Shown: piece after piece, positions 1 through 64,000 of the stretch
How the letters are laid out: each line of letters starts with the position of its first letter
Position numbering within the stretch: position 1 is the stretch's first letter
The notes under the pieces: model-generated
What the model saw: only the letters and a program-made list of their open reading frames with translations
Told to the model about the DNA's origin: nothing
Databases searched by the model: none
Assembly: GCF_963675165.1 (NCBI RefSeq)
Contig: NC_087386.1
Span: 5,214,169 to 5,278,168 of the forward strand
Origin: Halichondria panicea
Taxonomy: Eukaryota; Porifera; Demospongiae; Suberitida; Halichondriidae
Direction of reading: 5' to 3'
Length of the DNA stretch: 64,000 nucleotides
Program-made: the position numbers and the translations under genes

Positions 1-21
1 ATGTGTTTACTGTTTCCATAG

Positions 22-3000
22 GGAGTGAATGGACCACCAGGAGTCAAGGGAGTCCAAGGTCTCGTTGGAGAGCAGGTACGATAGGTAGTTTGTGATCGAT
101 AGTGGGTATTTAAGAATCCTGTCTTGTCTTGGTCAGATACTGCACTTACAATGTATACTAGTAATAAGAAGTTTTTTTTAGGGATTAAAGTAATATTGAC
201 TTAGAGCACAGCGTAGTGATTCTTAAAGCTTCCTCTAGTTCACACACTTGTGTTTCAACAAAGGTTTTACTACGTTCAATAATAATTATTTGCTTGGTAC
301 ATGTATAATGATTATACGAGACATCCTTCATTCTGTTTGTGTGTGTGTAGGGATTTTCTGGACCTCGAGGTTCTCAAGGCACCACTGGCTCTCGTGGTGA
401 TGTGGTGAGTTGAACAGCTGGTGTCATGTGATGGCCGCGTAGAAAGCTTTTTCTTACGTTTAGTTTCCCGTATTCAGTCCATCTATTTACGATATGCATA
501 CATGTACATGTAATTAGATTGTACGGCCAGCATGTAATGCATTCAAAGTGTTTCTCACAATGTGGAAAGAGCTTGCATTTGTCAGGATTTAACCTAGTAC
601 ATGATACTGCACGTAGCTTCACTGATGTACGTTTTTGTTATTCATTGGAAGCACATGAAGTATATTTTTATGCTGAAATATTTATGTACCTAATCGAAGT
701 CTATTTGTCCACTGTCCAGGGTCTGTTGGGTGACTCCGGTTCTGACGGCCCATTTGGAGACACAGGCCCCAAGGGCGTGAGGGGGCGTGGTGGTGCCTCC
801 GGATCATCTGGAAGCAGAGGAGCTAGCGTGAGTTGTTCTCTTAGTGTATCCGACGTAGATGTACATGTACACATAAACACAGCCCCTCTGTAAGAATAGC
901 ATGTCCGTTTATCAATGGCATATAATTATTTTAACGAAGGCACTGTGTTTTAAATGGCAATTAAGAGAGTGATACTGACTGCTTTCATGGGATGGTTTTT
1001 TTTTAAAACACTATTAAATTTTATTTTCTTACATCTGCTAAGTATAACCCTCCCCCCCTCCTCTCTGTAGGGTACCAATGGTGCTCGTGGAGATCCAGGC
1101 TTCCCTGGAGTACCTGGACGAAGGGTGAGCTTTGTTCTGTACTCTTGTGCATGCCTACACCGCTTACTGCATGTTTGACAACTGTGTATGCTCTGTTATC
1201 ATCCTACATTTACTTGTATCATATTCTAATGAATGCTCTTCATCTAGGGTGACGTTGGTCCCTTTGGAATTGAAGGCAACAAAGGACAAAAGGGAGATGA
1301 TGTAAGGCAGTCGAAAATGTTCCATAATTATTGCTTTCCACAAATTAGATGGTACCTGAATTAATTATTATTACCCCTCAGGGCAGACAAGGTGAAACTG
1401 GCCACAAGGGTGACCTTGGACCCCCTGGTTTCATTGGTAGCGACGGATTCCCTGGACTATCCGGACCTCTAGGACCCTCGGGAACAACTGTACGTCACAG
1501 CTGTCCAAATAATTACTTGCAGGGGGAGTTTCCAACGCTTGAGAGCATTAATTAATTCGTGACGTTTAATTGTGCCTTAGTACAGTACAACGAGTATAGC
1601 CAGGCTAGTGCATGTCGGGGGTGTTGTATACGAGAAAGGCTGGTGGTGTATTGAATGATTTGTGTTTGTTGCTACCATGCAGGGAGATGCTGGCAGACCT
1701 GGTATACCCGGAACTGACGGAGCTTCAGGAGTACACGTACGTTGTCTTGTGTACTGCATGTGTGTACATGTACCATACGTGTATGTACGTAGTTTAACTA
1801 GACAAGTTTTGTTATAAACTAAAATGCACTGTTGTTAACCTTGTCTTGCCCCCCCCCCCCACATAGGGACCCCGTGGAGAGGACGGCTACAGAGGAATCC
1901 CTGTGAGTTAGTCTATCTAAGACCACTAACTTCTCATAGAATATTATTATCTTATAATTATTATAACAGCTTAGTACATAATAATTATATGCAGTCTTAC
2001 TTTACCTCGATGCTTCTTTTGTCTCGTAGGGAGACCAAGGTGTTCCCGGGTACCCTGGATTAAGTGTGAGTAAAATTCTGAGACTGCCTTCTGTTTCACT
2101 TCATCCTACTAATCTTAGTAGCTCTATTGTTAGTGTGTTAATTACCCCCCCCCCCACACACATGCATGTGTAGGGAGAACCTGGACCAGCTGCTGTGAGT
2201 GCCGATACCTCAAAGAAATCGTTCTACATCTCCGGAGACGAAGAACACGTAAACACGGTGAGTGAGAATATTGAATAATCTGCGATAAGTGACTTGAATA
2301 CATGCATGCACTCTCTAATCCGTCTCGTATACTGTTGCTATCATGTGATTGTCATGTGACTACCTACTGTTGCTCTCATGTGATTGTCATGTGACTACCT
2401 ACTATTGCTCTCACGTGATTGTCATGTGACTACCTACAGATGCTCACGATGGTGATTGAGTTGGACAACATGACGAGGACAGTTGAGCTACTGAGGAGTC
2501 CTGATGGCAGCCGACAGTTCCCTGCTACCTCCTGCTGTGACCTCAAGGAGCAGCACCCTAACACTAAGAGCGGTGAGTTCTTTACAACTACGCTATTCTT
2601 GATCACGATAAATATATCCCTAAAAGACTCATCGCTACGACATAATTATATAGCTCTCGTGTAGTTGTTTGTCAGCCATTGTTACATAACTCTAAAGTTA
2701 GTGTTAAACCGGGATTATCAGTCTGTTTTCTTATTGTACCTGTTTCTCATGAATTAGTCTCGTTCTTTGTCACGGTATACAGGTGTGTACTGGATTGACC
2801 CCAATGGAGGCTGTAACATGGACAGCTTCCAAGTCGAGTGTGACTTTGAGGATGGCAAGTGTGCCACCTGCATCGACACAGCCAAGATGGTGAGTCAGGT
2901 GACCACTGTATTTGGGTAGACAAACCACCTCTGTAGACAATTGTGTACTGCAGTATGACTTGTAGTGTCATGTGTATACCGGCCAATTTAGTAGAAACAC

Positions 3001-4229
3001 TCTACTGTAATAGAAAGTGTTGCTTTTTTAGACAACTTTGTGCTTGATAGCCAAATGTTGGTACAGTTTAACTGTGTCATGTGACTTATCTCCTTGGTAT
3101 TCCCTCTGTAGGATTCCTCCCTGAGAAATATCCAAGTAGAACAAGAGAGTTACTGGTCACTCAGCTCAGTCATTGGCAGAGTGAGTCCAAGTGCAATTTT
3201 AGAACTTCATAAAATTGATAATATTTTTTTATTAAGTGAGCAAGAATCAATTGGTTTGCTGAAACAAGGTCTCAGTATACGTCGACCCCTCTGTAGCTGT
3301 TAATACAGAGGTGGCCTTTGTTAGAGGTTCTTGTGTACAAAAACAATTCATTTGATACCTACATTGTATGTGCCTGGCCTCTTTATACATTGCATCCCAG
3401 CTGGGCCTTCAGGGATGGCCGTAGATAGATAGTTTTACTGTATAATAATTTTTACAACAGCCACTAACGTATTGTTCCTCTTCCCTTCCCCTCCAGTTCA
3501 CGTACTCAGTTAGCAAGGCCCAGCTCAAGATGCTGCAGGTCACAAGCAACCAGGCACAACAGACAGTCACCATACAGTGCAGGAACGTGGGCACCGCCTC
3601 CAACCCCGCCTCATTCACTGGATTCAGGAGAGGAGTCAGTCTGCACCCAAATACACTCTCAAATGGATGTGAGGTAATGAGATTTATGGCCTCTGTCTTT
3701 AACTAGAAATGTATAGCGGGTTATTCAAGGCACTAAATTTATGCGGATTGCTCAAACTAAATATTTCGCGAATTTTATTTTCGAGGATTAGAGGTTCAAA
3801 TGACCACACCCCTACAGTAGAGATGTATTTCAACCGGTCAATTTTTGAGGTTCAGGGTCAATCCTTGAAAACTTCGAGCATTTAGTGCCTCGAAAATATC
3901 CAGCAACATGTGTATGGTAGCATCTTGTAGCTTGTGTGCATTGAGATAGTTACATGTATCTTATACAGATGTTACAGGGTCTAGGGCCAGTGAATCAGTC
4001 TTAGTGAATGATGTACACATACGCTAAAAAACACTTCTGTACAATTTTACACGTGCTTTCATCGTTTCTTCATTTCCAGGAGTCTACAAGTAGCAGGGGC
4101 TCAAGTGTGTACAGTTTCAGCACCACCAAACCACGGCAACTACCTGTCACAGACGTACAGATGTGGCTGGGACGAGATAGCAACGAGGCCATCGGCGTTG
4201 AATTAGGACCTGTCTGTTTCTCACACTAA
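22..4229 (+). CDS. Fibrillar collagen alpha chain, 3' part (triple helix end plus COLFI domain)
   Basis: Extracellular matrix collagen; the 5' end lies outside the window. Exons read from splice sites: 22-75, 351-404, 720-827, 1071-1124, 1248-1301, 1382-1489, 1683-1736, 1867-1902, 2030-2065, 2174-2257, 2440-2572, 2783-2889, 3112-3180, 3497-3673, 4080-4229. The first nine are pure Gly-X-Y and are 54, 108 or 36 bp, each starting with a Gly codon, as is classic for fibrillar collagen genes. Exon 2174 leaves the helix (GEPGPAA). The rest is a COLFI C-propeptide: [24 protein letters not shown] and a terminus ending [11 protein letters not shown], which matches the family ending 'GPVCF'. The C-propeptide directs chain trimerisation and is normally cleaved off after secretion. 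All phases join. I am confident of the family; the type is not assigned. Confidence 0.93.
2331..2439 (+). repeat. 35-36 bp minisatellite abutting a splice acceptor
   Basis: Three near-identical copies of a unit containing TGATTGTCATGTGACTACCT lie in the intron before the 2440 exon. The last copy ends in the acceptor CTACAG. Confidence 0.8.
3716..3902. repeat. Short foldback repeat in collagen intron
   Basis: The ends share inverted GGCACTAAAT and ATTTAGTGCC, with TTTCG-rich flanks like the TACCGTATAGC foldback family found elsewhere in the window. The copy is degenerate. Confidence 0.45.
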
Positions 4230-4348
4230 CTATTCTCTTTTATGTCATATCTAGGGTAGATTGAGAACTTCGATTGCCATCTCTTTGTATTGTTTTCACG
4301 CATGGTGTTGTTTTGACAGCAACTACTCTGTATTATCTCTCTGTGTAT

Positions 4349-4354
4349 AATAAA
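4349..4354 (+). other. Polyadenylation signal of the collagen gene
   Basis: AATAAA lies 120 bp downstream of the collagen stop codon. Confidence 0.7.
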
Positions 4355-4494
4355 GACTCACTGTGTTAACGTTATGAGTTTGTGATGCATGTTTAACATT
4401 GAAAAATAAAAACATTCCTATTTTGAGGATTACTAATCAGCCAACACTCTTGCTACATAATACGTACATTTTATGACCAATGTAAAATTATGAT

Positions 4495-5068
4495 GAAAGC
4501 ACCGCGGGTGCTGATGCCTCGGTGGAGGTGCTAAAGCTACATAGCATAAATAGCTAGCTTTTATACACACATTGATTATAATTATCATGATTAATTTTGC
4601 TGCATGCAGAATCCAGAATCGCAGGGAAACTCAAAGAGTGGGTAATGATCGACGATGATCGTTGTTAAAACGATCGATGCCAAAAGTTCAAGTCTAAAAT
4701 TAATGGCTGCAAGTCAACAGAGCCTTGCAGCTCTCTTCTCACCCTTGCAGGTACCAATAGCTAGCGTTCTAGTGCAGAGTTAACTAATAAGTAGAGTAGC
4801 AACACTCGGTGAACAAGTTTTGCTACGGACTCTTCTGAAAAGGCTGCAATGGCATTCCAAGTAAGCAAAACTAGGCATAACTCGAGAACGAAGCTTTATT
4901 TTGCAAATCCACAAATACCAAGCCAAGAAAACATGACTAGAAGCCTATAGAAACTCTTACTTGCACTTCATTGATCCTTGAGCAGCTGAAACAGTCTACA
5001 CACACAGACACACACACAAACACAAACACACCACCGTATACCTCGCTTGCGCATGCGCACCGAGGCAT
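4495..5068 (-). mobile_element. Non-autonomous repeat, Helentron/HINE-like (full-length copy)
   Basis: This copy matches 38579-39109 in inverse orientation over its whole length. In the other copy's orientation it has a 5' inverted motif ATGCCTCGGTG, then a TG-rich microsatellite, a ~400 bp body, the inverse motif CCGAGGCAT, and a terminal hairpin (GCACC...GGTGC) followed by TTT. Sub-terminal inverted repeats, a microsatellite, a 3' hairpin and no clear target duplication are the architecture of HINE/Helentron-type elements. No protein is encoded. Confidence 0.6.
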
Positions 5069-5311
5069 AATAAGGATAATTTGGGCAATGTTGTGTATGA
5101 ACTTTGACCCACACATGGCGCACTGCGAAGATTTTAATATAATTATAATACAGCTGGAGTAGCTAGCTATAGCTAGCTGTGTACTGAGCATGAGCTGAGC
5201 TTGAGGTCGATACGTCCTTAATTGGTACATGGTATACATGGTGTATATAGCTATACATGTACATGTATCTACTAGTTTCATGAAAGGCATCAACTTCACT
5301 ATTCTCTGAAA

Positions 5312-6945
5312 ATGGTAAGAGTTCCTATAATAATAATAATTTACTGAAAATTCGGACTAGAGTCATGTGTGTCCACCTTACCTTGCAGACACACCTAATC
5401 AGCAATGATGGCTACACTTCTGTGGTCAAGATTGAACCCACCCCCTGCATGATGCCACACCCCCAAACTCATGGACCCCCTGTGGAGACGTACACGTACA
5501 CCCCAACACACCATTGGCCCACTACTCATCAATTACCAGCAACTCCAAACGAATATCCATTGGTTCCAAATGTTCCTCAACAAACTCAGCCGTATTCCAC
5601 ACTACGAATCAAAACAGAACCTACTGATTTTTCGGTTGTGTCTCAATTAAGACCGCGAACAAGTAGCTTCTACATACCCGCTGTGAAATCCAAACTCTCC
5701 ACACCTCTCCTAGATGGTCGCCTCCCATCAGCTTTGTGGGAGCCCAGTATGGAAGAGAGAAAAATGAGCAAGAGTGCACTAAAAGTGAAACGAAAAGTGA
5801 AACGAAGTGTAGAGAGTAAAGTGCTCAGACGAAATGCCAGAAAAGCTAGGTACAGGCAGGAACAATTACTACAACCACAAGAAGATCGTAGATTAAACAG
5901 TAAAGTGAGCGGGCTATGCTCATATTACAGGAACGATCCCTATAGTATTTTGCAAATTATTCTGGATCATTATACTCATGAGAAAATCATCGAAATCTAC
6001 GTGGCCGTGGTTCCGACTTCTAATATGAAAAGTTACGTAAAGCTATTGGTTAGGAATGGACTGTTGAAATTCAACCTAACCATTCCTAGCGCTATGGAAC
6101 CGGGTGCGTCAGGTACCAGTGGTCCATCACATACTCCTCAAATACCAGTGACTCAAAACGAATATCCACCAGTTCCGAATGCTCTCCAACAAACTCAGCC
6201 GTTATCCACATCACAAATCAAAACAGAACCCGTGGAGGCTTCGGTCACACTGCAAAGAGCTACTGATCCTCACACCCTCACACCTTCACAACTGCCCACT
6301 CACACCCTGCCCACGACTAGCTTCTTCACACCTGCTGTGAAATCCGAACTCTCCACACCTCTCCTAGACAGAAGCCTCCCACCAGCTTCGTGGGAGCCCA
6401 TTATGGAAGAGGAAAAAATGACCAAGAGTGCAAAAAGAAAGGCGAAACGGAGACTAAAGTTGGAGCAGGAAGACGAATGGCTTCAAAAAACACAAGAAGC
6501 TCGTGATTTAATCAAGAAAAAATTACTAAAACAACAAGAAACTAGTAAATTAAAGGTGAAAGTAGTAAATCTATGCTCACAGAACAAGGACAATCCTCAC
6601 AAGATTTTGCAAATTTTTCTGGAACATTATACTCACGAGAAAATCTTATTTTACTTGACTATCAAGTGTAAAATGAGACCATACATACAGCTTTTGATTG
6701 AAAAAGGACTGTTAGCGTTACACCTGACCATTCCTAGCGCTATAGACACCAATCAACCGGGACCATCAGATACGAGTGTTCCTCCTGTCACTCGATCACA
6801 TGGATGGAGCACTAATCAACCGGGACCATCAAGTACGAGTATTCCTGTCACTCGATCCCATGGATGGAGTGGGAATGATGCACAAGAGAGCAGCTGCAAT
6901 GTTGTGAAGATAGAGTTTCCATTAGCAGAACGTTATGAGCTTTGA
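5312..6945 (+). CDS. Unrecognised nuclear-like protein with duplicated module (paralogue of the 13080 gene)
   Basis: Exon 1 is only the ATG (5312-5314), followed by a 74-bp intron; exon 2 is 5389-6945, giving 519 aa. The gene at 13080 has the same layout, which supports this start. The protein holds two copies of one module. Each has a Pro-rich part with psi-K-x-E-P motifs (VKIEP, IKTEP), a PAVKS..LSTPLLD segment, a Lys/Arg-rich stretch, then a ~60-residue probably helical block (NPHKILQI.LEHYTHEKI...GLL.F.LTIPSA). The psi-K-x-E motifs fit the SUMO consensus, and with the basic stretches suggest a nuclear protein. A last VKIE lies near the C-terminus. I recognise no family. It ends shortly after the second module, while the paralogue runs ~900 residues further. 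Confidence 0.8.
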
Positions 6946-7274
6946 AGTAGATTCATGGTGTCAGCAATCGCTCGTTTATGAAACAGCCAGAAATAATTAT
7001 GACGAAACTAACTATTAAATGCAGTGTTGTAGATTCAAACTTAGAACATTATGTTTATTAAAGAAGTGTGCAAGAAACTAACTCTGTATTTATGCTTACG
7101 TATAACAAGACTAAACAACGTGACATTGGGACTGCTTTGGATATTATTCTCCTATGTCATATTCTGTATTAGCTATAATTATAAATAGCATGCATCTCTT
7201 TGTGTTGTTGTTTTGACAGCTTATTAATACTGTGTATGGGAGGTGATTACCACCAAAATTAGCAGTAAAAAATA

Positions 7275-7430
7275 GGTGTTTTAAAAAAATGGTGCTGTTT
7301 TTTTTACAGAGGTGCATGTGTTTTAAAATGGTACTTTTTTTTTTACGGAGGGTTTTAAAAAAATGGTGCTGTTTTTTTACAGAGGGTTTTAAAGAAATTG
7401 TGCTGTTTTTTTACAGAGGTGTGTTTTAGT
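7275..7430 (+). repeat. Minisatellite of ~33-45 bp units
   Basis: About four imperfect copies of TTTTAAA..ATGGTGCTG followed by a T-run and ACAGAGG. Nothing else is evident between 6946 and 7275. Confidence 0.75.
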
Positions 7431-8340
7431 GGTGTAATTTTTGTAGAGTTTTTCATTTTGTAAGACAGGTTCCTTTTGCAGAGAGGTGTATTTTGTAGAG
7501 AGATGTTTGTTGTGTTTCAGAAAGCAATGCAGAGCACACTGTAGGGAGATCTTCTTTCTTGCCTCCACTTTTAAGCATATGGTGGAGGCAAAAAAGAAGG
7601 AGGTGTCTATGGGATTTAGAAGCCCAAAAGGCACTGATTTAGTGTCCCGAGCAGTGTAGATCTTCATGCATTCAGGCTCCTGTGCCTAGAGTGGGTAGTT
7701 GTAAAGAGGTCGATGAACACTGTTTGATGATGCCTCAGCGTCAATGCAATATTCAAGATTTCTCCGGGACTCGTCAATTGGTAGACTGGGCCGGCTATGT
7801 GCAATGAGTGTTACCAATGAGTGTTACTCTTGGTACCATTGCTCATGTATCGGCATCAGTCGATTATTCTTTGAGAGGCACACAGAAGAAGATTCACTGC
7901 ATTATTTATCCATTATGTGTTTACTGCAGTGACGACCATTGCCTATTCACCTCGAAAAAGTGGTCAGGTTGAAACCTGACTGGTGGCTACGGCCCTGCGG
8001 CTGATAAATGTGTGTAGTAAGTTGTGGAATTGCACAGCTGCACCGCTAGCTAAAGATTTGGCAAATCTAATTATGTGGTTTCAGACATCTGTCCACTAAC
8101 CACTTATCAATGCAAACAGCCACTCAGGCTGCTGCACAAGTTGTACGTGTATGGGTAATTTCCAGACAATATATATATCGACTGGTCCACGAGACTAGGA
8201 TTGAAGGGGGGTTGGCGATGGATATTAGTGTAGTTTGACCTCCTCTCTTTGATCAACAGCTAAAAATAGCAACAAACAGTTTCTTAGCTATGAAATGTAC
8301 CATCAAAACTAGGTATAAACAAGGGCGTGTAAATATAATC
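7431..8340. other. Intergenic, no gene seen
   Basis: AT-rich sequence. Short open frames lack splice context or recognisable domains. Confidence 0.6.
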
Positions 8341-8773
8341 AAGAGTGTTGAACTACAGTAACAGCATTTGCCTTGTATTGCGTCATCACTTGATAGTAAT
8401 AATGACAATAATAATTATATAGAAGTACAATGCAAAGGCAAATAAGAGTTAGTGGCAGAGTGTCTCGGAAGTGGCCAGGTTAATCTGTGGGGTAGTGATA
8501 GCCCGACCCTGCGACAATCCCGAATAGCCCTCTGGTAATTACTCGTAATCACTTGATAGTAATCAGTACTAATTTGTTATGTTAGCAACACTTCCCAGAA
8601 ACCGCACATGCTGATTCACAGTTCCTGATATGAAACAAAGTGCTACAAACCACAGACCACAGTTACTCAATACTCAACACTCAACAGGCCTCATTCATTG
8701 AATAGTGACAACAGTGATGACGCAATTTAAGGCAAATACGGTTTCACATTTACTACAGGAGTTCAACACTCTT
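8341..8773. mobile_element. MITE-like foldback element 1
   Basis: The left end AAGAGTGTTGAAC is inverted at 8761-8773. The inverted similarity continues inward through GCATTTGCCTT...GCGTCATCACT for ~55 bp. There is no coding capacity and I found no clear target duplication. Confidence 0.75.
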
Positions 8774-8816
8774 ACTCTTATCTACTCTTGAGAGAATACA
8801 TCCTCTGGGAATCACT

Positions 8817-9244
8817 AGGCCTTGCCCAATTTTATGCTAGCATAATTTTGAGACTAATAGGTGCAGTGGAGCATTGAGCATTATGCCAGCCTAATAGGCA
8901 AAAAATATTAGCCTATTAGCCTCAATAGCATAAGCAGTGCTAATAGTTGACCTTTACACTTCTGAGCACATGGTCCACGTGGTGGCTAGTAGTATAGTGG
9001 CTACTGAGTATATACATATGGAAGGTGCTAGTAGATCAGTTGACTATTTTCCAAGATTTCTTTCACCAATATATAGTTCCTTAGAAGAATATATAGAAGC
9101 ATGTGATGTTGCAGTATAATTCTCGTTGATGATTTTTTTAAGACTATATAATGGGTAATAATTATTAGTAAGAATTAGGTACAATGCATGAGACTTGGAG
9201 ACAAGACTAATAGGCAAAATTTTGAGCATAATTGGGCAAGGTCT
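8817..9244. mobile_element. MITE-like element 2 with candidate ~10-bp target duplication
   Basis: The ends are AGGCCTTGCCCAATT and its inverse AATTGGGCAAGGTCT; the inverted similarity extends ~45 bp. The direct repeat AATCACT lies at 8810-8816 and 9248-9254, inside a possible imperfect 10-bp duplication (GGGAATCACT / AGTAATCACT). Confidence 0.7.
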
Positions 9245-9496
9245 AGTAATCACTCGTAGCTACATGACCACAATCCCCGACACCATAACACACTGAGCAA
9301 GCACTTGAGATATTAAGATTAAGAGGGGACCAACTTATATCTACTAGGACATACCAACCGCAGACAGCAATTGTGTTTTAGGGCAAACATAAATAATAAA
9401 GTCGTTGCCTCATGTTGATGATATCACTATAATATATAGTCTGTCCCAGTTCATCATCATGCTTGGCAATAGTTGCATAGCTAATATTTACATTTA

Positions 9497-9801
9497 GGCC
9501 ACTGCAACTTTGACTTTAGTTTCCCGTCCTACTCCCTCATTATCTCACCTCATGGATTTTCCATTATTGACCTTTGTACCTTGTTATTATGACATTATTG
9601 CATTACGTAATAATGCCAAAAAATGGGCTTTCTTGCTAATGCTGACTGAACATTTCAAATTAAACGGTTATTTGTGAATTTTGTAATTAATTTTTGATTT
9701 TTAATTATATTCATAGTAATAGATAATGGTAATAGACAGCTCGTTCTCATCAAAACTTCAAAATTTTCTGACGAGAAACTAAAGTCAAATTTGCAGTGGC
9801 C
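9497..9801. mobile_element. PIF/Harbinger-like MITE with TTA target duplication
   Basis: This is a 305-bp element with ~27-bp terminal inverted repeats starting GGCCACTGCAA. TTA flanks both sides (9494-9496, 9802-9804). A 3-bp TTA/TAA duplication is the hallmark of PIF/Harbinger MITEs. The related sequence at ~12170 lacks the element and shows a single TTA, so it serves as an empty site. Its right end forms the 3' end of the neighbouring Delta-like coding sequence. Confidence 0.8.
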
Positions 9802-11661
9802 TTATCGTGAGTTTCTCATTCACACTCTCATACACTGGTTGGAAGGGCTCCGACATAGTACACAACGGGTAGTCATATTCTTGTGGAGAGAAGGGAGTAG
9901 TGAGGGTGTTGGGTTGAGTCATCTCAAACACGCCATACACCACATTGTGCTGACATTGTATATCATTATCAACTGTTTCTCCTCCTTTAACTGCAGCGAG
10001 AGGATCAAGTTATTGTACAATACACACACACACACACACACACACTGAAGATAGACCTACCGTATTGTGATGATTTCTTATTTTTGAGGATAATCACTAT
10101 GAGAACAGCTATGACTGCAATCAGTACAATGCCGACTAGTCCCCCCACTACTCCACCAATTATAATAGCTGTTGCATCATATGATCTAGCATCTGAAGCA
10201 AATAGAAAGCAAACTTGATGAAAGCCTTATCACAATATTTTTATCTTATTAATAAGCAACATGAGGTAAACATTCTCCCACTTGCAAGTCAGTGTTTACC
10301 TTGTATACTGCACATCTCTCCAGTGAAGCCAGACACACACTCACAACTGAACGAGTTGACACCATCCACACACACACCAGTTCCACTGCAGTTCCTATTC
10401 ACACAATCATCAATGTCAGTCTCACAATAAGCACCAGTGTAGCCAGGATCACAGTCACATAGGAACATGTTCACCATGTCAATACAACCACCATTTCCAC
10501 TGCATTTCATATCTACACAATCATCAATGTCAGTCTCACATCTCTGTCCAGTGTAGCCAGGATCACATGAGCAGGTGAATGTGGCTATTCCATGAGAGCA
10601 ATTCCCACGGCCACTGCACACACTCTCCATTAGTAAGCACTCATCAATATCATCCTCACAATCAGCACCAGTATAGCCAGCATTGCAGACACAGGTGTAA
10701 GAGTTGACCTCATTCATACAGTCACCATTTCCACTGCAGCTCTGCCCCTCGCAATTATCAATGTCCTCACAATCAGCACCAGTATAGCCAGGATCACAGA
10801 CACAGGTGTAGAAATCAACGCCATTGTTACATGTTCCTCTCGTATTGCAGTTTCTGTTGAAGCAAAAGTTTTGACTCTCACAGTTTGCACCAAAGTAGGG
10901 AGAGTTACAGTTGCAAGTGAAACTATTAAATCCATTCACACATGTTCTTCTGTCACTGCATGTGACAGAATTGGATTCACAATGATCAAGTATATCACAA
11001 CTACTTCCGGAGTAGAATGGAGCACATAACACTGTTATTCTAACATTGATAGAAGGATTGTTAGTTGATGAGGCAGTTAATGTGGTTGTCGATCCCACTG
11101 CAAGACTCAATTCAAAGCGATACCTTGCAATAACATCATCTGGTGAATTGTTATCAGAATCAGTAACTTGTATGTAAAGCTGAGCACTCTGCAATAACAA
11201 GAGATGATGAAATACAATAACACAGTGATCATTACCTCCCAGGCTGTCGATATTCCAGTCAGAAGGAATGGATTAGGGAGTCCTAGTGCAGTAGGTTGTG
11301 AGAAATCAATGTCTGCCCCATCAGGGCTAACGCTACTGACTAGAGTAAATCCGGAAGTAGCATTGGAGCACCCTATAGCAGTACTGGCACGTGGCATCAG
11401 ACAGTAGATGAAGTAGGTGTCACAGCGCTCCCCTCCGCTACATAGTCCATTGCCTGGTTCAGAATCACAACATTGACCATCAGAGCGTGTGTTGGATGGA
11501 TGAATATAGGAGATCATCCTCACTTGCACCACATAGTTTGCAGACACCAGTACACTGAGCTGCAAGCATTGGGACTCTCAACTGCAGCTACTGACTATTA
11601 TACCACTCACCTTCCCCAGCAATACTACACACAGGCAGCTCATATACACAAGAACACTCAT
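9785..11661 (-). CDS. Delta/Jagged-like Notch ligand
   Basis: Single-pass ligand of the Notch pathway, 533 aa. Exons (minus): 11661-11611, 11559-11236, 11188-10300, 10192-10061, 9990-9785; all phases join. A signal peptide fills exon 1 (MSVLVYMSCLCVVLLG). An MNNL-type Notch-ligand N-terminus follows (GQCCDSE, CDTYFIYC, LTGISTAWE). Next is a shortened DSL-like stretch (VLCAPFYSGSSC) without the full DSL pattern, then about six EGF repeats, several of calcium-binding type (DIDDC, CDPGYTG). Exon 4 encodes the membrane span (AIIIGGVVGGLVGIVLIAVI) and a KNKK stop-transfer. The cytosolic tail is ~70 residues and contains EYDYP. The last residues (RPLQI) and the stop lie in the terminal repeat of the MITE at 9497-9801, so the original C-terminus is lost. 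A CA run lies in the last intron. Confidence 0.85.
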
Positions 11662-11999
11662 TCTCAGCACCTAGCAGTATTACTAGAATGTTTTGCGAGC
11701 ATCAATAGCAGCGTTGATGAGCTTGCATCCTACAACATTATATACGTAAGTACTCTGGTTTCTGGACCATTCTGCGCATGTGTAGTAGAAATAATGAGAT
11801 AGAAATGCAGTAATGGACAGAATCCGGTAATAAAATTTAATGCCGGCGGTGGACCAGAAGCCAGTCTCACTTGGAGTGGCCTAAGTGCTTGGCAACCTAA
11901 CAAGGCAAAATAATAATTTATGTCTTCGTACAGGATGTTCTTTCATGACCTGTAGCCTTTTCTTGGAGCACATTCCATTGGGTATAAATCACCCTACAC
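11662..11999. other. 5' flank of the Delta-like gene
   Basis: No exon or repeat recognised; presumably contains the promoter. Confidence 0.4.
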
Positions 12000-12300
12000 A
12001 TGACCACAATCCCCACACCATGTACAGAAATTGCATTGGGAGCAAAAATATAAATTACATTACGTTAATAATAATTATAGTACATATAAAGTCATTGTCT
12101 CATGTTGACATCATCATAGATATCACTAGTCTGTCCTAGTCCATCATCACGCTCGCCAATGGTTGCATAGCTAACTTTATCAGGAATTTTTCATCCTTTG
12201 CATACACACTCTCATACACTGGTGGGAGGGGCTCTCGGACATATAACACAGTGGGTAGTCATATTTGTGAAGATTCAAGTTTAATTCACAAATATGGAAC
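12000..12300 (-). pseudogene. Partial duplicate of the Delta-like 3' exon and its downstream flank
   Basis: 12000-12170 resembles 9270-9480 (TGACCACAATCCCC, TCATGTTGA, GTTGCATAGCTAA). 12195-12275 resembles the last Delta exon (YDYPLC then MSE) but with an indel that shifts frame. No EGF or membrane exons accompany it. It lacks the MITE, so it preserves the pre-insertion arrangement. 12300-12640 shows nothing further. Confidence 0.75.
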
Positions 12301-12647
12301 TCTAAACATAAATCATAAGAACAGGCTATTATTTTACAAACAGAACACAAAGAGAACATTATAGACCTAGCTAGTAACACAAAAGAGAACATTCTAGACT
12401 TAGCTAGTAAAACAATGACCAAATCAGGCCATAATCATACACAGTTCACAGAACATCCTTTACCACTAATAAGGCACAGGATATTATACTTCCTATAATA
12501 CTTCCTACATATGTTCCCTTATCAAATTATAACAGTTACTGAAATCATCACATTTCCTCTCCTCTTAAATGAGTACGTCTCTTAAACGTTCGGGTGGTCT
12601 TCGATTGCGAAGAGGGTATCGATGATTAGGTTCACTAGCCTCTTATC

Positions 12648-12957
12648 AATGCCTTTTCAGAAGAGTCTGTAGCAAAACTTGTTCACCGAGTGTTACTACT
12701 CTACTTAATAGTTAGCTCTGCACTAGAACGCTAGCTATTGGTAGCTGCAAGAGTGAGAAGAGAGCTGCAAGGCTCTGCTGACTTGCGGCCATTAATTTAG
12801 ACTTGAACTTTTGGCATAGATCGTTTTTAACAACAATCATGGTCGATCATTACCCACTCTTTGAGTTTGCATGCTCATCATGTGTGTATAAAAGCTATTA
12901 GTAGCTTTATGTTACGTAGCTTTGGCTCCACCCAGGCATCAGCACCTCCGGTGCTTT
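12648..12957 (+). mobile_element. Truncated copy of the HINE-like repeat
   Basis: The 3' part of the family seen at 4495-5068 and 38579-39109, including the 3' hairpin and GGTGCTTT end. The left half is missing. Confidence 0.75.
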
Positions 12958-13079
12958 ATACAAAACATAAGCTCACGTGATGATTCATTAGTGACCTTTT
13001 GACCCTGTCCACCCTCCTCTAGCTAGCTATAAAATTATTGGTTTTATGATAATCCTCTCAACTTCACTACTCTCTAAAT

Positions 13080-16000
13080 ATGGTAAGGAGTTTCACAAAT
13101 GCACTAGACTAGCTAGAGTCATGTTGTATCCACCTTACCTTGCAGGCACATCTAATCAGCACTGATGGCTACACTTCTGTGGTTAAGATTGAACCCACCC
13201 CCTACATGATGCCACACCCCCCAACTCATGGACCCCTTGTGGAGACGTACACCCCAACACACCATTGCCCCACTACTCCTCAAATACCAGTGACTAAAAA
13301 CGAATATCTAAATGTTCCTCAACAAACTCGGCCGTTATCCACACCACAAATCAAAACAGAACCTGCGGATTTTTCAGTCAATCTGCAAGGAGCTACTGAT
13401 CCTCACATCCTCACACCGTCACAACTGCCCACTCACATCCCACCCACGACTACCTCCTACACACCCATTATGAAATCTGAACCTCTCCTAGATGTCCCCC
13501 TCCCACCAGTGTCGTGGAAACCCAATACCAGGAGTGCTGCACAAAGAGCTAAACGAAAGTTAGAGAATATAAATAAAGAAAAAAATAAAGAGAAAAGGCG
13601 CGAGGCAAAAGCACTAAAAGCACTAAAAATACAAGAAGCTCGTGCTAAAAGTCGCGAGGAAAAATCACAAAGAAAAAGAACATCTTGTGATTTAAAAAAG
13701 AAAGTGAAATATTTATGTCAATACAACAAGGACAATCCTCATAAGATTTTGCAGATTCTTCTGGAACATTACACTCATGAGAAAATTTTTCACCTCTACT
13801 TTACGAATGCTGCTTTAAAAAAATACATAAAAATTGCAAAAGACAATGGGCTGCTAGAATTCAACCTGAAAATGCCCAGCGCTATGGACACCAATCAACC
13901 AGGACCATCAGGTATGAGTGTTCCCCCTGTCACTCGATCACATGGATCAAGTATGAGTGTTGCACAAGAGAGCAGCTTCAATGTTGTAGCAGAGGACGTT
14001 GTGAACACACACAATAATCAGCAGTCACTCGTGTCTAAAACAGCTGTTGCTGAGCCGACTACTATTCAACCATTAATGTCAATCGTTTGTTTAACCCCCA
14101 AATCAGTCACCGTGGAAAAACAAACTCCAGTGACTAATCTTTTCACATCCACGATGTCGGAAGCTTCTATTAATGAACAGATGGTATCTTCAAGTGTAAC
14201 AATGGAAGATTCAAACCCAGAACAGATAATTCCAAGAAATTTGCAGGAGACTATAATAAACTCAAGATCTATTACCAGTGATGTAAGTGTAAGCAATGCG
14301 ACCAGTAACGTTGGGACCGCCGTGGAAGATACCAGTGATGGCGATGCGACCAATAACATTGGAACTGCTGTTACCATGGAAGTTATGACCAATAACATTG
14401 CGACTGCCATGGAAGATACCAGTGAATCACCTATAAAAACTGTACCTAGGATTACAGTTGCATATTTCGAAGATAGATACGGCGATTCACTCAGTCTGTC
14501 ACTAAAAGAAAGTGTGTCCAACCCACAAATCAAAACAAAGAATTCAGATTTTTCCAACAAATCTCTCCCATCCCCTAGAGTTGCTACAGAGCCAATCGGA
14601 TCTTCTCAGGCTGTGACTATTCCCCCCGGATATCCCCCGGTGGTCCCACGGGAGAATGATGAGGGCCTACTGATGTTTGAAAATGTGGACATGTCCAAAC
14701 ACAAGCCAAGCAGAGGTAACGTTCACTATTTTCTCCACCTCATATACTGTCATTTAAGGCTGTTTCCCTATCAGAGCATTTATCACTGTCGGTAAGGTGA
14801 TGCTGTCACTATTGACTTTGACCTCCTAACTAGTTCAGAATACCTTTTCATTGAGACTTGTATATTGTTTTTAGGCCCCCAGGTACACGTAGTACATGAA
14901 TGTAGATTTTGTCAAAATAATTTTATTCCGTTTTTTAAAGATTAATTAATGCACCAGTATGTGTACTGATTGGTCCATGTGCTGTATAACTACCGTATAG
15001 CAGGTAATTTTCGTGGGGTAAAATATTCGTTATTTTCGTGGGCAAGCTAACGTAGGCGTGGCTTACCGGAACGTAGGAATACAGGCAGGCAACAAGGACT
15101 AAACGAAAATGAAATTTTACTCACGAAAACCACAGTTTCTCGAGTTGAACGAATTTTTTACCCCACGAAAATTACCCGCTATACGGTACTGTATAACCAT
15201 TTCTTCTTCAATCTACATGCACGCTGTTATATATTTATTGCTTTTACTCGTCTCTCTACAGCTGCTCTTGTCACGTTCAGCGATGGACCTTCCACCTCCA
15301 CACCTCCACCCCCTCACACCTCACCCGTACCCATGGAGACTGAAGTGCCACCCACTCCATCCACACACCCTCACACAGCACAACCGCCCGTCAACACGGA
15401 GAGTGATGAAGAGTTCCTCTATGGCGATAGTGACCGCGATCAAACACCACCCCCTGACATCCAGCTAGAGTCACCGGAGGTGACACAGCTCCCTCCAGAC
15501 TCTCAGGTGACTGGCTGAATCAGTTTGTGTATAATTAATACATACGAGCATACTTTGTTTAATTGTAGTATCGTATAGCGGGTAATTTTCGTGGGGAAGC
15601 TGACCTCCACGAAATTTTCACATTACCAGAACGCATGCAAAACAGTGCAGGCAATACAGTGCAGGCAATACAGTGTAGGCAATGACATTTTTTACTCACG
15701 AAAATCACCGTGTTCGAGCCCCACAAAAATTACCCGCTATACGGTAGTGTACTTGCACTAGCTACTGTACAATTATTGTTACAGCGTATCAGTCTCCGTG
15801 CTTTTATCTACGTAGTTATGCTACCAAGACAAGAGTCTATCTTAGCAACCTGTTGCAGGCCACCACTTTATTATAGCCACTGTTGATTTGCTCAACATAA
15901 CCACTATTTTCACAGCTTTTATACCGTGTGTATAGCTCTAACCTTCCTCTACTTCTGTAGCCCCTCCTCGTCAACCCACCCTCTGGCCAGCAACTTGTCA

Positions 16001-18119
16001 AACCCTCACCCGGTGACTCCGATCCCTCCATAGACCGTCTGTTGGATCTAATTGGTCAGTCATCAAACCCAGACCCACCCAATCAGCTGCCATTGGTGGA
16101 CCCAACTGACCAGCCGTTATTGGTGGACTTACCCGACCCGCTGCCATTGGTGGACCCAACCGACCAGCTGCCATTGGTGGACCCAACCGACCAGCTGCCA
16201 TTGGTGGACCCAACCGACCAGCTGCCATTGGTGGACCCAACCGACCAGCTGCCATTGGTGGACCCAACCAACCAGCCGCCATTGGTGGACCTACCCAACC
16301 AGCCATTATTGGTGGACCTACCCAACCAGCCGTTATTGGTGGACCTACCCGACCCGCTGCCATTGGTGGACCCAACCAACCAGCTGCCATTGGTGGACCC
16401 AACCGACCAGCCGCCATTGGTGGGCCCACCCAGCCAGGGCAGTGAGCAACAGGCTGACCTGGAAAGGGATGGCCATCAATCTCGAGGTGTGTGTACATAT
16501 AAATTGGAGAGTCCTTACCCACTGTAGACAGAACTAAAGTGTGTATTCTGTATCTAAGTATGTATATAATTTTATCGATAGTTTTGTGTGGTGGTGTATG
16601 ATGATGTATACATGTATAGACATTTATAGTCAAAAAGATGTATTAAGTTTTAAGGTTGAATGGAAGTTTGAAGTCAGATACAGATGAAAAAAGGGCTAGC
16701 TTGCTTAGCATACTCTCAAAAGTACATTTTCATTAGAAAAAGAATATAGACAAGTATACTTTTTTGAGATACTTTGTTTAACCCCACCCACCCCTGCAGA
16801 TACCCCGCCCTCCCCTGAACGTCCAGCCCACTCAGTGTTGCTACTCGAACCAGAACTACAGGACAATACTTCCATGCTCGAGCAAGCCTTCTCCATCCTA
16901 CCCTCACTTACAGAATGGCCAAAAGAAAGAACCTCAAAGAATAAAAAGCAAAACCAAAGCTCAACGAAAGCCAGAAATCATTGTAACACTGATACAAACT
17001 TGGATCAAGACTCGAGCAGTTGGTCTGACGAAGACGGAAGAATGGCTGTCGAAAATACTAAGAGAAACAAACCCAGTACGAAACGTTCGCCTCGAATTCA
17101 TCCGTTCACCTCTTCTGCAGCTAGCAATAATTCTGATCATAGCTCGAATGAGGACACTAGCAACTACACTGGCAGTGCTTCTCCGGTGAAAAAACAGAAA
17201 CCACAAATATTGCCTCAAAAGAAACAACCTGACCCCCTGTCAAGAACACAACCTCCCAGGGAGCAGGTTCCATCCAATCAGACGTCAGGTAGACTCTCTC
17301 CTCCTACTGGGAAAGACAAAAATACAAGTTCCGATATTGATATGGAACTGGGTTCTGATACTGATATGGAACAGGGCTCTGGCTCTGATACTGGTATGGA
17401 ACGGGACTCTAGTAAGCAGGCAGAGACCAAGCACACTAGAGACAGCTCCTCAGATATGACTCCGCCATCAAAGAAGCAGAGGGTCAGTCCAACAGGTGAT
17501 TCGACCCCCTCCCCTGCACACGCTGTTAGTGATGTCATCAATAATGTCGTAAATGCTGAAGAGGTCATAGACGTTGACGCTCTACCGGACATAATTGTAA
17601 TGGAGCATGTCAGTCCTTCGTCAGATACAGACGTGGATGTGGGTGGAAATTCACAATATCTCAGCCTCTTTTCACCCCAGGCTAAGATCGAGTGGTCACC
17701 AAAACGAATAGACAAAGACATTGCATCAGAAACAGACCAGGAACCAGCTGCTCGTAGGCAAATTGTTTTTCTTTCAAACAGTACAATGGATATTGCAGAC
17801 TCACAAGATTTACTAGTGGATCGGACGAAAAGGGCCCCCCAAAGTGATTTATTGAGAGGGACCTCCCACAGTGATTTATTGAAAGGGACCTCCCACGATG
17901 ATTTAGTGAGAGGGACCTCCCTCGGAGAGAATGAGATCGTGCAGGTGGTGGATAGTCCAGAGTCAGTAGCTGAGTCGGCAGTTTCAGCAAAGGGCAAGTT
18001 CTGTGTAACAATTTCATTTGTACATGTATAATAAACGCTCTAGTACATTAATTACACTGTACTGTCGCTTTTATCATTACTGTGTAAAATACTTTTGACA
18101 CTATCTTAACTCCCCCCCT

Positions 18120-18172
<53 letters not shown>

Positions 18173-19095
18173 AGCCCGACTCAAGAGACTAGTCCTACAG
18201 ACTACCGGAAGATCGCGATCAAACTCGAGCCAATGTCTACTGACCGCCAGCTGGAGGGTGCTCAGTCTATCTCAACTGACAAACCATATTCAATCACCCC
18301 CTCTAAGTCCAGCACTGAGTCCCCGCCTTCACGTAGCAGTAGCCGAGGGAGCACCCCTCGTGGGATACCCCAGAGGTTGCCCCTGCAATTTTCTACCAGA
18401 CCCCGTATCAAACTAAGCATGGACAAGGCCAAGTCTGGCGACAAGAGTGCGTGTAATAGGACGGGGGAACTGACCTTTGGTAGCACACCCTTTTCACAGC
18501 CGGCCTATCAGAAACTGTCTGCGTCCAATCAGAATGAAGCTAAACAGGTGGGTGATGAGATAGTTAACAACGGTTGTGTGTGTACATAACGAACACTTCT
18601 GGGAAAATGTTTAGCCATTATACAGAGGTGGCCTTTGTCGAAGAGTTGTTTTGTACACAAATTAATTTTGGGGGTTTTGTACCTGAGTGCATAGCCTTTG
18701 ATGTGTTGGCCTTCTCAGCGGTGGCCATTAAGAGGGGTCCACGTACTCAAATAAGCAGCGTTTTAGATAATTATTTGTTTTCCCACATTGATGATGGTAA
18801 TGCCAAGGAAATAGATATACAATATGACATTCTTGTAAGTTAACATGCATTCATGTGCACTGATTGTACGTGTAATCTACCTCCCCCCCCCACACACACA
18901 CACACACACACACGCACACACACACGCACACGCATCCAACACACACACACACACACACACCTGCAGACTCTGTTGCAGTTGCGAGAGGCTGGTATTCAAC
19001 TGACGAGGGACTTCTGTGATAGATCGGACAAAGCCGAGGCTCTCATATACAGAATAGCCCACGCCTTCTTTAGTGAAGAACACAAACTACAGTAA
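13080..19095 (+). CDS. Large unrecognised nuclear-like protein, psi-K-x-E rich, with a coding minisatellite
   Basis: Exons: 13080-13082 (ATG only), 13146-14715, 15262-15506, 15961-16486, 16800-17993, 18171-18547, 18967-19095. All phases join into 1,347 aa. The N-terminus (HLISTDGYTSVVKIEPTP) and one helical module (NPHKILQILLEHYTHEKI) match the gene at 5312. A basic, probably coiled region (KRKLENINKEKNKEKRRE) precedes the module. The middle is Ser/Thr-rich. Residues encoded at ~16085-16435 are 9-residue repeats of the QLPLVDPTD type. The 16800 exon is acidic/Ser-rich with three short repeats of the TSHSDLLKG type. Psi-K-x-E sites include VKIEP, IKTEP, AKIEW and IKLEP. The last exon (LLQLREAGIQLTRDFCDRSD) may be helical. 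The 17994-18170 intron uses a GC donor. No known family is recognised; a chromatin or transcription role is inference only. Confidence 0.82.
14991..15188. mobile_element. TACCGTATAGC foldback MITE with perfect 9-bp target duplication
   Basis: This 198-bp element begins TACCGTATAGC and ends GCTATACGGTA, with inverted similarity extending through TAATTTTCGTGGGGTAAA. CTGTATAAC is directly repeated at 14982-14990 and 15189-15197. It lies in an intron. Confidence 0.88.
15569..15746. mobile_element. Second TACCGTATAGC-family foldback MITE
   Basis: The ends are TATCGTATAGCGGGTAATTT and its near-inverse ending TATACGGTA. Also intronic; no clear target duplication. Confidence 0.8.
16085..16435 (+). 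repeat. Coding 27-bp minisatellite
   Basis: About 13 in-frame units of 27 bp (core CTGCCATTGGTGGACCCAAC) encode nine-residue repeats of the (D/N)QLPLVDPT type inside the 15961-16486 exon. The opposite strand is also open by chance of the repeat. Confidence 0.92.
18121..18169 (+). repeat. CA microsatellite at an intron 3' end
   Basis: An uninterrupted CA run ends in the acceptor CACAG of the 18171 exon. A similar CA/CG-interrupted run lies at 18893-18960, just before the last exon. Confidence 0.9.
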
Positions 19096-19863
19096 CTGTT
19101 GCGTTAATTGCACGTTATTATTCATTAACTATACACTCCTCAACCATTGTCATTCAACATTTTGATTTTGTAATTCTCATATCCAATTATTATTATTTAT
19201 TATAGCCTCAAGGTCTGTGCTAATTCTAATTAATGTAAAAATTAACACGAGACGGTGAGATATATAATTTGTAGTTTGAGATGTTGTATGCATGTGTTTA
19301 CAGTATGCATTTCAACCCTTTTAAGGTCATGTTAATATGCTGACTATGGAATGTAATCAAGTGCTGCCAAACCCACCCACAACAACAACACAATACTTTG
19401 CACATGCGCATGTAGGACCAGAAAGCCAGAAATCGGAAAAAGCGGAAGTGAAGAGTAAATGAGTGGGCGTAGCAGGGCAATGCATTCCAAGGTTAACCCT
19501 TGACTTTGTGCAGATGTAATGAGATGCTGTTGCCTGATCACCCTACTTAACTAGTATCAGTGTAAGTAAGTAGAAAGCTGGCCAGCCTAGTTTTAAGAGT
19601 CAGGTAAGTAGACTCTTCATTCTCTTCATTGTCTGCAGTATAGACTCTATAATATGGCTAGCTACTTGCACATGTCTGCAGTAGACTCTAGCTAGCTACA
19701 TGCACAATGACTGAATGAATTATGTCTGTACACTGAGCTAGATTTTGTATGAATTTAACATTTTTTAAGGTGTGTTAATTCAGCCAGTCACCTAACTTCT
19801 ACTTATACTCCCCAATTTATTGTCCTGAGGTTATTTGGCTCTACTGAAACACGCCGAGCCACT

Positions 19864-20970
19864 TTTCTGACTTTCTGAGAGCCATGATTCGAGAACGGGA
19901 ACTGGAATAATTATGTTCAGTCCTGATATAATATAGACAAGCACGTATCAGCCAATAAGTTATGTTGAAATACTCAAGTTACTTTAATCGACTGGAACTT
20001 GCTAAGAAGCTTTTCTGACTTTCCGAGAGCAGTGATTCGTTAACAGGAACCCTGAAAATAATATATTCAGTGCTAGACTAGACATGCATGCAGATATCAG
20101 CCAGTATGTTGATATATACTCTTCTGAGGTTACTTCAATCGACTGGAACTTGCTGAGAAACTTTTCTGACTTTCCGAGAGCTGTGGTTCATTAACGGGAA
20201 CCCTGAAAAATAATATATTCAGTGCTGGTCTAGACATGCATGCATGTATGCAGATATCAGCCAGTATGTTGATATATACTCTTCTGAGGTTACTTTAATC
20301 GACTGGAAGTTGCTGAGAAACTTTTCTGACTTTCCGAGAGCAGTGCTTAGTAAACGGAAACCCAGAAAATATATTTAGTGCTGGTCTTAGACAAGCAGGT
20401 ATAGCAGCCAATACGTTGATACACTCTTCTGAGGTTACTTTAATCGACTGGGAACTTGCTGAGCAACTTTTCTGACTTTCCGAGAGCTATGGTTCGTTAA
20501 CGGGAACCCTGAAAAATAACATATTCAGTGCTGGTCTAGACATGCATGCAGATATCATGCAGCCATTATTTGATATAATTATACTCAAGTTTATAATTCT
20601 GAGGTTACTTTAATCGACTGGAACTTGCTGAGCAAGAACTAGCTGAGAAACTTTTCAGACTTTCCGAGAGCAGTGCTTCGTAAACGGAAACCCAGAAAGT
20701 ATATTTAGTGCTGGTTTTAGACCAGCAGGTATCAACCAATACGTTGATACACTCTTCTCGGGTTAATTTAATCGACTGGGAACTTACTGAGCAACTTTTT
20801 AGACTTTCCGAGAGCATGCAGTGATTCCTAAACGGAACTTGACCCTGAAAATGTTCAGTATACTGTTCTTAGACAAGCATGTATCAACTAATACCTATAA
20901 TTATATACCCAAGTTTACAATTCTGAGGTTACTTTAATTGACTAGAACTTGTTGACTTTCCAAGAGCAGT
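19864..20970 (+). repeat. Tandem ~145-185 bp subrepeats, left arm
   Basis: About eight units, each with CTTTTCTGACTTTCCGAGAG, AACCCTGAAAAT, GACATGCATGCAGATATCAG and GAGGTTACTTTAATCGACTG. Confidence 0.88.
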
Positions 20971-21771
20971 GATTTGTAAACAAAAACCCTGAAAATTAAT
21001 TTTGTTGAAACACCCCTTAATAATAACATTAAGGTAAATTCTATACCAGGATCCAACACAGTAATGATACACAAACAATCTTCATTATATAGTCAAGTCC
21101 TGTTGTGTATAATTATATTATAGTCTACAGCTATACAATATAGATGTAGGTATATGGATAAGCAGGACGATATCATGAAGTAGGCAGATGATGCTGCAAT
21201 ACTAGAGATTGAAGAAGATATGAGAGTGAGTGAAGAATACTCAGAATGTGCTGAATCAGAGGTATATATATATACAGGCATATATAGTTACAACATAAAC
21301 TGTTGATGTGTACAATGTGTTAATTACGTAATGGTTATGCAATGTTTACTACGTTTATAGTTTTAGTTTTGTGGTAATACGTGCCAGGCCAGTTTCTTAA
21401 AATAATCGTCCCCATATTGGAAGGCAAGCATATCCCTACCAACGATCGGAGCGCCCCAATGATAAAGGCTCACTACCATACACATATACCGTGACAATCT
21501 GTCAGTGGGTGAAATTGAAACCCATTAACCAACCAGAAAGAAAAGCGCATGTGTTACGTACGGAAGAAAAAGGATGCCATCAAAGGGAGATTAAAAAGAA
21601 ATTCGAGCATTAGAGGTGCAAAAATAATTATATCAATAGTTCCTGAATCAACCAGAAAATCAAATTAAAGGAAGATTTGAGAAAACCATGCTTTAATAAT
21701 TACGTCCAGTGCAATCCTTAGCATCAAGTTCTAATGAGCATGATAGACTATCCTGCATGTAGACATATAAT

Positions 21772-23828
21772 TTAGGTACAATTGCAAGTGGATAATGTCT
21801 TGCGCATTGATGTCTTTTCGAAGTATCTCATTTTGCACAAAGCAACAAAGCAATCAGCAGTTGCGTCTCCAGATTTTTTGGCTGATTTTCGATTTTTGTT
21901 GATTTTGGATTTCTGCATGGTTCAGCTTGAGTGTGAAAGACATTCTGAGTTGTGTGTGTCACTATGACGCTGAAAGTGAAAATTATTCGAAGCAGTGCTA
22001 TATAATTATACTGAGACATCTGAATCCCAGCTAGGGCAAGGTAACTGCATGCATAAATTGTTTTATGCTGTAATAATTAACAATGTGCATTCTATATATA
22101 AAATTATATAGATCTGCTATAACTGCAATGCTGTTTAATTTAGGAACCAATAGATTCTGTGAGGTCAGTTGATTGTATCTGTACACATTGATGGTGTCCT
22201 GCATGCATGCATGTGTCCTATGAGCATTATTTATAGAAGAATGGAGTTTGATAATGTCTTCGTTCTTGATGTAATCTGCTGAAGATGTCATGATCAGGTC
22301 ATTTATGCATATTATATGGAACATGCAGATAAAAAATTCCAGTAGTTTTAAGCATCTAATAGTGTCACACAATTTGTCTCACTTTTTTCAAAACTCAGCT
22401 AGTGTATTTAAATAACTATATAGGGCATACTCTTTCAAACTGGAAAAGCTCTGTTACCTGTACTGTGTGCATGCATGTGAATAGCATTACACACTATTGG
22501 TGAACTGATAATTATATGAAAATTATGGCTGAGTGCATGTTATACATGTATACCCATGGCTATAACTATGCCATGGTATTATGTGAGATACCGTATATAC
22601 GTATTGTGCTAGAAATAATATTAGTTACTATAGATATCATTAATATAGCACTATACGTTAACGGCAAGAGTATAAATAATATAAGAAGAGAAGAGTGTCG
22701 AACTACCAATACCTCTATACACAAAACTGTGCACGATATCCTGTCAATTGCGCAAGCTTGCGCACACATTACACAACGCACAGAATTTGTTAGCAGTGAG
22801 TAAAGAGTGGAAGTGAAGAGGATCAACCCGACTATTGTCTCTATTTATGATTTTTGTGAAAAGATCATCTTCTATCAGTGTGCAGTGAGCAGCTCTGAAC
22901 GTTGAACGCAAACGAATATAGCTAGAATCAGATGTCATTGTACATGCACCCCTAAAAACGTCACGGTTAACATTTTCTAGGAGATTACTAGTAAGTTTAC
23001 AGTATACTTCATCACGTGCGCGAGTCTTGTGTATGATGCCGCTGAGTATAAAACACATAATTGTAATGGACAAACACATAACATTATAGGCAGATTGTTA
23101 ACGCTTAGCCTAGCTATAGTTCTGATAAGTTCTTATGCATGCAGTTCACGATACATCTGTTACAAGGGCATAGGTATAGTGGATTTAGAGAACAGCTTTT
23201 TGGGGTTGGCTGCTAGAGTTTGTGCTATAGGTTTGTGTCATAATCAATTTTAGGATCAGGGATTGGTTTTGTAATTGCAGTTCCTCTAGTTTGCATAGCT
23301 TGATAGTAGTGTATATATTTCCTTGATCCATGCAAGTTTTTAACGTCATGTCTTATTCCTTGGTGAACCAGTTAAGGACGCTGTTGTGGCCATTGCATGT
23401 CTGTATATACAATAGCTAATGTTGTCTGTTTTTAGTTCTATATAAATAGGCAGTTTTAACATAATTATTGGGAGGCTTAGGGAGATGATTGGGTGGAAGT
23501 ACTGCTGAAGTTATAATTATAGCTTGAATTGTAAAAAAAAAGTTACTTGTGGATCAAATAGGCGGATTATAACTATATATAGTTGGCTGTGAGAGAGAAT
23601 AAAACTAAGAAGTGGTCGGAGTATAGTTATATATGGTTGATCCACTATACCGGCCTCTCTTGGTGTATCTGTTAAAATATATAAATCTAGAATATTGCCC
23701 TATATAATTATGTGTGAGGGAGGCTATCAGTTGGATAATTAAGTTTCAACGACACAACATTATTTTAACAGCCCCGGCCATATTAATTAAAGCCTGTCTG
23801 ATATGTACGTTGTATTATTATCTTGCTT
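21772..23828. other. Central spacer of the giant inverted repeat
   Basis: AT-rich sequence. The longest open frames (about 110 codons, e.g. 22031-22372 minus and 22744-23079 minus) have no recognisable domain or catalytic motif. I see no transposase, reverse transcriptase or integrase. Confidence 0.6.
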
Positions 23829-25179
23829 TGTATGTCTACGGGATAGTCCATGCATAATGCTTATTATGAACTTGATGCTATAATTATATAAGGATTGCTT
23901 GAATGCATTGGATGGTTTATTCTCAAATCTTCCTTTGATTTTCTGGTTGAGTCGATAACTATTGATATAATTATTTTTGCACCTCATCTTCGCTAATGCC
24001 AGAACACTTCATGGAATCTCTTTCTTTGACAGACTTTTCGTCAATGGTTGAAACACCTGTGGCTTGGTGTATTTAATTATAATTATGGTGTAAAAAAATT
24101 ATTGACATAATTATTCATTTTACATACTGACAGATTAATTGTCACGGTATGGTCACGGTACGGCCACGACAGTAGTAAGTCTTTTTTATTGGGGCGCTCC
24201 AATCTTTGGTAGAGATATAATTACGCTTGCCTTCTATAAAATGTAAGCAACATAAATTACTGTGTCAGGAAGTGCTTTGGATGCACCAGAATCACCTGCA
24301 TGGGGGGCTTCAGCCTCACCCCCATTTTCCTATCGCCTATATAATTATAATAATAGGCCGGCCTTGCATTACAGCTATATAGGACATATATATCTAGAGA
24401 CGATGGTGTACAATCTACAAGCTTAACTATAGCGATTATCATCTACTTGCAATGTAGTTTATGTTGTAACTATATATACGCCTGTATTTATCCAGTGAGA
24501 GTTTTCCTCATTCTCTCTCATAACTGTCTTTCAATCGCAGCATCATCACTGCCTACTTCATTGTCACTGCTCGTCCATATACCTATATTGTATATAGGAC
24601 TGGTGTAGACTACGTATATATACACTGCCAGGACTTGACTATAATGAGGATTGTTTGTGTATACTGTGTTGCATGGATCCTGGTATAGAATTTAGTCTAC
24701 ACCCATGACACACACTATATTATATCAAATTATCAAGACAATACACAGTAATACATCTATTCAAGCAAAACCTATAGTAATTAGCTGCTGACAACACACT
24801 ATATATAGATGCATGCATGGTCATGCAACAAACCAGGTACACACCAGTCTATCAGCCCAGCAAAATGAAATTATATAGTATATAGAGTCTACGTATAGTC
24901 CGTACACTTTGATTCAATCTCTATAGTCAGAACTCAATATAGTTTCTCATGATTGAATCTTCTGTCAAGAACTTACTCAAAAGGCTATCTTTGCACTGAG
25001 CCGTGAATAATAATCTTGCATCTGGTGAAATTGTAATCAACATTTGAATTACTGCCCATGGAACGTCAAGAGTCGTTCTATAGTTGAGTAAAGTAACAAT
25101 AACTGGAGGTATGGATGGACTGACTGCCTGCATTGCTTGTCCGAGAAATGCTTTTTATGAATTACAGTTGAATCACTAC

Positions 25180-26610
25180 TCATGGAAAGTCTGAAAAGTT
25201 GCTCCAGGAAGTTCCATGCAGTCGATTAAAGTATAGCCTCAGAATTGTAAACTTAGGTATATCAACATAATTATTGGCTGATACCTGCTTGTCTATATAG
25301 GACCAGCACTGAATATATTTTCTGGGTTTCCGTTTACGAATCACTGCTCTCGGAAAGTCAGAAAAGTTTCTCAGCAAGTTCCCAGTCGATTAAAGTAACC
25401 TCAGAAGAGTGTATCAACGTATTGGCTGCTACCTGCTTGTCTAAGACCAGCATGCACTAAACATATTTTCTGGGTTCCGTTTACGAAGCACTGCTCTCGG
25501 AAAGTCAGAAAAGTTTCTCAGCAAGTTCCCAGTCGACTAAAGTAACCTCAGAAGAGTGTATCAACGTATTGGCTGCTACCTGCTTGTCTATAAGACCAGC
25601 ACTAAATATATTTTCTGGGTTTCCGTTTACGAAGCACAGCTCTCGGAAAGTCAGAAAAGTTGCTTAGCAAGTTCCAGTCGATTAAAGTAACCTCAGAATT
25701 GTAAACTTGAGTATATATCAACATACTGGCTGATATCTGCATGCATGTCTATATAGACCAGCACTGAATATGTTATTTTTCTGGATTCCCGTTAACGAAC
25801 CACTGCTCTCGGAAAGTCAGAAACGTTGCTTAGCAAGTTCCAGTCGATTAAAGTAACCTCAGAATTGTAAACTTGAGTATATATCAACATACTGGCTGAT
25901 ATCTGCATGCAAGTCTATAGACCATGGCCAGCACTGAATATGTTATTTTTCTGGATTCCCGTTAACGAACCACTGCTCTCGGAAAGTCAGAAAAGTTGCT
26001 TAGCAAGTTCCAGTCGATTAAAGTAACCTCAGAATTGTAAACTTGAGTATATATCAACATACTGGCTGATATCTGCATGCATGTCTAGACCAGCACTGAA
26101 TATGTTATTTTTCTGGATTCCCGTTAACGAACCACTGCTCTCGGAAAGTCAGAAAAGTTGCTCAGCAAGTTCCAGTCGATTCAAATAACCTCAAAAGAGT
26201 ATAATTATATCAACATACTGGCTGATATCTGCATGCATGTCTAGACCAGCACTGAATATATTATTTTTCAGGGTTCCCGTTAACGAACCACTGCTCTCGG
26301 AAAGTCAGAAAAGTTGCTCAGCAAGTTCCAGTCGATTCAAATAACCTCAGAAGAGTATAATTATATCAACATACTGGCTGATATCTGCATGCATGTCTAG
26401 ACCAGCACTGAATATATTATTTTTCTGGGTTCCCGTTAACGAACCACTGCTCTCGGAAAGTCAGAAAAGTTGCTCAGCAAGTAGTAACTTGAGTATATCA
26501 ACATAACTTATTGGCTGATATACTTAATTGCTTGTATATAGACCATGGTTGAACATAATTATTCCAGTTCCCGTTCTATAATCATGGCTCTCAGAAAGTC
26601 AGAAAAGTGG
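25180..26610 (-). repeat. Tandem ~150 bp subrepeats, right arm
   Basis: About ten inverted units of the left-arm repeat, marked by CTCTCGGAAAGTCAGAAAAG and CAGTCGATTAAAGTAACCTC. The copy number differs from the left arm. Confidence 0.88.
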
Positions 26611-27051
26611 CTCGGCGTGTTTCAGTATAGAGCCAAATAACCTCTGGACAATAAATTGGGGAGTATAAGTAGGAGTTAGGTGACTGGATGAATTAAAAAT
26701 GATAATGTTAAATTCATACTAAATCTAGCTCAGTGTACAGACATAATTAATTCAGTCATTGTGCATGTAGCTAGCTAGAGTCTACTGCAGACATGTGCAA
26801 GTAGCTAGCTATTATATCAAGTCTATACTGCAGACAATGGAGAGTCTACTTAAAACTAGGTTGGCCAGCTTTCTACTTACTTACTTACATAGACTAGTAG
26901 AGTGATCAGGCAAGAGGATATCTCTGTGCAAAATCAAGGGTTAACCTTGGAATGCATTGCCCTGCTACGCCCACTCATTTACTCTTCACTTCCGCTTTTT
27001 CCGATTTCTGGCTTTCTGGTCCTACATGCGCAGAAGATGAGATGCATGGCC

Positions 27052-27804
27052 TAGCCTCTACACAGGCTCTCCTTTTTCTGTTCTTTATCACAATCGTTCA
27101 ATAAGATAAAATACTGTATTATTCGTTCAATGAGATAAAATACGGTATTAATTGGAGGAATAAAGAAAGAAATAGACGTAAAGTTAGGAAAAAGGAGAGC
27201 CTGTATCGGGAAGTCGCGTGAGGGTAGAAGGGTGGTAGAAGGGTGAAAATGAGCGTGGGCATACTGAGCTAGAGATGTTGGACTGCCCACACAGAGGTCT
27301 ACGACTAGTAAAACTTTGCCTGCAGCAAGCTGGACATGGACTTGGAACTGGAAGTTTGCAAGCACTATAGCTAGCTATACCTTAGGCTTAGCTAGATGAT
27401 CTACTAGTCTAGATTGTGTGTTTAGATTCTATCACTATTACTTTTTCTTGTGTCTTTCTACATGCTATAGTAGAATAGCTTAGTCATCATTATCATATAG
27501 CAGGTAGCTACTGCCACCAGAGCTGGCCACGCTGGTTCTCTGATCTGACTTGCAGCACAGCTTGGTGGTTGTCTCAGTGCAGTACAGTACAGAATGCGTG
27601 GGAGAATACCTTACGTCACGATTGTGGGCTACATATCGCCCACGTTCATAAAAATCCTTGTGGATCACGCGATTTCCCAAACCAGGCCTTACTTTTTCTT
27701 AACTGTACGCCCATTTCTTTCTTTGCTGCCTCACTATGTCTTTCTTATGTTTATGGATGAACAGTGACAACAGCAAGAAAAAGTAAGGCCTGGGAACGAG
27801 GCTA
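27052..27804. mobile_element. TAGCCTC-family TIR element, 753 bp
   Basis: Begins TAGCCTC and ends CGAGGCTA. The direct repeat GCATGGCC flanks it (27044-27051, 27805-27812). Inside are nested inverted repeats: CAGGCTCTCCTTTTTC with its inverse near 27205, and CAGGCCTTACTTTTTCTT with its inverse near 27790. The segment TTCAATAAGATAAAATACTG is shared with the element at 60791-62768. No gene is seen inside. Confidence 0.75.
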
Positions 27805-27959
27805 GCATGGCCCTGCTTCCTTGCAAACTTTTCCACATCCTGTCATGTGTTAGTTCTGATCATGAATAAGTAATAAGTAAACAAACCAAGGTTGGCTAAA
27901 CATCAGAAGAGTGAAGTTTGAAGTATACAAGAACAATCATAGCCTCAACAGCAGAGAGA

Positions 27960-29854
27960 ATGTTTTCCAAGTCTTGTGTAAGTTCAGCATGTATATTTAC
28001 ATGCATACAAGCAATATCTATATCTATAAACAGAGACTTTTTTGTGTATGATACAAACTGATGTGCATTCCATTGCTTTGCAAGTGCTTCCTATTATATT
28101 AACAATGTCCACTGTCTTGCAGGTCTCAGTGATGCTGCTAGCATCAACCTTGCTATTAGTTGCACTCCCAGCTCGTGCAGAGGAGAGGCCTGGACAGCTA
28201 GCACACGTAAGCTGACTGTTAATACCATCTCTTTATGCTTTCGTATCTGTCGTTTAACTTATTGCATGTCAGATTGTACTATGCATTAATTTTAACAATT
28301 GAAACGTATCTCCACTACTGAATACCACTAACTATTAAAGCACTGAGATATAATTATGTCTTTGAATGTGGTATATGTCAATTGTCAGTCAATTACTTTC
28401 AATGTAAGCTAGTTCTATGCGTTAGTACATGATAGAGGTTTCTATTACATTCTCAGTAGCCAAGCAGGCCTTCTAATTGCGACTAATCCGTTGGCATGTG
28501 CACCATATATTGCCTGTCATGTGAAGTATCACTCTGCCTTGTTAGGTAGTGGGTATTGTATACGGTTACATGCTGTGTAAATATTGATGACCATTAATGT
28601 GTGTGCGAGTTTCCTCTGCTTGTGTCCCCTGCTCTGCTTATTTGTATGCGTTATGCACACATTGTTATTAGAACTAAGTGCATGCATACATTCAGTTGTA
28701 CTGTTTGTTAGGGCTCTGTATCATCATGAACATTACAATAGCATCAAAGTTAATCTATTCACTGTTATATTGGCTGATAGAAACTTCCTTGCATGCAGCT
28801 ATACCTACCTCACACCTCACACTCACCCTCATACTCACCCCTCACACACCCCTCACACACCACACACCACCCTCCACACACCCTCACACACACCCCTCAC
28901 ACACCCTCCATATACACAGGACCTTTCCTTCTCTCTGTCAGTGTCCATTGTGGCCGTGTGTGTGGTGATCATGCTCATTGTTGGAATTGTGCTACTGCAC
29001 CGAGCAAAGAAGGGACACTTCTGCTGTCTAAAACCGGTAAGTTGCCACTTCTCTATAAGGAGGATGCATGCAGACTTACTTCCCTAGATGAATCTACCTA
29101 CCATTTTTACACCTAGTGAATTTTTTTTCACTGTATTGATTTGAATGCTTTTATCACTCCCACAGAGAATCATATACCCTGTGGTGCAACGAAAGCGGAC
29201 CAGCCGTGCAGTACGCAAGAATGACCCAGAGGAGCCCCAGGTCCCTGCCCCCTCCTATGAGGTCCACCCTCGTGGTGCCAATATTGCTCCTCCAGATTAT
29301 GAGGACGCACTGCAGGACGTGGTGGTCCAACCAGCAGAGCCCCAGGAGCAGGTCAGTATTGCACACTGAGTGCACAGTTTTACGCAGTAATTATACACAG
29401 TCCAATTTCTTACGTATATACATATTGCATAGAACCCTTTTGTAATGGACGGGAACAAATGTTTGGTTGTTATATACGCAGGTGGTTTTTTTTGAGAGGT
29501 TATTTTATAATAAACTGTTCACCTGGGACCTTGAGTGCCTGTCCTTTATATCACAGTTGGCCTTTCTTCAGGGGTGGCCATTAAAAGTGGTTCCACTGTT
29601 GGGTTTAAAACTGCATTTAATTTATGTACGGTTGAAGCTGACCTGTTGCATATATTGTTATCTCAAAAATTAAATACAATCGTCAGATTTAGTATGAGAA
29701 AACTGTTCACCCTTATTTGCAATTGCATAATGCCTGTATACTTAATCTCAACCAATAATTCATGCTCTTCCGTTTACCCGCGTAGGCTGAGACCACCATC
29801 GCAGACAACGTTTCCCTGGACGACACTGATGACCGCACCCCGCTTAATCCATGA
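27960..29854 (+). CDS. Small type I membrane protein with PPDY/PSY cytosolic motifs
   Basis: Exons: 27960-27977, 28123-28206, 28920-29036, 29166-29351, 29786-29854; 157 aa, phase 0 throughout. The N-terminal signal peptide (MFSKSCVSVMLLASTLLLV, cleavage near PARA) leaves a very short ectodomain of ~15 residues. The membrane span is VSIVAVCVVIMLIVGIVLL, followed by basic HRAKKGHFCC. The tail has APSYEV and APPDYEDAL; PPxY motifs bind WW domains such as those of NEDD4-family E3 ligases. It ends DDTDDRTPLNP. The layout resembles small WW-binding adaptors of the WBP1/VOPP1 type, but I cannot assign a family. CA-rich repeats precede exon 3. Confidence 0.8.
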
Positions 29855-30410
29855 GCAGCTATATGATTGATTGATACACACATTCCTTTCTGTACTTTAT
29901 ATAGTCAGTGACACTTCCAATAATTGTACTTGTCTTGTTGTGTATCACAAACATCTGCTTTACACAAATGAATATCTATGTAAGTTATGTGTGCTATAAA
30001 TGCAGTCATGAATAGCATTGGCATAAGTACAATTTTTTTACAATCTTTTTGATTCGTGTTTTTGGTATTCAGACAGTAATTGTTGAGTTTGCTATGTAGC
30101 TATTCTATAGAATTTTATTGGCAACAATAATACGTTGAGTAATTGCATTTTATGTGTGAGTTGGTACGAAAGTAATCTGTACCGCCCGTTTCTTAATTAC
30201 AATGTCCGGGGGTTCTATACTATAGTTATGTATACGTAGTTACTGTACTGAAATGCATCAGTAATTACGTAAATCAATTTATGGCTGAAAATAATTAAGT
30301 ACAGCTAGTGTGATAACGTAACGGTAGATATTAAGAGGAATATTATGACGTAACGTGGGAAACAAGTGACAAACACAAAACAAAGTAAGTGGTGGATATA
30401 TAGTGAAAGT
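29855..30410. other. Intergenic between convergent genes
   Basis: AT-rich; no exon, repeat family or RNA gene seen. Confidence 0.5.
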
Positions 30411-30650
30411 TTACGGTCGACCCCCACCAGGCAATCTAAGCACTAGATGTAGAGTCGAATCTCTCTGTATCTCATAGTCCTTTATACAATTCTCATCTTT
30501 GAGCTCACGGCCTCCATACAACAGCCTCTGCTCTTGTACTGGCACAGCATCTTTCTCAAAGAACTTTTGCTTGACCTGGGCTATGGTATCTTCTAGATCC
30601 ACCTCCAGCGTGGCAGTGCGTCCAGTGAGAGTCTTTATGAAGATTTGCAT
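30411..30650 (-). CDS. Diverged, intronless ubiquitin-like protein
   Basis: 79 aa, starting exactly as ubiquitin does ([10 protein letters not shown]), with the whole beta-grasp pattern conserved ([20 protein letters not shown]). Against ubiquitin numbering, K6, K27, K29 and K33 are kept; K11, K48 and K63 are all Arg. R74 is Pro, and the diglycine is followed by Gly-Arg-Pro, so C-terminal processing would be needed before conjugation. I44 is Leu. The coding part is one exon. A CTACAG two bases upstream of the ATG could be an acceptor for a 5'UTR intron. It may be a retro-derived modifier, a non-conjugated ubiquitin-like protein, or a decaying but still open copy. Confidence 0.88.
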
Positions 30651-31058
30651 GTCTGTAGTCACGGTGCTGTATAGCGCTGCTAGCTTCTACAGTCGCCGAG
30701 TCACGTACTCTGCTGCAGATCAGCTCCGGCTAGCTCTTAGAGACTCAATAAGCCCCTCCCACTTACACAGTCATAATTTTGGTCAGACCTCCTGGCCTCC
30801 CCTCTACTATACTATCTATGCCTAGCCTTTGCTTTGCTGCTAGCCTCTTTACAGTTAGTGCACTGCATGCCTCATGTCAGTCTGCCACTAGTTCTTAATT
30901 CATTAATCGAAGTATCATTGCAAAATTTAAACACAATTATGATGATAAAAAAGGCAAATCAAATCAACAAAATTAGATAACAAGTTCCAACTATTCATAC
31001 ACTCCTGATGTATGTGCTGTGCTATATAAACATAACAATACTGAATAATGTGCATGGT

Positions 31059-31462
31059 TTATGAGAGGAGCCTGGTCGTGTCGTCAACAGCAACGTCCTC
31101 CTCCTCCTCCTCTAGTGCCGTGGGTAGAGTGGGTGGGGCACGGGGGACACTCGAGTAGGCCGGTGGATTAGACAGCTCGTAAGACGGGACACTTAGAGGG
31201 GGTGTGGTCTCCTCCGTACGAAGGGTGGGGTCAGCTCTGGGGCCGTTTTCAACTGCAACGGATTTGTCCTTTCCTGTTATGGCCATATCGTAAGAGGGAG
31301 GCATGTTGGGATCATTGGGACGTCTGTTATCAGCTGGACGGATCACAACGGTCCGTTGGAACTGGCGTTGCGGTTGACCAGATTGGTTGACCGCGTACGA
31401 GGTGCGTTGAGCAAAGGAGCCGTCATTTGTGACACACCTCTCCACTCTTACCACTCTGGCCC

Positions 31463-31494
<32 letters not shown>

Positions 31495-33189
31495 GGTGTG
31501 TGTGTGTGTGAGGATGTGAGTATATTATAGGCAGGTGTTATTACAGCAAACGACGGTAGTAATTAGTAACAGTACTCAGCACTGCATACCGTATAGTGCG
31601 AAATTTTCGAGGCACTTATATTTCGTGGATTGGCCTCTAAAAGCCATTTCGTTGCACAATGTTCGCGGAATGACTGCTTACCGGAAGCCACGCCTTTAAA
31701 TCTTGCACGTTATAGCAGGTAAAGAACGATTTTCGTGGACTTAATTTTCGTGTAGGATTGCTAACCCACGAAATCCACGAAAATTAAGCCCCTCGAAAAT
31801 TTCGCGCTATACGGTATATAGGAAGGCCATGATATACATCAATGGCCCAGAACAAGAATGTACAAACATCCCCATTTAAAACTTGATCCCATTAACAGAT
31901 GTTTACAATTGAGGTTTTGAAAACATTGCAGACATGTACATGTACAGGTAATAATGTATGTAACAACATACATCGCCTAACTGTAAAACCACAATAAGAG
32001 TCCCAAATAATTATGAATATCAATATCAACTAAGCGTAACTAGCGCACTAGCTTAGGTTAATTTGTGATGTAACTGTTGTCTGGCCTGTTGTAAGCAATC
32101 CACTGAACAATATAAACATACTAGAAAGCTCTGTAAGTGGAGTGCCGCTCATATTGGAATAAGAAAAGACTTTAGAATATCACAAATAGCAGTTTTTACA
32201 GCTTGTTGGGCATACCAATCGTCTCACACCCTTTACAGTGGATAGGGTACTCACAATTGCCAACAGCAAAACCACGATAAGAGTCCCAGATATGAAATCT
32301 TTCTCACTATTACTGCTTCTAGGCTGGGCTGTACCGTCTGGCAAGTCTCTCGGTACTGATACATACACTTGTACTGGTACGGGGGGAATCCTCTATGATT
32401 AAACTAGACTCAAATCTACCACCTTGGAATGTAAGCCAATTAAAAACACATAATAGCGAGGGACACCTTACAACATAAACAACTCATTTTCAATTTCTGT
32501 ACTTGCATAGCTACTAGTGCAGCCATCCAGACAGCTCACTCTAATACTTCAGTATAGGATTACTACTTGCCACTGTAAACAGTAAAGAAGCCACTATCAG
32601 GGTACTCCCAGTCCTGAAACCTGAGAACCTAGAAATGGTCGTTATTTTAACAATGATAACTCTAACTACGTACCCCTGTGTACATTTTCCCTGTGAAGTT
32701 TTGCACTATGAACAACTGGATTGCAAGCCATGGAGGTTATTAAGAGGAATGAGCTAAATGACATGGAGATCATTATCACCCTTCAATATTGTCATAATAA
32801 TGTAATTGTTGTCAATAAGGTAAAAGTGCCACTCACACTGCAGGTCCACGCACTCTCTGCCCCCTGACCACCACCCTAGTCGGTGGCTGGTGGACTATCG
32901 GCAACCTCTGTTGCCTCTGCTGACAGGCCCACACTCGCCAACAGATGAGACACACCTTCAACAGTACCACTACCACGACAATGGGCACCACAATGTATAC
33001 AATGTCACCTGCAGAACGGGAACGAGAGGACAGTTGTAGGACGTAAAAGAAATGCAATGAAACAGAAAACTTATACTAAAACTAACTCACTAGACAGACG
33101 GTAGATATTAAATGCACACTGGAATTATCACTGTAAGATTTTATCCTAGCCTGCGCCTAAGACCTAAGGGTTTTGAGTCACTTACTCAT
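31059..33189 (-). CDS. Small membrane protein with two PPxY motifs
   Basis: Exons (minus): 33189-33186 (ATG plus one base), 33008-32837, 31461-31059; 192 aa, phases join. It begins MSDIVYIVVPIVVVVVLLK, an N-terminal membrane span with almost no ectodomain, then CLICWRVWACQQRQQR. The tail holds MPPSYDMA and NPPAYSSV, two PPxY motifs, plus SVPSYEL. A Glu-rich stretch precedes the C-terminal DDTTRLLS. Its organisation parallels the gene at 27960. A GT/CA microsatellite directly precedes the last exon. The start exon is inferred from phase and a GTAAGT donor and is the weakest part of the model. Confidence 0.7.
31587..31816. mobile_element. TACCGTATAG foldback MITE
   Basis: Begins TACCGTATAGTGCGAAATTT and ends with its near-inverse (AAATTTCGCGCTATACGGTA). 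It lies within an intron of the PPxY gene. Confidence 0.82.
31978..32620 (-). other. Three related transmembrane-exon-like segments
   Basis: On the minus strand, 32392-32255 reads as a 46-codon exon with an acceptor (ATCATAG) and a GTGAGT donor, ending FISGTLIVVLLLAI. 32620-32571 reads FRTGSTLIVASLLFTV and ends at a GCAAGT site. A third, degenerate match (GGGACTCTTATTGTGGTTTT) lies near 32010-31985. They lie in the intron of the 31059 gene but do not join its last exon in phase. Alternative exons, part of another transcript, or relics are all possible. Confidence 0.4.
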
Positions 33190-33640
33190 GCTGAAGCTGA
33201 ATATTCGTGAAGCTTTGCCACTTGCTGACTAAATTCTATCCTGCTAGCGCTGCCACTAACTCCTAGATCTGCATCTGTATCAGCTACAGCGCAGCTTTGA
33301 GAGTTCTCTTTCCTGTTTAGTTTGCTGACTGGACTCTCTCTGGACTCTCCCCTGTCTGTCATAACCACACCCTAACTAATATTAACCCACATAATAGCTT
33401 GGAAAAGATCGTCCTTAGAACTAGGCTTTTTCCGTACTTCACTGGGCCACAAAGCCATCCAGGCATACACAGCAGGTCTACCTGACCATAACTTTTCCTC
33501 CTCTTCCTACAATGAAATTTTGTTTCTTAAAATCCCATACACCATAATGTAGTTAACACAGGTTGCAACATTTCACTTGGTGTACGCAAAAAATGGTTAT
33601 GTAAAACAATAAAAACTATAAATCAGACTACGTACGTCAA
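33190..33640. other. Intergenic
   Basis: No exon recognised. From ~33512 the sequence is shared with the start of the contig right of the N gap. Confidence 0.5.
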
Positions 33641-35993
33641 CTATTTAATCCACTTTGCAATAGTGTCTCTCTCCAGTTTCCTCGCCGCAATGACAGCTGG
33701 TGGGTCCTTGGGGTTGGCCGATCTAGACGGGAGAATCATACTTATGATAGAATTTCAGTTTTTAGTTAGTTAGGGATAATTATAGGTGGCATTTTCAAAA
33801 GCGTGCACAACGTCACACTAGAAGTGTAAGTGTGTATTGTACATTACCTCAGGTCCAAGTGGTGAGCTCCTCCCTCAATCATAATGGCTACCAGACTGTC
33901 AGAGAGATTCTGTTGCACCTGAAGAAAGGAGAGAAAAAAATTAGTGGCAAATCTATAACACTCAAATTCATAGTCAGATGTTGCTGTACATACACGCTGG
34001 AATGCATCTTTATAACCTAAGTGGGATATTGATAGTTGCCAGGGACATTGCTACAGGATTTAGTGGACCAGTTGACAGTCATGTAGTTACAGGTGATCCA
34101 GTATAGCTATGTTCTTATCATGTGTGCATATTACACAAGGTAGAGAGAGCTAGAGAGAGAGAGAGCACTCACCCCACCCACACTCCACGGGTCCAGGTTA
34201 CCATTGGAGAAGATGATGTTGGAGGCAGCCAGTATATCTGGAGGAACAGTAGGTGCACATAGTTGTAGCGAATCCACCAATGAAAGACTAGTTATCGAAT
34301 GCATGGGAATTACGTATGCATGGTAAACTAAATTCCACTTGCACACATTTAAAGCTTTCTAATGGCTGCATGTCTTGCTAGATGGTGAACTGCTACGTAC
34401 TTAATGGTAATAGTTATAAATCAGAGATTATAATAAGCTTCACTTTTCCCCCAGAATTGGGTGTCCATCCAGCCCTTCCGGTGTTTAGCTCCCCATGTTT
34501 TCTCGCAGTAAGCCGAGGGATCAAAGATTGTCGGGGGGAACATGTCTGTCATATTGTTTGTGTCACTGGGGAGGGACATCTCCGTGCACGCCTGAGCGGG
34601 TGGGAGGAGTGTGATGAGTGAAAATGCACCAAAACTGAACATACAAAAAAAAGACACACTAAACCGTGTAGCGAAATCAAGCCCTCGTATTAAGATCACA
34701 TATTGTTAGCCCGAGCTGACTCCCATCATTCTCAAACTGGAAGGTGTTCACCTTGGTGCAGGTGGTGATGCCTTCTCTACTATAAAAACGTTTTTTCCAC
34801 CTATTTTCATATACTTCCAACTTTTTGCATACATACATGTCATCAGTAAATACACAAGGAGTCTTTGCTAGATTGATGGATCTACACCCCCCCCCCACAC
34901 ACACACACACACACACCTGGTAGTCCCAGCTGGTGGCGGCGGGTCCTGTGCCACACCCAGTCGGGTCTGCACACTCGATAAACTGCGTCTCAATATTGTT
35001 ACAGGGCAGCCGGCCAGCCGTCCCATTGTAAAACAAACCTGCAAGTGTAATATTAGATAATTGGAGGAAAATGTCTTCAATTACCATCAAGCAAAAGCAA
35101 AATGGCAGCTAAGAGGCCAGTATACGTCCCACCCCTATACACGTACCTGCAGCCTGGGCCAGTCCCTTCAGTCGGTCAGTCGCCGTTAGCAACAGATTAC
35201 AGGAGTAGGACACAGGGTTGGCGGGGAGGGGGGCAAGGAAGTTGGCCGGGTATGGATAGTCAACCATTGCCAGCTGAGTGAACGAGTTCCGTACCCAACC
35301 CTCCAGGTGGGCCACCTACAAGATGGTGACTTATATATTGCATACATATCGACTTTAGGGTGATGATCACATGCAGGCAACTAACTACATGTATATACTG
35401 TCTGTAACATTGCAATTATTTAACAGAAAATGTTTCCAGGAAATGAAAGGTTCGATATAACAGTGGACAAGTGACGTCTATTAATAATGGTAAGTCTTCT
35501 GCACTACTTTACCATGAAGTATCTACATGTAGGTAGACAGTTGTATTGTACGTAATAAAAATCACTTACTCTGTCACTTTTGAGAGGTGTACACAGAGAG
35601 AAGGCATCAGTAATTTTCTGTAGCCCGGTATCTCCCTGTTTAGCCAGGTCTGCTATCATGGTGTAGGCCTCACGAACAAAGACAGGGCACTGACTGTTAG
35701 CCTTGGCAAAATCCTGAAGGAAACACAGTTATAGCACTCAAAAATACATATGTAACAGGCTAAGTTTCTTAGGAAATCAAGAAGGCTATAAAAAGTATCC
35801 GAGCCTTTGACGATATACATTTCCTGTAAGACAGGTGAATTATAGATAACAGTTATACATTATGTCAGGAGTACTCCAGATTATGTACATACCAAAGGTT
35901 GTTTATTTATAGCTTAATTTATCTTATGACATGTTAGATTCCAACCTGATGAACTAACCTGTGTGGCCTTCTCAAAGAAGGCGGTCCTGGGTG
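33641..35993 (-). pseudogene. Second, incomplete copy of the S28 peptidase (probable allelic contig end)
   Basis: It contains the 3' exons of the same S28 peptidase as at 36318-41249, from the stop (33641) up to part of the exon encoding [12 protein letters not shown], and then stops at the N gap. Coding sequence is nearly identical and intact. Introns differ by scattered SNPs and small indels, and by absence of the 531-bp repeat present in the other copy. It is better read as an allelic overlap than as a real pseudogene; no gene inactivation is seen. Confidence 0.8.
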
Positions 35994-36193
35994 NNNNNNN
36001 NNNNNNNNNNNNNNNNNNNNNNNNNNNNNNNNNNNNNNNNNNNNNNNNNNNNNNNNNNNNNNNNNNNNNNNNNNNNNNNNNNNNNNNNNNNNNNNNNNNN
36101 NNNNNNNNNNNNNNNNNNNNNNNNNNNNNNNNNNNNNNNNNNNNNNNNNNNNNNNNNNNNNNNNNNNNNNNNNNNNNNNNNNNNNNNNNNNNN
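35994..36193. other. Scaffold gap of exactly 200 N
   Basis: A round-number N run is typical of a scaffolder-inserted gap of unknown true size. Confidence 0.98.
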
Positions 36194-36317
36194 ATTTTGT
36201 TTCTTAAAATCCCATACACAATAATGTAGTTAACACAGGTTGCAACATTTCACTTGGTGTACGCAAAAAATGGTTATGTAAAACAATAAAAACTATAAAC
36301 CAAACTACGTACGTCTA

Positions 36318-39300
36318 CTATTTAATCCACTTTGCAATAGTGTCTCTCTCCAGTTTCCTCGCTGCAATGACAGCTGGTGGGTCCTTGGGGTTGGCCGATC
36401 TAGACGGGAGAATCATACTTATGATAGAATTTCAGTTTTTAGTTAGTTAGGGATAATTATAGGTGGCATTTTCAAAAGCGTGCACAACGTCACACTAGAA
36501 GTGTAAGTGTGTATTGTACATTACCTCAGGTCCAAGTGGTGAGCTCCTCCCTCAATCATAATGGCTACCAGACTGTCAGAGAGATTCTGTTGCACCTGAA
36601 GAAAGGAGAGAAAAAAATTAGTGGAAAATCTATAACACTCAAATTCATAGTCAGATGTTGCTGTACATACACGCTGGAATGCATCTTTATAACCTAAGTG
36701 GGATATTGATAGTTGCCAGGGACATTGCTAAGTAAAAACAGGATTTAGTGGACCAGTTGACAGTCATGTAGTTACAGGTGATCCAGTATAGCTATGTTCT
36801 TATCATGTGTGCATATTACACAAGGTAGAGAGAGCTAGAGAGAGAGAGAGCACTCACCCCACCCACACTCCACGGGTCCAGGTTACCATTGGAGAAGATG
36901 ATGTTGGAGGCAGCCAGTATATCTGGAGGAACAGTAGGTGCATATAGTTGTAGTGAATCCATCAACGAAAGACTAGTTATCGAATGCATGGAAATTACGT
37001 ATGCATGATCAACTAAATTCCACTTGCACACATTTAAAGCTTTCTAATGGCTGCATGTCTTGCTAGATGGTAAACTGCTACGTACTTAATGGTAACAGTT
37101 ATAAATCAGAGGTTATAATAAGCTTCACTTTTCCCCCAGAATTGGGTGTCCATCCAGCCCTTCCGGTGTTTAGCTCCCCATGTTTTCTCGCAGTAAGCCG
37201 AGGGATCAAAAATGGTCGGGGGAAACATGTCTGTCATATTGTTTGTGTCACTGGGGAGGGACATCTCCGTGCACGCCTGAGTGGGTGGGAGGAGTGTGAA
37301 AATGCACCAACATTTTACATACAAAAAAAAAGACACACTAAACCGTGTAGCGAATCAAGCCCTCGCATTAAAATCACGTATTGTTAGCCCGAGCTAACTC
37401 TCTCACTCTCACACTGGAAGGTGTTCACCTTGGTGCAGGTGGTGATGCCTTCTCTACTATAAAACTGTTCTTTCCATCTATTTTCATATACGTCCAACTT
37501 TTTGCATACACGAAGAGTCTTTGCTAGATTGATGGATCTACACCCCCCCCCACACACACACACACACACCTGGTAGTCCCAGCTGGTGGCGGCGGGTCCT
37601 GTGCCACACCCAGTCGGGTCTGCACACTCAATAAACTGCGTCTCAATATCGTTACAGGGCAGCCGGCCAGCCGTCCCATTGTAGAACAAACCTGCAAGTG
37701 TAATATTAGATAATTGGAGAATACAATTGAATTACCATCAAGCAAAAGCATGATGTAAAATGGCAGCTAAAGAGGCCAGTATACGTCCCACCCCTATACA
37801 CGTACCTGCGGCCTGGGCCAGTCCCTTCAGTCGGTCTGTTGCCGTTAGCAACAGATTACAGGAGTAGGACACAGGGTTGGCGGGGAGGGGGGCAAGAAAA
37901 TTGGCCGGGTATGGATAGTCAACCATTGCCAGCTGAGTGAACGAGTTTCGTACCCAACCCTCGAGGTGGGCCACCTACATGTATACAAGTGTGACTTAAT
38001 GAAATATTGCATACACGTACCTATCTACTTATAGGGTGATGATCTCATGCAGGCAACCAACTATAATTACGCTGTCTGTGACATTGCGATTACTAAGCAA
38101 AACCAGAAAAATTTCGCCAGAAAAAGGAAGGTTCGATATAACCTGGTCAATAAGGGCAGAGTATATACAGTGTAGGTAGACAATAAAACGATCATGTTGC
38201 ACTGTACGTAAATTAAGTTATAAATCACTTACCCTGTCACTTTTGAGAGGTGTACACAGAGAGAAGGCATCAGTAATTTTCTGTAGCCCGGCATCTCCCT
38301 GTTTAGCCATGTCTGCTATCATGGTGTAGGCCTCACGAACAAAGACGGGGCACTGACTGTTAGCCTTGGCAAAATCCTGAAGGAAAAACAGTTATAGCAC
38401 TCACATATGTAACAGGCTAAGTTTCTTAGGAAATCAAAAAGGCCTTTGACGATATACATTTCCTGTAAGAAATGATCATTGTGTGAATTATAGGTAACAG
38501 CAGGTCTGGAGTGGATTCATGCACTCCTGGTAACAGTTATACATTATGTCAGGAGTACTCCTGATACCAAAGGTTGTTATGCCTCGGTGCGCATGCGCAA
38601 GCGAGGTATATGGTAGTGTGTTTGTGTGTCTGTGTGTGTGTGTAGACTGCTACAGCTGCTTAAGGATGAATCAAGTGCAAGTAAGAGTTTCTATAGGCTT
38701 CTAGTCATGTTTACATTCGTGGATTTGGAAAATAATGCTTCATTCTCGAGTTATGCCTAGTTTTGCTTACTTGGAATGCCATTGCAGCCTTTTCAGAAGA
38801 GCACGTAGCCAAACTTGCTTACTGAGTGTTGCTACTCTACTTAGTAGTTAGCTCTGCACTAGAACGCTAGCTATTGGTAGCTGCAAGAGTGAGAAGAGAG
38901 CTGCAAGGCTTTGCTATTATGCAGCCATTAATTTTAGACTTGAACTTTTGGCATCGATCGTTTTTAACAACAATCATGGTCGATCATTACCCACTCTCAG
39001 AGTTTTTGCATGCAGCAAAATTAATCATGTGTAGATAAAAGCTATTAGTAGCTTTATGTTATGTAGCTTTGGCATCTCCACCGAGGCATCAGCACCTTCG
39101 GTGCTTTAATTTATTTATAGCTTAATTTATCTTATAACATGTAAGATTCCAACCTGATGAACTAACCTGTGTGGCCTTCTCAAAGAAGGCGGTCCTGGGT
39201 GTGATGCCACCTGCCACGATATAGATAGGTGCACTGGCGGCCAGAGCTCCGTCAACCACATTAGGGTACTTGAACCGGAACCATGCTGACAACATTCCAC

Positions 39301-41249
39301 CATAGCTGGGAGAGAAAAGAAAAAAGTTGTTAAACCTTTCCGGGCTGCATTTAGGAGGGGAGGGGGGGGGGGAGTAATTTGTCCCACCTGGGCCTAGTTT
39401 TGCACCCCTTAGGATATAACAATACAAATGTTGCACTAGTTACTAGACTTCTGGAGACCAAGCGGAGACTAGAGCCGACTCTGTAACTAGAGTTTTGGTG
39501 ATAAAAATTCAGAAAGATTGGAAGGAGGCCGTTCAGATGGTATGCTCACTTCTCAAATTTGTAATAGGCCATAATTTTCAATTTTCACGTGGGCTAGGGG
39601 TTTTTTTCAGAATCAGGCCTGCTTTTGAGCTAACTTGATGTATTCAAGCTTTTATTAGTCTATTCTTATGAGCTCAAAGTTCCGCATCCAGGATTTTGGG
39701 CCCGTGTGGATAGAGCTATCAAAGAGCTACAAAATGCATATTTAAAAAGTGAAACTAGACAATCCCAGCTAGTGTTATAGGCAATCAAAGTTAGTATACA
39801 TGTACACTAGAGTCCCCTGTGTGTGTAATAATCACCTTCCTCCGAATGAGACGACCTTGTTGATCTTGTACTGCTCCTTCAGTGATTGCACGAGCACGGC
39901 AAAGTCAGCGAGAGCTTGCTCAGCTGACAAGTACTTGATGTTCTCTTTCGTGAAGGAGGCATTGCCAAATGGGAGGGACTTGCCATAGTAACGCTGCATA
40001 GAAGCATGTATATAATGAGTCATGTTTAAAAGTGTACATGTACCTCTCTCTATAGATAGCTATGAAACTGACAGTGCTCTTCCGATGTTCATATCATATC
40101 ATTACCTATCATTACCTGCTTGGTTGTGAGACATAAAACAACATTGTATAGAAGTATTAAGTGTACATTTATGTTTTGTGAAATCTGTAGCTACACCGAT
40201 TGACATAGGAGTGAGGAGATCGATACTAATGACAAATGGTTTTCGATAAAAACCATGATTTCGAAATTTCAAAAGAGTTAGTGGGAATCTTCAGACACAA
40301 TAATAAATTAGCCATATCCCATACATGTACATCATTTCATTCTTACGTGCTCTGCAAAGACGAGCAGTGCTTTGAACTCCTGTGCCAGAGTGAAGATAAA
40401 ACCAGAGTTGTCCATAAAGGACTCGATGGGACCTTCGTTACCAGTGTAGAAGAACAGGGGACCTCCACTCTGGAAGTATGTGTCTGTGCGTGCGGGAGTG
40501 ACGGCAAATAGGTGTGAGTATGATATAAATGGCTGCATGTCCCTCACATCTGAACAACATTCAAGCTATAGACCAGCAGTTTAATGCTATACATACACAA
40601 TGGGTCAAATAACTATAACTGCATGTGTAGTGATCAAGACGTACATGCAGCAAATGTACAAGTTATTATAAAGAGGAGTGGAGCCGATTTGTAGCACTGC
40701 TAAATATGGCTCGGAATTCATATTGAACTGTGTTGTTGAGAAATTGCATTCGAGTCAGTATAGCTGGTAATTTTTGTGGGGCAAAACATTCGTGGTTTTC
40801 TTGGTTGAAGCTCTGACCACAAATATTTTACTCACGAATGAAGCGACCCTGCCTACAATTACCTGCAGTGCAAGCAAGCAACAACCACGAAAATATTATC
40901 CATGTATCCACGAAGTGACTAAAATTAATATTGCTCAACCACGAATGTTTTTCCTCCCGAAAATTACCCGCTACACGGTAACACCTAGGTAATGTATTAA
41001 ACGTAACAGGTCATACAGTAGCTGAAGCTTCACACTATCGATTTCTGTACACTAACCTGTAGTGAACAGTCTCTGCATCCATGTTTCATCATCAATGTAG
41101 TTTAAGTGTCCCACTGGCTGCTCAAAGTAAGTCTCTTTGGCAAGGCTGGAAAATTTGTTCTCTTGGAAAGACGCTTCGTACGGCGATGCATATGCAACAG
41201 CAAGAATGGCCAAAACCAAAAACAGCAGTTGCAGTTGACGGCCTGTCAT
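36318..41249 (-). CDS. S28 serine peptidase (lysosomal Pro-X carboxypeptidase / DPP2 type)
   Basis: Exons (minus): 41249-41057, 40483-40347, 39993-39836, 39305-39167, 38376-38233, 37974-37806, 37691-37570, 37276-37129, 36922-36858, 36595-36525, 36399-36318; 475 aa, all phases join. A signal peptide ([14 protein letters not shown]) is followed by the family start [11 protein letters not shown] and by [26 protein letters not shown]. The catalytic Ser is in [11 protein letters not shown], assembled across an exon junction. The catalytic Asp is in [12 protein letters not shown] and the His in [10 protein letters not shown]. Length and motif order fit S28 enzymes, which act in lysosomes or secretions and cleave after a proline near a peptide end. 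PRCP versus DPP2 specificity cannot be told by eye. Introns hold two mobile elements. Confidence 0.93.
38579..39109 (+). mobile_element. HINE-like repeat, presence/absence difference between the two S28 copies
   Basis: Full-length copy of the family at 4495-5068. The homologous site at ~35891-35910 reads straight through (AAAGGTTGTTTATTTATAG), so it is an empty site. The element starts ATGCCTCGGTG, has a GT microsatellite near the 5' end, and ends with CACCGAGGCAT, a GCACCTTCGGTGC hairpin and TTT. Confidence 0.85.
40758..40979. mobile_element. TACCGTATAGC-family foldback copy
   Basis: The ends are AGTATAGCTGGTAATTTTTG and AAAATTACCCGCTACACGGT, in inverted relation. Located in S28 intron 1. 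Confidence 0.7.
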
Positions 41250-41590
41250 GGTACGGTTGCTATGTTCTGCACAATAATAAACTTATAAAGATAGAACGAC
41301 ATGGCTACTCTAGATTTATAATACCTTGTTGTGAACAGAAGTATGTATTCAACTGGCTCAATAATGGATGACCTGGTTAAATGGCGCGGCACAGAGAAAT
41401 CAGATTTATAATTTCTATCGATCTGCTGCAGATCTGCTGTGCTGTCATGAATATGGGCGGGGTTTCTGTATTGCCGCAGTTGGGAGGCTGGGTTTTAATT
41501 CGCAGATCTGCGCGTGCGCAGTGACACTGCAAAATTAATCATCAGTAAAAGAAATAAAGGGGGGCGTTCCCAACCTTCTCATGAAAAATT

Positions 41591-44500
41591 ATGGCCGAAT
41601 CTACAGCATTAACACTGAATGCTGCAAGTTCTCCACAGTTGATGGAGCATAGACTCACTGATGCTGAAAAGGTATTTCACATGATAGACAGAAACTCAAT
41701 GATCAGTGCATTCTTCTAGTGCCTAGATGTATACTCTGTGTAAGTGTTGACCATGGCCATCCATAAACACACTTGGCATCATTTATTCATCACAGTATAG
41801 TGCCTAAACTCTACCCTGTCTGTGTGAGGTGTTTTATCTCATGTTATTGTTCTCTCCGCATGTACCACTCTCTACAACAGAAGGAGATCAGGGTATGTTG
41901 TGTTGCAATCACATTCTACCAAGCTGACATGTTTGCATGCTTGTGCTTTGAGCACTTGTTGTTAGGAGGTAGACTGTGTAAAGCAAGTGCACATACCGAT
42001 ATATAACTGCATGAATGTGACTATTCCTTAATTATGCCTCGAAGCGTACCCACACGAGGGATACGGTAAAGCTGACTGTGTGTGTGTGTGTGTGTGTGTG
42101 TCTGTTCCAGCTGTAACTGCTCAACAGTTGCAATGCGACAAAAACTAACAGCTTCTATAGGCTTCTAGCCACGTTTTCTTGGATTTTGATTCGTGGATTA
42201 GCAAACTAAAGCTTCTTTCTTGAGTTATGGCTATACTTAGACTCACATTGAAGGTTGTTGCAGTCTCTTCAGAATCTTTCATATAGCATCATCCGTTCGC
42301 ACAAACTTTCTGTTCAACGTAATTGCCTTGCACTAAAGCACTAGCTAACAAGGGTCAGTTATTAAGCAGCTACCTAAGTACTTAATCTCTTTGCAGACAC
42401 ACCCTTTACTAATTATTCCTGTGTATGTAATGCGCATGCGCGCTCATCCCACATGTTAGAATCCATAATCCAGTGGCAACTTACTTCTTTTTCTTGAGGT
42501 CCTGGTATACCGGTAAGCCACAATGATATACCATATAGACTAGATAACAATAGATGCATGTACATAAGTCTGGTAACAATAGATACATGTACACAAGTCT
42601 TTTCTCTGCTTGTTTAATATATGCTATACTACTGTCTGTGCTTTATATACTCTGTGCCTTTGACAAAGGTTTGCTCCCACTATTTGGCTACAGGCCATTT
42701 AACAGTTGCTTCAGTATCGTTGAAGATTATTCATCAAGCCATCAGATAGGCTTCTGCCATTCAGCTCCTCTCCTATAATGACTGTGTGTAATTCAATTCT
42801 GTTAACAATTGCAATCACAATAATAACATATAATTATACCTCTTCACCTCTTCCAATAGCGAAAGCAAAACAACGACGAGAGGCATTAGCACAGCGCAGC
42901 TTGCACCACTCGTTGAGACAAGTAGAGTAAGCATCAATTTTCAAGCGACAATCCAATTTTTTGCATACACAAAATAACAGATAACAGTGATCAGGTATTA
43001 TGCCTACCCTAATTGTAATCTGGTCGCTTTATTCGTGCACAGCGTAATCGACGTTTGCAACCTATTGCCGACTAGACTGTTGGGAAAATTTCTAAGCTTT
43101 ACTATGACTTTGTAGAGAACTATGGTACCTGCCATGCCTCATTCAATGATGTTCAGAAGTGCTGCTGCATACAACGAAAGGTGCAAAAAGGCCCCGGAAT
43201 GGTACTGAGTTAGCATGGATCCAGTTTTTGTGATAATAGCGTCATAGCAAAGCTTAGAAAAGTTTAGTCGGCAATAGGTTGCAAAGGGAAACATCAATTA
43301 GTTGAATGTTCAAACCACCAACTTTGAGCTAACATCAGGATTGTACTACTGTTGGAAATACAGCAAATGCCTAGTCAGACACCACTGCCCTCTACCAGAA
43401 TCAAGCCTATATTCACAGTTTTGTTCTGACCTGTTGCACAACAGTATCATGAATATCATTCATTCTATGTGGGTGTTGGCCAATAGCGATGAATTTTATT
43501 TAAAGGTGTTGGCCACGTTCTCAGTCAATTCAACCATGTGCAAAGTTGAGTGGGTGTAATCTAGATTACCGACCTCCTTCGGTGCAATGGTAGAGGGCGG
43601 CGACGCCAGACTATAGTAAATATGCCTGGGTATATTATCAAAAATATACCTTACCTAGACAGGCGTTGCTGCCCTCGACCGTTGTACGGAAGGAGGATGG
43701 GACCCAAGCTTTATTCGTGGTAAAATATTCGTGGCCATGCAGAACTTCAACCATGAGAATCCCGAAAATTACCAGCTACTATTAGTGTCTCTCCAAAGCA
43801 CTAAAAATGCGTTCCACTTGAAAATTGATTTGATCTACGTGTATAGTACCTGAAAGTATATGAATGAATTCTCTATCATGGTTAATTAAGTGTTCAGTCG
43901 GCACTAATGTTTTTTCCTTCTATTTCATGCATCTCCACCTCACCTTTGACTGACCCTCTGAAATAACAGCGTGTAAGTTAGTGTGTGTTGTCAGAGTTGT
44001 AATGTTTCTACTTTCCCATTATTACTCTTGTGTGCATAGTGTCATAGTGTTATGAATATTAATATAATTAGTATATGGTCATGCCCTCGTAATTATTCAT
44101 TTGCTTCCCACACGATTCCCCTGTGGACTCTCTCTCTCTCTGGATCAACAGAATGTAAGTTGTGTTTGCACGTGCACTTATTATACTGTAGGTAGGAATT
44201 AATTGTTAATTTGCATACTGTAACTTGGTATAGCCGAGGCGCCCAAAATCTGTTATAAGCTGTGGTTTAAGTTAAATGGTACATTATCGTTTTTGTCTCT
44301 TCCCATGCATGCCTATTGGACCATGATTTGGACTACTGTAGGAGGTGAGCTTCTTGAGTATACTTAATGTCCACACACTATAAAATGGTTCAGCTGCAAT
44401 GTGCTGGTTACCTAGCATCACTAGAGTGCATGTGTCCTTTGTTCTCTAGAGCTGGCCCTGGCCCTCTCCCTCAGTTACCCCAGGTGTAGGCACCGATTAC

Positions 44501-47500
44501 GCATGCTCGAAATTTTTCCCAAATTTCCGACAATTTACATGTACCTAAAATTAGTGTGCCATCCAGATCCCACTTGTTGCATGCTATGTATAGTCAGTAC
44601 CAGTGATCAACTTATTTTATGTCTTTATTTATTTATTTATATTTTTTATTGTAAATTAATCTCTTCCTTACATGTACCATTATTTTGATGTGTCTCAGGA
44701 AATACTGCAGGTATGTTGTGATTGTTCGTGTATGTCATGCTAGTGCTCGTTAATTAATTGTATTGTGCGACACAGCAAAAGAATAATCAAAGTTGTGCAT
44801 GCATGTAAGATGCTTGTTGTACCGTTTATCGTCCCTTCCACTGGACCCACCCACACTGACCTTTCTATTATATGCCATTGCATGCATGCTAGTACTGAAT
44901 ATATACCTGTGTGTATACCGAGTCACTACCAGTGTTCATGACATTTTACTCTCTCCTTACATGTACCCTCTGTGGACTCATTACTCACAACAGTATGTGA
45001 GTTTATTGTTGATCACGATAATTATAGACTTACTTGTAATAATAATATACATGTACTATGCTGCATGAAGACAGAAATCTGTGAAGCCAAACTTTCTATT
45101 AGTACGTGTACATGTATAATGCTCTTGAAATGTTATGCTGTTACAGATGTGCAATAATTGATGTATATGTGTGTTTTCATTGTGTATTTAAACGTGTTTA
45201 TTTTTCTACATGTTCGTTTCCTCCTATACTAACAACAGAATGTAAGTTTCAATGTGCAGACATATATATCAATGCACTCACTGCTCTCCCCCTCTCTTTG
45301 TTTCCATGTGTGTCTGGCGCTGGTGTTGTCAATTGACTAAACAGAAGGTGAGCAGGGCACTGCACTATAGCTAACTTGTGACTATAATATACTTGTGTCT
45401 GAGTTGGCATGAGTACATGGTATGCATTTGTCGACAAATGCTTAACTATCAACAATACTTAACTATCAACATGTCGTGACATATAAAGTGTACAGGTTTG
45501 TGATTTATATTCTTTCTCTCTCCATAAATTTCCGCGGTTGCTGAATATCTGGAACGATAGGAAGTGAGTCAAACAATGTTGGTGTACACCTCATGTGCAT
45601 TCAGTTTGTACATGCCCTATGCACTGATTGCTCTTATATTGAGACAACTCCATATATATTAGTGACCACAAAACACAGTTTGACTCACTGTTGTCTTGTT
45701 CATCTTGTCCAGAGTAAGGCTGAGTATAAGAGTGACCTGAAGAGTCATGAGACGGTAAGTGTGTTGAATTGACAGCTGCACACTATTATACTCTCGTGCT
45801 AAGAGTGGTACGCGTATAGTCTAGCAGAACGACAATGTGTGTACATGTACTGTCCATTGTATGATGAGAATAGTTGCTCTTTGTAAGTCCACTTGGCGAT
45901 TTCGTGAAATTAAGGTGACAAACGCCAATGTTTTAGCTTGATACTCAGATCAATAATACCATGCAGCATGACTACAAATTAAAAATTGCAAACCCCATTC
46001 GCCAAATCTTGCTAAATTTACCCGCTATACGGTAGGTTAGTAGTTGCTGACCTTTGTACAATTTTATACATGTGCATGCAATGGGGATTAGCTTTATGTT
46101 CTATATTTTGTGGAATGTTCATTCAGTCGTCTATTTTTACTCCCTTAGAGAATTGCTGCCCTCCAACAGAGACTGTCTGGTGACATCACTGACCACGACC
46201 AGAAACAACTGAAGAGAGAGCTGGAGGAGGTGGAAGGGAAGATCAAGAACTGTGTCACAGAGATAAAATGGCATAAGAGCGTGATACATGACTTGGAGAA
46301 TAAGATTGCTAAGACACAAGGAGAAGCAGAAGAGAGAGTACGACAGAGAAAAGAAGGTGAGGGGAGCATAGAACTTATGTACAGTGAGCGTTCATGGACA
46401 TATTGTACATGTTATAGGGGAATAGTCTTTCTGCTTGAGAAAGTAGTTGCAATTACTCGTACCTTACATATAGCAGGGGCGTAGCTACCATTGTTTCCTG
46501 GTTGCCCAGAAACCCCCCCCCCCCGGAGCTGCTGAGAAAATTGGGCAGGGCTCCCCAATAATTGAAATGAAGCAGCCATGCCCATCTTTTCATGCACGTG
46601 GCTGCAAATTATATGTCAATCATCAGAGATAGCACCGTGAATCGTTTCACTTTGGCTAGCTTGGTCTCAGCTAGCTAGCTAGCTACCTCAAACAAAAAAG
46701 ACCAAGACTTAAGTTCTAGTATCAATCCTGCATGCTCCAGTATTCTCAGACTCAGCTCTAAGCACAACTTTATTCGATATTCAGGAAGGACAAGTTTAGA
46801 ACAATCTTAGCCACATGAAACCTCTCAGGTAAATGTAATGGTGCTCAGCTAGACTAGCAATACACAATTGACACCTGCCTTTAGAATGTCTATAGCTAGC
46901 TAGACTAGCTAGCTAGCTTCTCACAAACATGTAAAAAAAGTCATTACGAACAATGAGCAGTAGGTGTAACCAGTAGGTGTGCCCCAATCAATAGGGTGTG
47001 GTACCGAAAGTGGGCGTGGTCAAAAATTCCGCGGCGCGGTAACCCCTGTGTCAAAAGTCTGGCTACGCCCCTGTGTAGTGTTTTATTATAGTAGATTATT
47101 GTACGTACAGCTGTTGTGTCCTTAATATTGTGTTTGTGGCCCTTTGAGACACTGCACACTAACTTATACTTAGTTACACAGCCTTAGCTATATATCATAG
47201 GTACTATAGCATGAAAAATCACTCGGTGTAACCTCTATAGCTACTTCACGACAATCAATTTCTTGTGAAAAATTCCCATCAGGTGGCATATGTTTGTTTA
47301 AAAGTACTGGAGGGGTCTTTGGGAGGACACAATAACTTCGTAGGTCGAAACATGGATGGCATGGGATGGGCCACTACGTATACTTCAATGTATAGAAGCA
47401 TCACGTGAACCACTTCTGTCCCCTTCTTCTACTACTTTATAATTATGATCAGAAAACAATCAAACTTTTCCTATGCCTTTTCTTACTATCTAGGCAACCG

Positions 47501-50500
47501 ACTAGCTACTGTATGTTTGGTTAGTGAGGCGTACTATAGAATATCCCTCTACTGTGCATGTGTTTTACTGCATGTGTACTTATAGTGACATCATCCGTAG
47601 CATATTCTTGCACATAATAATCACATTATTCCCTGTCGTTGGTGGGTAACATCATAGTCCATCTTGTCACCTAGTATTGCATAGTTGACATTCCTAACAC
47701 CACCACATACACACATCCTGTAGAATCGAAGCGATTATTTGATGAGGCAATGAAGCACGGACACGTCTCAGTTAACATTGTCAACATGCTCATGTTTGGA
47801 CCGGCGGGAACAGGGAAGACCAATCTCAAGCACCTGCTAACTGACAAGCCCCCTCCACTACAGCGAGACAGTACCTCGTGTATGGAAAAGCCAGTACGCA
47901 TTCGACCTGTGTCCAACTCGAAATTCAAGACAACTGGAAGAGGCTGGGTAGAGATGTCTCAGCCAAAGTTGCTCGATCTACTAGCTCAAATCATTGCCAA
48001 GTTACCAAAAGAAAGCACCGATCGATCCACGGCATTAAATGTTGCCGAAAGCTTGAAGAAGATGACCACAACCAAGCCAATTTCTGGTCCTAATGAGCAC
48101 TTTTCTGATTTTTCAGATGCTGATTCCAGTTCAATCCAATCAAGTAACGATTCTGCTAGAATATTTGACGAAGCCATCGATGAAGTGATAGCAAGTGTAG
48201 TGAGTGGTGTGGCAGAAAAGCTGAAGCCAGCCACACAGGAAACTGACCAACTGTCGAGCAGTGACCAGCAAGAAGGAGAACTATTCGATTCTAACTGGGT
48301 GTACATTACCGACTGCGGTGGACAGCCTCAATTCCACGACATCAGCCCTCTCTTCATCAAGCACATTTCGGTGGCGTTGATAGTCCTGCGTTTGATTGAC
48401 GAACTCTCCAGTTTCCCTTCTGATGAGTACTACAAGGATGGACGGCTTGTGGGTAGTCCTCACACATCTCACATGACCCTCGGGGAGACAATTCAGAGTC
48501 TTATTCGATCGATTGAGTCCCATACCTCACACGACAATAAACCAAAGATGATTTTTGTGGGCACATTCTTGGATCAGCTGGAGGAGAGCTCAGATACACT
48601 TATCAAGAGGAATAAAGAGATTCTCAACATGCTGCCACCCGATATCCAGAAGCTATTGGTGTACAACGATCTTGGAATGAACAATCTGATTTTTGGCGTT
48701 AACACAATCAGCCGAAATGACGATTCACTGGCCACTGCCGATGGGATAGGATTTGCTGTTGAGCATTCTATTTCGCTACAAGTCGAAGTACCCATCTGGT
48801 GGTCCTTCTTGGATTCACTTCTCCAGGGTTTATCTTCCAGTCTCAAGCGAGGTGTACTAAGCAAGCAAGAATGTCTTAAATTAGCCGCTCGATTTGGTTA
48901 TGTACGCGAAGATCTTGAAGCTGCTCTAGTCTTCTTTGACGATGTGTGTATAGTGCACTACTATCCCTCCATTCTCCCCAACACAGTGTTTGTGGATGCC
49001 CAGATTCCACTAGATAAGATCACCGAGCTCTCACAGCACGCCATCTCCCTGAGGACGGCTGAAGTCAAATCACCTTCTACTCTAAGCACAGGTGTGATCG
49101 ATGCCAAATGGAAGATGCTTCGAGATGAGGGCATAATCACTTTGGAATTTCTACGACGTTTCGAGAAACATTACGTTGACGACCTCTTTTCTCCCGAAGA
49201 TCTGCTATTGATAATGAAAAAACTTCTTGTGATTGCTCCGATTCCTCTAGTGGAGTCCCCTACCCAAGCCAAGTTCTTCATGCCATCTTTACTCAAATCG
49301 ATCCAACCTACTGAGCTAGACGAAATTCGTTCCTCCTTCAAAATATCACCCTTTGCTGTCTACTTTCGTAGTGGGTGTATTCGCTCTGGAGTCTTTTGCT
49401 GTCTAATTGTGGACGTGATCAAGCAGGTGGGCTGGCAAGTTTTACTTGCAGGGAAACCAATTTTGTTAGCTAAAAATTGTATCCAGCTAAGAGTTCCCAA
49501 GCTCCCGTGTACTGTAACTCTGATCGACTCCTTCTCGTATATCGAAATTTACATCAACATCCCTCTTTCTTATCGCAATGAAGTATGCCCTACGATTCGC
49601 AATGAAATTTTGAACAGCATAAAATTATCCTGTACAGAGTTGCATTACAACAACGACATACCCGAGATAGGTATCTTTTGCCCATGCACGAAAAGCACTG
49701 GCAAATTGCACCTTGCTGGTTTGAGCAAACGGAAGGACTATTGGATATGCTCCCAAGCAGATGAGTGGGGAGAGCTCAGTGACAAAGATAGAATCTGGCT
49801 GGACAATAACGAAGGTTCTGGTGAGTACAGTGGTTAATAAAATTGAAATTAACTTTCTCAATTAGGTGTATCCTCTTCTGCTACGGGAGATATGTGCAGT
49901 ACAAAGAGTGCTCAGCAGCAACAATCTGGTAAGCATAAATACTGTATATGTATGTATGATTTCAAGGGTATAAATTTTCGCGGAAATACCGTTAGAATGG
50001 TTTTCGCGGAATAGCTCCCTGTTTTGCAGCATGCATGCATGTGATAATAAATTTGTGGGTATAAATGTTTGCGGTACATGCTTAATCAGCGAAAACCACA
50101 AACATTTAATAATTATACCCGTTATACGGTAGCTCTATTCTGATTAATTACCGCATCAGAAAATTTGCCAGGTATTATATTTGGTAAATGAACTGGCTTG
50201 GCCATTTTTTACTTTGGCGTCTCAAGCGTGGCTACTGCTGCAATGATGTTGTGTCCACTGGAAAACTTTTGCGATCTTTGGTCCAAATTAAAACACCCAC
50301 CAAATATTCCAGTTATAATTCGTAATTTTAATTTAGGATTGAATTTCATATTTTTCCTTCAGATAAATTGCAATCATCTTCTGTAATGGAAGATGTGTGC
50401 AGGAAGACTGGAGTGACTGATCAACAGCTTGATCAAGAAATCCCCAACAGTGATATCATATTAGTAGCAGAAAAATTCCAAGCAACTCCTAACCTGCTCG

Positions 50501-50730
50501 ATCGACTCAACCTCACCCCAGCCGACCTCGGTGATGTAACTGATGTCAGAATTCGTTACGGCAATCAAGCTGGAGTGGCCCACGCATTGAGAGTGTGGCA
50601 AAGAGTAAATCCTTCCAGAGCTACCTTCAGGGCCTTGGTGGAAATTGCCATAGGACTGAGAAGAGGAGACACTGCTACAGACATTTGTAAATTCATTGTA
50701 GAGAATACGAATTTAACTGACCAAAACTGA
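41591..50730 (+). CDS. Coiled-coil + ROCO-like GTPase + death-domain protein
   Basis: Firm exons: 41591-41671 (MAESTALTLNAASSPQLMEH), 41881-41892, 45713-45754, 46149-46356, 47724-49820, 49866-49928, 50363-50730 (stop). Small exons between 41893 and 45563 are described separately; with 42500-42513 and 42860-42926 included, everything stays in phase (~994 aa). The 42860 exon reads more like coiled coil in another frame, so that part is unsure. 45713-46356 encodes a coiled coil (RIAALQQRL, LKRELEEVEGKIKN). The large exon has a P-loop GPAGTGKT (~47798), a switch-II-like DCGGQPQFHD and a G4-like VGTFLD, typical of Roc GTPases. A COR-like part follows (PIWWSFLDSLL, FDDVCIVHYYP, NTVFVDAQ). The last exon is a death domain (VWQRVNPSRATFRALVEIAI). 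Likely a cytosolic signalling or innate-immune protein. Confidence 0.78.
42030..42400 (+). mobile_element. Diverged relative of the HINE-like family
   Basis: Starts ATTATGCCTCGAAGCG, then a TG microsatellite, CTTCTATAGGCTTCTAG and TTGAGTTATGGCTA, in the same order as in 38579-39109 but strongly diverged. The right end is unclear. Confidence 0.55.
43054..43285. mobile_element. MITE with ~50-bp inverted ends in ROCO gene intron
   Basis: TTTGCAACCTATTGCCGACT at the left is inverted at the right (GTCGGCAATAGGTTGCAAA). The inversion continues through TTCTAAGCTTTACTATGAC. Confidence 0.75.
43573..43696. mobile_element. Short palindromic element
   Basis: CCTCCTTCGGTGCAATGGT...GGGCGGCGACGCC at the left is inverted at the right (GGCGTTGCTGCCC...GTACGGAAGGAGG). 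Flanking 43305-43560 resembles 51405-51570 (shared AATAGCGATGAA, TGTTGGCCACG, TCAGTCAAT). Confidence 0.65.
43970..45563 (+). other. String of apparent 3-nt and 12-nt microexons
   Basis: Between 43970 and 45563, strong acceptors are followed after exactly three bases by strong donors: 43970-43972 CGT, 44152-44154 AAT, 44342-44344 GAG, 44994-44996 TAT, 45239-45241 AAT, 45345-45347 AAG, 45561-45563 GAA, each flanked by CAG or TAG and GTAAGT, GTGAGT or GTGAGC. A 12-nt unit (44699-44710, encoding EILQ) has the same layout. Pyrimidine tracts precede nearly all. All are phase 0, matching the following exon at 45713, and would spell R-N-E-EILQ-Y-N-K-E before SKAEYKSD. No transcript evidence is available here. 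Confidence 0.55.
45893..46034. repeat. Partial TACCGTATAGC-family copy
   Basis: Ends TTTACCCGCTATACGGTA. The left end is degenerate (CTTGGCGATTTCGTGAAATT). Intronic. Confidence 0.5.
49968..50132. mobile_element. TACCGTATAGC-related foldback in the intron before the death-domain exon
   Basis: Left AAGGGTATAAATTTTCGCGG, right ATTATACCCGTTATACGGTA, with inner GCGAAAACCACAAAC inverted repeats. Confidence 0.65.
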
Positions 50731-50842
50731 CTGAAATTAACATTAATTAACGTTTGATACTATTTTGTGTGTCTGTGTAATGTGTACAATGTATGCTTTT
50801 TTCGTCTCTGAAAAGTTGAACTGAGCATGTGCAGCATGAGCT

Positions 50843-51060
50843 AAAAATTGTATCCCGCTAAGAAAGCTCCCGTGTGCCGTAACTCTGATTGATTTCTTCT
50901 CATATATCGAAATTACATCAACATCCCTCTTTCTTATCGCAAAGAGGAATGCCCTAAGATTCACAATACAACGAACAGCATAAAATTATCCTGTACAATA
51001 TTGCATTACAACAACGACACACCCACATCCGAGATAGGTATCTTTTGCCCAGCCTTTTCA
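50843..51060 (+). pseudogene. Duplicate fragment of the ROCO gene's GTPase/COR exon
   Basis: GCTAAAAATTGTATCC through GAGATAGGTATCTTTTGCCC matches 49469-49683 of the intact exon, with indels that break the frame. It lies ~110 bp after the intact gene's stop codon. It is followed at 51070-51148 by a fragment of the same foldback repeat found in the intact gene's next intron, so the duplicated block included repeat sequence. Confidence 0.85.
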
Positions 51061-51404
51061 TGTGATAAGAAATTCGTGGGTATAAATGTTTGTGGTACGT
51101 GCTTAATCAGCGAAAACCACAAACATAATTATACCCTCGAAATAATTATATCATCCTCCACGCCTCCACGCCCATCTAATCAGTAGATGCACATGATGCT
51201 GAGTTTACACAACTGCGGTTTCACACCCCAAGAATATCTTGGGGTGTCTGCACGAACTTAACTGTTCATTACAAGTTCACCCGACCCAATACGAAGTTGG
51301 GGAGGGCGTGGCTAGACTACAATGGACTTTTGGCATCTATCCGTTAAATAACCAAACGCTGCAGACGAGAAACAACGGTTAGTTCTACTTAGACGGGCGA
51401 GGAC

Positions 51405-51690
51405 GGGGACCAAGCCTATCTACAGTTTTTGTTCTGGAACTCATTATGTGTAAGTGGGTATTAGCAAATAGCGATGAACATCAAAATGGGTGTTGGCCAC
51501 GCCTCTCAGTCAATCTAGCATGTGCAAAATTCACACGTGGTAAAGCTAAGTGGGTGTGATCAATTCACTTGAAATACTGCAATCTGATTGGAGCCGGTGG
51601 AATATTCCACTGGCAGAACAAAACTGCAGATAAACTTGGGTCCCGTTCTCCTTCCGTACAGTCAAGGGCGGCAACACCCATCTAAAATCT
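51405..51690. repeat. Dispersed repeat related to 43305-43700
   Basis: Shares AATAGCGATGAA, TGTTGGCCACG, TCTCAGTCAATC, AGTGGGTGT and a CCTTCCGTAC...GGGCGGCAACACCC end with the intronic block of the ROCO gene. G-rich runs follow at 51726-51786. Nothing gene-like up to 52010. Confidence 0.6.
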
Positions 51691-52010
51691 ACTGACATCT
51701 TTCCCTGCATTTCAATGTGTTATTGAGGGGGGGGGAGGGATCACTAGAGCTATGCTAGAACCCAATGTCAGTGTCCGGGGGGGGTTAATGACCGGATCCA
51801 GTGACCCCCGCATAACTGTAATGCAAATGTAATATATCATATAATTATTATGATATTCTATATAGTCAAAGTACCGCTTCTATATGCACTCGAAAGTGTT
51901 TGATCAAAGCAAAACATGCCGAGAGGCAGCACAACAACATTGTATGGGTAATGTAGTGAATGATTGTGTCTATGCAAACAGCTGTACATGTGTGCGAAGC
52001 ATGGATTGAA

Positions 52011-54287
52011 TCAAGTATACAAATAAGTGATGTCTGTAGTGAGGGGGCAGTTGGTGTGTCTTGAATGTGCTCTAATGAGTTTGGCATTGTAGCCAGACCC
52101 ATAGCTTCCCTCGGCCACATTCATCAGCTCATCTCTGCTCACTATGACACGCAGACACAGCTCCTCTAGACTAGCCAGACCTGTAAAGGGAAATATAGGT
52201 GTGCACGAACAATTATAATGACACACACCAACAGTAACCATGCAGCATGTTGGTTGTCCTGTTGAAAGTACAGTGTGAATTGCACTACACAAACCAACTG
52301 AGCAGCACATGCGATTTTATGGTCCCCCTAAAATGGACAGAAGAGACAGTATTGAAGATGAAAGGCACCCCTTGCATGCAATAGTAAGCTATACACAAGC
52401 ATTTTGGCACTGTGTGTACTAAAGAGACTGTGGTGGAATTCAACACTGTACTGCCATGTAGGACAACCAACTTTTAATTGTCTGTGCAAACTTACCAAAG
52501 TGGAGTATTGTGAGGTTGGCTACGTTGTCCCTATGAAACATGTCAGTGATTGGGTACTTGTACACGTTCCCTCCAAAGATAACAAGCTCACAGCTGGTAG
52601 TTTTGTTTGAGTAGACTGCCTTGGCAATGTGCCACGAGCGAGGCTCCACACCAATCTTCAACTACATGCAGAGGGAGATGGTTTGATTAACCCAATTGCA
52701 ATCATAGACAAAAAGTTGCACATATACTGTACACTCACCTTTTTCCAGACTAAGGGATTTGGGTTGTCAAAGTTAAACTCGAGCAGCCAGGTCTCTGGTG
52801 AGATGTGCAGTTTACTACTCTTGCCCCAGAGGAGTACCATCCTCGGCTGCAGGATTTGACCACACATCTTCTGCCACACGTTTTCAGGATCAACTAGAGA
52901 CGTGAGGGTGGAGAACCGGGTGGCTATCGGCCACGGCTCCTCTGGGTCGTCTGGCTTGTATGGACCACTCCATTTCTGGCGTGGGAAATAATTATTATAA
53001 GCAGTAGACTACTTTCAATATGGTGTGTACAAGCTTCTCGTGTTTGTGGCTAACCCCAAAACTATGAAGGACTTCCTAGGATGCCTTACCCTGCTATCAA
53101 AGTCAAATATGTAGCATGTGTTGGAGTACACGAGTGCAGAGCCATTTCCCCCAAACAGGACAGCTCGATGACTGTCAAACTTGGAGAATGCATGAGATCC
53201 TAGCGGATCAGGTCGGAATGCGTCTTTGTCCAATGGGGCCTCCCATTCACCTACAACAGCAAAGACAAACTAATTTGTACAATGCTGCAGGTTAATAATT
53301 TCTGACCTCAGGCATTATTACAAGCACCCATGCTTTTCTTGATACGAAAGCACTCACTGATCTAAACGCATCTTAGATAGGCTAGGGCTACAAAGTGAAA
53401 ATGCACAATCCTAACTCAAGTCATAAATCAAAGTCAATTCACTCACTTGTGTTAATGTCAAACTCCAGGTACTCGCTGGTCCATCCATAGTCACGTTCAA
53501 TTTCGTCCTCCACGTAGGCGAGATACTTGGCCCCTGGGTCCTGAGGTTGCAGGGGATTCCCTACCTTACGACTGGCCCTCCCCACTCCTCCAAACACGCA
53601 CATCCGATCCTTGTGGATGATTACTCCACTCAGGTAACGCTCCCTTGGCTTTACTTCAGGCATCACCTCCACTTTTTCCCACACCCACTCTCTGTCAGGG
53701 GACACTTTGTAAACCTCGTTGTCAAATTGAAAGTATTTTTTAAACCCACTGAACAGGATGATGTTACGTGAGGGGTGATGAACACTAAGGGAGGAGCCAA
53801 GGCCAAGAGTGGGGTACTCTCCGCTGGTCGACTGCCGAAACCACTTGTTTGTGGTGAGGTCTAAAACGTCAAACGGATGATTCTTATCGTTTGAACGAGG
53901 GAGGGAGACAGGGACAGGGACAGGGAGGTTAACATTAATGTCTTCTTTGTCCGAGTCATCATTATCAGAATTGGAGCTGGAGTCACTGTCCTCAACGGGC
54001 TTCAAGATGCGGACGTCTGCAGTATTGCCTCCCCACACATACAGCTTGTTTTCAAAGATTACTCCACAGCCTCCATTCCTCTGATCAATCTCTTCAGTTG
54101 GAACATAGATTGGAACCGTGATCATTGGAGCTACTCGAACTCTCTCCATCCTGACGGTCTTGCAATCTCGCAAGCCACCGAAGCCAGACGTTTCATGCAG
54201 GTCTGTCTGCTTGGATATCCCATGCGAAAATAGCAGACAAGATTCTCGGATTCGTTTGGACTTTCCCTGGGAAGATCCCTCATTCAT
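52011..54287 (-). CDS. Kelch-repeat protein
   Basis: Exons (minus): 54287-53447, 53250-53090, 52975-52739, 52661-52496, 52180-52011; 524 aa, phases join. Kelch-like blades are visible: NGGCGVIFENKLYVWGGN, LGSSLSVHHPSRNIILFSG, RYLSGVIIHKDRMCVFGG, HRAVLFGGNGSALVYSNT, PRMVLLWGKSSKLHI, TSCELVIFGGNVYKY. An acidic Ser/Asp loop (DSDSSSNSDNDDSDKEDIN) interrupts the first blades. The last exon (LEELCLRVIVSRDELMNVAE) is not Kelch-like. There is no BTB or other partner domain in the model. The frame is open further upstream to 54395, so the start could be earlier; the chosen ATG is MNEGSSQGKSK. It lies divergent to the CARD-like exon. Confidence 0.83.
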
Positions 54288-54426
54288 TCTGTGGTGTTTG
54301 TACCTATTAAGCGGTTCAAACCACAAGAATGAAGGAGTGTCGCGGTATAGATTCCTGCATAGGAAAAGTTTTATGCATCTAGATCTAAAGTACATTCTCT
54401 TGATACTGATTAGTTTTGCACTGTAG

Positions 54427-55011
54427 TCTACATTTGTAGATCTATTAATTATAGAGCCAAAAAATAGTTCTGCTGAAATTCCCAGTCAGGCTGCTTTGGA
54501 GGATGATGACCCCCATCCCAAGACACAAGGCATTTCACACGAACAAGTTCTTTTTGACAGTGGAGACTCATTTAAGAGGTATATGAAGAATCATGTCGAA
54601 ATAGTTATTCAAAAGATGACTGCAAAAAATATTATAAGCAAACGCATGGTAAAAAGGATCGAAGGCAAAGATAAATTGGATTTGCTTTTGGAAATAATGA
54701 AAAAAATGTCTCCGGAGAAGTTTATCGTCTATCTTCAATTGTTGCTGGCCATTTCTAGACAGTCTGAAGAACAGGAAAAGGATGCAAAAAAGGGAGTGGA
54801 AAAATCTTTGCACGTGGACGCAACACTACAAGACGATACGAAGCAACTTATGAGAATAATGAAGGGTTTACTTAAAGCAATGAAACCCACACCTGGCTCA
54901 GAACTACACACTGTAGTTGCTGAGTTTGCTTCGCAAGACAGTAGCCAATCAGCAGTACAACCACCACCCAACCTACCACAGCATTTTCGTCCACCAGGGG
55001 TAGCAATTTGA
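54427..55011 (+). CDS. CARD-like exon, N-terminus unresolved
   Basis: An open frame to a stop at 55009-55011 with no ATG at its 5' end, so it should be spliced from an upstream exon I cannot locate. Acceptor-like AGs occur near 54426 and 54454. About 90 residues (FKRYMKNHVEIVIQKM ... KMSPEKFIVYLQLLL) have the helical pattern of a CARD/death-fold domain. A charged linker and a Pro-rich tail (QPPPNLPQHFRPPG) follow. It may be an alternative terminal exon of the ROCO-death gene, a separate gene, or a remnant. Confidence 0.4.
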   Translation, partial: STFVDLLIIEPKNSSAEIPSQAALEDDDPHPKTQGISHEQVLFDSGDSFKRYMKNHVEIVIQKMTAKNIISKRMVKRIEGKDKLDLLLEIMKKMSPEKFIVYLQLLLAISRQSEEQEKDAKKGVEKSLHVDATLQDDTKQLMRIMKGLLKAMKPTPGSELHTVVAEFASQDSSQSAVQPPPNLPQHFRPPGVAI

Positions 55012-55413
55012 GCATGATAAGTCTATCTTTGTAGTTCATATCCCAGTTTTGTATATATTTGGTGGCTTTACGTTGGTTTTTTCAAGGCGATTTATGTCTT
55101 GTAGTAGTTTGGATGCCACACTTTTGTTCCTATACAGCCTGTTCAAACCTTGTATGATCTAGAGAAGCAGTTAGTAAAGCTACTTGTAGCAGAAACTGAC
55201 TCGTAGAGCATATACATGTGGATGGCAATCGAAATTTCTCAACTAAGACTACCTCTCCATAACCCAAAAGGCTTTTCCTCACAGTGTGTTTTATGGAGGT
55301 TCCACATTCCAATAATTGTTCAAAACATAATTACATGCCAAAAACACTAATTTTTTTGCAAAATCATGTAACCAATCTCACTCCTAGGGTCTAAATTAAT
55401 GTTATGTGTATAG
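55012..55413. other. Intergenic
   Basis: No feature recognised. Confidence 0.4.
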
Positions 55414-55465
55414 GTGATGGTAAAGCATGGAGTCACTGACGAGCAGTTGGATCATCCGGTGCTAG
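55414..55465 (+). pseudogene. Decayed death-domain exon fragment
   Basis: Reads VMVKHGVTDEQLDHPVL, resembling the start of the 50363 exon (CRKTGVTDQQLDQEIP). Only ~17 codons remain before homology ends. Confidence 0.5.
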
Positions 55466-55611
55466 GTATAATTATGTCAGGAGCACATGCATGAATAGAA
55501 AAGCGTCTTACTATATAATTATATTATACGCGGATTTGATAACTTGAATTTCACTGCCTCATCATTTATTATGACATCACTCCATTAATTATTTTCATGC
55601 ATGCATGTGCA

Positions 55612-55636
55612 TAGCCTCGGCCTGGGATCGAGGCTA
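55612..55636. mobile_element. 25-bp TAGCCTC element with perfect 9-bp flanking duplication
   Basis: Only the two ends, TAGCCTCGG and ATCGAGGCTA, with a few bases between. GCATGTGCA is directly repeated at 55603-55611 and 55637-55645. Confidence 0.7.
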
Positions 55637-55680
55637 GCATGTGCACTGATTACAGCATCAGGAGTTAATTAATGCACTAT

Positions 55681-55746
55681 TAGCCTCGATTCCAGGCCGA
55701 TTAGTTAGTTAGTTTTAGTATTTTAATCGGCCTTGAATCGAGGCTA
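55681..55746. mobile_element. 66-bp TAGCCTC element with perfect 9-bp flanking duplication
   Basis: TAGCCTCGATTCCAGGCCGA at the left and its inverse at the right (TCGGCCTTGAATCGAGGCTA). ATGCACTAT is directly repeated at 55672-55680 and 55747-55755. Confidence 0.85.
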
Positions 55747-55941
55747 ATGCACTATAGGATAGCATATTGATGAAGTGAGATTGTCTGTTAACAAAATAAT
55801 ACTGATCACACAATCATGATATTAAATGTATACCGAGAAGCACCCTAAAATGTTGGATATAAAATGCTAATGTCAGCTAATCTTGTGTTCAAATATCTTG
55901 TACTTATGAAATGCTAATTATAAGTTTCTACAGGTACTGGT

Positions 55942-58151
55942 TCAGTTGTCACTAGCAGTGGTGACTGTGACCGAGGAGAGCAACTCCGCCAGGAAGACAT
56001 CTGGGTTGTTAATAGCAACCAGCAGCCCTGCACGACAAAGCAAAAACATCAAAAACATAATATTTAAAATGAAGTATACTCTTGACAGCATACATGAATG
56101 ATTCCAACAAAAGAGGTATGTCACATGGTTTATGTACAAGTCACATGACTCACCCATGACATCAAGAAACTCTTGGAAGGACTCACAAGATTGCACCTCA
56201 TCTTGGAATTCTGTCAACAGCTGCAGCAACAGATCGAACCATGATTAGAATGGACAGGCCTTTTCCCAATAGAATGGAAGCTATGGAATGTGCTGACACA
56301 GTAATTAGTTTTCCTTATCGGAGTCTGTGTGGGCATTTTTACTATCACTGCCATGTAAAATTGATGATTTTTACAAGGTCACCAAGTTTATAAGGATGCC
56401 AAAAGAAAATTTGAAGCATGCTGTATTAAATGCACTAAGTTTGATGTTCTAAATCAAAACTACACCAGAGTTACATAGCCTGGTCAAGTTCTAATGTAGA
56501 ACTCGTTTAGCTGAGTCAGCGAGTGGCTAGGCTTGAACATGATTGCGATAACCGCAAACACAACAATACTATAGCTAGCTGCTTAAAAGAGTTCCTTCCA
56601 TAAAAAACTGCATGCCTTGAGCTGTGCCACCTTTAATGAATCTCTGAATAATGGTCACGAGAAAAGCACTGAAGAGTAGTTCAAATTTTATCAATGCTGC
56701 ATGTGTAGTATATTCAGTGCTGTTCCTGCTAACATGACTACATCAGACCAGTACTAGTGTAGAGCAAGCTCCAAACATTTTTTTTGGCATCATTATAATT
56801 ATTAGGTAATTGCTACTAAATGAATTTGGTGACCTGGTAAAGATCATCACAGCTGTACCTTGTCGCTAGCTTCCAGCACGGTGCTATCATTGGTCCGGAC
56901 GTGCTCCAGTAGAGCTGTGGGCAGGTCACTACCAGACACTGACAGTGTGGTCTTGAGGACTCAATGTAGACTGTCCACTAGTGAGAACATCATTAGCAGC
57001 GGCTTGTACACCGAGAACTCTGCTGGGGAGGACAAGGAGAGGCTGTGGGGGACGTATGTGGGTGGGGCCATGGATGAATGAGTGTATGTGTGTGTGGGTG
57101 AATAATAAAGCCAGTCACTATAAAATTATCATAGTTTAAAAAATATTTCGAAGATTTGTTGGCTGGCTTAATTAAAGAGTACGGATTAATTAACTACAAT
57201 ATTAATGGGTCTCATCAGATCTAGAGATGTAGTACCATGGACCCACCTCTTGATGAGGGAGGAGCTACTGTTCCTGGCATGGGCTAACACTAACAGTCTC
57301 TTGAGGAGGGTGGTCCGATGCTCCTCCCACTCACTCAACGACTGGATGAACAGTGACACCACCAGCTGGTACTGGGGACTGTCCAACTAGTGGGGGAGGG
57401 TGGCAAAGGTCAAGAGCAAGCCACGTACTATAAAAAGCGTACCATAAAAAGCGTTTTGCCATTAAGAGTAACATACAGTAGAAGGTGCAGCAATAATTAT
57501 TATGGCTATTGTGCATACGCTGACATAATTATTACTATTATAGCAAACAATACTTAGAGTGTAAGGTTGACATTATTTGTAACCACTTGTGTTCATCTCG
57601 TAAGCGGAGGAGACCCAAGTGTCAGGAGCAGCTGCCAGGAAGGTTGCTAGGTTCCTCTCCTCTCTCTGGTAGCAGTGACTCCTGTGCAGGGTGGGAGCAG
57701 AGCAAACTATTAGGTATAAATTGTAAGTCCCCAATAAGAGGGTATAAGAGGGCATTTTGAGCTTAGAATGCACTGAAGAGAATAACGTATTGCTTACTAA
57801 CAAACAAAACTTATCCCACACAAGCCAAATCTTTTTAACGCCTAAAAGAAAGCTAAAAAATGGGCACTGCAGACAATAATTATAATCAAACTTTTGAGAA
57901 GACAGATTAATTCGCTTACACGTTTAGCACACAGATTACATTTAGTTAGTGCTCACAGGTTCATGACGTGTGCTCCAACATGAAGGTAGTAGGGGAGCAG
58001 GTGCATGTTGCTCTGTGGACCACCCCCTCCACTTTCCCCACTGAAGGACTTCTCGTACGCAAACCGGACCAGAAGTAGTCGAATGTCGTGAGCGAGGGTA
58101 TGGAAGGAGGGGTCAAATAGTCCGGTACGCTCTTGTAGGTAGCTGTGGAAC
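55942..58151 (-). pseudogene. UBR4-like E3 ligase C-terminus, copy C (inactivated)
   Basis: Minus-strand exons: ~58151-57960 (FHSYLQERTGLFDPSFHTLA ... LHVGAHVMN), ~57682-57598 (SHCYQREERNLATFLAAAPD), 57386-57247, 57042-56859, 56220-56154, 56027-55942 (stop). The ending LLTEFQDEVQSCESFQEFLD..NNPDVFLAELLSSV matches my recollection of the UBR4 C-terminus (EASEKL..F..E..P.ESF.EF.DV..L..I.DPD.FL.DLL). UBR4 is a giant N-recognin E3 ligase. Two lesions are visible against the sister copies: CGA to TGA after DSLH, and a donor GTGAAC changed to ATGAAC after SSAYE. Upstream exons are absent. Confidence 0.72.
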
Positions 58152-58679
58152 CTGGATGTGTGTGTGTGGGTGGGATATTACCAGCTGACAGTATTTAGCT
58201 CGACAGAAATAGCTGACAATGTGTCTAGACAGTATAGATGCGTACCAGAGGAGGCGCGAAGCACTTAACCTTTGCTCATTAGGTCTCTAATTGCCGTTGT
58301 GTTAATTGCATGCCAGTCTCATGAATTAGCCGCCCTTCCTAAGTGAGAGACCTAGGAAGGGCGGCTGATTCGTGAGACTAACCAACAAGCTGAAAGACAT
58401 CATGCAAGACAGCCTGGAGCAAAGAGCTTGCCATCAATAGAATCATGTCAGGGAACACTCCAAAACAACCATCTATGATTAAAAGAAGTTATATCCAGGA
58501 CCATGCATGTACCACAGCAGAAGAGCCTGAGGCCTCCTTTTACATATACGTATAAAGTGGACCGTACATGCATGCTACATGCAACAAAGGCCAGCTATTG
58601 AGAAGCCTGGCCAAAATCTCATCCGCCCTGTGTTCGACTGTGGGCATGAATATAATGCTCATGATTTATATACAGCATA

Positions 58680-59627
58680 CGAACGATTCAAACAAAATGG
58701 GTATGTCACATGGTTTAGGTACAAGTCACATGACTCACCCATGACATCAAGGAACTCTTGGAAGGACTCATATCACACTAGACAATAACGTTACCTCTTT
58801 AACAGCATAATACGTGTACCACTTTAGGGAATAGTTTACTTTAAGATGGTATGATTATAGCACGAGAACACAATAGACAAAAGAAGGTGAAGACTTTCAT
58901 TAAACTGAATTTTACCAGAAAATATCCTAAAACAAATTCATAATATTAAAGTCATACACACAGAGCTGTATAGCAACAAGCTGCAGCAACAGATCGAACC
59001 ATGATTAGAATAGACAATAACAAATTATTTAACGGCATAATACTTTTACCACTTTAGGGAATAGTTTACTTTAGGATAGTACGATTATATCACGAGGACA
59101 AAAGAAGGTGAAGACATTCGTCTCTATGATAAGAATGTGCTCTAGTACTTTAGTGAAGGGAACCAAACACCGAAAGGCATCAACATCAACAACAAAATCA
59201 GATACCGTATTACTAGAATGTTTTGCGGGTGAACAACCTTTGCGAATGAGCCAAATCAGCAGAAAATTTGACTCTTTGCGATCTAACTATTGCGTTCTGA
59301 CAAGGATACATAATATACACAACGTACTTTTCGGGCCAACTTGTCTAATATTGCATCCATCGAACACTCGATCCAACAAAATATTTATAATACAGATAAT
59401 AATAATAATTATGTTTACATGTGTTTATTAATGGCAGCTGTACCTTGTCGCTAGCTTCCAGCACGGTGCTATCATTGGTCCGCACGTGCTCCAGTAGAGC
59501 TGTGGGCAGGTCACTACCAGACACTGATAGTGTGGTCTTGAGGACTCGATGTAGACTGTCCACTAGTGAGAACATCATTAGCAGCGGCTTGTACACCGAG
59601 AACTCTGCCGGGGAGGACAAGGAGAGG
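58680..59627 (-). pseudogene. UBR4-like C-terminal fragments, copy B
   Basis: 59627-59444 is an intact copy of the SSPAEFSVYKPLLMMF exon with its R codon preserved. The next exon is broken: 58680-58771 matches its 3' end and donor, 58972-59023 matches the flank and acceptor side, and the coding middle is replaced by ~200 bp of unrelated sequence, itself tandemly duplicated (58779-58900 versus 59017-59115). Confidence 0.7.
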
Positions 59628-60191
59628 CTGTGGGGGACGAATAATAAGGCTCATAATCCAACAAATTGTTTCATGTGTTGGCTGAAGTACAGATTAGCTT
59701 CAACATAGGATTATCAGGTCAATTATAATTGGGTATAGGTGGCAGGAGTAAAGTGTATCCAATAGAGAGATGTAGTTAACTATCTATATAGGTATGGGTG
59801 TGGTTGTACGGTGTGTGTGTTAATTCCGTGCGTGCACAGTGTGTCTACCTGCAAGCATATATGTACTTAGTGCATAGTTGTGTCCTCTATCTCACACTTG
59901 CATGGTAGTGATGATCAAAGTCCTCCTCACACACTCTGCATGGAAGCTGAGAAGCTCTTTAGAAATTCAACACTTCTAGTTTAGCTTTCTCACCAAGATT
60001 GACAAGCTGCAAATTATAAGCATTTATATATGCAACTACATGTGCACACACCTTTCCAATCTAAAGGTAAAACAATTGTTACCGTGCACACTGAAACTGA
60101 ATTTTGAAGGAATGCATCATAATTATAGATATAGCTACATAGAGTCATATTATATAGTTTTACCAGTCGTGCATGTGCATGCAGAGGTAGT
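59628..60191. other. Intergenic
   Basis: AT-rich; nothing recognised. Confidence 0.4.
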
Positions 60192-60505
60192 TCAATGTCT
60201 CAATGAATTATCTTTTTCGATTTTAGCAGCTACATCATAGCGATCAACAATAGGACTTCTCAGGCATTCACATATGTAAGGCCATGTGACTGGACATTCT
60301 GGATTAGGGACTTCAAAACGCTTGTTTACCATCTTGGTTAGACAGAGTCTAATATCATGGGGGTATTCAGCTTCAATACTTGTCAACTCTGACATATCCA
60401 GTCCAAAAGCCAGTCCTAGATTCAACCAACTAGTGCGAGCAGGCATCAACTTCTCACAAATTGTTTTAAGTCGAATGTCCTTTTTAGTCAACTCCGATGA
60501 TGATC
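60192..60505 (-). CDS. Isolated death-domain exon
   Basis: An acceptor (AATTATAG) precedes 60505. The exon reads SSSELTKKDIRLKTICEKLM..SWLNLGLAFGLDMSELTSIE..YPHDIRLCLTKMVNKRFE..VTWPYICECLRSP and stops at 60192. The pattern (W..LG..LGL...L..IE ... CL..M ... W..I...L.SP) is that of a death domain. Upstream exons are not found before the TIR element at 60791; it may be a terminal exon of a lost gene. Confidence 0.65.
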
Positions 60506-60995
60506 CTATAATTCACACATATTCAGTGTTTAATTTTAAGAATTGTTACAGCAGGATAAATATACATACGAGATTGAACTAATGCATTGCCAAGCTAAAA
60601 GCCTTTTATCCTTATCGTGCTGCATGAACAATCAAAAGTCGTCAATTATAGATTAGTGCTATGAAAACTGTCACATGTGAGGTACCACATTGTCCAAAAC
60701 AGCGGATTGCTTCAAAGCCATGCATCTACATGTAACTCAATCAACGTGCAGCGCACAGTGTACATCATTGCTATAGAGCATGCTAATGCATAGCCTCGAT
60801 TCCAGACCGCAGGGAAAAGCGGTCTGGTAACACTAGCTGTTTACGCATGCGCCAGAATTACCAAGAATCTTGGTAATCGTAAATTGTAGTATATTTATCA
60901 GTATTCTTATTCCGCATTTAGTTGTAAAACATTGATATCTGTTTCATTTATAATGATGTCATTGAAAAAAGAAATCTAGTCCAAGTTAAGTTGTA

Positions 60996-61330
60996 ATGGC
61001 TGCTACCTTATCTTCTGCTTTCGGGTACGCGTTATCCTGTGTTGGAAAACCAGGTCTAGTCAAAGACAAGCAGCTGGAGGTGTTGAAGTGTCTGTACGCT
61101 GGTGTTTATGTGGGTACCGTACCGACCCACTATGGCAAGTCCATCTGCTTTCCAGACTATCCCTTTCTTGATTGATGTGAAGCTTGACAGGACCAGTGCA
61201 CCTCTCTCTGAAAGAAGTGTTGTGATGGTGATTTCTCCTCTTATTTCTCTGAGTGAAGCCATCTTCAAAGTGTTGGTGTGTCTGTTTGACGTTCAGTGCC
61301 ATTCTCTCTGGAAGGAAGTATTGTTGTGAC
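60996..61330 (+). pseudogene. RecQ/DEAD-type helicase N-terminal fragment, frameshifted
   Basis: Starts ATG and reads MAATLSSAFGYALSCVGKPG, then KDKQLEVLKCLYAG and VPTHYGKSICF (degenerate Walker A, family GTGYGKS/T). A one-base shift near 61152 moves to a frame reading FQTIPFLIDVKLDRTSAPLS, then SERSVVMVISPLISL (the conserved SPLxSL step). Homology ends there, so helicase motif II onward is missing. Confidence 0.72.
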
Positions 61331-61409
61331 ATTTACCGAAAATTGGTCACAGAGTAAGTACACGAGGGTATCTGATCCGAGAACTGTGTGGCCTGAATGT
61401 GTTTACAAT

Positions 61410-61507
61410 CCGAGGGACTTGTTGCTTGAGTGCATGTGTATCCGATCCGAGGGACTTGTTGCTTGAGTGTGTATCCGATCCGAGGGACTTGTTGCTTGAG
61501 TGTGTAT
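61410..61507 (+). repeat. ~34-bp tandem repeat
   Basis: Three copies of a unit containing CCGAGGGACTTGTTGCTTGA. A fourth, partial match (CGCCTGAGTGTGTATCCGAT) lies near 61650. Confidence 0.85.
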
Positions 61508-62516
61508 TAATGGGTAGTGCTTTCAATCGTAAACCTATTGTGTAAATCAATAAGTAGTCCTCACATTATGTTACGTCACAGCCACTGTACTTATCCAACA
61601 TTTATTTTTTACCCACAGGTTTAACTAATTTCTTATGAGATTGACTTGTCGCCTGAGTGTGTATCCGATCCGAGCCTCAAGTTAATGGATAAATCTACAG
61701 AGCTGAGGTTTTACTTAGCTGTCTCTGTCTACAGTACAGAGAGGTAGCCTCTCCTTTTTCCTTTTTTCTGTTCTTTATCACAATCGTTCAATAAGATAAA
61801 ATACTGTTTTAAGTATAGGATAGACTACACCTAAGAGTAGAATATGTGTCTATGTAACCTCCGCGGTTGCGGTTAGCCCGAGGCGCAAAGCCGAGGGAAT
61901 CTAACCGTAACCAAGGTGGTTACTAAGGCGCATATTCTACGAGTGGGTATGGTCTATCTAACTTGGACTTCATTGCGCATGCGCGAGGCGTGGTTATAAA
62001 AAGCCAGGTTTGGTGCGTAGCAACAGAAATTGAATTTGTGCGAGCTGGACGAGCTGGACGAGCTGTGAGAGACACCAGTTGACAGAAAAAGACAAGAAGA
62101 CGGCTTTAAAACAACGAAAAACTACAGTAAACTTAGTAGAGCTTGTGAAACGCTTCTTGAAGATACTGGAAAGAACAGACAAGTAAAAAGAACCTAGAAC
62201 TGACTGCAACACTACAAGAAGAAGAATGAAGCTCTGTGGTGGAGTGGAGGGGGTATAGAGCAGACTGGACCGGCATGGAACCTTAAAAAATTCAATAGAA
62301 AGTGTCAAGCGATTGCTGAAGTGTTTTTGATGCTTCCTGGCCCCCTGCCCATGCCCAACTGGAAAAACCAATACAAAGCAACAGTGGACATGGAAAGAAT
62401 GGTATTGACTGAACAAACTATTGCTTTCTGTGTTTTTATAATGTTTTTGTCATCTTCTTGTCACTTTCACTAAAAATTTCATTCCAACTTTTGAGAACTC
62501 CTGCAAATTATTTGTC

Positions 62517-62600
62517 ACTTCCTGTAGAATATGCGTCCATTTCCTGTAGAATATGTGTCCACTTCCTGTAGAATATGCGTCCACTTCCTGTACAATAAGT
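62517..62600 (+). repeat. ~21-bp tandem repeat
   Basis: About four copies of ACTTCCTGTAGAATATGCGT. Confidence 0.85.
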
Positions 62601-62777
62601 ACCTTCTTGTAGATTATGCTTCCATGTAGTTTTTAGCCAATCAGATCAATTACAAATGATGTAATGTAGTCTAAACGTTTAATGAGATAAAATACGGTAA
62701 ATAATTGTCCACCCACGCGCCAACAGTAAATACCAGGCCCACTATTGAAGGGGCTGGAGTCGAGGCTAGCTAATGTG

Positions 62778-63145
62778 TATTGGGGCAGGATATAAAAATA
62801 GGATGACAGTGTGGGATAATAAAATTATTGATCATGGTATCAGTGAGGGTCTTGAAAGCCAGCTTTACTGTCAGTATGTTCAGGTATATATAACTCTGGA
62901 GTATGAAGTCAATAAAGCACAAACACTCCATCATGCACAGCACTTAGATATAATATTATATCATGAACTTACCTCTTTGTGTGGCTGAGTAACTAGTCCC
63001 TGGGGTCTGAGGTACTGAGGAAAAAAGAAGTTGTTAAACCTCATTTACAACGAAATATTGTTACGTTCGCCCTGATTGTGCAAGGAGGATGAATCAATGT
63101 AACTAGTTTCAACATAGGATTTTCAGGACAGTATATATACACTTA
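62778..63145. other. Intergenic
   Basis: No feature recognised. Confidence 0.4.
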
Positions 63146-63146
63146 G

Positions 63147-63929
63147 TGCTATCATTGGTCCGGACGTGCTCCAGTAGAGCTGTGGGCAGGTCACTACCAG
63201 ACACTGACAGTGTGGTCTTGAGGACTCGATGTAGACTGTCCACTAGTGAGAACATCATTAGTAGCGGCTTGTACACTGAGAACTCTGCTGGGGAGGACAA
63301 GGAGAGGCTGTGGGGGGTATATGTGGGTGGGGCCATGGATGAATGAGTGTATGTGTATGTGTGTGTGAATAATAAAGCCAGTCACTATAAAATTATCGTA
63401 GTTCAAAAAATATTTCGAAGATTTGCTGGCTGACTCAAAAGAGTACGGTAACTACAATTACAATATTAATGGATCTCATCAGATCTAGAGATGTTGTACC
63501 ATGGACCCACCTCTTGATGAGGGAGGAGCTACTGTTCCTGGCATGGGCCAACACTAACAGTCTCTTGAGGATGGTGGTCCGATGCTCCTCCCACTCACTC
63601 AACGACTGGATAAACAGTGACACCACCAGCTGGTACTGGGGACCGTCCAACTAGCGGAGGAGGGTGGAAAAGGTCAAGAGCAAGCCACATACCATAAAAA
63701 GCGTTTTGCCATTAAGAGTAACATATACAGTAGAAGGTGCAGCAATAATTACTATGGCTATTGTGCATATGCTGACATATTACTATTATAACAAACAATG
63801 CTTATAGTGTAGGGTTGACATTATTTGCATCCACTTGTGTTCACCTCGTAAGCGGAGGAGACCCAGGTGTCAGGAGCAGCTGCCAGGAAGGTTGCTAGGT
63901 TCCTCTCCTCTCTCTGGTAGCAGTGACTC
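63147..63929 (-). pseudogene. UBR4-like C-terminal fragments, copy A (runs on past window end)
   Basis: Minus exons 63929-63845 (SHCYQREERNLATFLAAAPD, donor GTGAAC intact), 63650-63511 (GPQYQLVVSLFIQSLSEW, intact) and 63307-63147 (SSPAEFSVYKPLLMMF, truncated before VLEASDK and its donor). No downstream exons follow in the window. Confidence 0.68.
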
Positions 63930-64000
63930 CTGTGCAGGGTGGCAGAACAAAGCAAGATAATGTACACTATAAGATATAAATTGTAAGTCCCCAATCAATA

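Follow-up and report, generated by a model that had tools for sequence, protein, structure and literature searches.

A probable array of single-codon exons encoding a diversified helix in a family of ROCO-like genes of Halichondria panicea

The gene described here lies on the plus strand of a 64,000-nucleotide stretch of Halichondria panicea DNA, the whole of which was analysed and is referred to below as the window. Its predicted parts are listed below; exons I1 to the 42-nt exon were placed from the sequence and by paralog comparison, and the basis for the others is given in brackets.

41591 to 41671, plus strand: exon 1, MAESTALTLNAASSPQLMEHRLTDAEK, 81 nt, phase 0 (sequence; homologous start exons in paralogs)
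41881 to 41892, plus strand: exon I1, 12 nt, KEIR here (paralogs XXI(E/K)), codons 1-2 hypervariable
43970 to 43972, plus strand: exon X1, 3 nt, CGT = Arg here, hypervariable
44152 to 44154, plus strand: exon X2, 3 nt, AAT = Asn here, hypervariable
44342 to 44344, plus strand: exon E, 3 nt, GAG = Glu, almost invariant
44699 to 44710, plus strand: exon I2, 12 nt, EILQ here (paralogs XXI(E/K)), codons 1-2 hypervariable
44994 to 44996, plus strand: exon X5, 3 nt, TAT = Tyr here, hypervariable
45239 to 45241, plus strand: exon X6, 3 nt, AAT = Asn here, hypervariable
45345 to 45347, plus strand: exon K, 3 nt, AAG = Lys, invariant
45561 to 45563, plus strand: exon Z, 3 nt, GAA here (Glu, Lys, Arg or Asn), semi-variable
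45713 to 45754, plus strand: 42-nt exon, SKAEYKSDLKSHET, with variable codons 1, 4 and 5 continuing the heptad register
46149 to 46356, plus strand: coiled-coil exon (43 genome matches)
47675 to 49837, plus strand: ROCO-like GTPase exon within an open frame, with P-loop GPAGTGKT and DCGGQPQFHD (Pfam Roc below cutoff)
50332 to 50730, plus strand: open frame, probably the last exon of the gene (sequence)

The two 12-nt exons, at 41881-41892 and 44699-44710, form part of the array and were absent from the earlier note on this DNA. The predicted insert between exon 1 and position 45713 comprises 45 nt (AAGGAGATCAGG CGT AAT GAG GAAATACTGCAG TAT AAT AAG GAA), and the full splice between these points would read KEIRRNEEILQYNKE. 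The third-last residue of exon 1 also varies between paralogs, in the same register as the variable residues of the array.

The P-loop GTPase-like exon resembles Roc, with the P-loop and DCGGQPQF visible in its sequence and a Pfam Roc score of 13.4 bits, under the cutoff of 27. No Pfam match to a COR domain was obtained in the predicted protein of the gene. Single-sequence folding of the GTPase exon gave a pLDDT of 34, too low for use, and a death-domain reading of the C-terminal exon, made by eye, was dropped, as neither Pfam nor PDB sequences supported it and the model was of low confidence. Downstream of the gene, the end of the ROCO-like exon recurs as a partial second copy at 50860-51060, probably a pseudogene fragment.

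Elsewhere in the window, a near-identical tandem duplication (33531-34020 and 36208-36697, about 2.7 kb) lies beside minus-strand frames that resemble, by eye, an S28-type serine carboxypeptidase, and a gap of 200 N is present near 36000. An open frame at 15961-16527 contains an array of VDPTDQLPL-type repeats. Three related open segments (56833-57081, 59409-59708 and 63109-63381), two on the plus strand, both with SLASSTVLSLVRTCSSRAVGRSLPDTDSVVLRT, and one on the minus strand, are perhaps a repeat family.

A search of the window for YAG-NNN-GTRAGY returned seven matches on the plus strand, all at 43967-45569, and a single match on the minus strand, at 6298. Shuffling gave a chance level of 4.6 per 64 kb with both strands summed, which corresponds to approximately 0.06 sites in 1.6 kb of a single strand; by the same arithmetic, the Poisson probability of at least seven sites in 1.6 kb is of the order of 1e-13. 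The earlier note had claimed seven acceptor-NNN-donor sites within 1.6 kb, all in phase 0 and rare by chance. All seven exist and are the only plus-strand ones in the window, each is a whole codon in phase 0, and their rarity is borne out by the shuffle. The preference for three bases is also evident on the sense strand of 35 loci of the gene family (173 kb), where an AG/GT spacing of 3 nt occurs at 241 sites and no other spacing between 0 and 15 nt at more than 13; zero-length ratchet points, in which the acceptor abuts the donor, were not found in these loci (0 sites at gap 0). Genome-wide, the surplus of the 3-nt spacing (N3 3674 versus N4 3049) was dominated by repeats and therefore uninformative, and a tandem family on contig C1 carrying CAG-ACT-GTGAGT turned out to be a normal exon end with no microexon.

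Searches of the genome (131 Mb in 39 contigs, one assembly) gave 43 matches to the coiled-coil exon (46149) and about 60 to the ROCO-like exon (47675), the close ones of which are clustered on contigs C10 and C13. By these matches, the array belongs to a ROCO-like gene family with 43 or more members. Together with the copy in the window, 34 others were compared over their 5' regions, which makes up the 35 loci mentioned above. Between exon 1 and the coiled-coil exon, the order and lengths of the array (12, 3, 3, 3, 12, 3, 3, 3, 3 and 42 nt) are kept in 30 of these 34, so that very short symmetric exons of 3 or 12 nt, each with an AG acceptor and a GT donor, recur in all of the 30. In three of them (L028, L036 and L057) one exon each was overlooked by the automatic anchors and recovered on inspection, except for I1 of L028, which was not located; X2 of L057 had been concealed merely by a variant donor. 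The idea in the earlier note that the array tunes the length of the coiled coil finds no support in this comparison, as it is residue identity that varies instead of the number or length of the exons. The other four copies (L035, L048, L050 and L055) have part of the array deleted, with no assembly gaps there. Three of the four retain an intact ROCO exon, and the whole array is therefore not indispensable; some copies of the family may be pseudogenes.

Several further arrangements were noted in the genome. Additional copies of the array, lying outside the 43 coiled-coil matches (L064, L065, G000 C10:623751 and C10:2451651), all have ACT at X1. In L029, the GAG exon and its flanks are tandemly duplicated 272 bp apart (2252 and 2524 bases from the end of the locus), which would give one residue more if both were used. 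In a distant ROCO relative on contig C6 (L066, minus strand, 5951-3700), a coiled-coil-like exon follows candidate microexons of 12 nt (SNIA) and 6 nt, located where an intron segment is duplicated; this arrangement may be an older version of the array or a parallel one. Upstream of other ROCO subfamilies, no 3-nt sites were found on C14 or C8, nor in the C6 relative. A comparison of the two 7-residue units of the array for intron segments duplicated from one to the other gave only short matches, and such a duplication was rejected. The genome search revealed no retrocopy or intronless paralog with the spliced sequence, and no stray host DNA was found in prokaryote or viral contigs.

The seven triplets fall into four that are hypervariable, one that is semi-variable, and two that are fixed (Glu and Lys), and all of them are set in introns that hardly differ between paralogs. 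The mean pairwise difference of the aligned 120-nt flanks is 2.5-9% (91-98% identical), and nucleotide differences in the codons at variable sites amount to 6 to 26 fold those of the local flanks. The copy in the window is itself an outlier, with flanks 7-26% from the closest relative. A pattern search for the X1 site recovered 46 genomic copies on two contigs, 39 of which have zero mismatches across 29 flanking bases, and the codon itself takes 14 forms among the 46. Its diversity by codon position is 0.71, 0.75 and 0.06, whereas the 30 nt upstream have a diversity of 0.008. When 2326 aligned triplet windows were compared, the hypervariable ones coincided with the exons, the few exceptions lying at indels or where the alignment has ragged ends. 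With changes mapped onto an intron-based tree, each of the first two codon positions of a variable residue requires 10 to 18, compared with a maximum of seven in 1583 intron columns, and the mean ratio of changes between the two is approximately 24. In the same set, the fixed triplets GAG and AAG show zero changes, and the variable codon positions use all four bases. As in MHC genes, nonsynonymous change at a defined surface, one face of the helix, thus greatly exceeds the neutral rate (ratio 24), and diversifying selection on the variable codons is well supported.

The triplets also behave as translated codons. In 296 variable codons there are no stops, whereas 11.5 would be expected from shuffled columns. 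The four variable 3-nt exons alone contain no stop, compared with 3.4 expected (p 0.016), and a single proline, compared with 5.2 expected (p 0.008), these and the other shuffle p-values ignoring shared ancestry, a concern that is limited by the low divergence of the introns. Pairwise codon differences at the variable sites are almost never synonymous. When the exons are joined in order, the variable residues of the array are 1, 2, 5, 6 / 8, 9, 12, 13 / 15, 16, 19, 20 and the conserved ones are 3, 4, 7 / 10, 11, 14 / 17, 18, 21. With all exons in place, the period of residue entropy peaks at exactly 100 degrees, the angle of an α-helix (p = 5e-5, the floor being set by 20,000 permutations), and at this angle the variable residues lie on one face of the helix and the conserved ones on the opposite face. 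The helical period is weakened or lost when E, E and K, X1 and X2, or K and Z are dropped (p 0.07-0.88). A weaker periodicity remains when every 3-nt exon is dropped (p = 0.005), so that the periodicity test by itself leaves an isoform skipping all of them possible. The variable residues are rich in Arg, Trp, Asn, Asp, and Tyr, a composition familiar in binding surfaces. The earlier suggestion of single-codon exons is strongly supported by sequence evidence, namely the codon-like behavior of the triplets and their conserved order and lengths.

Along the array, the nearest relatives of the flanks change from site to site, as if introns had been exchanged between paralogs. For example, L037 and L040, whose ROCO exons are 44% identical to that of the window, share 98-100% intron identity around several exons with L041 and L042, for which the corresponding value is 75-78%; by simple arithmetic, the ROCO exons of the two pairs are at most about 70% alike. 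At X2, the codon TGG is coupled to the donor GTTAGT in five of five genes, a donor found in none of the 30 others, and these five have several different downstream intron haplotypes. This pairing suggests that a very short tract was transferred or that selection acted repeatedly. From site to site, the variable codons are nearly in linkage equilibrium, and the sharing of codons is tied to the sharing of flanks at X5, I2, codon 1 of the 42-nt exon and, weakly, X2, with no general link. As the link is seen at some sites only, codon-by-codon exchange between paralogs is possible, albeit unproven.

We consider it probable, at roughly 85%, that the triplets are genuine, constitutive single-codon exons encoding a diversified recognition helix before a ROCO-like GTPase. 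The seven triplets, the two 12-nt exons, and the 42-nt exon would be joined to encode a continuous N-terminal α-helix some 29 residues long. One face of the helix would be fixed (Ile, Glu/Lys, Glu, Lys, and Ala) and the opposite one hypervariable, with each of the 43-plus genes having its own set of residues on the latter. The variable face is probably a recognition surface, for immune or self/non-self purposes, that would be read out by the GTPase part; the function of the gene is most simply read as that of a diversified recognition helix coupled to a GTPase switch that reads it out. The likeness of the introns would be maintained by exchange between paralogs and the differences between codons by diversifying selection, and a very short conversion tract seemingly carried at least one codon from one gene to another. 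With the 29 codons spaced by introns over several kilobases, reassortment would be eased. From the sequence we infer the splicing, the role in recognition, and the notion that this architecture serves codon reassortment. A further step, which we regard as possible yet rather doubtful, is germline (or even somatic) diversification with single codons as the units of exchange among some 45 receptors, in which one-codon exons inside conserved introns would let short conversion tracts reassort residues singly and yield, without V(D)J recombination, a combinatorial surface like that of antibodies.

It is unlikely that the triplets serve as alternatively spliced cassettes, from which one gene would derive many helix lengths and phases. 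Every exon is symmetric and in phase 0, and the frame would therefore survive any subset, but the helix register is weakened or destroyed by skipping single or paired exons, the exon number is constant in 30 of the 34 other copies, and the diversity between genes is one of codon identity. Unlikely, too, is the proposal that the exons are real and owe their hypervariability to targeted mutation rather than to selection on point mutations and conversion. The limitation of the changes to codon positions 1 and 2, a few bases from the splice signals, would fit such targeting; the fixed Glu and Lys triplets, however, share this splice context and are unchanged, all four bases occur at the variable positions, and the absence of stops and near absence of proline speak for selection.

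How exons of three bases would be spliced bears on another proposal. Those whose last base is mostly not G (X1, X2, X5, X6, and Z) have the donor GTAAGT or GTGAGT, and the small exons whose last base is always G have GTATGT, GTACGT, or GTGAGC. The donors of the hypervariable exons therefore need no help from exon bases. Since two splice complexes would hardly fit on 3 nt simultaneously, splicing is probably stepwise, via recursive points that each leave one codon, a route that the earlier note had raised and that is reasonable on these grounds, with strong donors independent of the exon bases. Zero-length ratchet points are excluded because the AG-GT gap is always exactly three bases, which behave as codons. 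It has to be considered whether the triplets are lost altogether, such that the mRNA would hold just the two 12-nt exons and the triplets would be recursive points or decoys for the removal of a long intron. An adjoining acceptor and donor are a hallmark of recursive splicing, and the frame and some helical periodicity survive without the 3-nt exons (p = 0.005). Yet this is very unlikely, as the triplets behave as codons (no stops, proline depleted, synonymous differences nearly absent), their positions 1 and 2 are hypervariable amid nearly invariant surroundings, and it takes the full set of triplets for the helical period to reach its greatest strength and to fall at exactly 100 degrees. Moreover, the introns of the array are short, about 100-930 nt in L026, so that ratchets would be unneeded. 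Finally, an origin of the pattern in chance, assembly, or alignment is hardly conceivable, for, short as three-base matches are and repeat-rich as the genome is, the 3-nt gap has 241 sites against at most 13 per other gap in 35 loci, the X1 site recurs in 46 separately placed copies on two contigs with near-perfect flanks, and the inspected copies are gap-free.

Microexons, diversifying selection, and gene conversion are each known, and their combination, as it appears in the single-codon exons of this family, is one for which we could find no known match. In schistosomes, the micro-exon genes (MEGs) contain many consecutive symmetric microexons and have a variable product, the variation arising from exon skipping. 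The array shares with them the run of symmetric microexons and the variable product; in contrast, MEG exons are mostly longer and are skipped, whereas here the exons are fixed and the codons paralog-specific. In the MHC and venom toxin families, there is a nonsynonymous excess in exons, introns are more alike than exons, and gene conversion takes place, all of which resembles the present case, but their variable residues share ordinary exons, whereas many of those described here stand one per exon, in heptad register and on one helix face. As in recursive splicing with ratchet points, the acceptor adjoins the donor inside what would otherwise be a single intron, and removal is probably stepwise; the difference is that three codon-like bases are retained here and that the introns are short. 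One-codon exons are rare; with canonical splice sites on either side, they are known from RPS24, where three microexons (3, 18, and 22 bp) follow one another and the 3-bp exon is alternatively spliced (PMC11162997), from Ncam, with a 3-nt exon (cited in PMC8042270), and from Drosophila homothorax, with an alternatively spliced 3-bp exon (PMC7392893). In contrast to the one 3-bp exon of each of these genes, the array has seven among nine small exons, and the codon differs among dozens of paralogs. In open-access papers, where absence is no proof, we found no series of one-codon exons, no hypervariable ones, and no counterpart of the array.

If confirmed, the array would mean that the spliceosome is able to join a long run of 3-nt exons, and it would provide a test of how such exons are recognized. 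Annotation pipelines unable to place 3-nt exons would mis-annotate the genes that contain it. It would also represent a new way for a genome to lay out a diversified protein surface, the variable codons being set in conserved introns, and would make this gene family a candidate animal recognition system, either immune or self/non-self.
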